Notes under the pieces: generated by a model
Databases searched by the model: none
What the model was told of the DNA's origin: nothing
What the model saw: the letters and a program-made list of their open reading frames with translations, nothing else
Assembly (NCBI GenBank): GCA_030248295.1
Contig: JASANH010000647.1
Location: 992,001 to 1,056,000 of the forward strand
DNA from: Mesodorylaimus sp. YZB2_4
Lineage: Eukaryota; Nematoda; Enoplea; Dorylaimida; Dorylaimidae
Direction: 5' to 3'
DNA: 64,000 nt
Shown here: one piece after another, positions 1 to 64,000 of the stretch
Numbering within the stretch: the first letter of the stretch is position 1
How the letters are laid out: each line of letters opens with the position of its first letter
Translations under genes and position numbers: made by a program

Positions 1-1599
1 GTGCTTCAGGTTATAAATGGCTATTGGCAAGGTTACAGTAGGTGCTGTCGGTGCAATCGAACAGTCCACTGGTACCTGCTCAATAAAAGTAAGTTGTAAC
101 GGTATTTCCTCTTTTCGAACATGCATCCTCTCTAAGCTTCCTTCATCGTCCTACAAAAATCAGACTCCGACTAGTGTCCAAGCTCGATGAGTCCATGCCT
201 GATGATAAAGTCCTCCCTTCCTCCACTGTTCCAATCTTTTCCATTATTATTTTCCTCTCTTCGATGAAGGACAAATATTAGACTGTGCCGACACTTCTCC
301 CATCACACCCAAGTCCAGAAGGGGTCCTGCGCCTATACGCAGGGCCTAAGGAAGCATATTTCACAGTCGTCCACGTACCTGGTTTCTACTTAGGTGGTCA
401 AAATCGATTCTGTTTTTCAAGCCGATTACGCACGTCGTCGTCGAAAAACTCGTTTACGTTTCCATGGGCATTAATCGAAAGCGCTATTGCGTGTTTGTCA
501 CCTCGACCTTGGCTTGGCTGTCTATCACCTTTGACCGAACTCCTATATTGGACAGTAGTTTGTCATTCATCATGGCACAATGAAGGTGAGCTAGTGTGCG
601 CGCCAGTTCGGAAAGCGCTAGCAAGAATGAAAGACTGTAAACAGAAGAGCGTGATCGCTCAAACACTGGCCAGTCCATCGGGACGACATGGAAGCCACGA
701 CACTATACTTTACATCGTTCTCATTTTCAGTATACGATATTAGATTAAGTTTTTGTATTTCTTTTCGTTGTCTGTTTGAGTGACAAGTAGTTGAACGCAA
801 CTAAAAGCAAAACAAGGCGAATTCTGCCCACTGACAAAGAAGTGACCATTTCTGAGCGAGCTGATTGCTTGAGCGACCTTCTAACTTGATTAGATCGACC
901 ACACATACGCAAGCGTCAACGTAATCCAATAACCTCAGACTGCAATCCGCGCACAGAACAGTGCTCGTTTTCTACAGCGGTATTAAACGAATTAGTGTTC
1001 GATTAGATGAAATAAGGCATGCCTTTCAAACAAACGCCCATTTTCTCTTTTCCTAATTCTAAATAAAGCATAAGTTTCTGTTTTCTCCTAATCGACATGT
1101 GTGACGAACGGGGTTTCATCGCAGTAACACGCTAGTCGTTTATTAATAAAGGCAGGCTACTCGTCTTCGACCTTTTCCTGACGGGCATAGGTTTGGTCAA
1201 TAACAAGAATTTTTCTAATAACTGTTACACAGAGGATTGGAGAAGGCGACCATGTGCGGAGGGAGAAAGACAGCGAGTCAAGTCATGTCCAATTTCCGTA
1301 TCTCGCTAGCTTGCAGGGGAGATATTGAAGGGAAGTTTGTCCAGTTGCGCTCGATGATGGAAGAGTTGACGAATAAGAGGCTTACTGTAGGTCGCAGCCA
1401 AGCGGATCTACGAGTAGATTCGATGTATACAGTAGATTAAAAGACGAATCATGGCCGAGTTCTGTCTCTGCGAGCCGCGTACAGTGTTACCTACTGTGGG
1501 TGGGGTACACCACGCTGCCTCATCATCTAGGAGTCAAATTCCTCTACAGCACATCCACAAGGGGTCCTTCCAGTCACCATCAGTGGCTCGATGCAGTGC
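1..1599. other. No gene recognised at left edge
   Basis: Several open frames of 60-150 codons occur on both strands (for example 285-743 plus and 1237-1440 plus), but none shows a family motif, a convincing splice pattern or a hydrophobic profile matching the neighbouring transporter exon. The later exons of the MFSD4-like gene, whose first exon lies just to the right, could start further left than this window; I looked for a second hydrophobic exon here and did not find one. Confidence 0.4.
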
Positions 1600-1603
1600 T
1601 TAC

Positions 1604-1881
1604 CTTTGAAGACATAATCCACCGACCATACTGCCAATCAGAATAAACAGACTTTGCGCCAAAAATAACCAACTTATGGTCGAAAAGGTGGCTCCAGTTT
1701 GACACCCTAAATCTCCTAATGTCGGGCCTAGGAAGCCGACGCACATTCCAAAGCTCCAAAAAATAGCGCAGTAAGTAATTGTGGCGTGCTTGTTGGTCCA
1801 GAACAATTGCCGAAAATGACCTCGCTCTCGCTGAACCCAATTGGAGAATTGATATTCTCCATTTTCATTTGCTTCAGACAT
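1604..1881 (-). CDS. MFSD4-like major facilitator, first exon only
   Basis: This exon encodes the first 92 residues of a protein resembling MFSD4A/B (NaGLT1-type) transporters, 12-helix major facilitator proteins. The diagnostic stretch is CVGFLGPTLGDLGCQTGA followed by SWLFLAQSLF and GSMVGGLCL, which covers helix 1, its loop and helix 2 of the family. Translation starts at the ATG at 1881. The exon ends with a good donor (AAAG then GTAAGC at 1603-1598) in phase 2. No following exon is visible between 1 and 1600, so the gene either continues beyond the left edge through a long intron or is a fragment. Family membership is inferred from the motif order; substrate is unknown. Confidence 0.7.
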
Positions 1882-4677
1882 TCTTCTAAAAAGAGTTACG
1901 CTCCTTTTGGTCGGTTTCGAGCGAATTCAAGAAGGAATTCGTAAATTCGTTGATATTTGGTTCCTAGAACGGGAGATGGTCAATGTTGCCTGACATTGAC
2001 CGTAGTGGTCAGAGCGACCCTCTACGCCAACGGCATGCGGGCCCTGTTTTCAGTTAGGTATCAAAGGCGGGGACCCCACGGTAGACCCCAACATTTCCAA
2101 CTAGACAGGCTATAACCATAAAGCTTCAACAGCTGTGTGCACACACCACGTATTCTTGTGGTACGTATTGCCAAAGCAAATCTCAACCCGTTACTTGGCA
2201 AAGGATAAGGGGACTCGGCGGGCGTGATCGAGGACCCGTGTCACGTGTGCACCTTCGAGGCAATCTTGGGGATTCACTTGTACTTGCTCGTACCCACTCT
2301 AGATGCCATATCGGACCAGGAATGGCCTCGAGAAGAAGCAGAATCAGGAAAGAAGATAGAATGTGCACCTCCACCGTAACGTGACCTTATTACGTGGGTG
2401 TCCTCGACGGTGTCTCGAAGGAAGCGAAATCTGGTCTTACGATCCACCCACTTTTTCAGCCCCAATGCATCTTTTCATGGTTATTAGACGTTTTTTAAAC
2501 CATATGGTCTATTGGTCATACCGAACGTAGACGTCGGGCACCCACTATTTATCTCCCTCTCATTAGCTAGTCACCACGTTGGCACCATTTTAATTACGTA
2601 CAACCCCGCCACCTGCTCAATGCTGAGTAACCAAGACCCTAATAACTGTTATCCACTCTTCATAACCAAAGTGTCCAAAAACAAACTTCGATTCGAGTCA
2701 GACTCCTTCGACTTTTCAAATCTAGATGCGGCTGAGTGAACTAGCCAGCATTTTCTCACGGACATGGTTCTAGTTAGACACAGTAACTCTAACGGCCTCA
2801 CGATCCATAAATGGATGGGCAGGTGCGAAAGGCGAAGTATATGTTCGATGAAAGACCTACGACCGCTTGCAACTACACTGGCTGTATGTAAGGCTGACTC
2901 GAGCTGACTGGCCGGATCGCCCGTCGGGTGTCGTCGTAGTCAATAAGCCAACAACGATATGACCATGCGCACCCGCCCTATTAGCATACTACGTCATCAC
3001 TGCAACCAACCACACGCACTATGACTATTCGAGAAGGAAAAGGGCACTTAGACACTTTCCACTGGCTAAATTCGCCATAAGCTGTCGAACAAGCACGCAT
3101 TCAAGAGCAAATCGGAACTGGCACTTCGGACCAGGCACATATTCGCAATCCCTGCGCTCATTAGGGCACCCTGGACGAGAAGAGCTTTTTTCTCTCGTAA
3201 TGCTCTCTTCCTCTCCTCAAAAAAGAAGGGATGACTTTCTCGAGGACGGATATTAGCTATACGTACGCGTGAAAAAAAACTTGCCCTATCGAAGGGAGCA
3301 AGTGCGACAAGGTAGGACGATGAGACACGGCACGGCCCAGGGGATTACAAACATCCGCCCACATGCAGCCGAGATGAATGGCTATCCCGTCTTGAATATT
3401 GCAGCAAAAGACTACTGTTGGGCGATGCCCTCACTGAGGACACACAGCATGGGCCTAGCCAGGAATACACCAAGTCAGCCCTACGAATAGGCTTGTTTGG
3501 AAAACATGAAGGACGAAAACCAGTTTCAGAGGCACTATTATCTCATCACCGAGCCAGTGCAATGGATGCCATAAGCTGCACGATGATGAGCGAACAAAGC
3601 ATCACTCGTCGGCCGGTCATGGAAGACTACAGGCAGCAGATTATGCCAGTTTGAAAGAGGTAATCCTGGAACGGAACAATTAGCTGAACCTCCCCCGGGC
3701 TGACCAGAACGCACTCCATGGCACCACGCCTCATTCCGCCTGGCCACGGTCCACACTCGATCACTAGCCACCCTCCCTTCCTCACGTCAGTGCCCGTAAG
3801 CTCACTTCGTCGACGCACCCCCTGCTCGTCGCCGTGGTGAAGGACTAGTGACGGATTGGCTTTCGGTCTCTAACCCTGCATCCACGCGCTGATCCGTGCT
3901 TTTCGCCCCTTTTCCGGACTTCTGTTCGAGACGATGGGGCGCTGCGGAGGCGGACAGATATGGACTAGAACTAGCAACCAATGGGCAGCTGAAAGTAGAC
4001 TCGACATGTACATACTTTCTTGCCTACTTCTAGAATCCGTCCCGCTTTGGCCAAGACGGACGCAGAATACAAATACTGTAGGACCAATGCTTGCATAAGT
4101 CACTCCCGAGTCGCCTATTGGCACAGCCTCAAGTGTGAAATGGGATCCATAGCCTAGCTTTTATGCACTTAGGTGTGAAGACCCGACATGACATGACTGA
4201 CTCGACGCAACGCCAATCCACACCATCGCTAATGGCCTTCTTACACGCCCCGATCGATCAGAAAATGGAGGTTTTTAACGAAATTAAACGGTCTTCTATG
4301 GTTGCTCTGATGACACACTCGCCCGGCCACCCATTGTGCCCTTCTACGGCAATCGACATTTATAGCATCACAAAAGACCCATCACCTGCTTTCTACTAAC
4401 CAGTAGATGCTTGCTTCTCAATATTATGCCTGGGTGTAGAACTGCGGCGGGGTCCTGAAACCACGTTCCTTTCAAACAGGTTCTTTCTACACTAAAAATC
4501 AAACCCTTCAAAATGTAGGCCAAGGAATGATGGGAGCAACGGATCAAGAAATCAGCTGGAGGCAAGTATAACTATGACTCATCAAACCGTCCTCTGCTCA
4601 CGCCCCAAAGTTAATCACCCTAAATCAAAGGCGTATCAAATCTCCTATTACCATGTCACGGCTTTGATGCCAACTGC
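1882..4677. other. Intergenic, no gene recognised
   Basis: The stretch between the MFSD4-like exon and the end of KDSR contains only short unsupported open frames (such as 3269-3490 plus and 4163-4399 plus) with no family motif and no matching splice sites. No repeat shared with the rest of the window was recognised. Confidence 0.5.
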
Positions 4678-6234
4678 CTACTCGTCTTTACTATGTTCAA
4701 TTTTCTTCTCTCTATTCGTCTCGCGTCGACACTGAGCAACGATGCCGTCGAATTTGTTAACGTAGAACAAGGCCACCACACGAAACAAACCAATTAAGCC
4801 CACTTGCTGCAGCAGATCCAACAAATTGCCGTTTTGCAATGGTGTCATCCCGGCAGTCAGTATTCCCAGCATCCATCCATCTAAGCCCATCGTGCTTTGG
4901 TACCTGCCTTTGCGTACGTCTTTCCAAATCAGCTCGGCCACTTTGCTAGCTTCCATAACCGTATCGTCTGTGTCGCCAGAAATTCGACGCGTCGGTTCTG
5001 GCATGTGCAGTAGTTCTTCCGCGAAGCCTTCGGTACGAGTGTTTGGAGGGAACGCAATAGTAACCCAGATGTTGCACGGTTTCAATTCCATTCGTAGAGC
5101 TTCGGCGAAACCTCGCAAAGCGTATTTGGCTGGTGCATAAGCGCTATAGCCGTAAATGCCAACCTGACCAGCTTGAGAAGAAACGAACACGATTCTGCCC
5201 CGATCGGAAGGACGCCGCTTCATACCTAGGACAGAGATAAAATGCTGAAGGGAGTGAGAGAAAAGTAAGGGCTGGGCGAGGAGTGGCAACGTAAAGACAG
5301 AAGTAGAGCCAGAAGTATCCCTCCCACACCCAACTTACTTTCAACCACAGCCCTTGTCGCATAAACAGCCGAAATGTAGTTCAATCGCATCTGCTTATCG
5401 AACGTCTCCACTGGCAATTGATCGAACTCTCCATCCACCGAGCCCCCCGCATTATTGATCAGAACGTCGATAGGTCTGTTTGCACTTTCTTCGGCGCCCT
5501 TGATAGCACATTCGATCTCCTTGTAATCCGCAGTCAAATCCAGGGAGATGGCTTGTATCAATTGACGTTGGCTAGCTGCATCCGTCAACTGCGTCAATTC
5601 TAATCGTGCATCGTCTAACTGACGTCGATCGCGAGCCACGATCGTTACAACAGCCGCGCCTTGACGTACGGCCTCGACTGCTAGGGCTCGTCCGATGCCT
5701 GCAACAAAGAACATGTCCCGCACAAGAACAAAAATAGGCACAGGCCGTTCAAGGAACCTGAGGCCTGCGACGATATGGCCTCGCGCCCACAGCAAGCGAC
5801 CGTCCACTGTCTAAGTTCCTGGATCGAGTGATCACTGGTCGTGGGGACCGTGCAGCACTTATTACTGCATCATTCTTGCTATCCATTGCTATCCGCTGCT
5901 ATATCGTGCTGCTTATGCATATTCTTCCTTATTGTTGGAAAAACCTAATTTTCTCCAGCGTGGTCATTCAATATCAGCTTTACACACACGCCCTGCCTAC
6001 GACCCCATTCACCTCACTCCTCCAACATCAAATACGAGCTTTCATACCTTTCGAGCCACCCGTAATGAACACGTGTAATCCACGCAGATCCTTCAGCACA
6101 CACGGGCCATCGTCTTCTCTGGAGAGAAGGAACTTTCGAACAATCCAATACAATGATGCTACGACAACAATGGCGAGCGCAGTAGGTCCCAATGAAGCGA
6201 TAACACAACATAAAGCCATCGTTTTCTCGCTCAA
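4678..6234 (-). CDS. KDSR: 3-ketodihydrosphingosine reductase
   Basis: KDSR (FVT1/TSC10 family) reduces 3-ketodihydrosphingosine to dihydrosphingosine with NADPH in the second step of sphingolipid synthesis, on the cytosolic face of the ER. Three exons join cleanly: 6234-6048, 5698-5339 and 5225-4678 (364 aa), with donors GTATGA and GTAAGT and AG acceptors at 5699-5700 and 5226-5227; both junctions are phase 1. Splicing restores the cofactor motif TGGSKGIG at about residues 57-64, which is split by intron 1. NNAG is at about 144, the SSQAGQ serine segment at about 198, and the catalytic YxxxK pair (YAPAK) at about 212-216. A hydrophobic N-terminal segment (residues 6-32) and a C-terminal hydrophobic patch fit an ER membrane enzyme. 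The length is close to the usual 330-aa family. The gene appears complete and intact. Confidence 0.93.
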
Positions 6235-7628
6235 TCCGACTCGGTTTGTTTCACTTCAAAAACCTGTAATCAAAGTTTTCCGAGAAATGAACACCTCAAC
6301 CCGGAAAAGTCTTACCTTTTGCAATCGTATGGCCACGTCCGTTCCAAAATGATTGCCGTACACGCTCAATGCAGCCCACACAATGCGGAAGTCGCTGAAA
6401 CAATTAGCACAGCTACAGTCGAGTCTTTCAACAAAGATTCATTTCCTACTCTTTTCAAGATATGCAGTGCATACACAAAAACGTCCATGTTTTCCCTCGT
6501 CATCAGGTAAGTGCACTAGAGGACGAAGGCAACAACCAAACGATTTACCACGCCACGAGCCGAACGCTCCCCCCCCCCCCGTAACTTCAGACGCAGCTTC
6601 GACAGACAGCAGACAGCGCATACAAAGCAGACTGACAATGAAATGAGGTCGCTTATCCGTTGAGTGGACAGTCGTGTGTTTGGATAAGAAGTAAAATAGC
6701 AATAGCGCAGCGGGATAGACAGACACCTGAGTAACTGGCCAAATGACCTGCTGGACGGTAGTTGGCCCCAGAGGCGAGGGTTCGATTCCCGCTCATGCAT
6801 CAAGGTTTTGTGTATGTTTCTGTATTGCTGACTCAAAACCACTTAAGCCCTTACTCCTTATCCACAATTACGGTCCCAACCCGTCTCTCGCCGTCGTACT
6901 CGTCAATTACAATGTCCTTGGCTGACCCGTTCTGAAAATCACAAGCTCCACGAACAGCCCGCCATCCCTCAACAAAGCCTTACCTCTCCCAATATAACTT
7001 TGACAGCTTGCCGAATCAATCCTTCAAACTCGTTGTAAGTGGAAAATCCAAAAGTAATCGACTCGGCGCCACTTGGCCGCCGCTCAAAATCACTATAGCA
7101 GGAGCCCATTTCGTTACACCAGGAAACACGGGATTTTCCACATTTAGCACACAGTACTTACACGCTCAACTGTAGCTTGTATCGATGCCGACTCGAGCAA
7201 TTTGGTTCGCCTGGCCCACTCATCAATCACCTGCGCAAAAGCATTCAGAGCACTCGCACAGTCAATCACTCACGATATACTTTACGACTCGACAAACGAG
7301 TTCGCTTGCAAAAACAAGATCGATTTTCACTGAGACCTTTACTCCCACATCCCAACACTGCCAATATGACCAAATATTAAAGCTATCCAAAAAGCAGCCC
7401 AACAAACACCACATCAAAAAAGCTAACTCAAATGGAATGTGCTAACACAACCCACAACAGCAGTTTAGTGGACTAGATATCAATAACGTCCCATATAAAC
7501 CCACCCAAAACACTCACCTGCCATCAAAGGATGTAAAGCTACCACAGACCGCATAACAGCCCTGCTGCCAGACGATTCAAGTCAATCTCGACTTTCACCG
7601 ATCACAACGCCACACATCCCCGAGAGGC
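6235..7628. other. Intergenic between KDSR and PICK1
   Basis: No coding exon was recognised. A short C-run lies near 6570-6579. A pol III B-box-like sequence is annotated separately. Confidence 0.45.
6735..6806 (+). repeat. tRNA-like / SINE-like fragment
   Basis: The sequence GGTTCGATTCCCGC near 6779-6793 is a perfect pol III B-box and T-arm-like core. I could not fold a complete tRNA: the seven bases after the T arm find no complementary 5' acceptor strand, and the T stem has one mismatch. It is therefore best read as a degenerate tRNA or the head of a tRNA-derived SINE rather than a functional tRNA gene. Confidence 0.35.
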
Positions 7629-9670
7629 CTAGAAATCGACCAATAAATCCCCATCGCCGTCCATTCTCTTTTTAGGAACTGAAGAACTGTTCAAATCCAA
7701 AATCGGCACATCTTCCGATGCTTCGCCAGCTAAATTGACCAACATGAGGGCGTCCACACCAGGCTCCGTCTCGTCCTGCCTTTGACCGCACGCACCCGAA
7801 CCGACGTCATCCCCTTGCTGATCGTCGTCTTCATCGGCATCGGGTAGCCGCCCAGTTGTGTTGTACTTGACAGCCACTTGCGACAAATCGACTTCGATCG
7901 GGAACAGGTTCCGCGTGGGCTCCAAAACTTGACGGCAATCGGTATGGTAACGTGAAAATGCGGTGACGAAACGCTGCAGTTGGAACGCGATGTCTTGCAC
8001 TGAAACACGGTTGAAATGCACGGGCTTGTGTATGTAAATCAAGTATGGGCACTGGAGCAGGGGCTAAAAGGTTGTAGAGTTCCCCTATCCTAAAGATAAT
8101 AGCTCGAGAGAAAACGAGCGAGTCATCAAAGGCACGCGCGTTATCCAGTGTTAAAAGAGAGCCTGGAAAGTCTATGTCTTAAATATAGCGAGAAATACAG
8201 TTTTCCCACCAAAATTCAAATTTGAAAAACGTCAGAAAAGTTTGCACAACATCTGGACAGTAGATAAAATCTCAGAAACAGATTTACAAATTCTAAAACG
8301 GCCTTCTCAGAAGGGGCACCATTCTTTGTCAACCATGAACTTACTCAAAAATCCAAGACAACGCATGGGAAAAAGCTAAAATAAGCTTACCGCGTTTGTT
8401 ATCCAAAAGTTCCATCTTAACCAGCACATCTGATCGTAGCTTTGCAAATCTTGCTCTCGCATCATGACGACATCGGAGAATCAACCTACAAAAAAATCCC
8501 TGTCAGACCTACTTGTCTATTCACCCAGAAGCGTCCTCTTCCCACCTGTATTCATAATTTCCAGTTTCAACGCGATACAGCGGTTCTTGCAAAGCCGCGA
8601 ACTGAGCCTCTTCATCGTCCATTTCTTTGATTTTCAAACAATAAGACAAATATTCGAATTTGACGTCAAGATATTTTTTGATTGTCAGTCGCGTGTCCGG
8701 AACAGCTTTCTCCAAGAAAGTGGTCAGATCGTTCAGCATTGGACGAAGAATCTTCAATAATTTGACGCCTTGTTTTTCCATATTCCGATGAGCTTCTCCA
8801 AAAGTCATGAATGCTTCACCCGCACTAATCGTCGGCTCCCGAGCTCCGATTTCAGCAAAAATGTCTCCGAATTCTAACATGGAATAATTCGCATCGTATT
8901 ATTTGCGGATCTCAGAAAGTATAAAATGTACCTTTATAAGTGTTGGCCAAATTAAAATGCGCTTTCAGTAACCGCTTAGTATGTTCCATCAATTGCTTGT
9001 ACACTTCAGCATTGGCTTCGAGCTCGTTCAGTTTCTTTACCAGGCTGTCTAAAACAAACAGAATAGTCTAAAGTTTGAAAACACATGACAGCACTGCTCT
9101 CGGATTACCGTTGCAAAGGATCGCACGACTCAATCCAAGAGCATCTGCCGTTTCAGAACTCATATTTTCCACCACTCGATGCTTCATTTTTTTCAAGACT
9201 AAAAATAAATATATAACTACTTCTTGCCGAACGTTCTAAAATTACGGGAAGATCTTACTGATATCCAATGTTTTTCCTTGTTTCGGATCGGCGTGTAATT
9301 TGTTGTATTGGATCAAAACATTTTCTTTAGAAGCCTGAATCATTTTAGCCACTTCAGTTTTTGTTTTGCCCTTGACAGAAACTTTGTTGACGCCCCAAAT
9401 TTCATCGCCAGCTTCCATGCTTCCGTCACTTGCCGCTGGAGTGTTATCAAAAATTTGGACAATGTAACAGCACGGGCAATACGGAGCACCACCACCGATC
9501 GAAATGCCGATCAAATTGTTCGCATCCTTTTTTATGGTTGTGGCTCCAGACGTGACGGTCATGCCCCTGAAAAGAACATCTATTTGAAAAAGACACCAAA
9601 AGGGACCCGAGGAGGAAAGTGAAACGTACAATTTGTCCTCTTCGAACAAATAATCGGGCTCGTCGTCCAT
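7629..9670 (-). CDS. PICK1: PICK1, PDZ and BAR domain protein
   Basis: PICK1 binds C-termini of receptors and transporters through its PDZ domain and bends membranes through its BAR domain in vesicle traffic. Seven exons join in frame to 449 aa: 9670-9630, 9566-9259, 9198-9109, 9048-8932, 8873-8546, 8485-8391 and 7999-7629, all with GT donors and AG acceptors. The PDZ domain (about residues 18-103) has LIGISIGGG as its peptide-binding loop and keeps the characteristic CPC motif (YCPC). LGLSRAILCN opens the arfaptin/BAR region (about 130-355), which includes the strongly conserved DTRLTIKKYLDVKFEYLSYC stretch. An acidic tail (DADEDDDQQGDD) follows, as in vertebrate PICK1. The C-terminal tail is somewhat longer than the vertebrate one. 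Introns are short, apart from one of about 390 bp before the last exon. The gene looks complete. Confidence 0.95.
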
Positions 9671-11911
9671 TGTGTCGGCTACTCGATACGGAAACGTGTA
9701 AAGCGTGGGATCCAGATTTAAAAATTGAAAAGTGATACGTACTTTGAACGAATTATGGCATGAAATATATCTAGTGTCGAGAATAAGCTAAATTTGGTAG
9801 CCACGTAAAAACACGGAGAGGTCCCCCCCCCCAAACGACAGCTGGACATGTTGACTATTTCTCACCTGCTAAAATATAAAAAGGTCATCTCATCTTTAAA
9901 CCATCAGTAGCCAGCTGCTTTACTAAAAGCTGCTTCGCTTTGTAACTTTATGTTTTTAATTTCTAATCATAATTCACAAAAATCGCAATTTTTTAAATCA
10001 GCTGGTGCTAAGTACTTCCTGCTGATAGTCATGTTTATATCAAAACGCGGTACATTCAAATTCGTATATGCTTGCTTACTGCTGTAACCGTTCGAGCGAT
10101 TTGTTCACTTTAGTCTAGCCGTCTTTTTTTTTCTGAGCAGTGGCGTTAATTTGGTTACCGCAACAGTTTTATAAGCGACACTTTTGCCACCTCGTCAGAG
10201 ATTTTGCTTCATGGATTCGGCCTGACATGGACAGACACGCACACGAGAGCATGGGAGGGAGCGCGTGACACCATGAATAAGCGACAGTGGGAATAACCCA
10301 TATAAATATTGTGCTTATAACACACAGCATAGCCCTGAACAAAATTTCCCTCGAATTCTTACAGAACTTTCTCAAACTTTGTCATTTTGCTTAATTTGTC
10401 CATATCAAATTCATAATTATTTCACAAAACATGCCTGCCAAATTTCAAAAGTCTCCATTTAATTTTTGGGGGTTCTATGATGCGATCAGACCAAGGCTTT
10501 AGCACCTCAACTTTCCGAAAACCAACTTTCGTTGGCCTTTACTGTACATCCACTTTGAAAGCTGTATGCCAATAAGATAAGAGAGGTCTGTTGCAGATTC
10601 TTTTTTTACTGTGCTTATCAGCTGTGCGCCGACTTTATCCTCCTGCATATAGCAGCAAGACCAAGGTTATCATGGCCAAGGATAGATTCCACACACTGCA
10701 TGATAGATGCTAAGACGAACATCTACAAAAGCGCCTTGATTTGCGCTGATCGGGGCTCTGCAACACACTTTTTGTTCTCTGCACATTTCTGTATCCTGCT
10801 GTAAGTTTTTCGCAGTGCATTGTCGCCCATCCGTGGTTGAACCCTCTCAGTCACTCTTTTCCCCTCTGTGTCTACAGTACTGTAAAAGGGCACTATACTT
10901 GCAGGAAGGGGCTAGGGCGACAGTTTTTGGGCGCAAGGATGTCTGATCGTGAGCAGGAGGATCTAAGCGTAGGATATCTGGACATAGGGCGATTTTGCTG
11001 TACGCAGTCGTTGTACAGAATGTCAGTCTAAAGATAACAATCAAAATGATATGCCTGTTTAGTGCCCGGAAGAGGAGAAGTGGTACTGTACGATGCAACT
11101 ATACCAGCCAGCAGTCCTGTTATAGTAAGGGTGGTGTTTGGAATTTTCTTGCTTGCAGCCAGGCGAGGTATCCATGCACCCTGGACTCTTGCGCTCACTC
11201 ACACAGATGTATGATGCACCCAGCAGATGTTGAGCGCCAAGGTTCTGTCCACTCCACGCCTTTGAGACCGCAAAAATGCCAGACCCTGGGATTCCGTGGA
11301 ATATTTCCGAGCGAACTTATTCTGTTGCGCAGCATTCTTCTATCTGTTCCCGATCTGTTTTGTAAAAGTGTACGATCAAAGAGGCCTTCACATCCCCTGC
11401 AACCCCTTGTGACGCAAATGGACGCTCATTGCTAAACTGTCTTTCTTTATGGCAGGAGTGAGCAATATTATAGCTTGAGGGTGCTTTGAATTAAGGTAGC
11501 CAGCTAATCGTGCGGAAAAAGTTCTGAAGCCCTTTTTAAATTCTACGGCTTCCATTAGTTATTCTGCATAAGCGATTTTCAGTGCTGCACTGAAATTTCA
11601 AACCCACTACTGAAAACATCCCTATGTACCTCGCGCTACTGTGTTTGTACACTGACCATGATGAAGGTGGTCTGCCAGTATTTGAAGTGCACAAAGGCAC
11701 GCAATCCTCCGTTTCACATCTTGATCATCCAGACTGCACGCCTCAGCTTATCACATGGCCCCTCCTACTGCGACCATAGCCAGCTGTTGACAATGTGTTG
11801 CCATGGCAATAAGCTCAACAAAATTCTCAGTCGACGACCAGTGCACCCTTGCCTTACCTATTTTCGGAATCTCACCATCAATCGGCCAGTAACTCGTTGT
11901 ATTGCGAGGGA
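9671..11911. other. Intergenic between PICK1 and RAB28
   Basis: No coding exon was recognised. The longest open frame (10995-11435 plus) has no family motif and a composition unlike the neighbouring real genes. A C-run is at 9823-9832. The 5' regions of PICK1 and RAB28, which are divergent, must lie here, but I cannot point to a specific promoter element. Confidence 0.45.
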
Positions 11912-12652
11912 ATGCCACCTATGGGCGATTCGGACGAAGAGCCAACTATCGACCACGTCTTGAAGATTGTGGTAGTCGGAGACGGAGCATCGGGCAAAAC
12001 TTCATTGTGTACGAGATATGCGCAAGATCAGTTTGGTAAAAGTTACAAACAAACCATCGGGCTAGATTTTTTTACGAAACGAGTTCAATTACCCGGAAAT
12101 ACGCACGCTACGCTACAAATTTGGGATATTGGTGGTCAAACGATTGGTGGACCCATGTTGGACAAGTACATATACGGAGCTCATGCCGCATTGCTCGTCT
12201 ACGATGTCTCGAATCACGCAAGTTTCGAAAATTTGGAAGATTGGGTCAATTGTGTGAAAAAGTTCACTAAAGATCAAGAAAAACCACCTCATTTAGCTTT
12301 GGTTGCCAATAAAACCGATTTAGAACATTTGAGGTCAGTCAAGTTGGATAAGCATCAACAATTCGCCGAGAAGCACCAAACTAGTAGTCACTTTATTTCG
12401 GCCAAAACAGGAGATTCGGTAGCTTTATTATTTCAAAAAATAGCCGCCGAAATTTTGGGCGTTCAATTGACCCGGAACGAATTAGAGCAGCAAATCGCGG
12501 TCGTTCGAGCCGAATTACCTGTTGATCAGCCACCAGCAGCAGTTAGTGGAGCCAAGGCGCCCTCGAGAAGCGCTGCTACAGCCGGGGCCAGTGGATCTGC
12601 TAATGCAGCTGCAAAAAATAACAAGAAGAGTAACGTTTGCTCTTTACAGTGA
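11912..12652 (+). CDS. RAB28: RAB28-family small GTPase
   Basis: RAB28 is an atypical Rab of ciliated and sensory cells linked to BBSome and IFT traffic. This single-exon frame encodes 246 aa from the ATG at 11912 (an alternative ATG at 11921 lies nearer the conserved core). The P-loop GDGASGKTS is at residues 23-31 and the switch region KQTIGLDFF follows. The Rab28-specific switch II is [10 protein letters not shown] instead of the usual WDTAGQ. The guanine motifs NKTD and SAK are present. The protein ends in CSLQ, a CaaX box, where most Rabs end in a double-cysteine motif; RAB28 is known for a CaaX end. An alanine- and serine-rich linker before the CaaX box is longer than in vertebrates. 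The open frame extends upstream to 11849, but the Rab homology begins after 11912. No intron is seen. Confidence 0.93.
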
Positions 12653-13362
12653 TCTTCAAAGTTAGCTTTAGTCTTGGTCAACGTGATTTGGAAAACTCAT
12701 GCTCATGTTTCGTTTATTCGTGGTCTTGGGCAATACAACTTACGATTAGATGTGCAACAACATTTTGATGTTATTTTATGCAAAACGTCTTTTAGTTTCG
12801 CGATTCTAGAATACATTGCCGAATGTATTCATGCCGCCTTTTCGGCCGGAGGACGAGCAACGTAAAGAATTTCGCGCGCAAAACCAGTTCGCCACAGAAC
12901 GCACTTTGCTGCTTATGACAATCTTCACTCAGTGCGGCTGCGGCTGGTGCGTGCGGAGTCCAGCGAAGGGTCATTAGCATATTTACTCTTGTAAAAGCTG
13001 TTCTATTGGGTGACAGTCGTGGGCGAAGCCGGTTTCGCCCTGCTGTTTGAAGATGCCGTTCATATCCGGTAGTTATTTTTAACAGTGCTACATATTGTGG
13101 ATGATTGGCACTCTACAGTACTCGTTCACATGAGGTATCACAATTGAGGTACCTACTCTGACCTGTAGTGACTGGTACAGTAGCAATATGTTCGCGCTCC
13201 CTGCGTATGCAGTTATGAAAAAGCCTTCAGGGTGCGTTACCGCTGCATCGTTCGCAGATGGCCTCTTTTGACTGGAATTATTTTAGGCCTATGTTTTAAA
13301 GTGTGCAGTCGTAAAATTTTATCATTTATTTATTATTTATCGAATGATCGAACACCTCGACG
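12653..13362. other. Intergenic between RAB28 and RBM15/spenito
   Basis: About 0.7 kb holding the presumed RAB28 3' UTR and the 5' region of the next gene. No gene or repeat was recognised. Confidence 0.5.
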
Positions 13363-16025
13363 ATGACAAGTCGTGATCGAGATTCTTCTGCTCGTCGTAT
13401 CGCTCGTAGCAAACGAAGTCGTTCAATTAGTCGATCTCGTTCTCGCTCTGGTTCTCGATCATTTTCGTCTCGAGGTGCTCAATTTCGTGGACGAGCCGAG
13501 GATGAAGAGGGAAATCCCCATTTTAGTAATTATTATAGAGATCGATTCGGTTCAGAATCGCCGCAAGAATATCAAAATTTGCGAGTGACTAATATCGATC
13601 CCAAAGTTACGAACGATGAATTACGTGAAGCTTTGGAAAAATATCTTGGACGTTACGGTGATTTGAATGTGAAAATAATACGGCAAATGGATCCGCACGA
13701 ACGTATCGCCTACGTTAATTTCGAACGTGTTGGTGACGCTCGTAGTGCAAGGCACGGTTGTTTGCAAAAATTAGTGGATTTATTGGGGCGTCGTTTAACA
13801 GTCGATCCGGCTGGTGTAATCAGGGATCAAGAAGGGCGCTGCGTCAAGGCCACATCTAGTGCTGGTTCGGGGGGACGTTCGCCTCCGTATCCACCGTCCG
13901 TCGGACGAGAGCAACACACTTTGCGCGCCAATTCATCGTATCGATCGGATCGTGATCGCGAGTACATAAGGGTAAGATTTTTATTTTTCTTCTCAATATC
14001 CAACCGAGTGTGTAATGCGAGCCACGAATGCAAATGTTATTAATTTTACATCTGCCTATGTTATGTTCCCTCTTGAGCGAATGGCGTGCGCGAGTAATAG
14101 TCTGCTGCCTTGGCCATGCTCATCTTTATTTCCATAATTAGAAGAGTGTGCCGTGTTGGACTGTCAATATGTCTGGATAAATGAGAAGCTAGGATGACGT
14201 AGCGAGTGGCAGAAAATCATTAATTTCAGGTCCGCTGACGTAAACGACGAAGCTGTTATTATAAGTGAAACACGATACAACTGTGCTAAAACGGGGGTCT
14301 CGCTTGTTTCAGGACGATCGAGGCGACGATTATCATAGAAATTTCCGTGGAAGTAATCATCGTGGTGCTCATGGACCGTCACGTGATCATCGGAATTCTC
14401 GTATCCCGAGCGATAGAACTTCTCGTCGTCCAAACGATTACGGTACAAATCCTGGCGGACGAGGCGATTGGTTTTCGCCTCGAGGACAAGACGATTCAGA
14501 TGAAGAGGCAAATGCCACGCGGACGTTATTTGTGGGTAATTTGCGCATGGACGATACAAAGAACGATCTTCAACGAACATTCAGCAAGTACGGTGTCATT
14601 GAACAAATCGATATTAAGAATCCTCATGATGGCGCCGCCTCGTATGCATTTATACGATTCCAAAACTTGGCCATGGCTCAGGACGCCAGACACAATTTGG
14701 TCGGACATTGTGGTGGTTGGAAAATTGGTTATGGAAAGCCGATGCCTTCGAGACGATTGTGGGTTGGGGGTTTGGGGCCGAATACGTCATTGGCTTGGTT
14801 GGAAAAAGAATTCGACCGATTTGGAGCTATTGAGAAAATTGATTATGTGCGCGGTGAAAATCACGCATATGTCCTATTCGCTAGTGGTGAAGCATCGACT
14901 GAAGCGTACAAGAAAATGAAGGGCATGCAGCTGAAGGACGGCAGCGAGCGACATTTACTGCAGGTAATGTTGACCATATCAGTCGCCTATCATGCGATTG
15001 CACAGGTGTTTTCGGTTTTTTAGGTGGACTACGCCGACAGCAGTATGTACGACGGTGGTGGGGACGAGGATCGTGGACCGTCGAATTTCAGTCACAATGG
15101 TGGACGTTCTCATGCAGCCGAACAAGACATAAGTGATTCAAGGGGTGATAAGAAGACTGGATCGACCGCTAAGCGGTCACTTACCAGCCCGTTGACTTCC
15201 AAGCGCCCAATGACTCCTCCGCAACCGCCTCCTCCCGCTAGTCCGCCATTGAAGCAGAGATCGTCGAAAGGAGCAACTATTTCGAGCACGCGCTCTCCAC
15301 GGACTCCACCGTTGCCTGTACCGACGACTACTGTTTCGCCTCCTCCGCCTGGTTCGCCCTCCGTACAAAAATCTACCGCTGGTGCCGTGCCTGGTGTAAT
15401 CATTTCCGATGGTACAGTGTCTTCGACGACCACCTCTCCACCGACTTCGCTTTGCGAATTATCGGCTCAGAATTTGGACGAATTACATCAGTTACGTTCG
15501 CCTTGTTGGACCGGAGCTTTGGTATTGAAAAAGTCCGCCTACCCTATTCGTTTGTACAAATTAGCTGGCGATGACGATTTGATCGACGCCTATTTGAGAA
15601 ATGAGCGTGGGGAGAGCGTGCAGTTGACGATCACGCAACGCCTAAAATTGGATCAACCGAAACAGGATGATGTGCAAAAATGGTTATCCTCTCCTCCCGA
15701 TCAGCACGCTTTTTTATTAGCGGCAGTTAATACGAACGCGCTAGCGACGCAAGGCAATTTGGCCGATTTACAACCTCGTCCATTAAAATTATTGGTGAAA
15801 TATTTTAAAGAAAAGGACGCGGCTGGTGTTGTTAGTGTGAGTTCGAATCGCCAAACATCGCAGCAAGATCCCTCGCAAGCTCAGCAGCAAAACGGTATTC
15901 TTTATACTTTTCCTCGTTGCCCATTCGCCGATTTACTAACATCAGCGTTGTGCCCGAAATTAGCTGTTATGCAGCAGTGCGGCGATGACTGCTTGTTGGT
16001 GGTTCTTCAGAAATCGACGACCTAA
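13363..16025 (+). CDS. RBM15: RBM15/spenito, SPOC-domain RNA-binding protein
   Basis: RBM15/spenito proteins recruit the m6A methyltransferase complex to RNA and act in splicing and sex determination. Three exons, 13363-13971, 14313-14963 and 15024-16025, join in phase 0 to 753 aa. A serine/arginine-rich N-terminus (residues 1-65) precedes RRM1 (about 69-150). RRM2 begins with RTLFVGNL at about 273, and RRM3 with RRLWVGGLG at about 350, ending across the last junction in LLQVDYAD, as in the family. A proline/serine-rich linker leads to a C-terminal SPOC domain (about 565-753; WTGALVLKKSAYPIRLY opens it and LLVVLQKS closes it). Size and domain order match the small spen paralogue (RBM15/spenito), not the giant Spen/SHARP. 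A 60-bp second intron and a 341-bp first intron are present. The gene appears complete. Confidence 0.93.
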
Positions 16026-18184
16026 TATTGTCTAACGTGCATCCTTTTTTTGGCTTCCCAGATTATTCTATTATACTCGTTCTCCTTTTATGTCTTAGCT
16101 GCTCAATATTAGAGCGAAATTATTTTCGAGTATCTTGCAGCATATGCTCTTACTCAAACTGGTTTTTTACATTTTTCTGCGAAATATGTGTATTTGATCT
16201 GCTTTTTTAGACTGGTTTTGGTTCGCTTGCTCGCATTTGTTACATTAGCGTAGCTTAGTATAAGGATTTTATTGTCAGTATCAGGTTTTCGGGATGCCAG
16301 CGTGCTTGTATCGCTCTTTTTTGTTTCATCTATTATGGTTTTTGTGAAACTTTTTACTGACAGTGCGTATTCTTTATTTCAAAGAAAATGAGATCTATTA
16401 GGAGTACGGTAGGCGTAAGTCTCTGGTGGATGAGGAAAACCAAGGGAGCGGAAACCTGTCGACCGTAGATCAACTGGCTAGTAATTATTAGGATTAGCTG
16501 AGGGAGCGATAGAAGGTGGGATGGGAGGAGGATGGAGTAATTAGCTGAGCAAAAAGAGGACAGGGCAGAAGATTTGTGGAGAGAAGGGGCGGATGGGATG
16601 GCAGACCCTGTTCCGGGGCTAGAATAGTAGGTCCCACATTGCTTAGTAACCCTGACCAGGAGGCCGCACTTCTAATCCGGCTAGGGACGGCTGCAAGTCC
16701 GTCTGACTCTGGGTGACTCGCCTTGTCAAATGGCCGACACCGAACGAGTAGAGAATCAGGCAACTGATCCTCGAACACCAGTCGGGAAGGACCCTTCCTT
16801 CTCGCCCAGTATCATCCTGGGACGCTGGTGCTGGCACATGATGCCCTCGTGTGGAGGTGATCCCAGTGGAGACACACAGAAGAAAACTGCCGTGTGCGCT
16901 GGTCACCTCACGGCCTCGCTTATCGTATCATGACTGCTGGCAGCAATGGCAAAACCGGGTCGAAAGTTACATGGGTAAACTGAAGGGGCACGGGACCCAA
17001 CTCAAAAAATTTCAAAAAAAAGATGATCTTTTTTGGGAGCATTCTGTTCAAGAGAAAGTAGCTCCAAATAAGGATCAGCACCAGATCTTGGTTCCTAGCT
17101 GATGCAGATGTGCAGCAGCAATGATTTCACCTCCAGCACCTCAGACTATCAATCTGCATTCCAGGCTCGTTGAGATATGCTTGACATGTTGAACCAGATA
17201 CATGACCGTCTGTGGCGAGTCCGCGGATCAACTCCCACAGCCAGGCAGAACACGAGTCTGACCCGTGGCATGGCACAAGGCGGCTCTGTCTCCTCTGACT
17301 TTGCAATCTAGTCCCGCGAAATTTCGGCGCTGCCCAAGCAGCTAATGATACATAAAACTTTCGTTTCTATGACTCTTATACATTTCTGCGGGCAGTAGAT
17401 TGCCAAGTCGGAGGACACGAACTTACGATACTGCTGGTTGAGAAAACGATATGCTGTTGAGCAACCGTGATTTTCTTCATATGTATACCGTTAATCCCTT
17501 GATCGGATTTGATATCCCATGACCCCAGAGGTCAATGAAAAGATCAGAATCATAACTTTGTTGACATTTTCTCTGATCGGCACGCCTGCCTTCGTTATTT
17601 TCTCGCGGCGGCTGTCTGAGTGCGCTCACCGACTGGCAAACAGCCATGCTTGCAGTAGGTACTGTATGTATCCCATGCTTTGAATGAAAACTTCGTTGTA
17701 AAAAAGGGGAGCAAGCGTGAAAGTCAGGTAGGCCTCAATAACTGGACATGGGTCATCCGGTGGGTCTTTCTTGCCTTACTGTACCTGCAAGAATGTCAGG
17801 GACTCGTGAACTGTGACCCCATGCTCCTGACCCCATTAAAACATTGGCATCTTAATTTCAATCTCCAACATGACCACCTACTTGGACTCAGTTTATCTGG
17901 AACTTCCCACCGTGTCCGATATCGACTCTGTCATGGCATTGAAGACGATCTCCTCCTTCAGTCAGCAATCGAGGATATATATTTGCTCTTTCCTATATAG
18001 ACACCATTGAAGGTACCAACACTGTATGCCATGCAAATTATTGCAGGTTTTTTAGCAAGATGGCCTAGCCAGACAGGACGTGAGCCCTGAAAAGCCCGAT
18101 CGGATGTCACACTTGATTACATCAGGGGAGTTGTCAAGGATACCAGGCATACACTGTAGGTGCACTGTACAAACATGCTAGAAG
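16026..18184. other. Intergenic with SINE copy
   Basis: This stretch contains the 3' flank of RBM15 (T-rich, 16026-16380), a SINE copy annotated separately and unassigned sequence up to the end of the Ig-like gene. The open frame 17680-18000 (plus) has no family motif and no supporting splice sites. Confidence 0.45.
16637..16830 (+). repeat. SINE family, copy 1 (body)
   Basis: This segment aligns by eye with 59745-59955 and more weakly with 34400-34585. Shared landmarks, in order, are ACCCTGAC, GGAGGCCG / GGAAGGCCG, CTCTGGG, AATGGC, GAGTAGAGAAT, ACTGTCCTC / ACTGATCCTC, CACCAGTCG and CACCCAGTAT / CGCCCAGTAT. The better preserved copy near 59.7 kb shows A-box- and B-box-like sequences, so this is a tRNA-derived SINE body. 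A weak A-box-like sequence near 16460-16480 may mark the head, separated by an insertion. Confidence 0.6.
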
Positions 18185-19839
18185 TCACGCCAGAAAGGAG
18201 TACAGTCTCTCTGCGAGGCTTGGGCAAATCTTTAGGCATGATATCGCAGCCACCAGCAGCCATGGCCAGTCTAAAAAGCACAGGTTGCGTGGGCGGAGTG
18301 AAAACATTGAGTGCTTAGCTTACAGTCAGTGAAAGTATCTCCAGCAGAAACAACGAACACATCACTACTGACATTGTAACTGAACTTGCGGTGAGGACTG
18401 CAAGTCTTGTAGACGAAGGTGGCGTGGCACTGATAATTGCCTGGTTGGTATGCAGTGATGTTCCAAGAGCCCTGGAAAAAGACAGGTCACACAAAGACAT
18501 CCAGCAGGTGGGGCATACGGTACCTGCTCTAAATGACCAGTGCTGGGGGTGGTCCACCACTGCCTAACGTCGAACTCCTTCCCGATAGGACCACTTGGAA
18601 CGCAAGCCAGTGCTCTAGTGACATTTTCGATCATCGCTATTGTCAGTGTGGCACCTCAAGGACATGGCAATGTTCTTGATCAGTCTCGAGTCAACGCATG
18701 GCTTCCTTACCAAAGATAATAACCCTATTCCTGCATCGGAAATACCCGTAGTGGTCACTCAAGTCCAGAAAGTAGACCTGCACACCACTCGTGAATACAT
18801 CAGCGCCCAGTACAAACAAAGTACTGTGTTGACAATTCTGACTTCGTTTAAAAACCAAGTCGCTTTCGCTCGCTCTAAGCCGCATGTGGATAAGATCATT
18901 GAAAAACGGGGTCCCATTCTTGCAACGGAATTCCAGAAATGGTTCGCTCTGATCGACCACAAATGGCTCCTCGTGCATACGACCCCGTCCATTGTAGTGC
19001 AAAGGAGGTTGGTCCACTGCAACATCTAGACTTGGTCTAGTGCAGTATGTGGTCAGTCGCGGCATACTCACCGCGTGGACAATATCTGCTCCCACTCCAC
19101 TGAAACCACACTTTCGAATAACCGTGGTAGATAGCTCTGCACATGTCGCTTTGGTCAGCCGGGCACAACTTTGGACCATCATTGTCCGGACACCATTCAA
19201 GGTCAGGAAGCTTAGAACAAGGAAATACCCCGTTTTTTGACGTGAAGCAGAATTTCATATTGGCATCATCATCGCAATCAGAGCTGTTACTGCAAGCTTC
19301 ACTGCTGTCTGAACCTGAAACAGATGCATGGAGCACGAACCTGCAGACTCATGGAAACTGACCAGTAGAATTTTGGGCACTCACACATTCGATATGCGAT
19401 CTTGATGGAGTGGTCACCCAACAAATGATCATTGAAGTAGCACCGATAATCACCAAACGGAGTTCTATCATTGATGGCTATCTTGAACCGACTGCTCACT
19501 CCCAGCCTGAGATTATGACAAGCAGACACACCCAATATTGACCCTGTCTGGTTGTCCAGCAGTGAGAACTGATCACCATCTCGGCACTCGATATTTTCCC
19601 GCAAGTAGCAGTCCGCCGATATCCTACCACCGTCCACCATCAAGGTGGTCTGGCGTCCATACTGATCAGTCACAACGCTTCTGCTTGTGGGCAGCTCTGT
19701 GGGAACGTACTGACAGCAATGTAGATTGTCCAAAGATGTATTGCTCAGTGTACTTACCCAATTGGTTTCTTGCACCTGGAACTAATGTTAACAAAAAGTA
19801 TTTGAAGTAAAGGCAACTGCAAAACATTCCTTCTTTCAT
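18185..19839 (-). CDS. Unrecognised secreted or anchored Ig-like protein
   Basis: I do not recognise an orthologue. Seven exons join in frame to 432 aa: 19839-19758, 19696-19385, 19314-19072, 19025-18711, 18636-18524, 18471-18324 and 18270-18185. Junction phases are 1,1,1,1,0,1, the pattern expected for shuffled extracellular domains. The ATG at 19839 opens a signal peptide with a hydrophobic core (YFLLTLVPG). Exon 2 holds an Ig-like segment ending in FGDYRCYF. Exon 3 is a cysteine-rich insert with nine cysteines in about 80 residues. Exon 4 ends in HYGYFRC. Exons 5-6 give a third Ig-like unit (ALACVP, RQWW, PGNYQC). The last exon adds a short hydrophobic segment (WPWLLVAAISCLKICPSLA) near the C-terminus, which could be a membrane helix or a GPI-attachment signal. 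The Ig assignment rests on the GxYxC pattern and is tentative; the exon model is well supported by phase. Confidence 0.65.
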
Positions 19840-20342
19840 CCTGACCTCGCGCAGTGACTGGCGGGGGCGAAAGTTTTGCTAAGCTCCAAGAATCACTTTG
19901 ATAAATGACTAGCTTTTGTTACTTTATGTTCTGCTAAGACAAGAAGTGGTCTTGTTCGTTTTAGTGAACACCAAATAGTACCAAGTGAATGATGAATATG
20001 CGTAGGCAGTGTCCAAGCTAGAATATGTTTAGTCCCTGGGAGGGGTACAATTTTTGCATCTGTTCGAATGGGGACTGCGTGGGAGATTGCTGCGGTCATA
20101 AACTAGAAGAAATGAGGTCGCTAGAGGCCATTAGGTGCAGGGACATAACATCGTCAGCTAACAAGTTCAGCGGGGAGGTGCAGACTATGCACCCCATCTC
20201 GTGCAAGTACAATTGAACTTTACCCAGCATCTATCAGTCATCACTAACCACTATAGCCAAGCCAATATGGAGCATCTTGCTTTTGCTTCACCGACTCCTG
20301 GTGTTTCTCTATCCATCTTATCACTTATCACATCTCCAGAAG
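19840..20342. other. Intergenic between two minus-strand genes
   Basis: Half a kilobase between the end of the type I membrane protein gene and the start of the Ig-like gene. No coding exon is seen. It should contain the promoter of the Ig-like gene. Confidence 0.5.
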
Positions 20343-22036
20343 TTAACGAAGGCATTCACTGGAGCAGAAGTAACGCAGATTAGGCCCTTGCCCAGGATCG
20401 CCTCTCTTTTGCAACTTGCATATGATACCAGTGCGCGTTTCGAAGTCGCAATCACAGGCTGGACAAGTGGCCCATTCAATGCGCGACTTGCGTTGGACAA
20501 CAAATCCACCAGGGGTCAGATCCAGGTTCGGGTCATCCACCAGCGGTTCGGCACGGCAGATTTCATTGGCCGCTTCTCTTCGTTGCTCCTCCACGCATTT
20601 TGCCTTTTGCGCTGGCTTTTTGGTATACTTCTTTTTATGACTCTTCGATTTCTTGACTGGTGCAAGTGGTTGGGGTCGTGGGGGCGGGATGATGGTCACT
20701 GGATCGAGGCATTGTTGTTGACGTCTGTATCTCCATCTCAGGATGGCTGGGACTCGACTGCTGCCGCTGAACGAACCCGACTTTCTGTAATAACACCTGC
20801 ATATGACGAAACTGGAGATGAATACGACGAAGGAAGAGAGAGCTGTCAGGACGTCCGTGACCAGGTTTATGGCCGACTTGGAGAAGTAACTGAAAATAAA
20901 ATGCCGGAGAACTTATCAGTGATAAGAAACATGGCATCGATGTCATATGCGTCCGCTCGTTGCTGCTTCTGTTAGCCAGTACCATTTCTCACGTCATCTC
21001 GTACTGGTACACAGGTCACAATGGCCATGACCACGCACCTCTGCGGTGTATAGCCTATTAGGTGCATCGTGGGCTAAACCCTGGTTTCTATGCTCTGATG
21101 CCCTTGCGATTAGTATAGCCGTCCTATTTCTGCCTGTTATCCTGTCACATGTCATGTACTAACTACAGGTACCTTGTGCTCACGCAGGTCACAATGGCCA
21201 TGACCACGCACACTTGCAATGTAAGCCTAGTAGGCGCATCGAGGGCTCAACCCTGGTTTCTATGCTCTCATGACCCTGGGTGTGGCCGCTTCTAGCGCAT
21301 AATACCTATTTCACAGTTTAGACAGTCATGCAAGCCCAGACCGCTGATGCAGCCATTTCTGTACTCACCTTACAGCCAACCGTTTTCTCTCTTCCTCCTC
21401 GCTATCCCTGAGGTCATACTGCTTCTTGGGCAGACGCGTGACTCCTTTCAAGCCCGGCATATTTTGTGCACAAAAGGCGAATGTGACGTCCAAAGTGGCC
21501 GTATCGTCCACGCACGGGCAGTCGGGCACTTGCGAGAGGACAATGGCCAACCTTGTACTGGCTACTTCCAAACGATGGTAAAGCGATCTATGGTCACTGG
21601 CTCCGTAAGCTGCGCGTTCCAGATACCTTCCCGTTCCAAAGATACCCTCGGGCCAATTCTCATCGATTTCCACTCTGCGGACTTTCTTGGTTTGAAACCC
21701 GAGCGTATAATGCTCTCTCAGATCGATCATACATTCCATATGCCATAAACAGCAATCTCCTTGTTTGCATTTCTTACCAGCTTGCATTTGGAAACACCAC
21801 CGGGTGTAGGATTGGTACCAAGGCAGCCATAACTTGAATCGACGAAACCGTTTTGGCCCCAGTGGCGATACAACATGCCCGGCGGCCAGTCGTGCCAGCA
21901 AGGGAACGCTGTTGTTATTCCCGACTCGTGCCGATTTCTGGACAGTCGCTCGTGATTCGTTCGGTTCAGCTGAACAGTAGATGGGGGAATGGCCAATAGC
22001 CAAACAGAGAATAAATAGTACAACGAGCCAGGCCAT
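20343..22036 (-). CDS. Unrecognised single-pass type I membrane protein
   Basis: Two exons, 22036-21369 and 20889-20343, join in phase 2 (donor GTGAGT, acceptor TTTTCAG) into 404 aa. The ATG at 22036 opens a clear signal peptide (MAWLVVLFILCLAIG). The ectodomain of about 200 residues has about ten cysteines, including a cluster (GKKCKQGDCCLW) and CPC, and ends in an acidic/basic patch before the membrane. The second exon supplies one membrane helix (LSSFVVFISSFVICRCYY). The cytoplasmic tail is proline-rich, then lysine-rich (KKSKSHKKKYTKK), with cysteine pairs near the end (CPAC, CSSEC). No family is recognised. The large intron contains a duplicated segment. The gene lies in the same orientation as the Ig-like gene downstream; whether they work together is unknown. 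Confidence 0.65.
21006..21292. repeat. Direct duplication of about 115 bp
   Basis: Two imperfect direct copies, 21006-21120 and 21177-21292, share GGTCACAATGGCCATGACCA and the later block ACCCTGGTTTCTATGCTCT, about 171 bp apart. They lie inside the intron of the type I membrane protein gene. Confidence 0.75.
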
Positions 22037-22288
22037 CGTGCAGTCAGCAAATGTGTTCAATGAGAGACCAGTCGAGTCACCTATTGCTCTCGCCCGACAG
22101 CATTCGCTGCCACGGTGACCGTGTATGACAGAAGGATCCTCAGGGAGGTGTCATAGGCCTCGATCGGCGAACAGTCCAGCTTCACGTCACGGGCGCAGTC
22201 TATTAGAGGAACACCCTAAAGGTTCAGAAACGGGCAGTCCCCCATTCTGTCTGGCAAAGGTGTCGCCACAGTCAAGATCACAGTCGAA

Positions 22289-22807
22289 TCAGGCGGAGCT
22301 CTCAGTCGATATTCTCCAGTTCTCTCTCACCCGTTCCTCTTGCTGATAAATTTTTAATCGCAGTACAAAAACTGCGATAGCCACGGCGAATACAATCAAT
22401 GCAAATATGATCCTTCCCAGGCACTGTCTACGGTACTCGTGCTGGTGTTTGGTGGCCACTGGTCGCCCGTTGGCGAAAGCCCCAAATGCCAATTCCCTCG
22501 TATTCGAAATCGAATTAACCACCACCACCGATTGCTGATGGACTAGTTTGGGTGGCGATTTGGCAGGAGGCTCGTGTTGGGGAGGGGCTGGCGGAAGCTG
22601 AGGCTCAGGGAACTCGTAACATTCGGCCGACCTTGGTGATCTGGGACTCAAAACGCCCATGAAAACTTGTAGTTGCTCTTTGATTTTAGGAATGTTAAAT
22701 TGCACGTTCGTACTGTCACTCGGGGGCATCGGGGACACACTGCTGCTAGGGTACATGGAGGGTGATGGGTCCCTGCTTAGGGAACCAGCAGACCCTGGTC
22801 GAAGCAT
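22289..22807 (-). CDS. Proline/serine-rich single-pass membrane protein
   Basis: An open frame of 172 codons starts at the ATG at 22807. The first 125 residues are rich in proline and serine with no signal peptide, followed by one strong membrane helix near the C-terminus (IIFALIVFAVAIAVFVL), flanked by basic residues on the inner side. It could be a short type II protein ending at the stop near 22289. Alternatively it could be the first exon of a larger type II protein: a plausible donor (GTGAGA, near 22312) sits right after the helix at QQEER. I found no matching downstream exon with certainty, because the next gene on this strand has its own signal peptide. The function is not recognised. 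Confidence 0.5.
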   Translation of the reverse strand: MLRPGSAGSLSRDPSPSMYPSSSVSPMPPSDSTNVQFNIPKIKEQLQVFMGVLSPRSPRSAECYEFPEPQLPPAPPQHEPPAKSPPKLVHQQSVVVVNSISNTRELAFGAFANGRPVATKHQHEYRRQCLGRIIFALIVFAVAIAVFVLRLKIYQQEERVRENWRISTESSA

Positions 22808-23450
22808 GGCTATACGAGCCAGGCACTAATCCACTTTGGCTTCTGATGGGACTGCCCTAGATATGAGACGGACAGACGAAGAGCGTCGGCGTGAACAAGA
22901 GGCAATAATTTCCGTTCTTCGGTTGAGCAAGACTGAAAAGCCATTCGAGTATTCCTACCTCAAACAAGGTCGTCTTGGTAACGAGTGAGGAAATTCGAAT
23001 TACACTCACAAGGATTCGTTACATCCAAGCGAGACGAGAGGAGGGACTAATTTTAGGCATCGTTTTACGCCAATTTCAATGTCCATGTCGAGGGACGACC
23101 ACCTCGCGTGACCATTTCGGCTTTACGAAGACATAATCAGTCATCTTCGAGCACAGGTGAATAACCCGTGATAGACAGCTGACGCACAGGATGCTCAAAA
23201 CACCGGCCTGACCTAAAGTATATTATTCATTTACTGTTCTTATCCTATGAACCACAAAGGCAAGCGAAACCGTTCCAATAGTTCAGGAAACAGTGACATA
23301 CAGTCCTGACATAAAGTCAAACGACATTAAATCATTTCCACTCAGCTCATAGATAGCGCAGGTCTCTGCAAAACCAAACCAGTACTGCACCACATTAACG
23401 CTAAGGCAATCCCTTCTTACATAAAAGCAGTGCATTTCAAAATGCTGCTC
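22808..23450. other. Gap with a weak 41-codon frame
   Basis: A charged open frame of 41 codons on the plus strand (22863-22988; it includes DEERRREQEA) sits behind an AG-ended pyrimidine tract and could be an exon, but there is no family match. From about 23220 the sequence belongs to the zinc-finger repeat unit: it is the 3' flank of the minus gene and aligns with 37990-38190 and 52110-52360. Confidence 0.35.
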
Positions 23451-24446
23451 TCACTGGCCACGATGAATTATGGCGATGTGACTTTTGATAAGCAGCCTAC
23501 GATTTGTACCAAACGGGCACAGCTGGCACTGATATCTGCCACGAAAGCGTACGGCTGTTCAGTCCATTCCTTGAGCTTGACGAGATTCATATTTACAATT
23601 GCCTTCTTGAATTGACGTACCGACCGGCCCTTGTGGCTGCTGCTGACCATTCCTCACATTTACCCGGTCAGCTGATCGCTTCACTCTAGCAGTGCTGCGC
23701 AATTTTGACTGGCCGTCATTCGATGTGCTAAAAACGTTGAATTGCAGAAGAGCATGGAGCGTCGATGTGTATCCTGCGGCAAGTGCATGCGTCCAGAACG
23801 CATTGTGCAGCACATGCTTCCATGGCCATGCGTGTGCTGCACAAGCAAAAGGATTGGCTACGCTATGCCTACTGCAAAATGTGCATACTCTCGTGTGCCA
23901 ATCCTCGCTTGCGAACACCCTCAGCCCCAAGGAAGGGGTAGGCCGCTTTTAAAAGTGTAAGTACTAGGATGGGGAACGAACAGGGTCAACTCCCTGGGCG
24001 TGGTCGTACGCGGGTTCCTCCCCTCCCTTACCCCTACTCCACCCAAACGATAGCGGAGTCAAAGGAAACGAGTGAGATAGCAGTCGCACTACGAATCATT
24101 CTCAGAAACGATTCTGGAATTGTTCTCGAGCATTGATCTCGAGAACCATTCTCCCCTTGAAATCGCACCAGAATGAGGACTGTTCTCAAGTCTTTCCTCG
24201 GCAGAAAAGTCTGCACCTTGGCGCTGATATTTATATGTAATATCCACTTAACTTTCACATCAGACTTTGAATCTGCCGTAGACTTATCTGATAACTCAAT
24301 AAGCAAAGGACTCATGTCACTTAGGGAAGAAAATAGCAAAAGTGGGGCAGAATTACCAAACATAATTAATCCGTCTGAGCTGCTAAGAAATGCCCCTTCG
24401 CCTGTGCGCTATCTGCAGTTGCAGTCTCAAGGGCATGTATCTATTA

Positions 24447-25359
24447 CAGTCAACTCCGCATAATTGCATACCCTCCGGACCAAAATTTTATATGCAATTA
24501 ACCGGTTTATTCCTTTATCCGAAACATCGGATATTTGCATAATATGCATATATGGATGAGTTATTCAATTAAGCGATGAAAGCTAGCTTGGTTTGCTCAA
24601 GCACATTAACTATGCTGAATTCAGTATTTTCGTAAAAACTCTTAATGACCACTACTTTAATCGCATAAGATATCAAACAAAACTCCAAATAAGCAGTGGC
24701 ATGTATGCGAACACCTATTTAGTGATCTTTTGCAAAGTAATATGTGATCGTAGTTTAAATGCTGCTTGTTCCTACGTTCAAAACGTCCTGCTCAATCTCA
24801 TATACTGTAATGCATCGAGACTGGAATTTTCAGGGCTCAAAAAGAATCTTTGCAGAATATGGACAGCATCCAAATCATCAGAAATCGATTTCAGCTTGAC
24901 TCAATCGTTGTTTAGACTTATCAATAACCTCAATTTTTTCATTAAAACTTAAATCCTTGCGGTTTTTCGAACTATGAAGTTAATTGGTCGATGCCGCAAT
25001 GGCAAACGCAAAGATCGACCTTCCAGAAAAGAACTAAAATTGACAATGAATGTTACTACTAAATGACGGCGTCGATTTTCTAATCTCATCTAATCTGAGC
25101 TGAAACCATGGGAAACTGAGAAGGTCGTTATTCGAATATCCGATAACGCTATGGAATTATCCGATGGCAGAATGCGTATGTAGCATATGCGTCGTTCTGT
25201 TAAAGGCTATGCGTTTATCCCATTTATGCATTTATCCGATATTCAATTATGCGAAGATGTTTAACATAGAGGGTATAGGAAAAGAATCGGGACTTAAAAA
25301 TATTATTCAAGAAAGCGATTTATGCGATTATCCGATATGCAATTAAGTGGAGTCGACTG
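24447..25359. mobile_element. pogo/Tc1-like MITE with TA duplication
   Basis: The 913-bp element begins CAGTCAACTCCGCATAATTG and ends with the inverse of CAGTCGACTCCACTTAATTG. It is flanked by TA at 24445-24446 and 25360-25361. The related site in unit 3 (around 55134) is empty and reads straight through with a single TA. Repeated ATCCGATA and GCATAA blocks fill the ends. It encodes no transposase and is therefore non-autonomous. It is inserted in the small ORF of the surrounding element. Confidence 0.85.
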
Positions 25360-25792
25360 TACGATAGGAAACGCCTACGCAAGAAAATTATCTCTCGCAT
25401 TAGCCGTGTTTGTTATCATGGCTTCTTACTCTAGTACTCGGTGCTCCTCTTCCCATGAATGAATACGGGAAGAGAAGTATTGAAATAAACAAAGATAGCA
25501 GTACTTTTGGCAAGCGTTAGACTGTCTATCTTTCTACAGTGGCATCTGGAAAATGTTTCAGTTTTATTCTCCCCTCTCTGGAAATCCTCTCCCCTCTGGT
25601 TATTCTCCCCCGCCTGGGACCCATTTGAAAAAATTTCTTCCCCAGGGAGAATTTCGAGGAATGTGTGATTTTCATTCAATGTGATTACGATGACAAAAAG
25701 GCTCCGCCATTTGAAAACTAAGCATCGAGAACTGAGCGAGAACTAATCTTCTGGTCGCAACAGAATGGAGAATTGTTCTCAGGTGAGAATTG

Positions 25793-25828
25793 ATCTCGGA
25801 GTGGGGACCCGGGTCCCCACTCCGAGAT
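25793..25828. repeat. Perfect 36-bp palindrome
   Basis: Each arm reads ATCTCGGAGTGGGGACCC and the centre falls at 25810/25811 with no loop. It lies in the right half of the CAGTCGCACT element and could be the meeting point of two head-to-head element ends. Confidence 0.85.
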
Positions 25829-28800
25829 CCCAATTCTAGAACGATTCTCGCGAGAACAGATGCAAAGTCGCACTAGAATGAGAACGATTCTCGACCAGTA
25901 GTGCGACTGAGGGACAATTTATCGAGAACGGTTCTAGAACCATTCTTGGACCTAGTGCGATTGCGGCCTGAATCGTCAGCAGACGCCGTAAATAAAGTTA
26001 TTGTAAAAATGGGAAGCCTTTTTCAGCTGAAGCCGCAAGCACTTTTCATTAAAGATTCAAAACCAAAACTTTGAGGAAAAATTTGCATGAATTTTCGAAT
26101 ATAAAAAACTTCTCATTATCTGGCCTTGTCCACACTTGCGGTGCCTTCGTAACGTTACGCCTATTCCTTCATAAACCTTCCGCAAAGTGCACAGCCCAAG
26201 CATGGCCATAGTAATGCAACCCTTCAATAGCCAGGCGTAAGAGAGAATGCGAAGCCGGCGAAACAAAAACTTAAACCGGATCAAGGCAAGTATTGCGAGT
26301 CTTTGCGGCTGAAACATCAAGCCAAGGGGCTGACGTCTCTCAGCCAGGGAAGATTACTAACAGGGTTCATACAAGAAACGAAAAAACGTTTCCCAGACAA
26401 TAATCCATTTTCCGATTATTTTCACTGTCAAAGCGCTACTAAATCATTTCAACTGATTTATAGCGCGATAAATAGATACACAGAAAAGGCGGCGATTAGA
26501 AATTTGAAACCTCAAAATGAAACCTCTCACAGTTGGCTCCACAATTCCCATTTTCCATTGTTTCCAGATTCTTCTCAGATTCCTTGACTTTCCCAAGCTT
26601 CCCCAATTTTCAACCTTGTAATGACCTTGCATAATCCTCATCACTGGTCATCATGGCAATACCACTGTATATGTGATTCACACACGGTACATTATACCAC
26701 GGTATATGTGAGATATGTGATATGTGATTCAAATATAGAGTAGTATTGCCAGAGGCCCACAAGACTGACGAGGGTCACATCACGCACTACCCACCTTGGC
26801 TAATGAAAAGACACTAAAAATGACAACTGGCCGTACTTACCAGCTTTTACTGGCGGTATCGCATGCTCCGAAACAGGCAGTCAGCATGGACATGATTTCA
26901 TGGTGGAAATCGTCCTCATTGTTCTCGTATTTATCAACCAGACTGCTCGATTCGTGTTTCAGCTTAAAGTGTTCAGCCAAAATCCCGTAGGAAACGGCAC
27001 GCCAACCGCACATCTTGCATCGATAAAATGGCCTGCGGATATGGAAATTATAAACATGCTCAAAGAGCCGAGAGGGCGGATGACACTGCTTCCAATGAAA
27101 TTTAATAACCTTCTTGCACAAACCACATTCAATCGTCTTCTTCTCGGCTTTTTCAATTAGCTTCATGCAATGGGTTTTTCGAATTTTGTACAAATTAGAT
27201 TTGATTGCCTGTCGACCAGCCACTTTGAGTCTTGGCTTGACTTTGGACCTGAAGCAGAAACAATGTTGCCCACCAAGATTTTAGGCATTCTACCAGAGCT
27301 CACAACTGGGTGCTTTACTCGTCACAAAACATATCGCAAGGAGCTGAGACAGGCATATTTGGTATTATACCATCACCCACCTGAACAACAAAACACCTTT
27401 CCGTTGATTTTCCAAAACGAAAATGTTGGCTTAACTTCTTTCTAATTAATATACTGTGCCTGAGCAAATCCTATCCTTGGATTTTTGGCTACAATTATTC
27501 GACCCTTCGACCGACGTAACCATAGTTATCAAAGAATTTTCTCTAAATGCCCTAGTTTTCTATCGCGAAAACTTTTTGAAATTTCTAACTAGACGTCGCT
27601 TAAATCGAACTTCCAGGGCGTGTCAGGACCTATGACTAAGGGCACCTAATAAGTACTGATTTGGACTGACTGAATGAGCAAATATGATTCGGGGTCTAAT
27701 CATATTTGCTCGAACGATTTAGAAATGTATCGAGGCACCTGGAATTAGAGAGTGCTCTAATAAAGATCCCTTCCCGAAGCCTATGCTATTCACATCAGAG
27801 CCCACAATTTCAGCATCCCTGGATTGCTCTCCATATCACCCAGTCCAATATGTATGATACCCACCGAGGTTTCCCCTTTGATCTTCCTTTGATATTGTCT
27901 TTACTCGAATCGAAACACGCTGCCAATGCGGCCATAATTTCGTCGTGGAAATCGCTTTCGTGATCGTCATAATTGCCTGCACCGCAAACTTTATGTTTCG
28001 ACCGTATATGATTTCGCAGCTCTGTCGTTGTCGTCCTGACTTCGCCGCATATTTTGCAAGAACACATCGGATATCGAAGATGCTTCGTGAAAACGTGCAG
28101 TCTAAGCTTAGCTGGCACGTTACTTTGCACCAAACTGAATTCAACGAACTCATTGCATTGAAGGCATTGAATAGACTCGCGAGGTTTTATCTTTTCGATC
28201 AGTTTCCAACAATATTGCCGCCGAATTAACGCTAAATCATTGTTTTCTGAAGGTACGCTGAAAAAGGCTTTATTATTGGATTGAAGATTGCAGCTTGTTC
28301 ACAAAAGGGTTTTCAAATATCTATGTACTGTATATCGGAGAACCCACATTACCATATTATAACACCGGAAACAGTCTTATAAGTCTTGAAGGGGCGAGGG
28401 TCCTTGGGTGTTGGGTGAAAAAACCAAGATCTACAAGGTAACGCACAAGAATATGTGACGCATCATTTCACACCATCGGAGAGGGATTATTCGAAAAGTA
28501 ACCAATCAAGCACCAAGCCAGTACTGACCGATCTGGCCTTGAGCCTGAGTCCCGATCCCGATCCGATTTAGGGGTGTCGATCCGCCGGATTCCGAGCCAG
28601 CTTTAAAAAAATTCACAACCAATGACATATCTGACACCAGGTCCTCCCGATACTGATTCTTGTTTCCTCTATGAAAAGACATATAGGAAAACCGACCAGC
28701 TCAGTTTATGTGGATTTTGCTGGAAAACTGGCTTATGGCTTATTTTGCTCCGCACAAAATAAAACGGGAGATCCGGACTTCAAACGAGGTTTCTATAGCG

Positions 28801-29357
28801 CTTTGCATAGGGTTGGTGTGCTGTAGAGCACGACGATACAGCAACACAGCGGGACTGCAAAACAGTGCGAGCGAACTCGGAGTGAGTAACCCATGGTCAG
28901 CCAGGCGTACAGAGCACAGAGAACGTCATGGCCAGACTCAAACGCAGACCAACCTGCTGTTTCCCAGCCATGCCAAGCATTCTGACGGGCGCCTTTGGCC
29001 GCTACACTATGTACCAAGGTGGCAGGGTCTGCTATACACTTGACCAGCATTGTAAAGTAGGTTGACCCGTTCTAGCCAAAGCCCTTGTGGATAAGAATTA
29101 GCAAGCCCTTACCTTTGTCCAGTTGCGTTTTCTCCCAGAATACTTGCTGAACACGACCCCAGAGCAAACTTTGATTGATTCGACGCCCTTGACTTTGTCT
29201 CTGCCAAATATTCCCCGCCATTTACCAACGCTAGATGCCGACGATGAATCTCGATATGACGATCAACATCGCTTTGGCTTGCAGAACTCAAATAAATTAT
29301 TCCATCGCCACCCAAGACTTGACATGTTTCGCAAGTATAAGCATTTTTCTTTTCCAT

Positions 29358-30868
29358 TCTTTATTTCTGCATGAACGGAGGAATCATTCTTAAAAGTGTT
29401 TTGGACCAAGAAAGAAGTGCGGACAGGATGACATATAGTACATAGGGACCTGACGAAAGCTAATGGATAAGATCAGTGATTAGCTACGAGACAGAAAAAA
29501 ATGCCGAACTAATTAGCGGACTACACGTTTTCTACAACAATTAGCCAACTCCTAGAAGGTTGACAGACTGTTCGAAGGCACCTGCTGAAGGAAGGGCTCG
29601 AGCTCGTTAAAAAGCTTGCCACTTGACTTCGATAAGAAAACGCGGACCAACGAAAGATTTCAGCCATTGAAAAGTAAATTACGGCTTGCTTTAGTTCAGG
29701 CGGTGCGGTTTATTTTGCCGCAGTATTTTGGCTAGAATGTGCACAAAGCAAAAATCTAGGATGTTGAAAAATGATAACTTTGAAGCCGGCATAAGAATTA
29801 GGCTGCTGAGTCAAAGTTTGAGAGAAAATTTATAAAGTACTGTATGTACAAACAATGCCTTCCTATGAAAGTTTTTTATTCAAAGAAGAAACTTTGTCTA
29901 TAACAGCAAGATAGCTCGACTAATTTGCGATTAATGTTAGCCTAATTATTGCATGCGTGCAGAACGATCGCCGCTAGCCAGGCCGGGCTGGTTGGTAGGA
30001 AAGTTGATGCCAAAGTTACCTTACCTTCACCACAAAAATTGGCGCAAATTTGAATATTTCAGAATTTGATTGGAACTAGTCTGACTGTTCCTACTGATAA
30101 AAAAGAAAAAGTGAGTCGAGCCCAATTTCGAGCGGGGCCGCCACCTCGCCACGCACGCCACTGTGCACCTTGGGTCTGCTAGGCTGGAATGTGACGCCAC
30201 CGACGGCTACCGGCAGACGTGTTTTGGCGCTAGGTCCTACCCTACACCACGAGGGCCAGCAGTTGCCTCGCTCTTCCACATGTTTCTTTCGGCACGCAGT
30301 CATTTCAGTCGAGTCTTGGGGCCTGGGCCTTTAATTTCAATGAGTTCGATTTTGATGTTGCCCTAATGCAAATAAAGCAGTGACACGTTCCTGCTACGCG
30401 AAGTTTGCTGAAGCATTTTTGAGCACCGCTCTCTCGGAATGAATATTTAGAGGTTTTCTTCCCATGCAATCTTGCAATTATCCCCGCAATTAAAATGACG
30501 TTTGCAAGAAAATTAAATTAAAAAGAATTGCTCGGCCTAGCCACTATGGCCGCTTCTGGCTGTTTTCTGTTCTCTTTCTGTGCCAGTTTTCTTTGTTCCA
30601 CGTGAGAAAATACGGCGGACTTTGTCGGCTGAAAACTTGTCAAAGAACCCCTTCTAATGAAAAATATGTGTATGGCCTACCCTAACCCCTAAAGAGAAAG
30701 ATTTTAAAAAATGAGTACAGTGCCATTATCGCCTTCTTGCAGTAAGTACGTCCTCGTCAAAACGATCACATTTTTAAAAGATCGCGTGAAACTTTTGCAC
30801 GTGAAAATTATCATCTCCACAATCTGAATCGCCCGTATATGCAAATTTGTCCTTTTTCAGGAATTAAA
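29358..30868. promoter_or_regulatory. Divergent intergenic region, unit 1
   Basis: These 1.5 kb separate the start codons of two divergent zinc-finger genes and must contain both promoters. A block around 30021-30070 (CACAAAAATTGGCG, then AAATTTGAATATTT) is conserved at 42135-42180 and 57805-57850. On the minus strand this block ends in a donor (GAAG then GTAAGG at 30024), which fits a 5' UTR exon spliced to the acceptor at 29367-29368. On the plus strand CCTTTTTCAG at 30851-30860 precedes the ATG by eight bases and fits a 5' UTR acceptor. Confidence 0.6.
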
Positions 30869-33800
30869 ATGGAAAAACATATCGTCTACATGTGCAAATT
30901 ATGCCATTTTTTGGGAGTTGACGGACAATTGTGGACGAATTCCATGCCGAGTCAAGAAGAAATCGATCGTCATGGCGAGATTCATCGATCACACGTTCAA
31001 TTGATTGAAGACGATACGATAAGCGATGGGTCGTCGGCGGAAACAAGAGAGAATGATACGATTGCAATGTCGACACCAGCCTCGCCAAATATTCATCCTG
31101 GCACGAAGTCCAGTCGATTGTCTGGATCGAATGGAGGAAAGTGAGTCATTTTTACTGCGGTGTACCACAGGTGACGAATCAAGATTTTTTCAGTTCAAAA
31201 CACACACACAAAAATGGCTCGAAAAAATTTTGAAAGAGCGAAGTTTCCTGCTTGATTTTTTCAAGACCAAAAAGTGAGCTTGAAAAATCAATTTTTCAAA
31301 ATTTAGATTTTTCAAGTTTCAAGATGTGAGATATACTGCTTTTGTGGCTGATTGTGTGTAGGAGATCAGGAATTTCTGGCTGCTGATAACAAGCTTCGTG
31401 GTACTGCATCCCAACGTAGGCAGCAAACTAGTGCATCCAATGCCAATCGACGCCCGTTGGTATTGTGCTGTACCCGATGGGAAGAAAAGCTTCAAATTCG
31501 AGATGTCATTACTTTCGTCCAGTGGAATAGGGAGTAATCGAGCCGCAGTTGCCCGAAATGAACGTGCTTCCTCTGCCAACCTGTATTTCCTTGGGACATG
31601 GCGGCTGTCTTATGGCTACAATGCACCTGAGCGAGAGAGCACAAGGAGGCGCACAACGCACCAAGCTCTGACCAAGCAACAATTACCATTCATATAGTAT
31701 TTGGCTCCATGAACTGTCCTTGCAGCCAAGTAGGACATTACCATACAGGAATTGCATTTTCCCGTTATCGCAGGCCGCTCCTCACAGCGATGAATGCACA
31801 GCCAAAAAATCTCGCCCGTTGAAACTTAAAAACTTGGAAGAACTCAAGGTTTCCAGTACATGAACAATCAAGTCAGGGCTCCCACGAAACCTGAATGCAC
31901 TGAAAAACCTGAAAAACCCTGATTTTCAGTCCTCACCTTGAAAACCCTGAAAAAACCCTGAAATTCTGGATTCTCCGCCCAAAAAACCAAAAAAACCTCA
32001 ATTTGCGTGCGCTATCGCGACCAGCGTCGTCCTTTCTAGTCCGAATTTTGAACTTGGAAGGTAGAGTCATACGTCGTCCGCGTCAAATATTTATCATCGT
32101 TACCAAAAGTTTTGATTTTTTGGCTTATTATGAGCCTTAAAATAGCCTTATTTTCAGTTTTTAAAAGTTCCCTGCAACCCTGCACCCTGGAACCCTGCAA
32201 GATTTTAAAAACTTCTGTGTTTCAAACTGCAAAAAATCAAGAGCGAGAAAAATCTTGATTTTGCACCTGTGGTACACCGTATTTTCACTCTTAGTGAAGG
32301 TAGTTTGGCGGGTGGTTGTTTTGATGGCCTTTCAAGTTTAAGCAACAGTAAAATCAGATTTCAGTTATTTATTCTTATTTCTATTGAATTCAGATCGCAG
32401 ACCATGATGGGGGCCTATATTCGTTCAATATTGGGGAATCGTGTCAAAAATAACAGAGCCTATTGCAAATTGTGCGGCGAGGAAAAGATAGTTGCTAATT
32501 TTGGTTGTCTGAAAACGCGATTCGTTTGTGACCACGCACAGCGTCACCTTGGCAAGGAATTGTTCGCCTGTCGTCAATGCCAATATCGATCAACCACCTA
32601 TAACGCAATGACGATCCATTTAAGGAGCATACATAAATTACACTGGCGTACTAAATTTGTTATTGATAACACATTCGATCACGAATGGGAGATTATGGAA
32701 ATGATTGGCTGTTGTTTCAGTTCGCCTCAGCAACAGAAGGATGCCGGGCAAAGGTAAATTCCTCAGCAATTCTGGTGCATGAAATGCGAATATTTGTTGT
32801 ACTTTCAAGCGTCAAATTAGAGAGTAGGTGGAGAATAGGTTTGAAATCTACTGAACACGAGTGAGTGGGGCTGGGAGGGAAGCTCCTATTCTGAGTGTCC
32901 CTTTTGACATTACGAATAATCTGATTGGTGAATAATACACCATGACCTTTAACGCCATGCGCCATCCTAGCATCTTATGTTGTCGAATTAGGAACACATA
33001 GTAGGTGGATGCCTCACTGATCTCCCCCTGTGCATTAGTCATACTGTAAACGCCACCCTCACACATTAAGCGATGTGTGTTATTTGCACATGGGTAGCCA
33101 CGAATCATCCAGGCGATCATTATAGGTGCTAGCTGTTGGATTATGATCGTACCTTAATACGTTCCAGGATTATATTGGCAAACGAAGTCTCGGGGAAACA
33201 TGCAGCTTATATACCTGACAAGCTCGATAGAACTCGAAAAAACTACTGTCATCAGATTGGTCGAAATGCCGAGGACAAGAAAATTTTATGTCATGTGTGC
33301 GGGGTTTTCATTCGACTTGGTGCAAAAAATTTGTCCGCGCCATACCTTCTAATGAATCACATTATATCTGTTCATCTTCGTAAACCAGTCTTCAAATGCA
33401 AAAGGTGCGAAAAAACAGGCTCATCGCGAGGGATTATGGCTCGACATTTGAAAAATGCGCATTCGATCTCGTTGTCTGGTAATTACGAGAATCGAGAAAA
33501 CGATTTTCATGATGAAATAATGGCCATCCTTACGACGTGTTTCGATCCCGATGGCCGTGCTAGAAGATACATGGACGCAGAAAAGAAGATGGGGTAACCA
33601 AATTTTTGTGCACCTCGTGTCTGCTAGCACTAAAATCGTCCATGCATTATTTCAGCACCTTGATGGTGTTCAATAATAGAAAAAGCGCTCAACAACTGAA
33701 AGCGAAGCAAAGTGACGGGAAATTGAAAGCTATCAGCCTTCTGCAGAGGCGTATGCACAATGTGCGGTCGGTTCTGAGCCAGGCCACACGCGATGCAGCA

Positions 33801-34211
33801 TTGTGTCGCCTTTGTTCAAATACAATACGAACCCCAAACAAATCCGGATCGGGGCCATTTATTTGTCACGTCCAAAATGTGCATTTGAAAAAGCTTATTT
33901 ACCATTGTCGAAAGTGCTCGAGCAGCTTCGCCGATTGTGATCGACTTCGACGGCATCTGAAAACAGTTCATGGCATTTCCAAATCGATTGGCCATTTTGA
34001 TTATTCCGAGGATTTCCACTTCGAAATGATAAATCTTCTATCACAATGCTTTGGCGATAAGGATATTGGAGGGATTTACACTAAATCTGATTTGCAGGGC
34101 TTGGAGACCAAGACAGCGCCAAGCCGAGGACAACAATGCAATTTTTGTCCGTTCGTTACTAAAAATGATATGCTAATGGCAAGACATATCGCTATTATGC
34201 ACCGTGTGTGA
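30869..34211 (+). CDS. C2H2 zinc-finger protein, plus copy 1, intact
   Basis: Four coding exons, 30869-31140, 32394-32753, 33168-33593 and 33656-34211, join in phase 2 throughout into 537 aa. Exon 1 has the long finger C9, C12, H34, H38 (starts MEKHIVYMCKLC). Exons 2, 3 and the first part of 4 each carry a long finger (C-x2-C-x19-H-x3-H, C-x2-C-x19-H-x4-H and C-x2-C-x17-H-x4-H) and a classical finger (C-x2-C-x12-H-x4-H). These are followed by EIMEMIGCCF, FHDEIMAILTTCF and FHFEMINLLSQCF. The protein ends with one classical finger (CNFCPFVTKNDMLMARH) and stops five codons after its last histidine pair begins. It has eight fingers in total. All ligand cysteines and histidines are present, so this copy looks functional. 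It is paralogous to the divergent minus gene, which has one module fewer. The family is not recognised; nucleic-acid binding is inferred from the fingers. Confidence 0.85.
31155..32285. mobile_element. Inverted-repeat element in intron 1
   Basis: The left end (GGTGTACCACAGGTG at 31159) and right end (CACCTGTGGTACACC near 32265-32279) are inverse copies, and the similarity continues inward (AATCAAGATTTTT). The ends are followed or preceded by TA-containing sequence, as for Tc1/mariner-type MITEs. Parts of its right end and of an internal block (CAGCCAAGTAGGACATTACC) recur in intron 1 of unit 2 (49850-50160), so the insertion or part of it predates the duplication. No coding capacity was recognised. 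Confidence 0.65.
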
Positions 34212-34384
34212 AACTGCTTTGAATGCAATGCGGTTTTGCTCGCAGTTTTTTTCTACGAACCATCAGCTCTCTTCGTTATTTGAATTTGTGGACTTGGTTT
34301 TATTGCTTTTAAGTTTCGACTAATGTTTTTCGTTTCATGATTGCCTGCCTACTTTAAAGTTTTTAGCGGCCACTGTGGAGCAGC

Positions 34385-34590
34385 AGTTCAGCATATCTCT
34401 CCGTCTTTCTTGGAAGCGAGTGGCTGGACTCGTCCCGGGTTCATCCCTGGTCACGGAGGTGTTTTTGCGAACCTTGCACGCCAGGCTGTGGGCGACCCAA
34501 CCAGTACCGTCGAGGTGCTCCGAGAGGGAAACGGAAGCTAAATTAGGAAGACAGTCTCGGCTAGCGAACACCCTCATGGTTCAAAGCCCA
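34385..34590 (+). repeat. SINE family, copy 2 (diverged)
   Basis: A B-box-like GGGTTCATCCC near 34438 is followed by CCAGGCTGTGGGCGAC, ACAGTCTCGGCTAGCGAACA and CCCTCATGG in the same order as the SINE copies at 16.7 and 59.8 kb. Fragments with the tail block (CCTCGCTTGCGAACACCCTC) also occur near 23905 and 38612. It lies immediately right of zinc-finger unit 1. Confidence 0.5.
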
Positions 34591-36578
34591 CTAGCCATTG
34601 TTTAGAAGTCGTGTGGGGAAAATAGCGGCGCTTGGCACAATCTATGAAAAATTTACACTACAATTTTTAAGATTTTCATGCAGAAAGCAACACCTCTCGA
34701 TGACTTATTGGAACGACTACGATTAGTGATTCTTAAACTACTGTAGGAAAAGTTTCTATAGTAGGTCAATTATTTTACTCCCATCACAGATTTTGACCAC
34801 CTGCTCTTGCTTAAAACGCATAATAGTCCGAAGCAGGGCCATAGTCACGCAGCCCTCCAACAGGCAGTAGTCATAACTTCACTCATGAAAGTTCTCGCAG
34901 CGAGAAAGCTATTATTTCAAAAAAGCGTATCACGAGAAATCTCTAAGCCATCCAATGCTGACAGTGGCTTATGATGCCTGGTCTACTCGACCACAGTCGA
35001 TTGGGCAAAAGTGCTGGAGCAGCGGTTGGACTGGGCAAACATGTAAAATCATGACTGGCCAAAAGCCTAGGGGGCTATTCATAACATTTACCCTGTGGGG
35101 GGGGGGGGGGGGCGGATGACGCCAAGTGGACGTCCACTTAGAAATTGGTGAGAAATAGCTCGGAAAATCGACGTTATTATCAATAAATACTAGATATTAA
35201 ATTACTAATATTCAAATAATCAAACGTCGATCCAAAGACTCTTCGATGGATGACTCAGATCGATTATATTCAAGTTTTTAAAACATTTTATCCTTTGCCT
35301 TGTTTTCCTCAGGCGGATAAACGATTTTTGGGGTACAGCCAGTGTTTTTGTCCCTCAAATCAGGTACCTTCTGAAATAAAAAGAAGGCGTAAGAGACGAA
35401 GTCGGCCAGAACTCTGACGTAGCGAGTTTGCGACTATACCTGCCGCTGAAACATTACCCTGACGGGCTGACCCTTCCTAGCCGGGGGTCGATTACGCTCC
35501 CCTGCTCGCCATGGTCCACTTGCGCCAGAACTTACATTTCCGTTACTGAGATGTCCGAGACGATGCTGACGGAAATGTTAAGCTTTTGAGCTGCCAGCAT
35601 CGACTGATCCCGACTCAACGTGAATGCCGATCTCGATCTGGCTGATTCTATTCAAAAAATGAGATACTGAAATGGACTGTCACTGTCTATGACCACTCCA
35701 AGAAACTCAGAAGAACTAACCTGCAGCTAAAGCGGGATTCAATACCAACTTTGGAGAAAAATTGTGATTTTTCAATCTATTATTTTCGAACAGAAGGAGC
35801 GCAATGTGACAGATGCGGCAGTCGGATCAGATGGAAGACCAGTCCTCATCATATTGGCGGATCGGTCGATGCTGGGAGCAATGCTTATTAGGATGAATAT
35901 TTGCTTCAGAGGGAACTGTTAAAATGGACGTCCATTTTTGGGGGAGGGTAAAGGCGAAATGGACGGAAGGTGGATAGGGGGAGGAGGGAGTCAAAAAAAC
36001 GAGTATTTTGGTGGACGTCCGTTATGGATGGCCCCTAGGGTCATGTATGGTAGAGTTCTAGTTCGCGGTCTATCATGCTTGGGGTCTGCCTTTCACTCTA
36101 GAAGCGCAGTTACTAGCGGTTTTTCGACTCGCATTCAGGCGAGTCATTTGTGCGATGTTCAAAATCATCCTTGAGTGCGTGTATACCTGGGCTCGGTGAT
36201 GGGCTAAAAAATGTGCAGAAATGAGCGTAATGCTGTTTGGTGGGAAGGTATTTAAAAATCCAAAAAAAACAGCTCAGATTAGAATTAAAGAACAGAAATA
36301 GAATAAACGTAGTGGTCTCAAGATGGGTCTTCCTGAGGAACTGAGTTTCCCCAAAATATAAACCCCTACCCTCCGTGGGCCATAAGGGCACCAGGCGATA
36401 CGGGGAAACCTAGTCGGGCAATGTAGGTAGGAAACTACTGAAACCGAGCAACGCTCATACATAAGCCTGTAAGCATCACGATGCAATATAAAGGCGTAAG
36501 ACTTGTTCGACTCTTATCTTCGATCAAGAAATTCTAAGACTCATAAACTCTTACGACCTGCTCATATTTTTCACCTGC
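34591..36578. other. Inter-unit spacer, mostly mobile DNA
   Basis: This spacer between unit 1 and the R2-like fragment shows no gene. It holds an inverted-repeat element (35066-36040) and unassigned sequence at 36041-36578. Confidence 0.5.
35066..36040. mobile_element. MITE-like element with CCTAGGGG ends
   Basis: The left end CCTAGGGGGCTATTCATAAC and the right end, read in reverse (CCCTAGGGGCCATCCATAAC), are inverse copies. GGACGTCC blocks lie at both ends and in the interior (about 35127, 35927 and 36015). A related end is at 59412 (AGGGGCCATCCATAAAGG). A G-tract is at 35097-35112. No open frame of interest is seen. Confidence 0.6.
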
Positions 36579-37693
36579 TTGGCTTATACTCGCCATCAAG
36601 TTTCGGCATTCTCGTCCAGGAAGTTCCACAAGATCGAACAATGGCCAAAAACACTTTCCTCCATTCTGCCCAAGTGGCTGGAAGACAGAGAAGAATGGCG
36701 GCACCCACACAGTCCGTTATCTGGTGGCGGCGTCTTTAAGCAGTGCGCTTACGGCCTAGCGAGTCGGGGCGTCGTATTTTGGATTGCTACGTCGTCTTCA
36801 AAGAAAAATAGTGGCATGCCTTCACCCGTGCAAGACCCAGGACCGTCTTTTGGACATGGCCCTGGTCGCGATTCGGCCAGGCTCGTGATCGTTTGTCCAA
36901 TCCAGCCGCCCCTGATATGTCCCATCTGCACTTGCCCATTCAAATCAGCGAAAGGACTTTGGACCCATTGCTCGGCCAACCATCGAACCACGCACGTCGT
37001 GCTGACTTGTCGTCATTGCGAACATTCGATATAACCAACATCACTATCTTTCGGCAGTATGAATGCCCACGTTAGGAAATGTCCGCAGCGAGACTCGTAT
37101 CAAACTGCGTCACAACCCATGGCCCCAAGCGCCAATACCGTGCCTTCCACATCAGCCTCTGGTTCACTATCCCAAATGGATGGCAACTTCCAATGTCCAG
37201 ATTGTCAGACATCTTGGTCCACCAAAGTTGGTCTATCACAACATATAGACGGCACAAACATCCAGATCAATGTAATCAAGACCTACCCGAGCCGAAAATG
37301 ACACGTCAGATATGGTCTGAGGAGGACCTTCATTTCATGGCTCTAAAGTATCATGCATTCAATATCGATCTGAAGCCGACTCAAAAAGCCAGGGCTTTAG
37401 CTAGCCCTGAAAGAACTAGCGAACATGTTCGAATCGCATTGAACACCAAGCGATTTAAAGTGGCATACGAAGCGTTTTTGTCGCGAATATCTAGCGAGAG
37501 CGACTCGGGCGACGATCTTCAGACCTCACCCGATGTCGACTCCATCTCGAACAACACCACCCATGGAACGCCCCTTCCAGAAAGAAAAGAAGATATTCTT
37601 ACTCATCTCTCCGAACTCGTCAAAATCGATATAGAGAAAACCATTTTCGTGTCATGTGTCCCTTCATCCTCGAGCGTGTCATTACAGATATGA
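36579..37693 (+). mobile_element. R2-like retrotransposon N-terminus (fingers plus Myb), broken
   Basis: The frame from 36579 encodes a first finger (CPICTCPFKSAKGLWTH with a later H), then a second finger starting CRHCEH that is cut by a TAA at about 37033 but continues in frame to NAHVRKC. A third finger (CPDCQTSWSTKVGLSQH) is followed, after a frame change near 37250, by RRHKHPDQC. Next comes a Myb-like segment (IWSEEDLHFMALKYHAF and RTSEHVRIALNTKR). Three fingers and a Myb motif before the reverse transcriptase is the N-terminal plan of R2-clade, site-specific non-LTR retrotransposons. No reverse transcriptase follows before the next unit at 38 kb. The frame is damaged by one stop and one frameshift. 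A domesticated or merely look-alike host finger gene is possible. Confidence 0.55.
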
Positions 37694-38185
37694 TAAAACA
37701 TTAGCATGAACATAGTTGGAAAAAGGGGAAAGAGTTTTTGGTGTCCCTCAAGGCTTAGGCATCTAACGATAAGCGATATCACTTTAATCGCAGCGCTACA
37801 GCTTCGGCGTATTCAGGTTGCTCATGTGAAACGGCACATTCGGTACCCTTTAGGAAACCTGTTCCAACAGCAGCAGTGCACAGAACACAAGCTTTGATGC
37901 TGACATCTCAATGCATAAATACAGTTTGTGTGCGAGCCTAACATGTTGGGCCAACTCTCCTTTTTCTTGATATACAATATCCTTTTTATTGAAATAACAA
38001 ACAAAGGAGTACCGTTTAAATATTTCCAGCCATTGACATAAAGTCCTGACCTGAGAAAATAAAATTGTAGCATTTCCACTCAGCTTATAGATAGCGGAGG
38101 TCTCTACAAATCCAAACCAGCACAAAACCACACCTCTAAGGCAATTCCTTCTCACATAAGAGCAGTGCATTTCAAAACGCTGCTC

Positions 38186-41100
38186 TCACTGGCCACGATG
38201 AATTATGGCGATGTGACTTTTGATAAGCAGCCTACGATTTGTACCAAACGGGCACAGCTGGCACTGATATCTGCCACGAAAGCGTAGGGATGTTCTGTCC
38301 ATTTGATGAGATTCGTATTCACAATATCCTTCTTGCATTGACGTATAGAGCAGCCCTGGTGGCTGATGTAGACCATTCTTCACGTTTACGCCTTCCTTCC
38401 GCTTTATTCCAGCAGGGCCGCGCAATTTTGACTGGCAGTCCTTCGATGTGCTAAAAGTGTTCAGCTGCAGAAAAGCATGGTAGGGCGACATGCATCCTGC
38501 ACCAATTGCGTACAGGACGCATTGTGCAGCGCATGCTACAACGGCTAGGCATCTGCCGCGAGCAAAACTGCACTGCTTGCTGTGCCCACTGCACGTGCGC
38601 ATATGTCAATCCTCGCTTGCGAACACCCTCAACTCTCAGCAGACCCCAGCAGACTGTAAGCGCAGACATGGGGAACAAACAGGGGGGCAACTACCTGAGG
38701 ATAATGTCGCTCGTGGGGGGGGGGGGGCCTCCTCTCCGTTACCGCTCCCCTACCCGTACGATAGTCGAGTAGAAAAGAAGCATGCCCCAACGGCTGATGA
38801 GGGTCACAGAACAAATCACGAGCTACCAACCTTGGCTATGAGGAGACAAAACACCTAAAAATGACAGCTGGTACTTACCAGCTTTTACTGGCGGTGTCGC
38901 CCGCTCCGAAACAGGCAGTCAGCATGGACATGATTTCATCGTGGAAATCGTCCTCGTTGGTCTCGTATTGATCGATCACACTGCTCGAATTGTGTTTTAT
39001 CATAAAGTGATAATTCAAACCCCTGTAAGATATAGCGCGATGATCGCACCGTTTGCATCGATAGTATGGCTTGCGGATATGATAGCTATTAACATGCTCA
39101 AAGAGCCGAGAGGGTGGATGACACCGCTTCCAATGAAACTGAACAATCTTCTTGCACAAACCACATTCAATCGTCTTCTTCTTGGCTTTTTTAATAAGCT
39201 TCATGCAGTAGGTTTTTCGAATTTTCGACAAATTAGATTTGATTCTTCGACCTGCAGTCGTGGCTGGCACTCGCAGTCGTGCAGTGCAGTCGTGCACTTG
39301 CAGCCGTGGCGTGACTTTGGACCTGAAGCAGAAGCAATATTGCCCACTTACATTTTAGGCATCCTACCAGAGGTCTCGCAACTGAGTGCCTGAGCAAATC
39401 CCAACCTCGAATTTTCGTGTATAATTATTAGACCCTTCGGCTTATTTTCACCCCACTTTCAATCGCTGCGCCTTCAAAACAACGGTGCGAAATTTCAAAG
39501 TAGGCATCACTAACCTCGAGCAAAATCCAGTCTGCTGTATATAGTTTTGTCTTATAATATATGCAGTAGGTATTCTTTGCCCCATAGCTATCAGACAGAA
39601 AACGATTATTCGATTATTAAGGCATTTTTCAGATGACAAAAAAGTCGGCATTTTGCAGCTTGTCGTTCCATTGCGTTTTGGCCCAAGCCTAAGGACCTCA
39701 AACAATTCAGAGGGGCTTCGAGGCCTTTGGAGTAAGGAAGTGGTACACAAATGTCCATTGCCATTTGCGTCAGGCCTCACATTTTCAGAATCCTTCCTGG
39801 GCCTTCAATAGATTGCATGGGAATACTCTACACATTAGCCCATGTGATACCTACCGAGGTTTCCCCTTTGATCTTCCTTTGGTATTGTCTTTACTAGAAT
39901 CGAAACACGCTGCCAATGCGGCCATAATTTCGTCGTGGAAATCGCTTTCGTGATCGTCGTAATTGCCTGCACCGCAAACTTTATGTTTCGACCGTATATG
40001 ATTTCGCAGCTCTGTCGTTGTCGTCCTGACTTCGCCGCATATTTTGCAAGAACACATCGCATATCGAAGATGCCTCGTAAAAACGTGCAGTCTAAGCTTA
40101 GCTGGCACGTTACTTTGCGCCAAACTGAATTCAACGAACTCATTGCATTGAAGGCATTGAATAGACTCGCGAGGTTTTATCTTTTCGATCAGGTTCCAAC
40201 AATATTGCCGCCGAATTAATGCTAAATCTTTTTGTTCTGAAGATGTGCTGAAAAAGGCCTTATTATTGGATGGAAGATGATAACTTCTTGTTTTTAAAGG
40301 GTTTTAAATTTCCGCATAGCAGAGGCCCCACGTTGGCGCATCATACTCTCATTAAGACGGAAAGAGTCATAAGTCTTGAAGTGGCGTGGGAAGGTGAAGT
40401 GTGAAAAGTGAGGGTGTTGAGTGAAAAAAACCAAGAGTTATGTAGGATTGGCGTATAGGAATCTGTGACGCATCATTTCCCAACATCGGAGGGGGATTAT
40501 TAGAGAAGGGGAATCAATCGAGCACCAATACATGACCGATCTGGCCTTCAGCATGGACTCCCATCCCCATCCGTTCCAAACTAGATCAAAATGGGCCGAT
40601 CCAGTTTGGAACGGATGGGTTGTCATTGCTGTTGAATTTCTTAAAACACTGGACCCTGGACACTTAAAACACCAGTGTTTTAAGAAATTCAACAGCAATG
40701 ACATAACTGGCACCACGTCCTCCCAATACTGATTCTTGTTTCCTCTCTTAAAAAGGATACAGGAGAACTGACCGGATGGGGATGTTTCTGGAAAACTGGA
40801 TTATGGTATACCCTGCGGACTAAAACGGGGAATCAGGATTTCAAGCTAGGTTTCCATAGTGCTTTGAATAGGGTTTGTGCGCTCTACAGCACAAAGGTAC
40901 TGCGGGACAGCGGGACTGCAGAGCAGTGCCAACTCGGAGTGAGTAACCCATCGTCAGCCAGGCGTGCAGAGCACAGAGAACGTCATGGCCACGTTCAAAC
41001 CCAGGTCGACCTGCTTTTCCCAGCTTTCCCTGTAAATGCCAAGGAAACTCTACAGTATGCCTGCGCCTCTACATATGCTCTATGCCCGTGACAAGAAAGC

Positions 41101-41472
41101 TCAGACGCCTTTGACTGCTACACTACCAAGGCGGCAGGGGTCTGCACTTGACCAGCATTGTAAAGTTTGTCAATACACACATTCTGGCCAAAGCTACTAT
41201 GGGTTTCACTAAATAGCAAGCCCTTACTTTTGTCGAGTTGCGTTTTGTCCCAGAATACTTGCTGAACACGAGCCCTGAGCAAACTTTGATTGATTCGACG
41301 CCTTTGACTTTGTCTCTGCCAAATATTCCCAGCCATTTACCAACGCTAGATGCCGACGATGAATCTCGATGTGACGATCAACATCGCTTTGGCTTGTAGA
41401 ACTCAAATAAATTATTCCCTCGCCACCCAAGAATTGACATATTTCGCAAGTATGAGCATTTTTCTTTTCCAT
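38186..41472 (-). CDS. C2H2 zinc-finger protein, minus copy 2, intact
   Basis: Four coding exons, 41472-41228, 40247-39855, 39322-38879 and 38450-38186, join in phase 2 into 448 aa without interruption. The layout is one long-spaced finger in exon 1, two modules of long finger plus classical finger plus DFHDEIM motif in exons 2 and 3, and one terminal classical finger (CQLCPFGTNRRLLIKSH). All zinc ligands are present. Exon 3 starts with a 36-bp in-frame insertion relative to copies 1 and 3, built from GCAGTCGTG-type repeats (39253-39310). Introns are compact compared with unit 1. The gene stands divergent to the plus copy 2, as in the other units. A 5' UTR exon ending at 42138 is likely. The family is not recognised; this is the best candidate for a functional minus-type gene. 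Confidence 0.85.
40566..40619. repeat. Inverted repeat, 17-bp arms
   Basis: The left arm CCCATCCGTTCCAAACT (40566-40582) is perfectly inverse to 40603-40619, with a 20-nt spacer. It lies in intron 1 of the minus gene of unit 2. The corresponding part of unit 1 (28540-28590) carries CGATCC-rich sequence without this hairpin. Confidence 0.75.
40621..40703. repeat. Perfect hairpin, 32-bp arms
   Basis: Arms 40621-40652 and 40672-40703 are perfectly inverse with a 19-nt loop. The right arm matches the unit 1 intron sequence near 28598-28630, but the left arm has no counterpart there, so the hairpin arose by local inverted duplication in unit 2. Confidence 0.85.
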
Positions 41473-42545
41473 TCTTTACTCCTGCATGAACGAAGAAATC
41501 ATTCTTTAGGAGCAAGACCGACTGACGGGCGGGATGAAACACAGCAGGTTCAGTGATTAGCTACGAGACAGATAAAATTCAGACCCAATTAACGGTCTGC
41601 ACATGGTTCTACGACGAGTAGCTACAGTAACTCCTACAAGCTTGGCAGACTGTTCGCTAGTACCTGCTGAACAGGAGGGGCTCAAGCTCGCTAAAAAGTC
41701 AGTCATACTGTGTATTTCAAAAAAATGAACGTGGAACAACAAAAGATTTCAGCCATGGACCAACAGATTAGAGCTTGCTTAGGTTCAGGAGGTGCCTTCG
41801 GTTTTCTTATGCTGCAGTTGTTTGACTAGGAAGTGCACACCGCAAAATAAGGAAGTAAAAAATCTAGAGTGTCGGAATAATACATTTTAGGCTGCTTTGT
41901 CTTGCTCGCCAATTTATTAGGAAAATTTTAACAAGATATATATATATATTATATACAATGCGCTCATACCCGAAATTTTCTTTCCCTACTCAAACAAAAT
42001 TTGGTCAACTACAGCAAGACGGCTCGACTAATTTGCGATAGTAACGTGGCCTAATTAGGGCATGCCTTGCGCATAAGTGTGCAGAACGATCACTGCTACC
42101 CGGGTGGTTGGTAGGAGCTGATGCGCAGGTTACTTACCTTCACCACAAAAATTGGCGGCAAATTTGAATATTTTAGAATTGGATTGGAACTAATCCTGTG
42201 CAAGGTATGTACATATTTAACTTTGTGAAAAAGTGAGGCGAGGCCAATCTCAAGCGATGGGAGGCCACCACGCCACGCCACTACGGGTCTGCTTGACTTG
42301 TGCGTAATGACGCCACGTGCGGGTAAGCGTGGCGCCCAGACGGGAAAACGAGACGCAGGGGCAAGGGTTCCCGCCCCGCTAGCGGCATTGTTTTGGGGCG
42401 CTACCTGCCCGCCTTGGCTACATATTATTTGCTTCGGCCCTTGTTCAGTCGGACCTCGGCCGTCCCCCCCATTTTAGTGCTGGATTTTGATTTTGCCGTA
42501 ATGAGAATCGAGCAATGACAGTTTCCTGCTTACGTACTGTAAGTC

Positions 42546-43418
42546 TGCGTGGTAAAATGCGCCTTGGGGTGTAAAAAAGCGTTGCAATTACGCGAAGTTG
42601 CAAATATCCGAGGTGCAATTATCCGAGGTTGACATACATGAAAAACATAGGACAAAAAATCGGGGAATGAGAACTTGTTGCAATTATCCGACGTCGACTG
42701 TATATGGCAGCAAGGGCGGCCTATGCGAATTAATGCTCTAATGCGAACAAGAGACAAAGGACAAAGAAACCCACAAAGGAACATATTTACTTCTAATTGG
42801 CTCATATGTAAAAAGAAGTAGGAGGCGCCTCCCTCCCTGCATACTCGCTAATAGGAATAATAAACTGGAAAACTTGGGGGGGGGCTAAAGTAAAAGAGGG
42901 CCGTACATATCAGTAGTACATAAAGTACATACATATCAGTATCAGTACATGCATAATATACCTTTTTCACTTATGCATTTAATAATCTTTTGTAGTTTTT
43001 ATTTTTCTTTCCTTTTTTGTTTTTTTAATTTGTTTTTTCTTTTTTCCGTTAAATTCTTTAAATTTAGCCCCCAGACTTTATCCTTAGAATCGCATACAAA
43101 ACCTCGATAAAAGACAACTTTGCAAACTACTCATGAAAACCATGCGGTTTCAAAATATTGTACACCTAGATTGTTTTGTTAGTACTTCTGGTCGGGTCAT
43201 TAGCGAATCCCACATGTCGACTAGCTCATTGTCTTCCTCATAGGCCGCCCTTGCTGCCATATACAGTCGACGTCGGATAATTGCAACAAGTTCTCATTCC
43301 CCGATTTTTTGTCCTATGTTTTTCATGTATGTCAACCTCGGATAATTGCACCTCGGATATTTGCAACTTCGCGTAATTGCAACGCTTTTTTACACCCCAA
43401 GGCGCATTTTACCACGCA
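42546..43418. repeat. Perfect 180-bp inverted repeat with 513-bp spacer
   Basis: Arms 42546-42725 and 43239-43418 are identical as inverse complements over their whole length as far as I can check by eye. Each arm contains a pogo-like end motif (CAGTCGACGTCGGATAATTG) pointing away from the spacer, plus about 25 bp beyond it. The arms therefore include flanking DNA, not just an element tip. The spacer has G- and T-runs and no gene. It is either a foldback element or a recent inverted duplication. Confidence 0.9.
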
Positions 43419-43538
43419 TAATTGCAATTTTTCTCTTACAAGAGACTATTAGACTTGGACAACAAATTCAGACTTCCCGCACTTTGGCCTAGGCAGTTAG
43501 TTGTCTGCAATATGCTGCTTTTTATGAAATTGAGGATA

Positions 43539-44088
43539 CAGTCGAGTCCACTCTGTATGCCATCCACAGATGGGAAGAAAATGTGACAAAATCCGGACTG
43601 TGACTAATCCGAAGTACCATTTTCGTGTATTCCTACCCATTTGAAAGTCGCAACGCTTTTGCAAACAGTTTTTGTAATTGAAGAAGGTTAAATTATGCGA
43701 GTCAGTCAACAAATCAAATCTGAAGCATACAGTAAGGTGCTATGCCCCAAAATGTGCGCGTATATTGTAAAAATCCTAGTTTTTGACGATTTTGCGCTTG
43801 TTTTAGGGCCTACTCATAGTCGGTCGCTACCCTGTTGTACGACTGGCGCGTGTGCACCCGACTATAATTATGCCCTTAGTCTGCCAATGGTGTAAATGTG
43901 ACCCTTTTCTGCTCCTTATCATCCTGGGTACAAAAATTTATGTGACAGTAACCGGACTGAGCCAAATTCTGCGTGATAATAAGCGAACTCAAAATACACA
44001 CAAAGTATAGGGGAAAAAATCGAACTTCGAAAACCAGTGATAGCCGGAGTGTGACATTATCCGGTGTGACTTAAAGTTGACTCGGCTG
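43539..44088. mobile_element. pogo/Tc1-like MITE
   Basis: The 550-bp element starts CAGTCGAGTCCACTCTG and ends with the inverse of CAGCCGAGTCAACTTTAAG, flanked by TA on both sides (43537-43538 and 44089-44090). Internal AATCCG and TATCCGG motifs near both ends resemble the MITE at 24.4 kb. It has no coding capacity. More GCGTAATTGCAA-type MITE sequence follows at 44290-44430. Confidence 0.7.
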
Positions 44089-46498
44089 TATGGTTGAAAA
44101 GAATTTTATAGTTCATCATCGTCACCGCAAAATTGCTTACTGCTTTTGCTGTAAGATTTAGCGAGGGGGAGATTTCGGTTCTACTCGATTAGTGAAAACT
44201 ATGTGACTAAGAAAATTTAGTTTCCCTGGTAAGAAACTTTTTTGAAAGCATTAATAAAGAGTGATAGGGACTTGTGTGCGCACAGCATAGAAAACTTCGC
44301 GTAATTGCAAACTTTTTTCTCAAAAATCCATCTGGACTTTGCGTAATTGCAATATATCGGATAATCGCAAGTTCGGCTAATTGCAACTCTTTTTGGCGTC
44401 CCGAGCGGCTGCAATTATCCTGTGGGTACACCTCTGGGTATATTGACACCAGTTTGCAACTGGGGTGATATGCTCATTTTGAAGACCCAGCCCTCCAAAA
44501 ATTTTGTTCTTTTTACTAAGCGATACAGTATTGTCCAAGTTTTCCACCAGTCTCTCTTTTTGCTCCCATAAGTACTCAATTCTTGGGCATTTTACAAAAA
44601 CGTGGTAGACATCTTTTTGTTTATCCAGTCCATGCCGGCTGGCGGGAAAAACTGCGACGGCTGGGGCACGGCTTGTGGCGTGTTCTTGGCGCTGCCTGGC
44701 GTAACTCTGGCGGCAGAAATTGCCTCTCGCTCCACTAAATATCGTATCTGTCCTGTTTCGGCACTTGTTCAGCTGCCATCCCTATTATCCCCAGCTGCTA
44801 TCCCTTTTTGATTGTGGCTTGATTCTGTTGTTGTCCTAACGCAAATTAAACGTAAGCAAGTTAGTTCGAGCATTTTTTACCCATCGCATTTCGCAGAATA
44901 AATAATTTGTAAGTTTTCTTCCCATGCAAGTATCCGCTTTTAGAAAATATGGTTTCAAGATCGTTGAAAAAATATTGAGTTTACTCACGACAGCTGAGGC
45001 CGATCAATATTGACTTGGTTGGCGCTTTATTAGACTTTTCGGCACTTTCAGGCGCTCCCTAAACTACATAAGTCCGACAGGTAAGAAAAATATATAAGTC
45101 CGAATCTGGCACAACGTGTCAAGTGCACAACGTCTGGACCCGCTCGGCCAGCCGGAACTACATAAGTGCCAACTTTTCTTTGTTGACCAACGAATTTTCT
45201 TCGTTCTTGCGTTGGATTGATTGAAAAACAAAGACCCTAAAAGTAGACTTTTACATCGTTGCCACGGCAATTTTTTTTACATTGGCCTCGACCAATCTGA
45301 CCATTGAAGGTAATATTTTACAATCGCCGCGTCCTCCCAAAAACTGAGCTTCTCTGTTCATCAACCTTCCCCAGACTGCTAAACCGTGATTTCACGTGAT
45401 AAAAAGGGACCCCCACGTTTTTTATACCGATTTCTAGACACATAAGAGCATCGAATCTGCCAAAGTTTGATCCAGAAGTCGCATCGGTCGATGCTGGTAG
45501 CCGCTTGACTAGCCGTGACCAGTTGCTCGCGCTAGCCCACCTTTGTCAGATCTCGTATTGGTGACTGATGTCCACCCAAGGGCATGTGGCTCTTGGGACT
45601 TTGTCGGCTGAAAAGGTGTCACAGCAGGTTTACTGCCATAACCCCTAAAATGATAGGTTTAGGAAAAAAACGAGATGCCACAGGCCTCATTGTCGATTTT
45701 TTTTAAACGGCAGAAAAAACAGTTTCTTTGTGAAAACATTCAAATTTATAAGATCAAGTAAAATTTTGCTCATGAAAATTAGCGTCCCCTAAGATCTTGC
45801 GTAGAAATGCAAATCTCTGTCCTTTTCAGAAAAAAATGGAAAAAACCATGGTGTATATGTGCAAATTGTGTCAGTTTTTGGGGGCCGACGGACAATTTTG
45901 CGTGGATTCAAAACCGAGGCAAGAAGAAATTGATCGTCACATCGAGACTCATCGATCACACGTTCAATTGCTTGCGGGCGATGCGACTGCAAGCAATGTG
46001 TCGTTGACGGAACCGAGAGAAAATGACGTGGCTGCCATGTCGACACGGGACCCGCCAAAAATTCATCGTGGCACGAAATCCAGTCGATTATCTGCAGCTA
46101 GTAAAAAGTGAGTCAGGGTCCCGCACGGGTATGAAAATCGTACCCTACCAGTCCCGCTGGACGACCTGTGTACCCGTACCCATACCCCTACCCGGCGGAC
46201 CTTACCCATACACGTACCCGTAATTTTTCAAAAAATCTATGAATACCCATACCCGTGCCCGGTTTTTCGATAAATGTTCGAATGGAGTATCAAAGCAGAA
46301 AACTAATCAATTCATGAAAATAATTATAGAAAACCAGGGTTCTTAACAAAAGTGGGTCAATTTTCATTCAAAAGTTTATTCACTATCGCAAGACAAAAGA
46401 CTTTCTTGAAGCAGTAATCTGAGCCAAATGCTTTAGCGCTAAAAGCCTGAATAATGTCTATTGTGAGTAATGTATTGGTTTTCTTGTTTCCTTGGAAA

Positions 46499-46922
46499 TA
46501 GCGTTCGTTCGGGATCCTGATCCCGATTCCGGTCGGGATCGCCCCTCCCGAATCCGATCCCCATCCCGATAAAAAATGGTCGGCATTGAATGTTGTGGAG
46601 GATGTGTGAAGAAGGGGAAGGGGAGAGGATGAAATCTGGAAGGGAGTGTTCCCGAAGGGTAAGCTGGAAAAACTTTGGTAGATGATTGAACTGGTAAAGA
46701 GGAAGTGAGGGATTTGTTTGCTAATTGGTGACTAATTCTAGGTCTTTTTGCTTGCATGATTTTGAATGCCATGATGAATACTGCGCAAAAAAGTTTTTAG
46801 CTCTGTATTTGCTGGCTACTTGGGGCGTGTTGTAGGTTACCTACATCGAATTAAAAGTGAAAAAAAAACACTATAAAAATCCCGATCCCGATCCCGAAAA
46901 AAGTGATCCCGAACGAACGCTA
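46499..46922. mobile_element. Nested hAT-like MITE
   Basis: The 424-bp element has perfect inverted ends TAGCGTTCGTTCGGGATC and is flanked by the 8-bp duplication CTTGGAAA (46491-46498 and 46923-46930). It sits inside the larger hAT-like element and is therefore younger. CCCGATCCCGA repeats fill both subterminal regions. It is too small to encode a transposase. Confidence 0.88.
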
Positions 46923-47689
46923 CTTGGAAATAAACGTCTCAATTTACAGTAAACTTAAAAGCCTGAAGCTGACAACAACCTGGCAATCTAAAACTGTGAA
47001 TGAAACTGCATTCATGTTGGAGAGAGTAACGAAGTTGAACTTTACAAGGAGTGCCTTTTAAAATGTTTAGCTAGAGAAATTTTTGCTCGAAATGTTCGAC
47101 ATGCAATTATTCGCCATGTTGAATACTAACTACATATGAGTTACTATCAAAATTTTTTATCAGAGCATACATTTTGGGTGCGGGGGGGGGCGATGACAGC
47201 ATTTTCATTTGTGCAGTGTTTTCATCATGCGACACCCAGTTTCATCAGGGACATGTATAGCATTGTAACTACTGTATCCGAGAAGAAATTATTTTCTCTC
47301 CATAAAGAACTGCACGAATACTGAAATAGTTACGTGTTACTTGGGGCAGCAGGGTTCCACAGGGGGTCCGGCCTGGTAGATATACATACTGTACTGTAAG
47401 TGAGAGGAGGTTATCCTTAGTAAAGGATTGCGAGCGTCGCAAATACAGTAGGCAAGACAAGCCACTCTCTTTTTTGACAAGCCACTAAAAATGCTCTTAA
47501 TTACAGCAGAAAATGTAACCTTGGGGTGGCTACAGTTGGTAAGCAAGTGGTCTTAATGCTCTTGATTGCAGCAAATGTGCGGCAAGTTTAATATTGAGCG
47601 ATATTTGCCTAGTCAAACCTTAGTGCCGCATGTTGTCGAAATGACCCTGGCTGACCTAGGGTGGCTTCAGTAGGTAAGCAAGTGGTGAC

Positions 47690-47845
47690 GATCAATTGGC
47701 GAGCAATTGACCTAGGCGAACAATTGCTCACGAAGAAATGACCTAGCGAATAATTGTTATTGGCGAACAATTGCTGGCGAACAACTGCCCGCGAACAATT
47801 GACCGCCAACAACTGTAGGCGAACAATTGACCGGACACCACAAAA
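47690..47845. repeat. Degenerate GGCGAACAATTG minisatellite
   Basis: At least eight variants of GGCGAACAATTG, or its shortened and mutated forms, follow each other with spacing of about 14-20 bp, several followed by ACC. They lie inside the larger hAT-like element and could be transposase-binding subterminal repeats of another insertion. Confidence 0.65.
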
Positions 47846-49408
47846 CAAGCTAGTTCGCGTGAAGTAGCCAGTTTCGCAACAATCAGACGTGTCTGATCGT
47901 GAGTCGCAGGACATGCGTGCAAGAAATTCTTATCCTACATCACACAACACTGCTGTCCTAATCTAAGGACCCGCTGTCCTTAGAGGAGTGAAAGTGACTT
48001 GGATCCTGCAAATAGTCAAGGTTGGCGCATATCTGTCATATGCAAGTATGAACTCCTAGCGCCACACCCTTGTTTTCCCTTAGGCCCCCCTCAGATAGGT
48101 AATCAATTAGTCAGTCAGTCAGTCGTGTCGAGTCATGTGGCACCCCTCTCTAAGGGTCTTTATGTCCTTCACGGATGGCGCCTCAGCAGCTTTTTGATAT
48201 AAACCAGGTTCATTTTTGCAATAAACAACCATTTTCAAATCTCAAAAACGCTTAAATATCCATATCTTTTTATCAGTATATCCGGGTTGTTAAAAGATAT
48301 ATATAACCTGCTTTCTTTGATAATACACGCCCTTCAAGTGCCGCGTGTACATTCCAAAAGAAAACAGATAGTAGGAAGACATGGATATCCCAAAAGATAC
48401 GGATACGGATATGGATATGATTTCGATATCGATATGTCAAATGATATCGATGAGATATAGATGTGGATATGGATATCAACAGTGGTCACAAGTATCCTCG
48501 AAATAGCAGACATCAGAACTGTTTCGCTAAAAACAGTTACAAAATGCACAAGATTTAAAGTTGCATCGCTGTCATGAATACGACTTTGAAAAATTAAACA
48601 AGAACGAATACCCGTACCCGTACCCGCCGGGTACGGGTGGGTACGGGTTTGGGTTTGGGTACCCATGCAGGACTCTGAAGTGAGTCATTTTTCTTGAATT
48701 CGTCACCTTTGTATGATGCATAAATTGCCATTCAAAAATTGAGGAAGAAACTTACTTGGCAATTTTAGTTTTAAATAAGACATGACCAAGATTAGAGTCT
48801 CAAGAAATAGAGCTCGAATGAAAAACAGTTTTTTGCTCTGCTTCTTTTCCTTGCAATTTACACGGTTTATTTCCCTTGGTTTTATTATTTTAGCCTTTGT
48901 TTCAGACACCGCTAACTTGAGCCTAGAGGAGCATTTGAATTGAGAATGTGAAGCCCAACCACTTTCAGCATTGAAACCTATAATTCTGTGGATGGACACT
49001 TTTCTGACACAGTTTACGATGGGGAACCATTGACTGACTGCAACTTGATCCTGTCCTACAAGATGCTGCAACATGAAAAACTGTCAAACTAACCATCGAA
49101 TTTCCATCGGCTACTTTGAATTTGATTTTGTCACTTGTGGTACACCGTAATAGAACATTTAATTCCTGGCCAAGATTAGGACTAAGCTGTATTTGGGACT
49201 CGTTTTCACGCTCAACCATGAATAAGCTTTATCGCAAGAAATATATTCCCGGAATCATCCATGGCCAGGCGCAAGTTACACCACTGTGCATTCCAGGGTA
49301 CATATTCCCTGGCAGTTTGGCAAACGGGTTTTCAAGTTTTAAGGCAACAAGCAACAGCAATAAATGCTAAACTCCGATTTGATTCATCCGTCTTTTCCTC
49401 TCTTCAGG

Positions 49409-49469
49409 TTTTTTTCTACGATCGAAATGGCGACTCGAAAATAGTCGCCATTTCGATGGTAGAAAAAAA
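49409..49469. repeat. Hairpin with 27-bp arms
   Basis: Arms 49409-49435 and 49443-49469 are inverse copies with one central mismatch and a 7-nt loop; the core is ATCGAAATGGCGACT. It lies in intron 1 of plus copy 2. It could be a miniature foldback element or a hairpin-RNA source; nothing decides between these. Confidence 0.75.
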
Positions 49470-51085
49470 GAGACACTGATATCCTACGCCTGAGGCACCT
49501 CTTTATAGCCTCAGACCAGTAACCAAACCTGAACATAAGTGGCCTCAGACAACAAAGGAAAACCAGGAAATCTGTAGCTGTGCGATTATTTTTGTCCTGG
49601 AAATATTTGTGGCCACTCATCTTTTTTCTTGTTTCAATGATTAACGGTGAAAGATAACTGGATTCCGATTGATGGGTGTTGTTAAACAAACAATTCTCTA
49701 TCCAGCCATATCCTACTTATTGGTCTCTGTTGCACGGATGAGGAAAAAATTCACAGATAAGGCGCCAATACCCAACTTTTTGCAGGTGTCCGATTATTTT
49801 TGTCCCCCCCCCCCCACTGTATTAGCATTTGACTCCACGAGCTGTCCTTGCAGCCAAGTAGGACATTACCAAACAGGGATTGCCTTTTCCCGTTATTGCA
49901 GGCCGCTCCTCACAGCGATGAATGCCCAGCCACAAAAGCAGTAAATCTCGCCTGTTCAAACTTGAAAACTTGAGAGTAATCAAGATTTTGAAAACTTGGT
50001 TTTTTAAAGTTCACTTTTTTGGTCTTTAAAACAAAATCAAGCTAGAAACTGGTGTCTCAAAAAGTTTTTCAAGCCTTTCTCTGTGTTCTCTGTGTCTCTG
50101 TGTGTGTGAAAAAATTAGAAGTGAGAAAAATCTTGATTTTGTCACTGGTGGTTTACTGTCCTTTAACCCTTTGACGTAGTTCGGCGGGCGTAGGTTTTGA
50201 TGGCCTTCCAAGTTTTAGCAACAGTTACAATCAGATTTCAGTCATTAATTTTTTCTATTGAATTCAGATCGCTGACCATGATGGGGGCCTATATTCGTTC
50301 AATATTGGGCAATCGTGTTAAAAAAAACAGAGCCTATTGCAATTTGTGCGAAAAGGAAATGACAGTCGCTGTTTCGGGCTATCCAAAAACGGGATACGTT
50401 TTTCACCACGCACAGCATCACCTTGGCAAGGAATTGTTCTCCTGTCGTCAATGCCAGTATCGCTCAATTACCTATAGCGGCATGACGGCCCATTTAAGGA
50501 AAAAACATAAATTGCACTGGCGAAATGAACATGTTGTTGATAACACATTGGATCACGAACGTGAAATTATGGTAATGATTGTTCGCTGTTTTAAATCGCC
50601 TCATCAACAGGATGACGCCTGGGAAAGGTAAGCCCCTTTCGCAATTCTGTTTCATGAAATGTGAATATTTGTTGTAGTTACAAGCAAGCGGTCAACGCGA
50701 GGTCAAATAAGAGTAGCGTATCAAAAATAGATTTGAAATCTTCTGAACAAAAGTGAGTGGGACTGCGAGGGGAGCTCCTATTCTTGGCATCTCACTTGAC
50801 TTGTCAAATGATCTGGTAAATGAGTGAAAGGTAGAAGTTTTGAGAGACTGCGCCTTTCGCCTAAAACAAGAATGCAAGTTTTGTTTGTTCGTTACTAAAA
50901 CTGATATGCTTATGACGAGACATATTGCTGTTATGCATCGTGTGTGAAGGTGCTTTGGATGCAATGCGAGTGTGCTAGCAGTTTTTTCTACAGGCCATCA
51001 GTTCTCCTCGTGATTTGATTTAGTGGACTGTTTTTTCATTTCTTATGAGTTTTGACTAATGATTTTTCGTTGTGTGACTGTCCAC

Positions 51086-52107
51086 ATTCAAAACGTGTTA
51101 CTCATGTTTCTGCTCGTACAAGGCTAACTATGATTTATGAACAAGGTCTATATGTTGAAAGGGTGGAATAATTTGTGCATTGTTTTGCTGCCTATTCTTA
51201 AATTTGGGTAATAAAGAAATTGAATTCCTAACTTGTTTTTTGAGAACAAGCGATAATGAATTTTTGTTACCATGGCGCGAAAATCACTACATGCGGCATG
51301 ACTAGGTCAAGCAGGTGACGCATTTAGACAGACGTGTGTATAGACCATTTCACATGCTTCGTTAAACACAAAATTTAATTCTGGGACATTGTTAGCTTGC
51401 CTGTGAGGTACAAGGTCATGCAGGTACAGCAGGTCATGCCACCTTACCTACGCTGCAGGTATCTATCTGGGGCCATGAGTAGAGCTGCAGTAGAGTTTAG
51501 GGTATTAGGGTATTAGGGTTGTTGACAGTAGAGCGCCACTAAACATCAGCTGCATCCTTCATACTTGTTACCTACTTACACTGTGCATTGACGCAACATT
51601 GGCGTGCATCTGTGTGTGACTGATCACGCTCGGTGCAGTGCCTAGCATGAGGCGCTCTCGTGGCCGAGTAGACTAGCCATCCTGAGACGCTGCTAGCTGG
51701 CTTCAGCATTGAATGGTCTAAAAAGTTTTTGAAAATGATAAGACCGTTTTTCGCCTTTTTCACAAGTTATTTTTAACTGTGCTCTACATGCCCGTACATA
51801 AGGCGACGAAAGACGATGAGGGCATGGCGTCCCACTGTTCTCAAATGTTCAGCCTCCATTTTCACAGTGTGTGCCTTCCAACATTTTCAAAACAAGTAGT
51901 GTGATTGATAAGTTAACAGTTCTTAATAAATATACGGAAAAATTTAGATTAGAATCAAGGAGCAAAGCAGAATAAATGCATGACCCTGAGCGGGACTCGG
52001 CCCCGCACTCTGAGAATTACGAGAGTAAGCGCATATGCACTGTGAGGTCTTGTATCCCATTCGCACAACGAATATAAGTCTGCGCTTCTAATACTGCTCT
52101 AGTCTAC
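51086..52107. other. Spacer between units 2 and 3
   Basis: About 1 kb with no gene recognised. TTAGGGTATTAGGGTATTAG at 51497-51520 is a very short direct repeat, not a telomere array. The unit 3 similarity starts at about 52108. Confidence 0.5.
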
Positions 52108-54736
52108 ACTATTTATTTCCTGTTCTCTCTATGAAATCACAAAGGCAAATAATGCCGTTTCAACCTTCCTAGCAACAATTGACATTAAGTCCTGACCTGA
52201 GATGAAGACCTGAGAAAATAAAATTGTATCATTTCCACTCAGTTTATACTGTAGACAGCGCAAGTCTCTACAAAACCAAACCGCACTGCCCCGCATGAAC
52301 ACTAACAAGTAAGGCAATCCCTTCTTATATAAAAGCATTGGAGTTCAAAATGCTGCTCTTACTGACCACGATGCATGATGGCGATGTGACTTTTGATAAG
52401 CAGCCTACGATTTGTACCAAACGGGCACAGCTGGCACTGATATCTGCCGCAGAAGCGTAAGGATGATTTGTCCATTCCTTGAGCTTGACAAGATTCGTAT
52501 TCACCTTTGACTTCTTCCATTGACATGCCGACCAACTCCAGTGGTTGTTGTTGCGCATTCTGCCCATTTACGCCTTTTTTCTTCCAATTAGCTGACTGCT
52601 TCACCCCAGCAGTGCTGCGCAATTTGGACTGACCATCCTTCGATGTGCTAAAAGTTTAGCTGCAGAAGTGCATGGTACGTCGACCGACGTGTATCCTGCA
52701 GCAAGTGCGTGCAGGACGCATTGAGCAGCACATGCTTCAATGGTTATTCGTATGCTGCACAAGCAAGAGGACTGCTACCTAGGGAAAAATTGTAAGCACA
52801 GCAGGGGAACAAACAGGGAGCAACTCGTGGTTTGGTCGCTCATGGTGTCCTCACCTCCCTTACAACTACCCTACCTAAACGATAGAGAAATCGAAGGGAA
52901 CCATGCCATCACAACTGCATTCAGCACGCACCCAGGGCGACGGGAGTTAGTCGAGGCGGAATTCTTCTGGGTGCAAATACTCCCACTGGAGGTAGACAAG
53001 TCTCGCGACTATACCTGCCCTCGAAACATCAACCGAATAGGTTAACGTATCCCAGCCAGTGAAGAAGGTATCGATCTCCCCCGACCGCCAAGAATGCTGG
53101 GTACCACAACTGGCGGAGGTCACAGAACGAGTCCCACCCACCTCAGCTAATTAAGAAGAACACATAAAAATCTACAAATGACAACTGTAATACATGCATA
53201 CAAGCTTTTTCTTCAGATTTATAGCATGATAAACAAACAGGTACGCAGAAAAGGCGGTGATTCGAAATTTGACACCTCAAAATGCAACCTCTCACAGTTG
53301 GCTCAACAATTCCCATTTCCCAAGGTTTCCAGATTGTTCTGATTCCCTGATTTTTCCAAGTTTTCCCAGCTTTTCAACCTTGTGTGAACCTTGCACAAGC
53401 CTCTCTGACTCGTCATCATGGCAATACCTGGTATATGTGACCAACAAGACTGGCGAGGTCACAGAACGAATCAGGCACTGCCCACCTCGGCTAATGAGGA
53501 GACACAAAACCCCTAAAATGTCATCTAATGTTGTACTCGAACATACCAGCTTTTTTGGGCGGCGACATTTTCTCCGAAACAGGCAGTCAGCATGGACATG
53601 ATTTCATCGTGGAAATCGTCCTCATTGTTCTCGTATTTATCAACAAGACTGCTCGATGTGTTTGAGCACAAAGTGACTAGCCAAACCCGAGTAATAAACG
53701 GCATGATGGCCGCACATCTTGCATCGATATAATGGCTTGCGGATATGATAATTATAAACATGCTCAAAGAGCCGAGAGGGCGGATGACACCGCTTCCAAT
53801 GAAATTTAATAACCTTCTTGCACAAACCACATTCAATCGTCTTCTTCTCGGCTTTTTCAATAAGCTTCATGCAATGGGTTTTTCGAATTTTGTACAAATC
53901 AGATTTGATTACCTTTCGACCAGCCACTTTGAGTCTTGGCTTGACTTTGGACCTGAAGCAGAAACAATGTTGCCCACCAAGATTTTAGGCATTCTACCAG
54001 AGGTCTCACAACTGGGTGCTTTACTCGACACGAAACATATCGCAAGGAGCTGAGACAGGCATATTTGGTATTATACCATCACCCACCTAAACAACGAAAC
54101 ACCTTTCCGTTGATTTTCCAAAACGAAAATGTTGGCTTAACTTCTTTCTAATTAATATACTGTGCCTGATAAAATCCTAACCTTGGATTTTTGGCTACAA
54201 TTATTCGACCCTTCGACCGACGTAACCATAGTTATCAAAGAATTTTCTCTAAATGCCCTAATTTTCTATCGCGACGCCTTTAAAAACTTTTTTAATTTTC
54301 TAACTAGACGTCGCTTAAATCAAACTATCTAAAACGAGTTAAGCGACGATCTAGTTTTTTCTGATAAAGTATACTTGGTCCTAAGTATCAGACAGGTAGG
54401 ACGTATTTTTCAGATTGCTTAGATATGACAGATCTTTTAGATGATAACAAGGTCGGCACTGGGAGGGAGCCTTGTGGTTCCATTGCATCTTGGTCCAAGC
54501 TTAACAGCCTTAAACGACTCAGAGGAACTGTCGCCCTGGCGCAGTGGACTTTGGTGAGGGGCGACAAGGGGCAGAGTCTTGCTGACAAGGGCGATCAGTC
54601 GACGGCACAGCAAGTTGCCGGAGACACGTGTATGGAACAAATTTAATGGCACAATACCAACGTGAACACAGCAAACTACTCAGCTCAACTCCAAACGATC
54701 TTATGACTGGCTCCTCCCTGTCCTAGTCTCAGACCG

Positions 54737-55309
54737 CAGTCGCACTGCGAATCATTCTCAGGAACGATTCTGGAATTGTTCTCGAGAAATGATCTCGAGA
54801 ACCATTCTCCCCTTGAAATCGCACCAGAATGAGAATTGCTCCCAAGTTTTTTAGGCGAAATCGCATCTAGAACTGTTCTCAAGTCTTTCCACGGCAGAAA
54901 AGTCTGCACATTGGCGCTGATATTTAAAATATCCACTTAACTTTCACATCAGACTTTGAATCTGCTGTTGACTTATCTGATAAGTCAATAAGCAAAGGAC
55001 TCATGTCACTTAGGGAAGAAAAAAGCAAAAGTGGGGCAGAATTACCAAACATAATTAATCCGTCTAAGCTGCTGAAAAATGGCCCCTCGCCTGTGCGCTA
55101 TCTGCAAGTGCAATCTCAGGAGCATGTATCTATTACGATAGGAAACGCCTCCGCACGCAAATTATCTCTCGCATTAGCCGTGTTTGTTATCATGGATTCT
55201 TACTCTAGTACTCGGTGCTCCTCTTCCCATGAATGAATACGGGAAGAGAAGTATTGAAATAAACAAAGTTAGCAGTACTTTTGGCAAGCGTTAGGCTGTC
55301 TATCTTTCT
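54737..55309. mobile_element. CAGTCGCACT element, copy in unit 3
   Basis: The segment aligns with 24081-24445 plus 25361-25535 and starts with the same end (CAGTCGCACTGCGAATCATT). It lies in intron 2 of minus copy 3, not intron 3 as in unit 1. The plus-strand open frame (55003-55236, preceded by an acceptor-like CACATCAG near 54950) is uninterrupted here and ends with a hydrophobic stretch and STRCSSSHE. The right part of the element, present in unit 1, is missing. Confidence 0.6.
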
Positions 55310-55972
55310 CGACAGGAGCTTCGAGGCCATTGGAATGGAATTATAGAAAGTGCTCTAAAAAATTCCTTGCCGGAGCCTCTGCTACTCACGTCAGACCACA
55401 CATTTTCAGAATTTTTGAAAACCCTTTCTGCCCATCAGTGGACTGCACGAGAATACTCTACACATTACTGAACATGATACCTACCAAGGTTTCCCCTTTG
55501 ATTTTCCTTTGATATTGTCTTTACTCGAATCGAAACACGCTGCCAATGCGGCCATAATTTCGTCGTGGAAATCGCTTTCGTGATCGTCATAATTGCCTGC
55601 ACTGCGAATCTTATGTTTCCCTTTTATATGATTTTGCAAACTTTTCTTTGTCGTTCCGACTTCGCCGCATATTTTGCAAGAATACATCGGATTTCGGAGA
55701 TGCTTCGTGAAAACGTGCAGTCTAAGCTTAGCTGGCACGTCGCTTTGCACCAGACTGAATTTAACGAACTCATTGCATTGAAGACATTGGATAGACCCGC
55801 GAGGTTTTATCTTCATGATCAATTTCCAACAATATTGTCGCCGAATTAACGCTAAATCATTGTGTTCTGAAGGCAGGCTGAAAGAATGGCCGCACTATTC
55901 GATGATCCAGACGATAAGATTGCAGCTCGTTTACAAAATAGGCTCTCAACTTTGTCAGTGTAATAGAGTACC

Positions 55973-56344
55973 CAGGCTAGCACCCAGCATCGACCGATCC
56001 ACGATCCAGCCAAACCGATCCGCCGATCCGATCCAACTGCTGGATCGGCAACTGATATTTTTCGCGCTTTATCTGCTGGGAAATGATAAAATGTGGCAAA
56101 CTACATTAACGAGAAAATCCCTTTTTTTCTCTCAAATCAGCATTTAATCACGCTTTAGGTGCTACTTAGTTCTCCTGTGTTCTTTGGAGCGCTCTAACAA
56201 AGTAAAAGCGAGGAACCATGGCAGGTTGGTAAGGACGCAGTGCCAAACACGCCATCCCCATCTATCTTCTATTTTTTGAAGCGGATCGGCCGGATCGGAT
56301 CGGATCGGGATCGGGATCCAGGCCTAGGGTCGATGCTTGGCTGG
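55973..56344. mobile_element. MITE with AGCATCGACC ends, copy 1
   Basis: The left end (CAGCATCGACCGATCC near 55985) and right end (GGGTCGATGCTTGGCTGG) are inverse copies, with many GGATCGGATC repeats just inside the right end. It lies in intron 1 of minus copy 3. The same ends occur at 58604-58822. Target duplications were not identified. Confidence 0.6.
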
Positions 56345-57128
56345 CACATTATAACAATCCGGAAACAGTCTAATCAGTCTTGAAGGGGCGAGGATGTTGG
56401 TGTTGGGCGAATAAACCGAAGATCTGCATGGGATCGGAGTATAATAATCTGCGAACCATCACTTCACACCATTGCAGGGGACCTAACTGGCACCCCCAAA
56501 CTGTTTCGATTTCCCACTGCAAAGAGATACAAGAGAACTGATCAGCACAAAGCGGCATTTTAAGTGGACTTTGCTGGGAAAATGGGACCCACACAATAAA
56601 ACGGGAGATCAGGATTTCAAATTCATGGGATTTCCATGAGGTTTTGCATTGGGTGGTGCGCTCTACAGTACTGGTGCTATATTACAGTGCAAATGCGAGC
56701 GCCCTTCTGGATGCGGGCATTGTTACTGGGTACAGCGGGACTGACGATGCGTAATAGGTTTAAAAATCTATGCGAACCGTTGTGCAAGGCTTACGATTAG
56801 ACAGCCTGTTTTCCAGCTCTGCCAAGCAAACTGCGACAGACAGACATACCTTTGACAGATTCACCACCAAGGCGGTATGTACTTACGTTTTTCCAAGGAC
56901 GTCTTCTCGCAGACTCGCTGGAGCCGAATCTTGATCAAATATAGATTGAGTCGACGCATTTGACTTTGTCTCTGTCATATATTCATGGCCATTAACCAGC
57001 GCCAGATGCCGACGATGAATCTCGATGTGACAATCAACTTCGTCTGGGCTTGTTGAACCCAAATAAATTATTCCATCGCCACCCAAAACTTGGCACATTT
57101 CGCAAGTATAAATACTTTTTGTCTCCAT

Positions 57129-58972
57129 TCTACTCTTTCTGCATAAACCAAGAAATTGCTTTTAATAGAAACCATAGGAAGAAGACCGCCGACTGGCGGG
57201 ATAACACTGGGACCTGACAGATATATCAGTGATTAGCTACAAGACAGACGCCCTGCCGTAATCCAGCCCTGCACGGGACTGCACGTGCTACAACGATTAT
57301 CTAATTTTGGAAGCTTGGCAGACTGTTAGCAGGTACCTAATTAAAAACAATTTATCAAAGAAATGAAAACGCGGGAAAACAAAAAATTCAGCCAGAAAGC
57401 CTGTTACCTGATAACCTAAGCAAGGTGGCGTGTACCTCGACTTTCTTTTGCCACATTGTTGTAACTTAGGATGTACAAACTAACAATAAGGCAAAAATAT
57501 AGGGAAAATGGTTCCTTACAGCCAGCCCGTAAAAATCAGGCTGCGGAGTCCAGTTCACCAAGCTTTATTGCAAGAATTTTTTAAAAATTCCATGCTGCTC
57601 CCCCCCCCCCCCCATCCTAAATTTTCTATCAGCCCAGGGGTGACATTTACTCTGCTAAGAGACAGAGTCAGGCGACTTTCTATCTAGAGCAAGACGGCTA
57701 CACTGTTTGCCGAAAGTAACCTTAGCATGTGTAATCAGTGCATATTAGCTTACAGAACGATCACTGATAGCTGGGCCCGCTGAAGAGCTGAAGTAAAAGT
57801 TTGATTACTTTCACCACAAATTCTGGCGGCAAATTCGAATCTTTTTAGAATTGAGCAAGCCTAAATGCTTTACCTACATTTTTTGTTTAAAAGTGAGGCG
57901 AGGCCACTTTCCAACGAGACTGCCGGCTGGATAACATACGGGTCATAGGTCTGCTGGTGAACTGAAGCGGCGCTGAAGGAATGAAGACTGAAGAAGCGGC
58001 AGATTCATTTTCTCTTCATAAAAATTGGCCACTTTGAAGCGACTGAATGCACGCGAGCGTTAAATTACACATAAAATATTATAAAACTCGGTACGGCCGT
58101 ACCAGCCTATCTTCAGTTCCGTACCCGTACCGTACCGTACCCCCCCCCGGTACGGTCGACCCTGGGACGGCCGGCGCCTCGGAGCGGCGTTTTCTTGGCG
58201 CCGTACAGTACGGAGGTACCTCTGGGGACACCAGCTGCCTATCGCTCCGCTTAATATTTTTTTTATTTAGGCACTTGTTCAGCTTATCTGCACCCGCTTT
58301 CCCCCATTTCATTGCGCTTGATTTTGTTTCTGCCCAACGCAAGTTGTGAGCCGTCACGGTTCTTCGAAAAAATATTTTGAAAGTTTCCTTTCCATGCAAG
58401 TATTCGCTTTTTCAAAATGACGTTTCTAAATACCATTCAAAAAATTATAAATTTTAACTCACGACAGCCTAGGTCGTGGGTTTGGGCGCTTACTTCCTTA
58501 CATGGACAGGGCTCGCTGATGCCGCAACCTTTGCACCAGAGCGGCGGCACGTGTCCAGTGGCCTCGAGTTGGTGCATGCAGTTTAGGGGCGCCTGAAATG
58601 AAGCAGCTAGCACCACAGCATCGACCGATCGATCCGACTTCTGGATAGGTTTTTTTCTCTTATCTGCCTGGATATTATTTTCTTTTGTGATGTCTTTCTT
58701 TTGGGGTGGGGGTTGATGGACAATAATAAAAAGGAGAAACCAGACCGGGAGGGCGTGCCGCCAGTTAACGGTATGCACAGCAAATTTTTCTGTTTTGTTC
58801 GGATCGGTCGATGTTGGTGTGGCGGTAAAAAATTGCCGAGAAAGTGTACCTTTGTTTCAACCACCTAATGCCAAAGCGAAGCGATAGATGTGATTTTCGC
58901 ATCAAAGAAAAGTCAAATAAAGCGCCAAAACCAAGAGTCAAAATCAAAATATTGTCCTTTTGAGTAATAAAA
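57129..58972. promoter_or_regulatory. Divergent intergenic region, unit 3
   Basis: It corresponds to 29358-30868 and contains the conserved block CACAAATTCTGGCGGCAAAT near 57811. A C-run is at 57600-57613, GTAC-rich palindromic sequence at 58085-58210 and a MITE at 58604-58822. The acceptor in front of the plus-gene ATG has decayed: unit 1 reads CCTTTTTCAG, this copy CCTTTTGAG. Confidence 0.55.
58604..58822. mobile_element. MITE with AGCATCGACC ends, copy 2
   Basis: The left end AGCTAGCACCACAGCATCGA and the right end, read inverted, CCACACCAACATCGACCGAT match the ends of the element at 55973-56344. The element is about 220 bp with no coding capacity and lies in the divergent region of unit 3. 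Confidence 0.6.
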
Positions 58973-61350
58973 ATGGAGAAAACCATCGTCTACAAGTGGA
59001 AATTGTGTCAGTTTTTGAGAGCTAATGGACAATTTTGTACGAATTCAAAACCAAAACAAGAAGATATTGATTGTCACATCGAGATTCACCGATCGCACGT
59101 TCACTTGATTGAAGGCGATGCGGCAATCGATGTGTAGTTGGCAGAGACGAGAGAGAATGATGTGACTGCAGCGTCGACACTGGACTCGTCCTTAAATAAT
59201 CCAGACGCGAAATCCAGTCGATTGTTTAGATCGACTAAAGGAAGGTGAGTCATTTTCTTAAAATCCTTGCTGTTGTGTTGTTCATCGTCACTCAAAAAAT
59301 TGACCAGGAGACATGGCTGAGATTGCAGTCTCAAGGAATAGAAACAGAATCAAAGGCAGGGGGTCATATTTTTCTTTCTACTTCTATTCTTGAAGTTTTC
59401 GTGATATACCTTAGGGGCCATCCATAAAGGTCGACCGCAGCCTAGGGGGGAAGGGGCTACGAAAAAGTGGTCAGCTTCGATTAGGGGAGGAATAGCTGCC
59501 AATGGTCGACCGCAGCAAATTTTTAAACCTTTGATGACAAAAAACACCTTTAATCTTCACCAGCAGTGCGCGTTCAAACCTTTAAAACTTTTGTCTTCTC
59601 TTCTCCTTGGTCGTTCATTCTAGATAAAGCAATTTTGGGGTGATCAGGACTCGTATTCCCGACTGGAATGGCATCTGGTCCGAAAGGGAAAAGTTGGTAG
59701 GCGATTGCTCAGCTGGTTAAGGCATTGATCCGCCTTGCTGGCCCGCAACCCTGACTGGAAGGCCGAGGTTCTATTCCGACGTAGGACGGTAGTTTATTAG
59801 GTTGACGCTCGCTTTGGACACCTGGCTCTGGGCGAGTCCCCTGCTGCTGTCGAATGGCGGACGCCCACGCTAGGAGTAGAGAATTGGGAAACTGTCCTCA
59901 AGCACCAGTCGTGAAGGTCCCTAAACCCCTTCTCACCCAGTATGCCAGCGGAAGACGACACATATGCTGAAGAGCTTGTACTTAAAAACTTGGCATTGGA
60001 GCAAATAGCGCAATCGCAATGCTTGCAATGAGGGGGGGGGGGGAAACGCACATTTTATCTAGGGTAGTTGTTGGTGGTTATTTGGCAGTTTTTAAGTTTT
60101 AGCAGCAAGCTAAAATTAGAATCTATTAGATCATCTATTCGTCTTTTCTTCTCTTCAGGCCGCTGACCATTATGAGGGCCTATGTCTGTTTAATATTGGG
60201 CGATCGTGTCGATGATAACAGAGCCTATTGCAACTTGTGCTATGTGAAAAAGACGGTTGTGACCACGCGCAGCATCACCTACGGTAGGCAAGGAACTGTT
60301 CTCCTGTCGGCAATGCCAGTATCGTGCAACCACGCGTGGCGCCATAGTGACTCATTTATGGACGAGGCATAAATTGCGGTGGCGAACTAAATATGTCATT
60401 GATAACACATTGGATCATGAACGTAAAATTATGGAAATGATTGCCTGTTGTTTCGGTTCACCTCAGCAACAGAACGATGCTGGGCAAAGGTAATTTCCTT
60501 TAGCGATTCTGATGCATGAAGTGCCACTTCAGTTGCGGTTTCAGACAAGCGGTCAATGCGAAGTCGAAGAGTCATGTGTCGAGGAAATGTTCGAAAGCTA
60601 CTGGACAAAAGTAAGTGATTTAAAGCGCGTGTATAGGGCAGGAGTTGCGACTATTTTTCCTGTCTTCTCCTCAATGACCAGAAGACCAGTCAGGGGTGGC
60701 CGACCTGTTCCCTGGCGTCTGATTGGCCGAGATTGGAGGCGGAGCGCCTGGCGTTGTGAGGGTAGTTACTATTCTGCGCATACCATTTGACATAGCAAAT
60801 GACCTCATAGCACATGGATTGAGCTTTGAGAGAATTTTTTTATGGGCTGTGATCATGGCCATATGCGTGGCTGTGACGGTATCGCGCTGATTTGTCGAAT
60901 CGAGACAAGAGCAGATAACCAACATTTATTACTTACCCTGACGCGCGCCTAGACCTCCGCAACTGAACGAGTGAGTTGATCATGGCGAACACGCTGGGAT
61001 GACCTCACTCACAGGGTGGAAGGTGAGGGGTTTATCGAGGCAGGTAAACCCAAGTCAACAATTATCTAGTGAAGTACAAAGAGGGATCCAGTTAGTTACT
61101 GAGAACTTTTCAGGCTAGCGTTATCAAAAGAAATGTCAGCGATATATGCAGCTTCTGCAGCTCGCAAGATTGATAAAACTAGAAGTACTGTCGTCATATT
61201 AGTCACACTGTCAAAGACAACGAAATTTTATGCCATTTGTGCGGAGTATTTAAACCGACTCGGCTGGAAGCGCTGGCGTGCGTCGCGCAATTTACTGAGG
61301 CATATTCTTTCTGTTCATCTTCGCAAACCCGTCTTCAAGTGCAAAAGATG
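58973..61350 (+). pseudogene. C2H2 zinc-finger gene, plus copy 3, degraded
   Basis: Exon 1 (58973-59244) has lost its first zinc ligand (TGC to TGG, giving YKWKLC) and carries an extra T near 59101 that brings a stop soon after. Exon 2 (60159-60489) lacks the middle of the first finger and shifts frame, although the 3' part (CGGCAATGCCAGTATCG) and the donor are still recognisable. Exon 3 begins at 61114 and aligns with unit 1 through CILSVHLRKPVFKCKRC-like sequence, then stops abruptly at about 61350 where a LINE begins. It is a clear pseudogene. Confidence 0.8.
59695..59955 (+). repeat. SINE family, copy 3, tRNA-derived head
   Basis: The head contains an A-box-like TTGCTCAGCTGGTTAAGGC (59705-59723) and a B-box-like GAGGTTCTATTCC (59765-59777). 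The body then matches 16637-16830. The head is tRNA-like but the 60-nt spacing does not give a normal cloverleaf. It lies in intron 1 of plus copy 3. Confidence 0.7.
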
Positions 61351-62985
61351 TTTTGACAGAGTCAACAGAGGCAAACAGAGTCTTGACCGCCTTGATAAAG
61401 GTCGGACCGAAGTTCTTATATGTTAATGCCAAGTACAAGAAGTCCCAATTGATGGTGTCAAAGGCTTTTTCAAAATCTAACGACAAGAGCAAACCCGATT
61501 CATGCGCCGACACACGAAGAGCCTCATATACATCGATCGCGGTACGAATATTCTCTCCGATATACCTCCTTGCAAGGAACGCGGTCTGATTCTCATGAAC
61601 GAGGGCGCCCGCATGCATTTTCAGCCTGTTAGCTAAAGCCTTAGCCAAGATCTTGTTATCGCAGTTCAGGAGAGTAATAGGCCTCCAGCCGCTCAAGTCA
61701 TTCGGATCTTTGCCGGGCTTCGGCAACAGCGAGATCACTCCTTGTTTCTGCGATGGCGACAAGTCACCTGCCTCAAGCGAGGCCTGCATCGATCGCAGCA
61801 TCGGCTCCTGTATGACTTCCCAGAATGGCGATACCACTCAACAGGGAGTCTATCCCTCCCAGGCACTTTACCTGAGGCATGCCCTTTAACGCGTTCAAAT
61901 ATTCCAGTGGTTGCATGGGACAATCGAGAGAGGCCATCGCCTCATCACTCAGCTTCCGAGAGTCGTTTTTACTGACACGTTTCAGCCACTGCTCGAAATC
62001 AATTCCGTTAACTTCATCCTGGGTGTATATCCGTTCATAAGACTGTTGAGTAACAGCCAGGATTTCTTTTGGTTCCACCACTTCACGACCAGGTGCTACC
62101 ACGATTTTTGACACAGATTTACGAACGGCATTCCGTTTTTCCATCCCGAGAAAATATTTTGTGGGTTTTTCACCATATGCAATCCACCGTATCTGGGCGC
62201 GCAAGATTGCTCGCCGGGCATGATCCTCCAAGATAGCATCATTTTTACTTCTTGCCGACTCCCTTAAGACAAGCTCTTCCATTGTGAGAAGGTGCTCCCA
62301 CGAATCGAGATCGTCCAACAGCGACTGAAGCTGAAGCTTCCGTCGAGCCCTGCGGGAGTTGACCTGCGCACAATATTGCATCGAAGTATCCCTTACTGTC
62401 ATTTTCAATAAGTCCCAACGAGCACGATCATCCCACCCTCTTGTTTGTGTTAATGCAAGTTGCAAAGTTTCTTCGATTGCCGCTTTGTACTGCGGCTGAT
62501 TCAGTATTATGACAATCAGTCTCCAAAGACCAGAGCTCCGTGCGCGGAACTGGGGTCCCATAATTCGAAAAATTACACTCTTGTGGGTGCCTATGGCTCT
62601 TTTTATCACGCTGTTTTCGATAAGATTCATCAGGTCAGCGGAGATCAGCCAGTAGTCGAGTCGACACTTGACTAGTGGGTGCGGTTGCTGCCATGTATAT
62701 TGTCGGGTGAGCGGATTTAGTTCCCTCCAACAGTCCATCAGATTCCAGTCTGCCTGTATATCCCTGACTGCTTTCACCACAGATCGCTTTGGAATAGAAT
62801 TCCCACCAGACTTATCCAATTCAGAATCAAAGACAACATTCAGATCGCCACCTACGATTACTTGCAAAAGCTGACCATTGAAAACAGTGATAGCGAGCCT
62901 AACACGCTGCAGCGATGTTCTCAATAATGGATTCGTTTCTGGGCGTATTGCCTTGGGCAGGGGCATCCGCCCAACATCACCCTAT
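61351..62985 (-). mobile_element. LINE 5' part (APE C-terminus to RT), inverted
   Basis: On the minus strand this reads from the C-terminal endonuclease region into reverse transcriptase. The endonuclease end is shown by VIVGGDLNVVFD, the WNLMDCWRELNP segment, CRLDYWLISADL and the THKSVIF histidine region. A linker follows with WIAYGEKPTKYF, then RT motifs (ISLLPKPGKDPNDLSGWRPI, LLNCDNKILAKALANRLK, QTAFLARRYIGENI, LLSLDFEKAFDTINWDFL). It ends at FASVDSVKT at the zinc-finger exon. Several frame changes near 61770-61930 inactivate it. The motif set fits the L1/Tx1 group of APE-type non-LTR retrotransposons. It is oriented opposite to the RT C-terminal part that follows. Confidence 0.88.
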
Positions 62986-63059
62986 CTGTTTATAATAGCC
63001 ATCGACTTTATGGTAACGGCGTGAGAAAGTTGTCCAGATGTGCGTGGTATTCCGATCTA

Positions 63060-64000
63060 GGGCACTCAATACCTAATTGGGCAATATGCGGTCGACACCA
63101 CTCTTTACGTTAAGGATAGGGAAGCGGCGGATGCCGCACTAGAAATTTGGGCGAATTTCTGGGCTGAAGTTGAACAAGAAAAGACAGAATGCATGACACT
63201 CGGCGCTCAGCCTGCCAGGGCGCCGGTACCGGAAGGAATAACTGCAGTCGATAAGATTCGAATCCTGGGCATAACACTCGCGCATGACCAGTCGACCATG
63301 CAAGCTAGCAACTTCAGCGACAAACTAGCTACCTTAGAAAAGAATAGTGAGAGTTGGCGCAAAAGACGGCTGACAATGGTGGGCAGAGTGCTAGTATGGA
63401 ATCAGCTGCTGGGCTCTGTGCTGGTGCACTCACTGATGAAAATTGTAGCCCCTGCGGATACCTTGCGAAGGATAGGGTTTCCTATTCGCGACTTTGTGTG
63501 AAGTGGAAAGGCTCCAAAGGTCCGTCAGGGTGTGCTGCTGCAGCCGGTATGGGCCGGGGGCCTCAAAGCACCAGATGTAAGTACAATTTTGGTCGGCCTG
63601 AGATTGTCGTGGGTCAAGCGATTACTTCGAAATCCGGTGGCGCTATGTGTGAACTGGCCGCCCTGCCACGCGATAGAGGGGCGACCCGGGACGCGATACG
63701 CAAGCAACCCTTTACTAGGGCGGCTCGACTCCCGACTGATTATGAGAGGGCCACCAAAGGCACACACACAAACAGGCACAAAACAGCAGGTTAGTATCAA
63801 TGCAAATCAAGAATCAGTCCAGGTTAGTCAATGCCTCTACATATGGACTAAACTGGGATTCAGGGCGGTGAGTCAGATCGGCGGATTACCCTTCCTGCTG
63901 CGCTGCAACTTTTCTTTGGCAACCCTTGGTATTGAACTTCCTGAGTTTTATGCCGCAATCTTGGATGTCTACCAGTGGATTCGAAACTCTCCTGTTCAAG
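63060..64000 (+). mobile_element. LINE 3' part (RT palm end and thumb), cut by window
   Basis: On the plus strand the frame near 63082 reads QYAVDTTLYVKD, which corresponds to the RT catalytic block YADD with one aspartate changed to valine. It continues through IRILGITLAHD, WRKRRLTMVGRVLVWNQLL and RRIGFPIRDFV, typical of the post-palm/thumb region. After a frame change near 63500 it continues as VLLQPVWAGGLKAPD, LRLSWVKRLL and LPEFYAAILDVYQW to the window edge. It is not functional. With the inverted 5' part on its left it forms one element with a 5' inversion; the RT stretch between SVDSVKT and QYAVD is missing. Confidence 0.88.

Follow-up and report, generated by a model that had tools for sequence, protein, structure and literature searches.

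The repeated zinc-finger module of gene P1 and its relatives is probably a DNA-binding unit of the HIM-8/ZIM type (ZF1-ZF2-CTD), amplified into a large clustered family the units of which are diversifying. What is new here is the amplification, together with the multi-unit proteins, the extra terminal fingers, the intronless copies, and the fast-changing recognition residues. HIM-8 and the ZIM proteins mark chromosomes for meiotic pairing.

P1 and its relatives in the window

Gene P1 occupies positions 30869-34211 (+ strand) of the window, the whole stretch of 64,000 nucleotides that was analysed. Its splice model comprises four exons, with GT-AG introns throughout, all of them in phase 2, and encodes 537 residues without internal stops:

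P1 exon 1: 30869-31140, + strand; ATG, N-terminal finger at 30893-30994 followed by a Ser/Thr-rich linker, phase 2 end
P1 exon 2: 32394-32753, + strand; module A, with finger 1 at 32464-32547 (H-x3-H), finger 2 at 32569-32634, and tail EIMEMIGCCF at 32689-32718
P1 exon 3: 33168-33593, + strand; module B, with finger 1 at 33289-33375 (H-x4-H), finger 2 at 33397-33462, and tail FHDEIMAILTTCF at 33505-33543
P1 exon 4: 33656-34211, + strand; module C, with finger 1 at 33804-33884, finger 2 at 33906-33971, and tail FHFEMINLLSQCF at 34014-34052
P1 exon 4, C-terminal single finger: 34137-34202, + strand; stop at 34209-34211

Exon 1 encodes a long N-terminal finger and no module. The original prediction of one module per internal exon holds for exons 2 and 3, but module C shares the last exon with the extra finger. 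The finger spacings that it gave were recovered in P1, C-x2-C-x17-19-H-x3/4-H for finger 1 and C-x2-C-x12-H-x4-H for finger 2, and its tail motifs all lie in frame in the window, on both strands. Because the module exons are symmetric, with phase 2 on both sides, whole exons could, judging from these phases, be duplicated with the frame kept.

The window contains six related genes or remnants, arranged as three divergent (head-to-head) pairs, M1/P1, M2/P2, and M3/P3. The splice models cover P1 completely and M1 without its last exon, and M2 and P2 are given as unspliced frames:

M1: 23463-29357, - strand; exon 1 at 29357-29113, module exons at 28257-27865 and 27248-26841, each with a phase 2 end
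M1 C-terminal finger: 23528-23463, - strand; outside the splice model of M1
M2: 38189-41475, - strand; N-finger exon (finger at 41448-41350), module frames at 40303-39854 and 39354-38878, C-terminal finger at 38263-38198
P2: 45836-50944, + strand; N-finger exon from 45836, single module at 50338-50592, C-terminal finger at 50873-50938
M3: 52371-57128, - strand; N-finger exon (finger at 57104-57006), module at 55786-55532, C-terminal finger at 52436-52371
P3 remnant: 58973-61423, + strand; module fragment in frame at 60263-60490, finger-1 fragment within 61103-61423
Tail FHDEIMAALAACF: 27912-27950, 39902-39940, and 55532-55570, - strand; in frame
Tail FHDEIMSMLTACF: 38908-38946 and 53576-53614, - strand; in frame
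Tail FHHEIMSMLTACF: 26870-26908, - strand; in frame

P1 possesses three units and M1 two, both with fingers at each end, and P2 possesses a single unit, still with a C-terminal finger. The third pair is decaying: the frame of the second M3 module is broken between finger 2 and the tail, and the N-finger exon of the P3 remnant has one stop and has lost one cysteine. The copies form direct repeats, the M exons starting 12-16 kb apart and the P exons 10-18 kb apart. As divergent pairs recur three times along the cluster, the amplified unit appears to be the head-to-head pair. Open frames at 36492-37690 (+ strand) encode a finger, CPICTCPFKSAKGLWTHCSANH, which looks unlike the module family and resembles the fingers of non-LTR retrotransposons. 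Inspection by eye reports reverse-transcriptase-like non-LTR frames at the cluster edge (61295-62981, - strand; 63061-63999, + strand) and, among the conserved neighbours at 4681-16022, a short-chain dehydrogenase, a PICK1-like PDZ/BAR protein, a Rab28-like GTPase, and an RRM protein. No Rfam family was found in the window.

The module and the ZF1-2-CTD unit of HIM-8 and ZIM proteins

Alignment of 39 distinct full modules reveals that the eight zinc ligands are invariant and that the F and C of the tail are retained in 37 and 35 modules, respectively; the module stands far above chance. Structure prediction, which had been proposed for one module, returns a helix after finger 2 in both AlphaFold module models, at residues 82-97 in the first (block pLDDT 92 and 85) and 82-96 in the second (blocks 96 and 83). 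The tail had been suspected of being either a helix or a partner-binding site: the ordered helix is borne out by both models, while a separate partner site is disfavored, since the tail reportedly belongs to the DNA-binding unit in HIM-8/ZIM, going by PDB entry titles.

Pfam analysis reports no family spanning both fingers and the tail, and the seven window stretches each score below every listed Pfam cut-off. The P1 protein passes the zf-H2C2_5 cut-off on its fingers (32.8 bits versus 27). The commonest Pfam match over the 39 modules is PF17003 ("Actin_micro, putative actin-like family"), found in 21 of them at E<=0.01 and followed by generic finger families. The PF17003 match spans finger 2 and the tail in the rows with ranges shown, and is sub-threshold wherever bits are shown, which is the case for one module only among the 39; against P1 it reaches 26.1 bits for a cut-off of 27. 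At E<=1 it matches neither the HIM-8 stretch nor that of ZIM-2, and in the genome it hits two places, both below cut-off. Papers returned for PF17003 concern cell mechanics, to judge from their titles and opening abstract lines, and do not explain the match; this family may contain related finger proteins under a misleading name.

The module HMM that had been suggested for proteome searches was built from the 39 modules and run instead on all PDB chains. Multi-finger proteins come on top, each over several short stretches, whereas two chains align with almost the entire profile as a single stretch: 8yv9_A, at rank 22 (E 5.6e-10), and 8yva_A, at rank 58 (E 1.4e-6). Among the 60 PDB chains listed, these two alone have a best stretch that extends past profile position 77. 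According to the names returned by the structure search, 8YV9, 8YVA, and 8YVB are the ZF1-2-CTD of C. elegans HIM-8, ZIM-2, and ZIM-1, respectively, on pairing-centre DNA; the structures are probably those of Li et al. 2024 (Nat Commun 15:10355). In a second profile, to the seed of which the HIM-8 finger stretch was added without the HIM-8 tail, HIM-8, ZIM-2, and ZIM-1 are each matched as a single stretch. The HIM-8 E-value is therefore partly circular, and those of ZIM-2 (3.6e-13) and ZIM-1 (9.9e-8), the own letters of which are outside the seed, are helped by the HIM-8 finger stretch. In the tail, the F-H-x-E-I-M-x-x-L-x-x-C-F motif of the modules aligns with FQKIMNACF in HIM-8 and FSDVWNKCF in ZIM-2. 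Other queries were also run: with a sequence put together by eye to resemble the consensus, HIM-8 is the best PDB match, over the fingers only, phmmer with one module ranks HIM-8 16th (E 0.39), a 64-residue stretch of finger 2 and tail returns generic fingers alone in a phmmer search of the PDB, and profiles of the tail only or finger 1 only do not recover HIM-8/ZIM. The tail alone, finger 1 alone, and one module are thus too weak as queries.

The module was originally thought to be undescribed, with no named domain in this order. Instead, the ZF1-2-CTD of HIM-8, ZIM-1, and ZIM-2 shows the same order, the same fold, and the same tail, as seen in the PDB profile searches and the two models, and on this match in both sequence and fold an undescribed domain is rejected. 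The likeness comprises the finger-finger-helix order, the classical finger 2, the tail ending in CF, and the predicted fold and sequence of the whole module. Finger 1 of HIM-8/ZIM is of the H-x3-H type, as in 20 of 40 modules here. In contrast, the HIM-8/ZIM proteins presumably contain a single unit, placed towards the C-terminus to judge from PDB residue numbering, whereas the present proteins contain up to three, plus extra N- and C-terminal fingers, at an identity to HIM-8/ZIM of 14-26%. The fold also resembles that of Kaiso (ZBTB33), a vertebrate BTB protein with three C2H2 fingers and an ordered C-terminal part, but the Kaiso alignments end at model residue 90-91, without the end of the tail helix. 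In the search of PDB folds with the second model, the ZIM/HIM-8 structures score above Kaiso by 2-4 Z. Unlike Kaiso, P1 has no BTB match in Pfam at E<=1, and the units here have two fingers each.

In a midpoint-rooted tree built from 40 modules, with HIM-8 and ZIM-2 as its two C. elegans sequences, the C. elegans pair falls jointly outside all 40 modules, on a branch of 3.5 changes per site. No 1:1 orthologue of HIM-8/ZIM is seen in this tree, and the amplification would lie, as far as it shows, in the lineage of this worm. The module is accordingly filed as HIM-8/ZIM-type, and the proteins are classed as a new form with several units rather than as HIM-8/ZIM orthologues. The modules form two near-groups by finger-1 spacing, with weak support (H-x3-H, 20; H-x4-H, 20). 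Module A shares the H-x3-H type with HIM-8 and ZIM-2; H-x4-H is the type of modules B and C. From this split, the difference between A and B appears older than the gene amplification.

Amplification in the genome and divergence of recognition residues

The genome assembly searched comprises 145 Mb in 1067 contigs, and all match counts given here are lower bounds. One module query returned 69 matches at E<=0.001 and a second 68, which merge into at least 97 distinct places. These are spread over 21 contigs, and 83 have a length of at least 240 bases. Contigs C17, C9, C70, and C116 hold 25, 20, 15, and 6 places, respectively, and the match ranges reach the tail everywhere except at C265:71079, C17:831564, and C17:1053235. 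A third query, an intronless protein of 396 residues, returned at least 83 matches, a few of them at additional places. Four intronless copies of a two-module gene are present, two of them open and two broken by stops and a frame break:

L025 (contig C97): 790-1977, intronless copy
L030 (contig C40): 799-1974, intronless copy
C11:389155-390336, intronless copy
C11:391563-392761, intronless copy

L025 and L030 encode the N-finger, two modules, and C-finger within a single open frame, and this single-exon layout provides independent support for the kind of splice model used for P1. Their upstream DNA is similar by eye, and both may descend from one retrocopy that was duplicated later. In three further module loci (L045-L047), no single-unit HIM-8-like gene was recognised. 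L045 contains, at 2840-3265 (- strand), a finger exon of the N-terminal type whose end also resembles a tail (AIEALVERCFGDEE), which would fit an origin of the N-terminal finger from a complete module that has since been reduced. Among the titles and opening lines of abstracts covered by the literature search, no report of an expansion of this module family was found. The assembly is that of a nematode: PF01484, the nematode-specific N-terminal family of cuticle collagens, has 133 matches in it.

Rates of change were compared over 12 sister pairs of modules, the recognition residues being helix positions -1, 1, 2, 3, 5, and 6 of both fingers in the standard numbering. Residues differ at 61 of 144 recognition positions, as compared with 143 of 573 in the rest of the fingers (Fisher, p 7.6e-5, or 0.006 once the eight fixed zinc ligands are excluded) and 87 of 405 in linker and tail (p 3.4e-6). 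The ratio of dN to a shared dS amounts to 1.07 for recognition positions (bootstrap 0.75-1.49), 0.45 for the rest of the fingers, and 0.37 for linker and tail, so that the recognition-helix dN exceeds that of the finger framework by a factor of 2.4 and that of linker and tail by a factor of 2.9. The order is reversed in 2 of the 12 pairs (L023/L030 and the second modules of L017/L019), in which the recognition rate is below that of the rest of the fingers. Change is most frequent at positions 2 and 3 of finger 2 (9/12 and 7/12) and infrequent at position -1 of finger 1 (2/12). Between L011 and L010, module B of the P gene differs in 9 of 11 recognition columns and in 1 of 33 columns of linker and tail. 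The pattern resembles what would be expected if DNA specificity diversified while the frame stayed conserved, and does not amount to proof of positive selection. Clustered amplification with recognition residues as the fastest-changing positions is shared with the KRAB-ZNF, ZAD-ZNF, and PRDM9-type families, which are fast-evolving finger families. Unlike these, P1 has no KRAB, ZAD, or PR/SET domain among its listed Pfam matches, and its fingers come as pairs with a tail helix and not as long arrays.

Possible function and competing explanations

The proteins most likely act in chromatin as sequence-specific readers of DNA sites that are long or repeated. By analogy with HIM-8/ZIM, the two fingers would grip the DNA, with the tail helix (FHxEIMxxLxxCF) packing with them as one rigid unit. 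The HIM-8/ZIM motifs are of 12 bases (PMC9071541), and each unit here might likewise bind a site of ~12 bases. The proteins read here have one to three units, flanked by an additional finger at either terminus, and two or three units in one protein could address a composite site of some length or hold a repeated motif at several of its copies. The paralogues may then diversify towards different or changing chromosomal repeats, as pairing-centre or KRAB/PRDM9-type fingers do. Candidate processes are meiotic site marking or pairing, repeat silencing, and transcription. In C. elegans the HIM-8/ZIM family has four known genes; the 97 places, the several units per protein, and the fast contact residues suggest that pairing-centre proteins belong to a larger, evolvable family, which would be natural material on the co-evolution of units and repeat motifs and on the tuning of specificity by the tail helix. 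As a tentative and rather unlikely extension, HIM-8/ZIM could be a small branch of a far larger nematode family, in which the roughly one hundred fast-diversifying units of this nematode, frequently two or three to a protein and in an assembly without a DMC1 match, would act as composite "barcodes" on repeats, for homologue pairing or the recognition of repeat arrays.

Several explanations of the family compete. One that we rate as quite plausible, if somewhat short of probable, is that the proteins are lineage-specific transcription factors or repeat silencers, comparable to KRAB or ZAD proteins, which use a HIM-8/ZIM-type unit without a meiotic role. The large clustered family, the faster change of contact positions, and the reverse-transcriptase-like frame close to the cluster (61295-62981) agree with this, but no silencing or transcription effector domain is present among the 12 Pfam families listed for P1 at E<=1. 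That they are true pairing-centre proteins, each paralogue marking one or more chromosome pairing centres, tethering them to the nuclear envelope, and recruiting a Polo-like kinase, seems rather unlikely to us. The DNA-binding unit is of the right type and the genes are clustered, much as the four C. elegans HIM-8/ZIM genes share one operon (PMC9071541). However, the module places outnumber what the chromosomes of a nematode should need, and no 1:1 orthologue is seen in the tree, which also speaks against it. In meiotic prophase, HIM-8/ZIM proteins bind repeat motifs at chromosome ends and the nuclear envelope, and they possess a Polo-box docking site phosphorylated by CHK-2. A Polo-box-like Ser-Ser/Thr-Pro triplet occurs in two of the eight N-terminal exons read (P1 and L045, not P2, M1, M2, M3, L025, or L030). 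A further point in favor of pairing-centre proteins comes from the Rad51 family search of the genome, which reports one well-scoring gene, at C181:72422-73633 (L039-L042, four exon matches), and two weaker matches. We take the C181 gene to be RAD51. With one strong locus and two weaker matches, DMC1 was not found and appears absent from the assembly. According to PMC8455136, DMC1 has been lost in Caenorhabditis, in every sequenced Clade IV nematode, and in Oscheius tipulae; its absence here would therefore suit several placements and functions, and fits recombination-independent pairing without showing the pairing mode.

It is improbable that these are ordinary C2H2 fingers with a tail similar by chance, resembling HIM-8/ZIM as any finger pair would, Kaiso for instance: HIM-8/ZIM are the sole chains listed whose match continues through the tail, the fold search separates them from Kaiso, and the tail F and C are conserved as described above. 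Least probable, and by our estimate very much so, is that the family belongs to a transposable element or owes its spread to retroposition. The four intronless copies, two of them broken, would accord with such an origin, as would the full layout of L025 and L030 in one frame and their similar upstream DNA, but P1 and M1 have introns, all in phase 2, and the copies in the window are the local repeats 10-18 kb apart.
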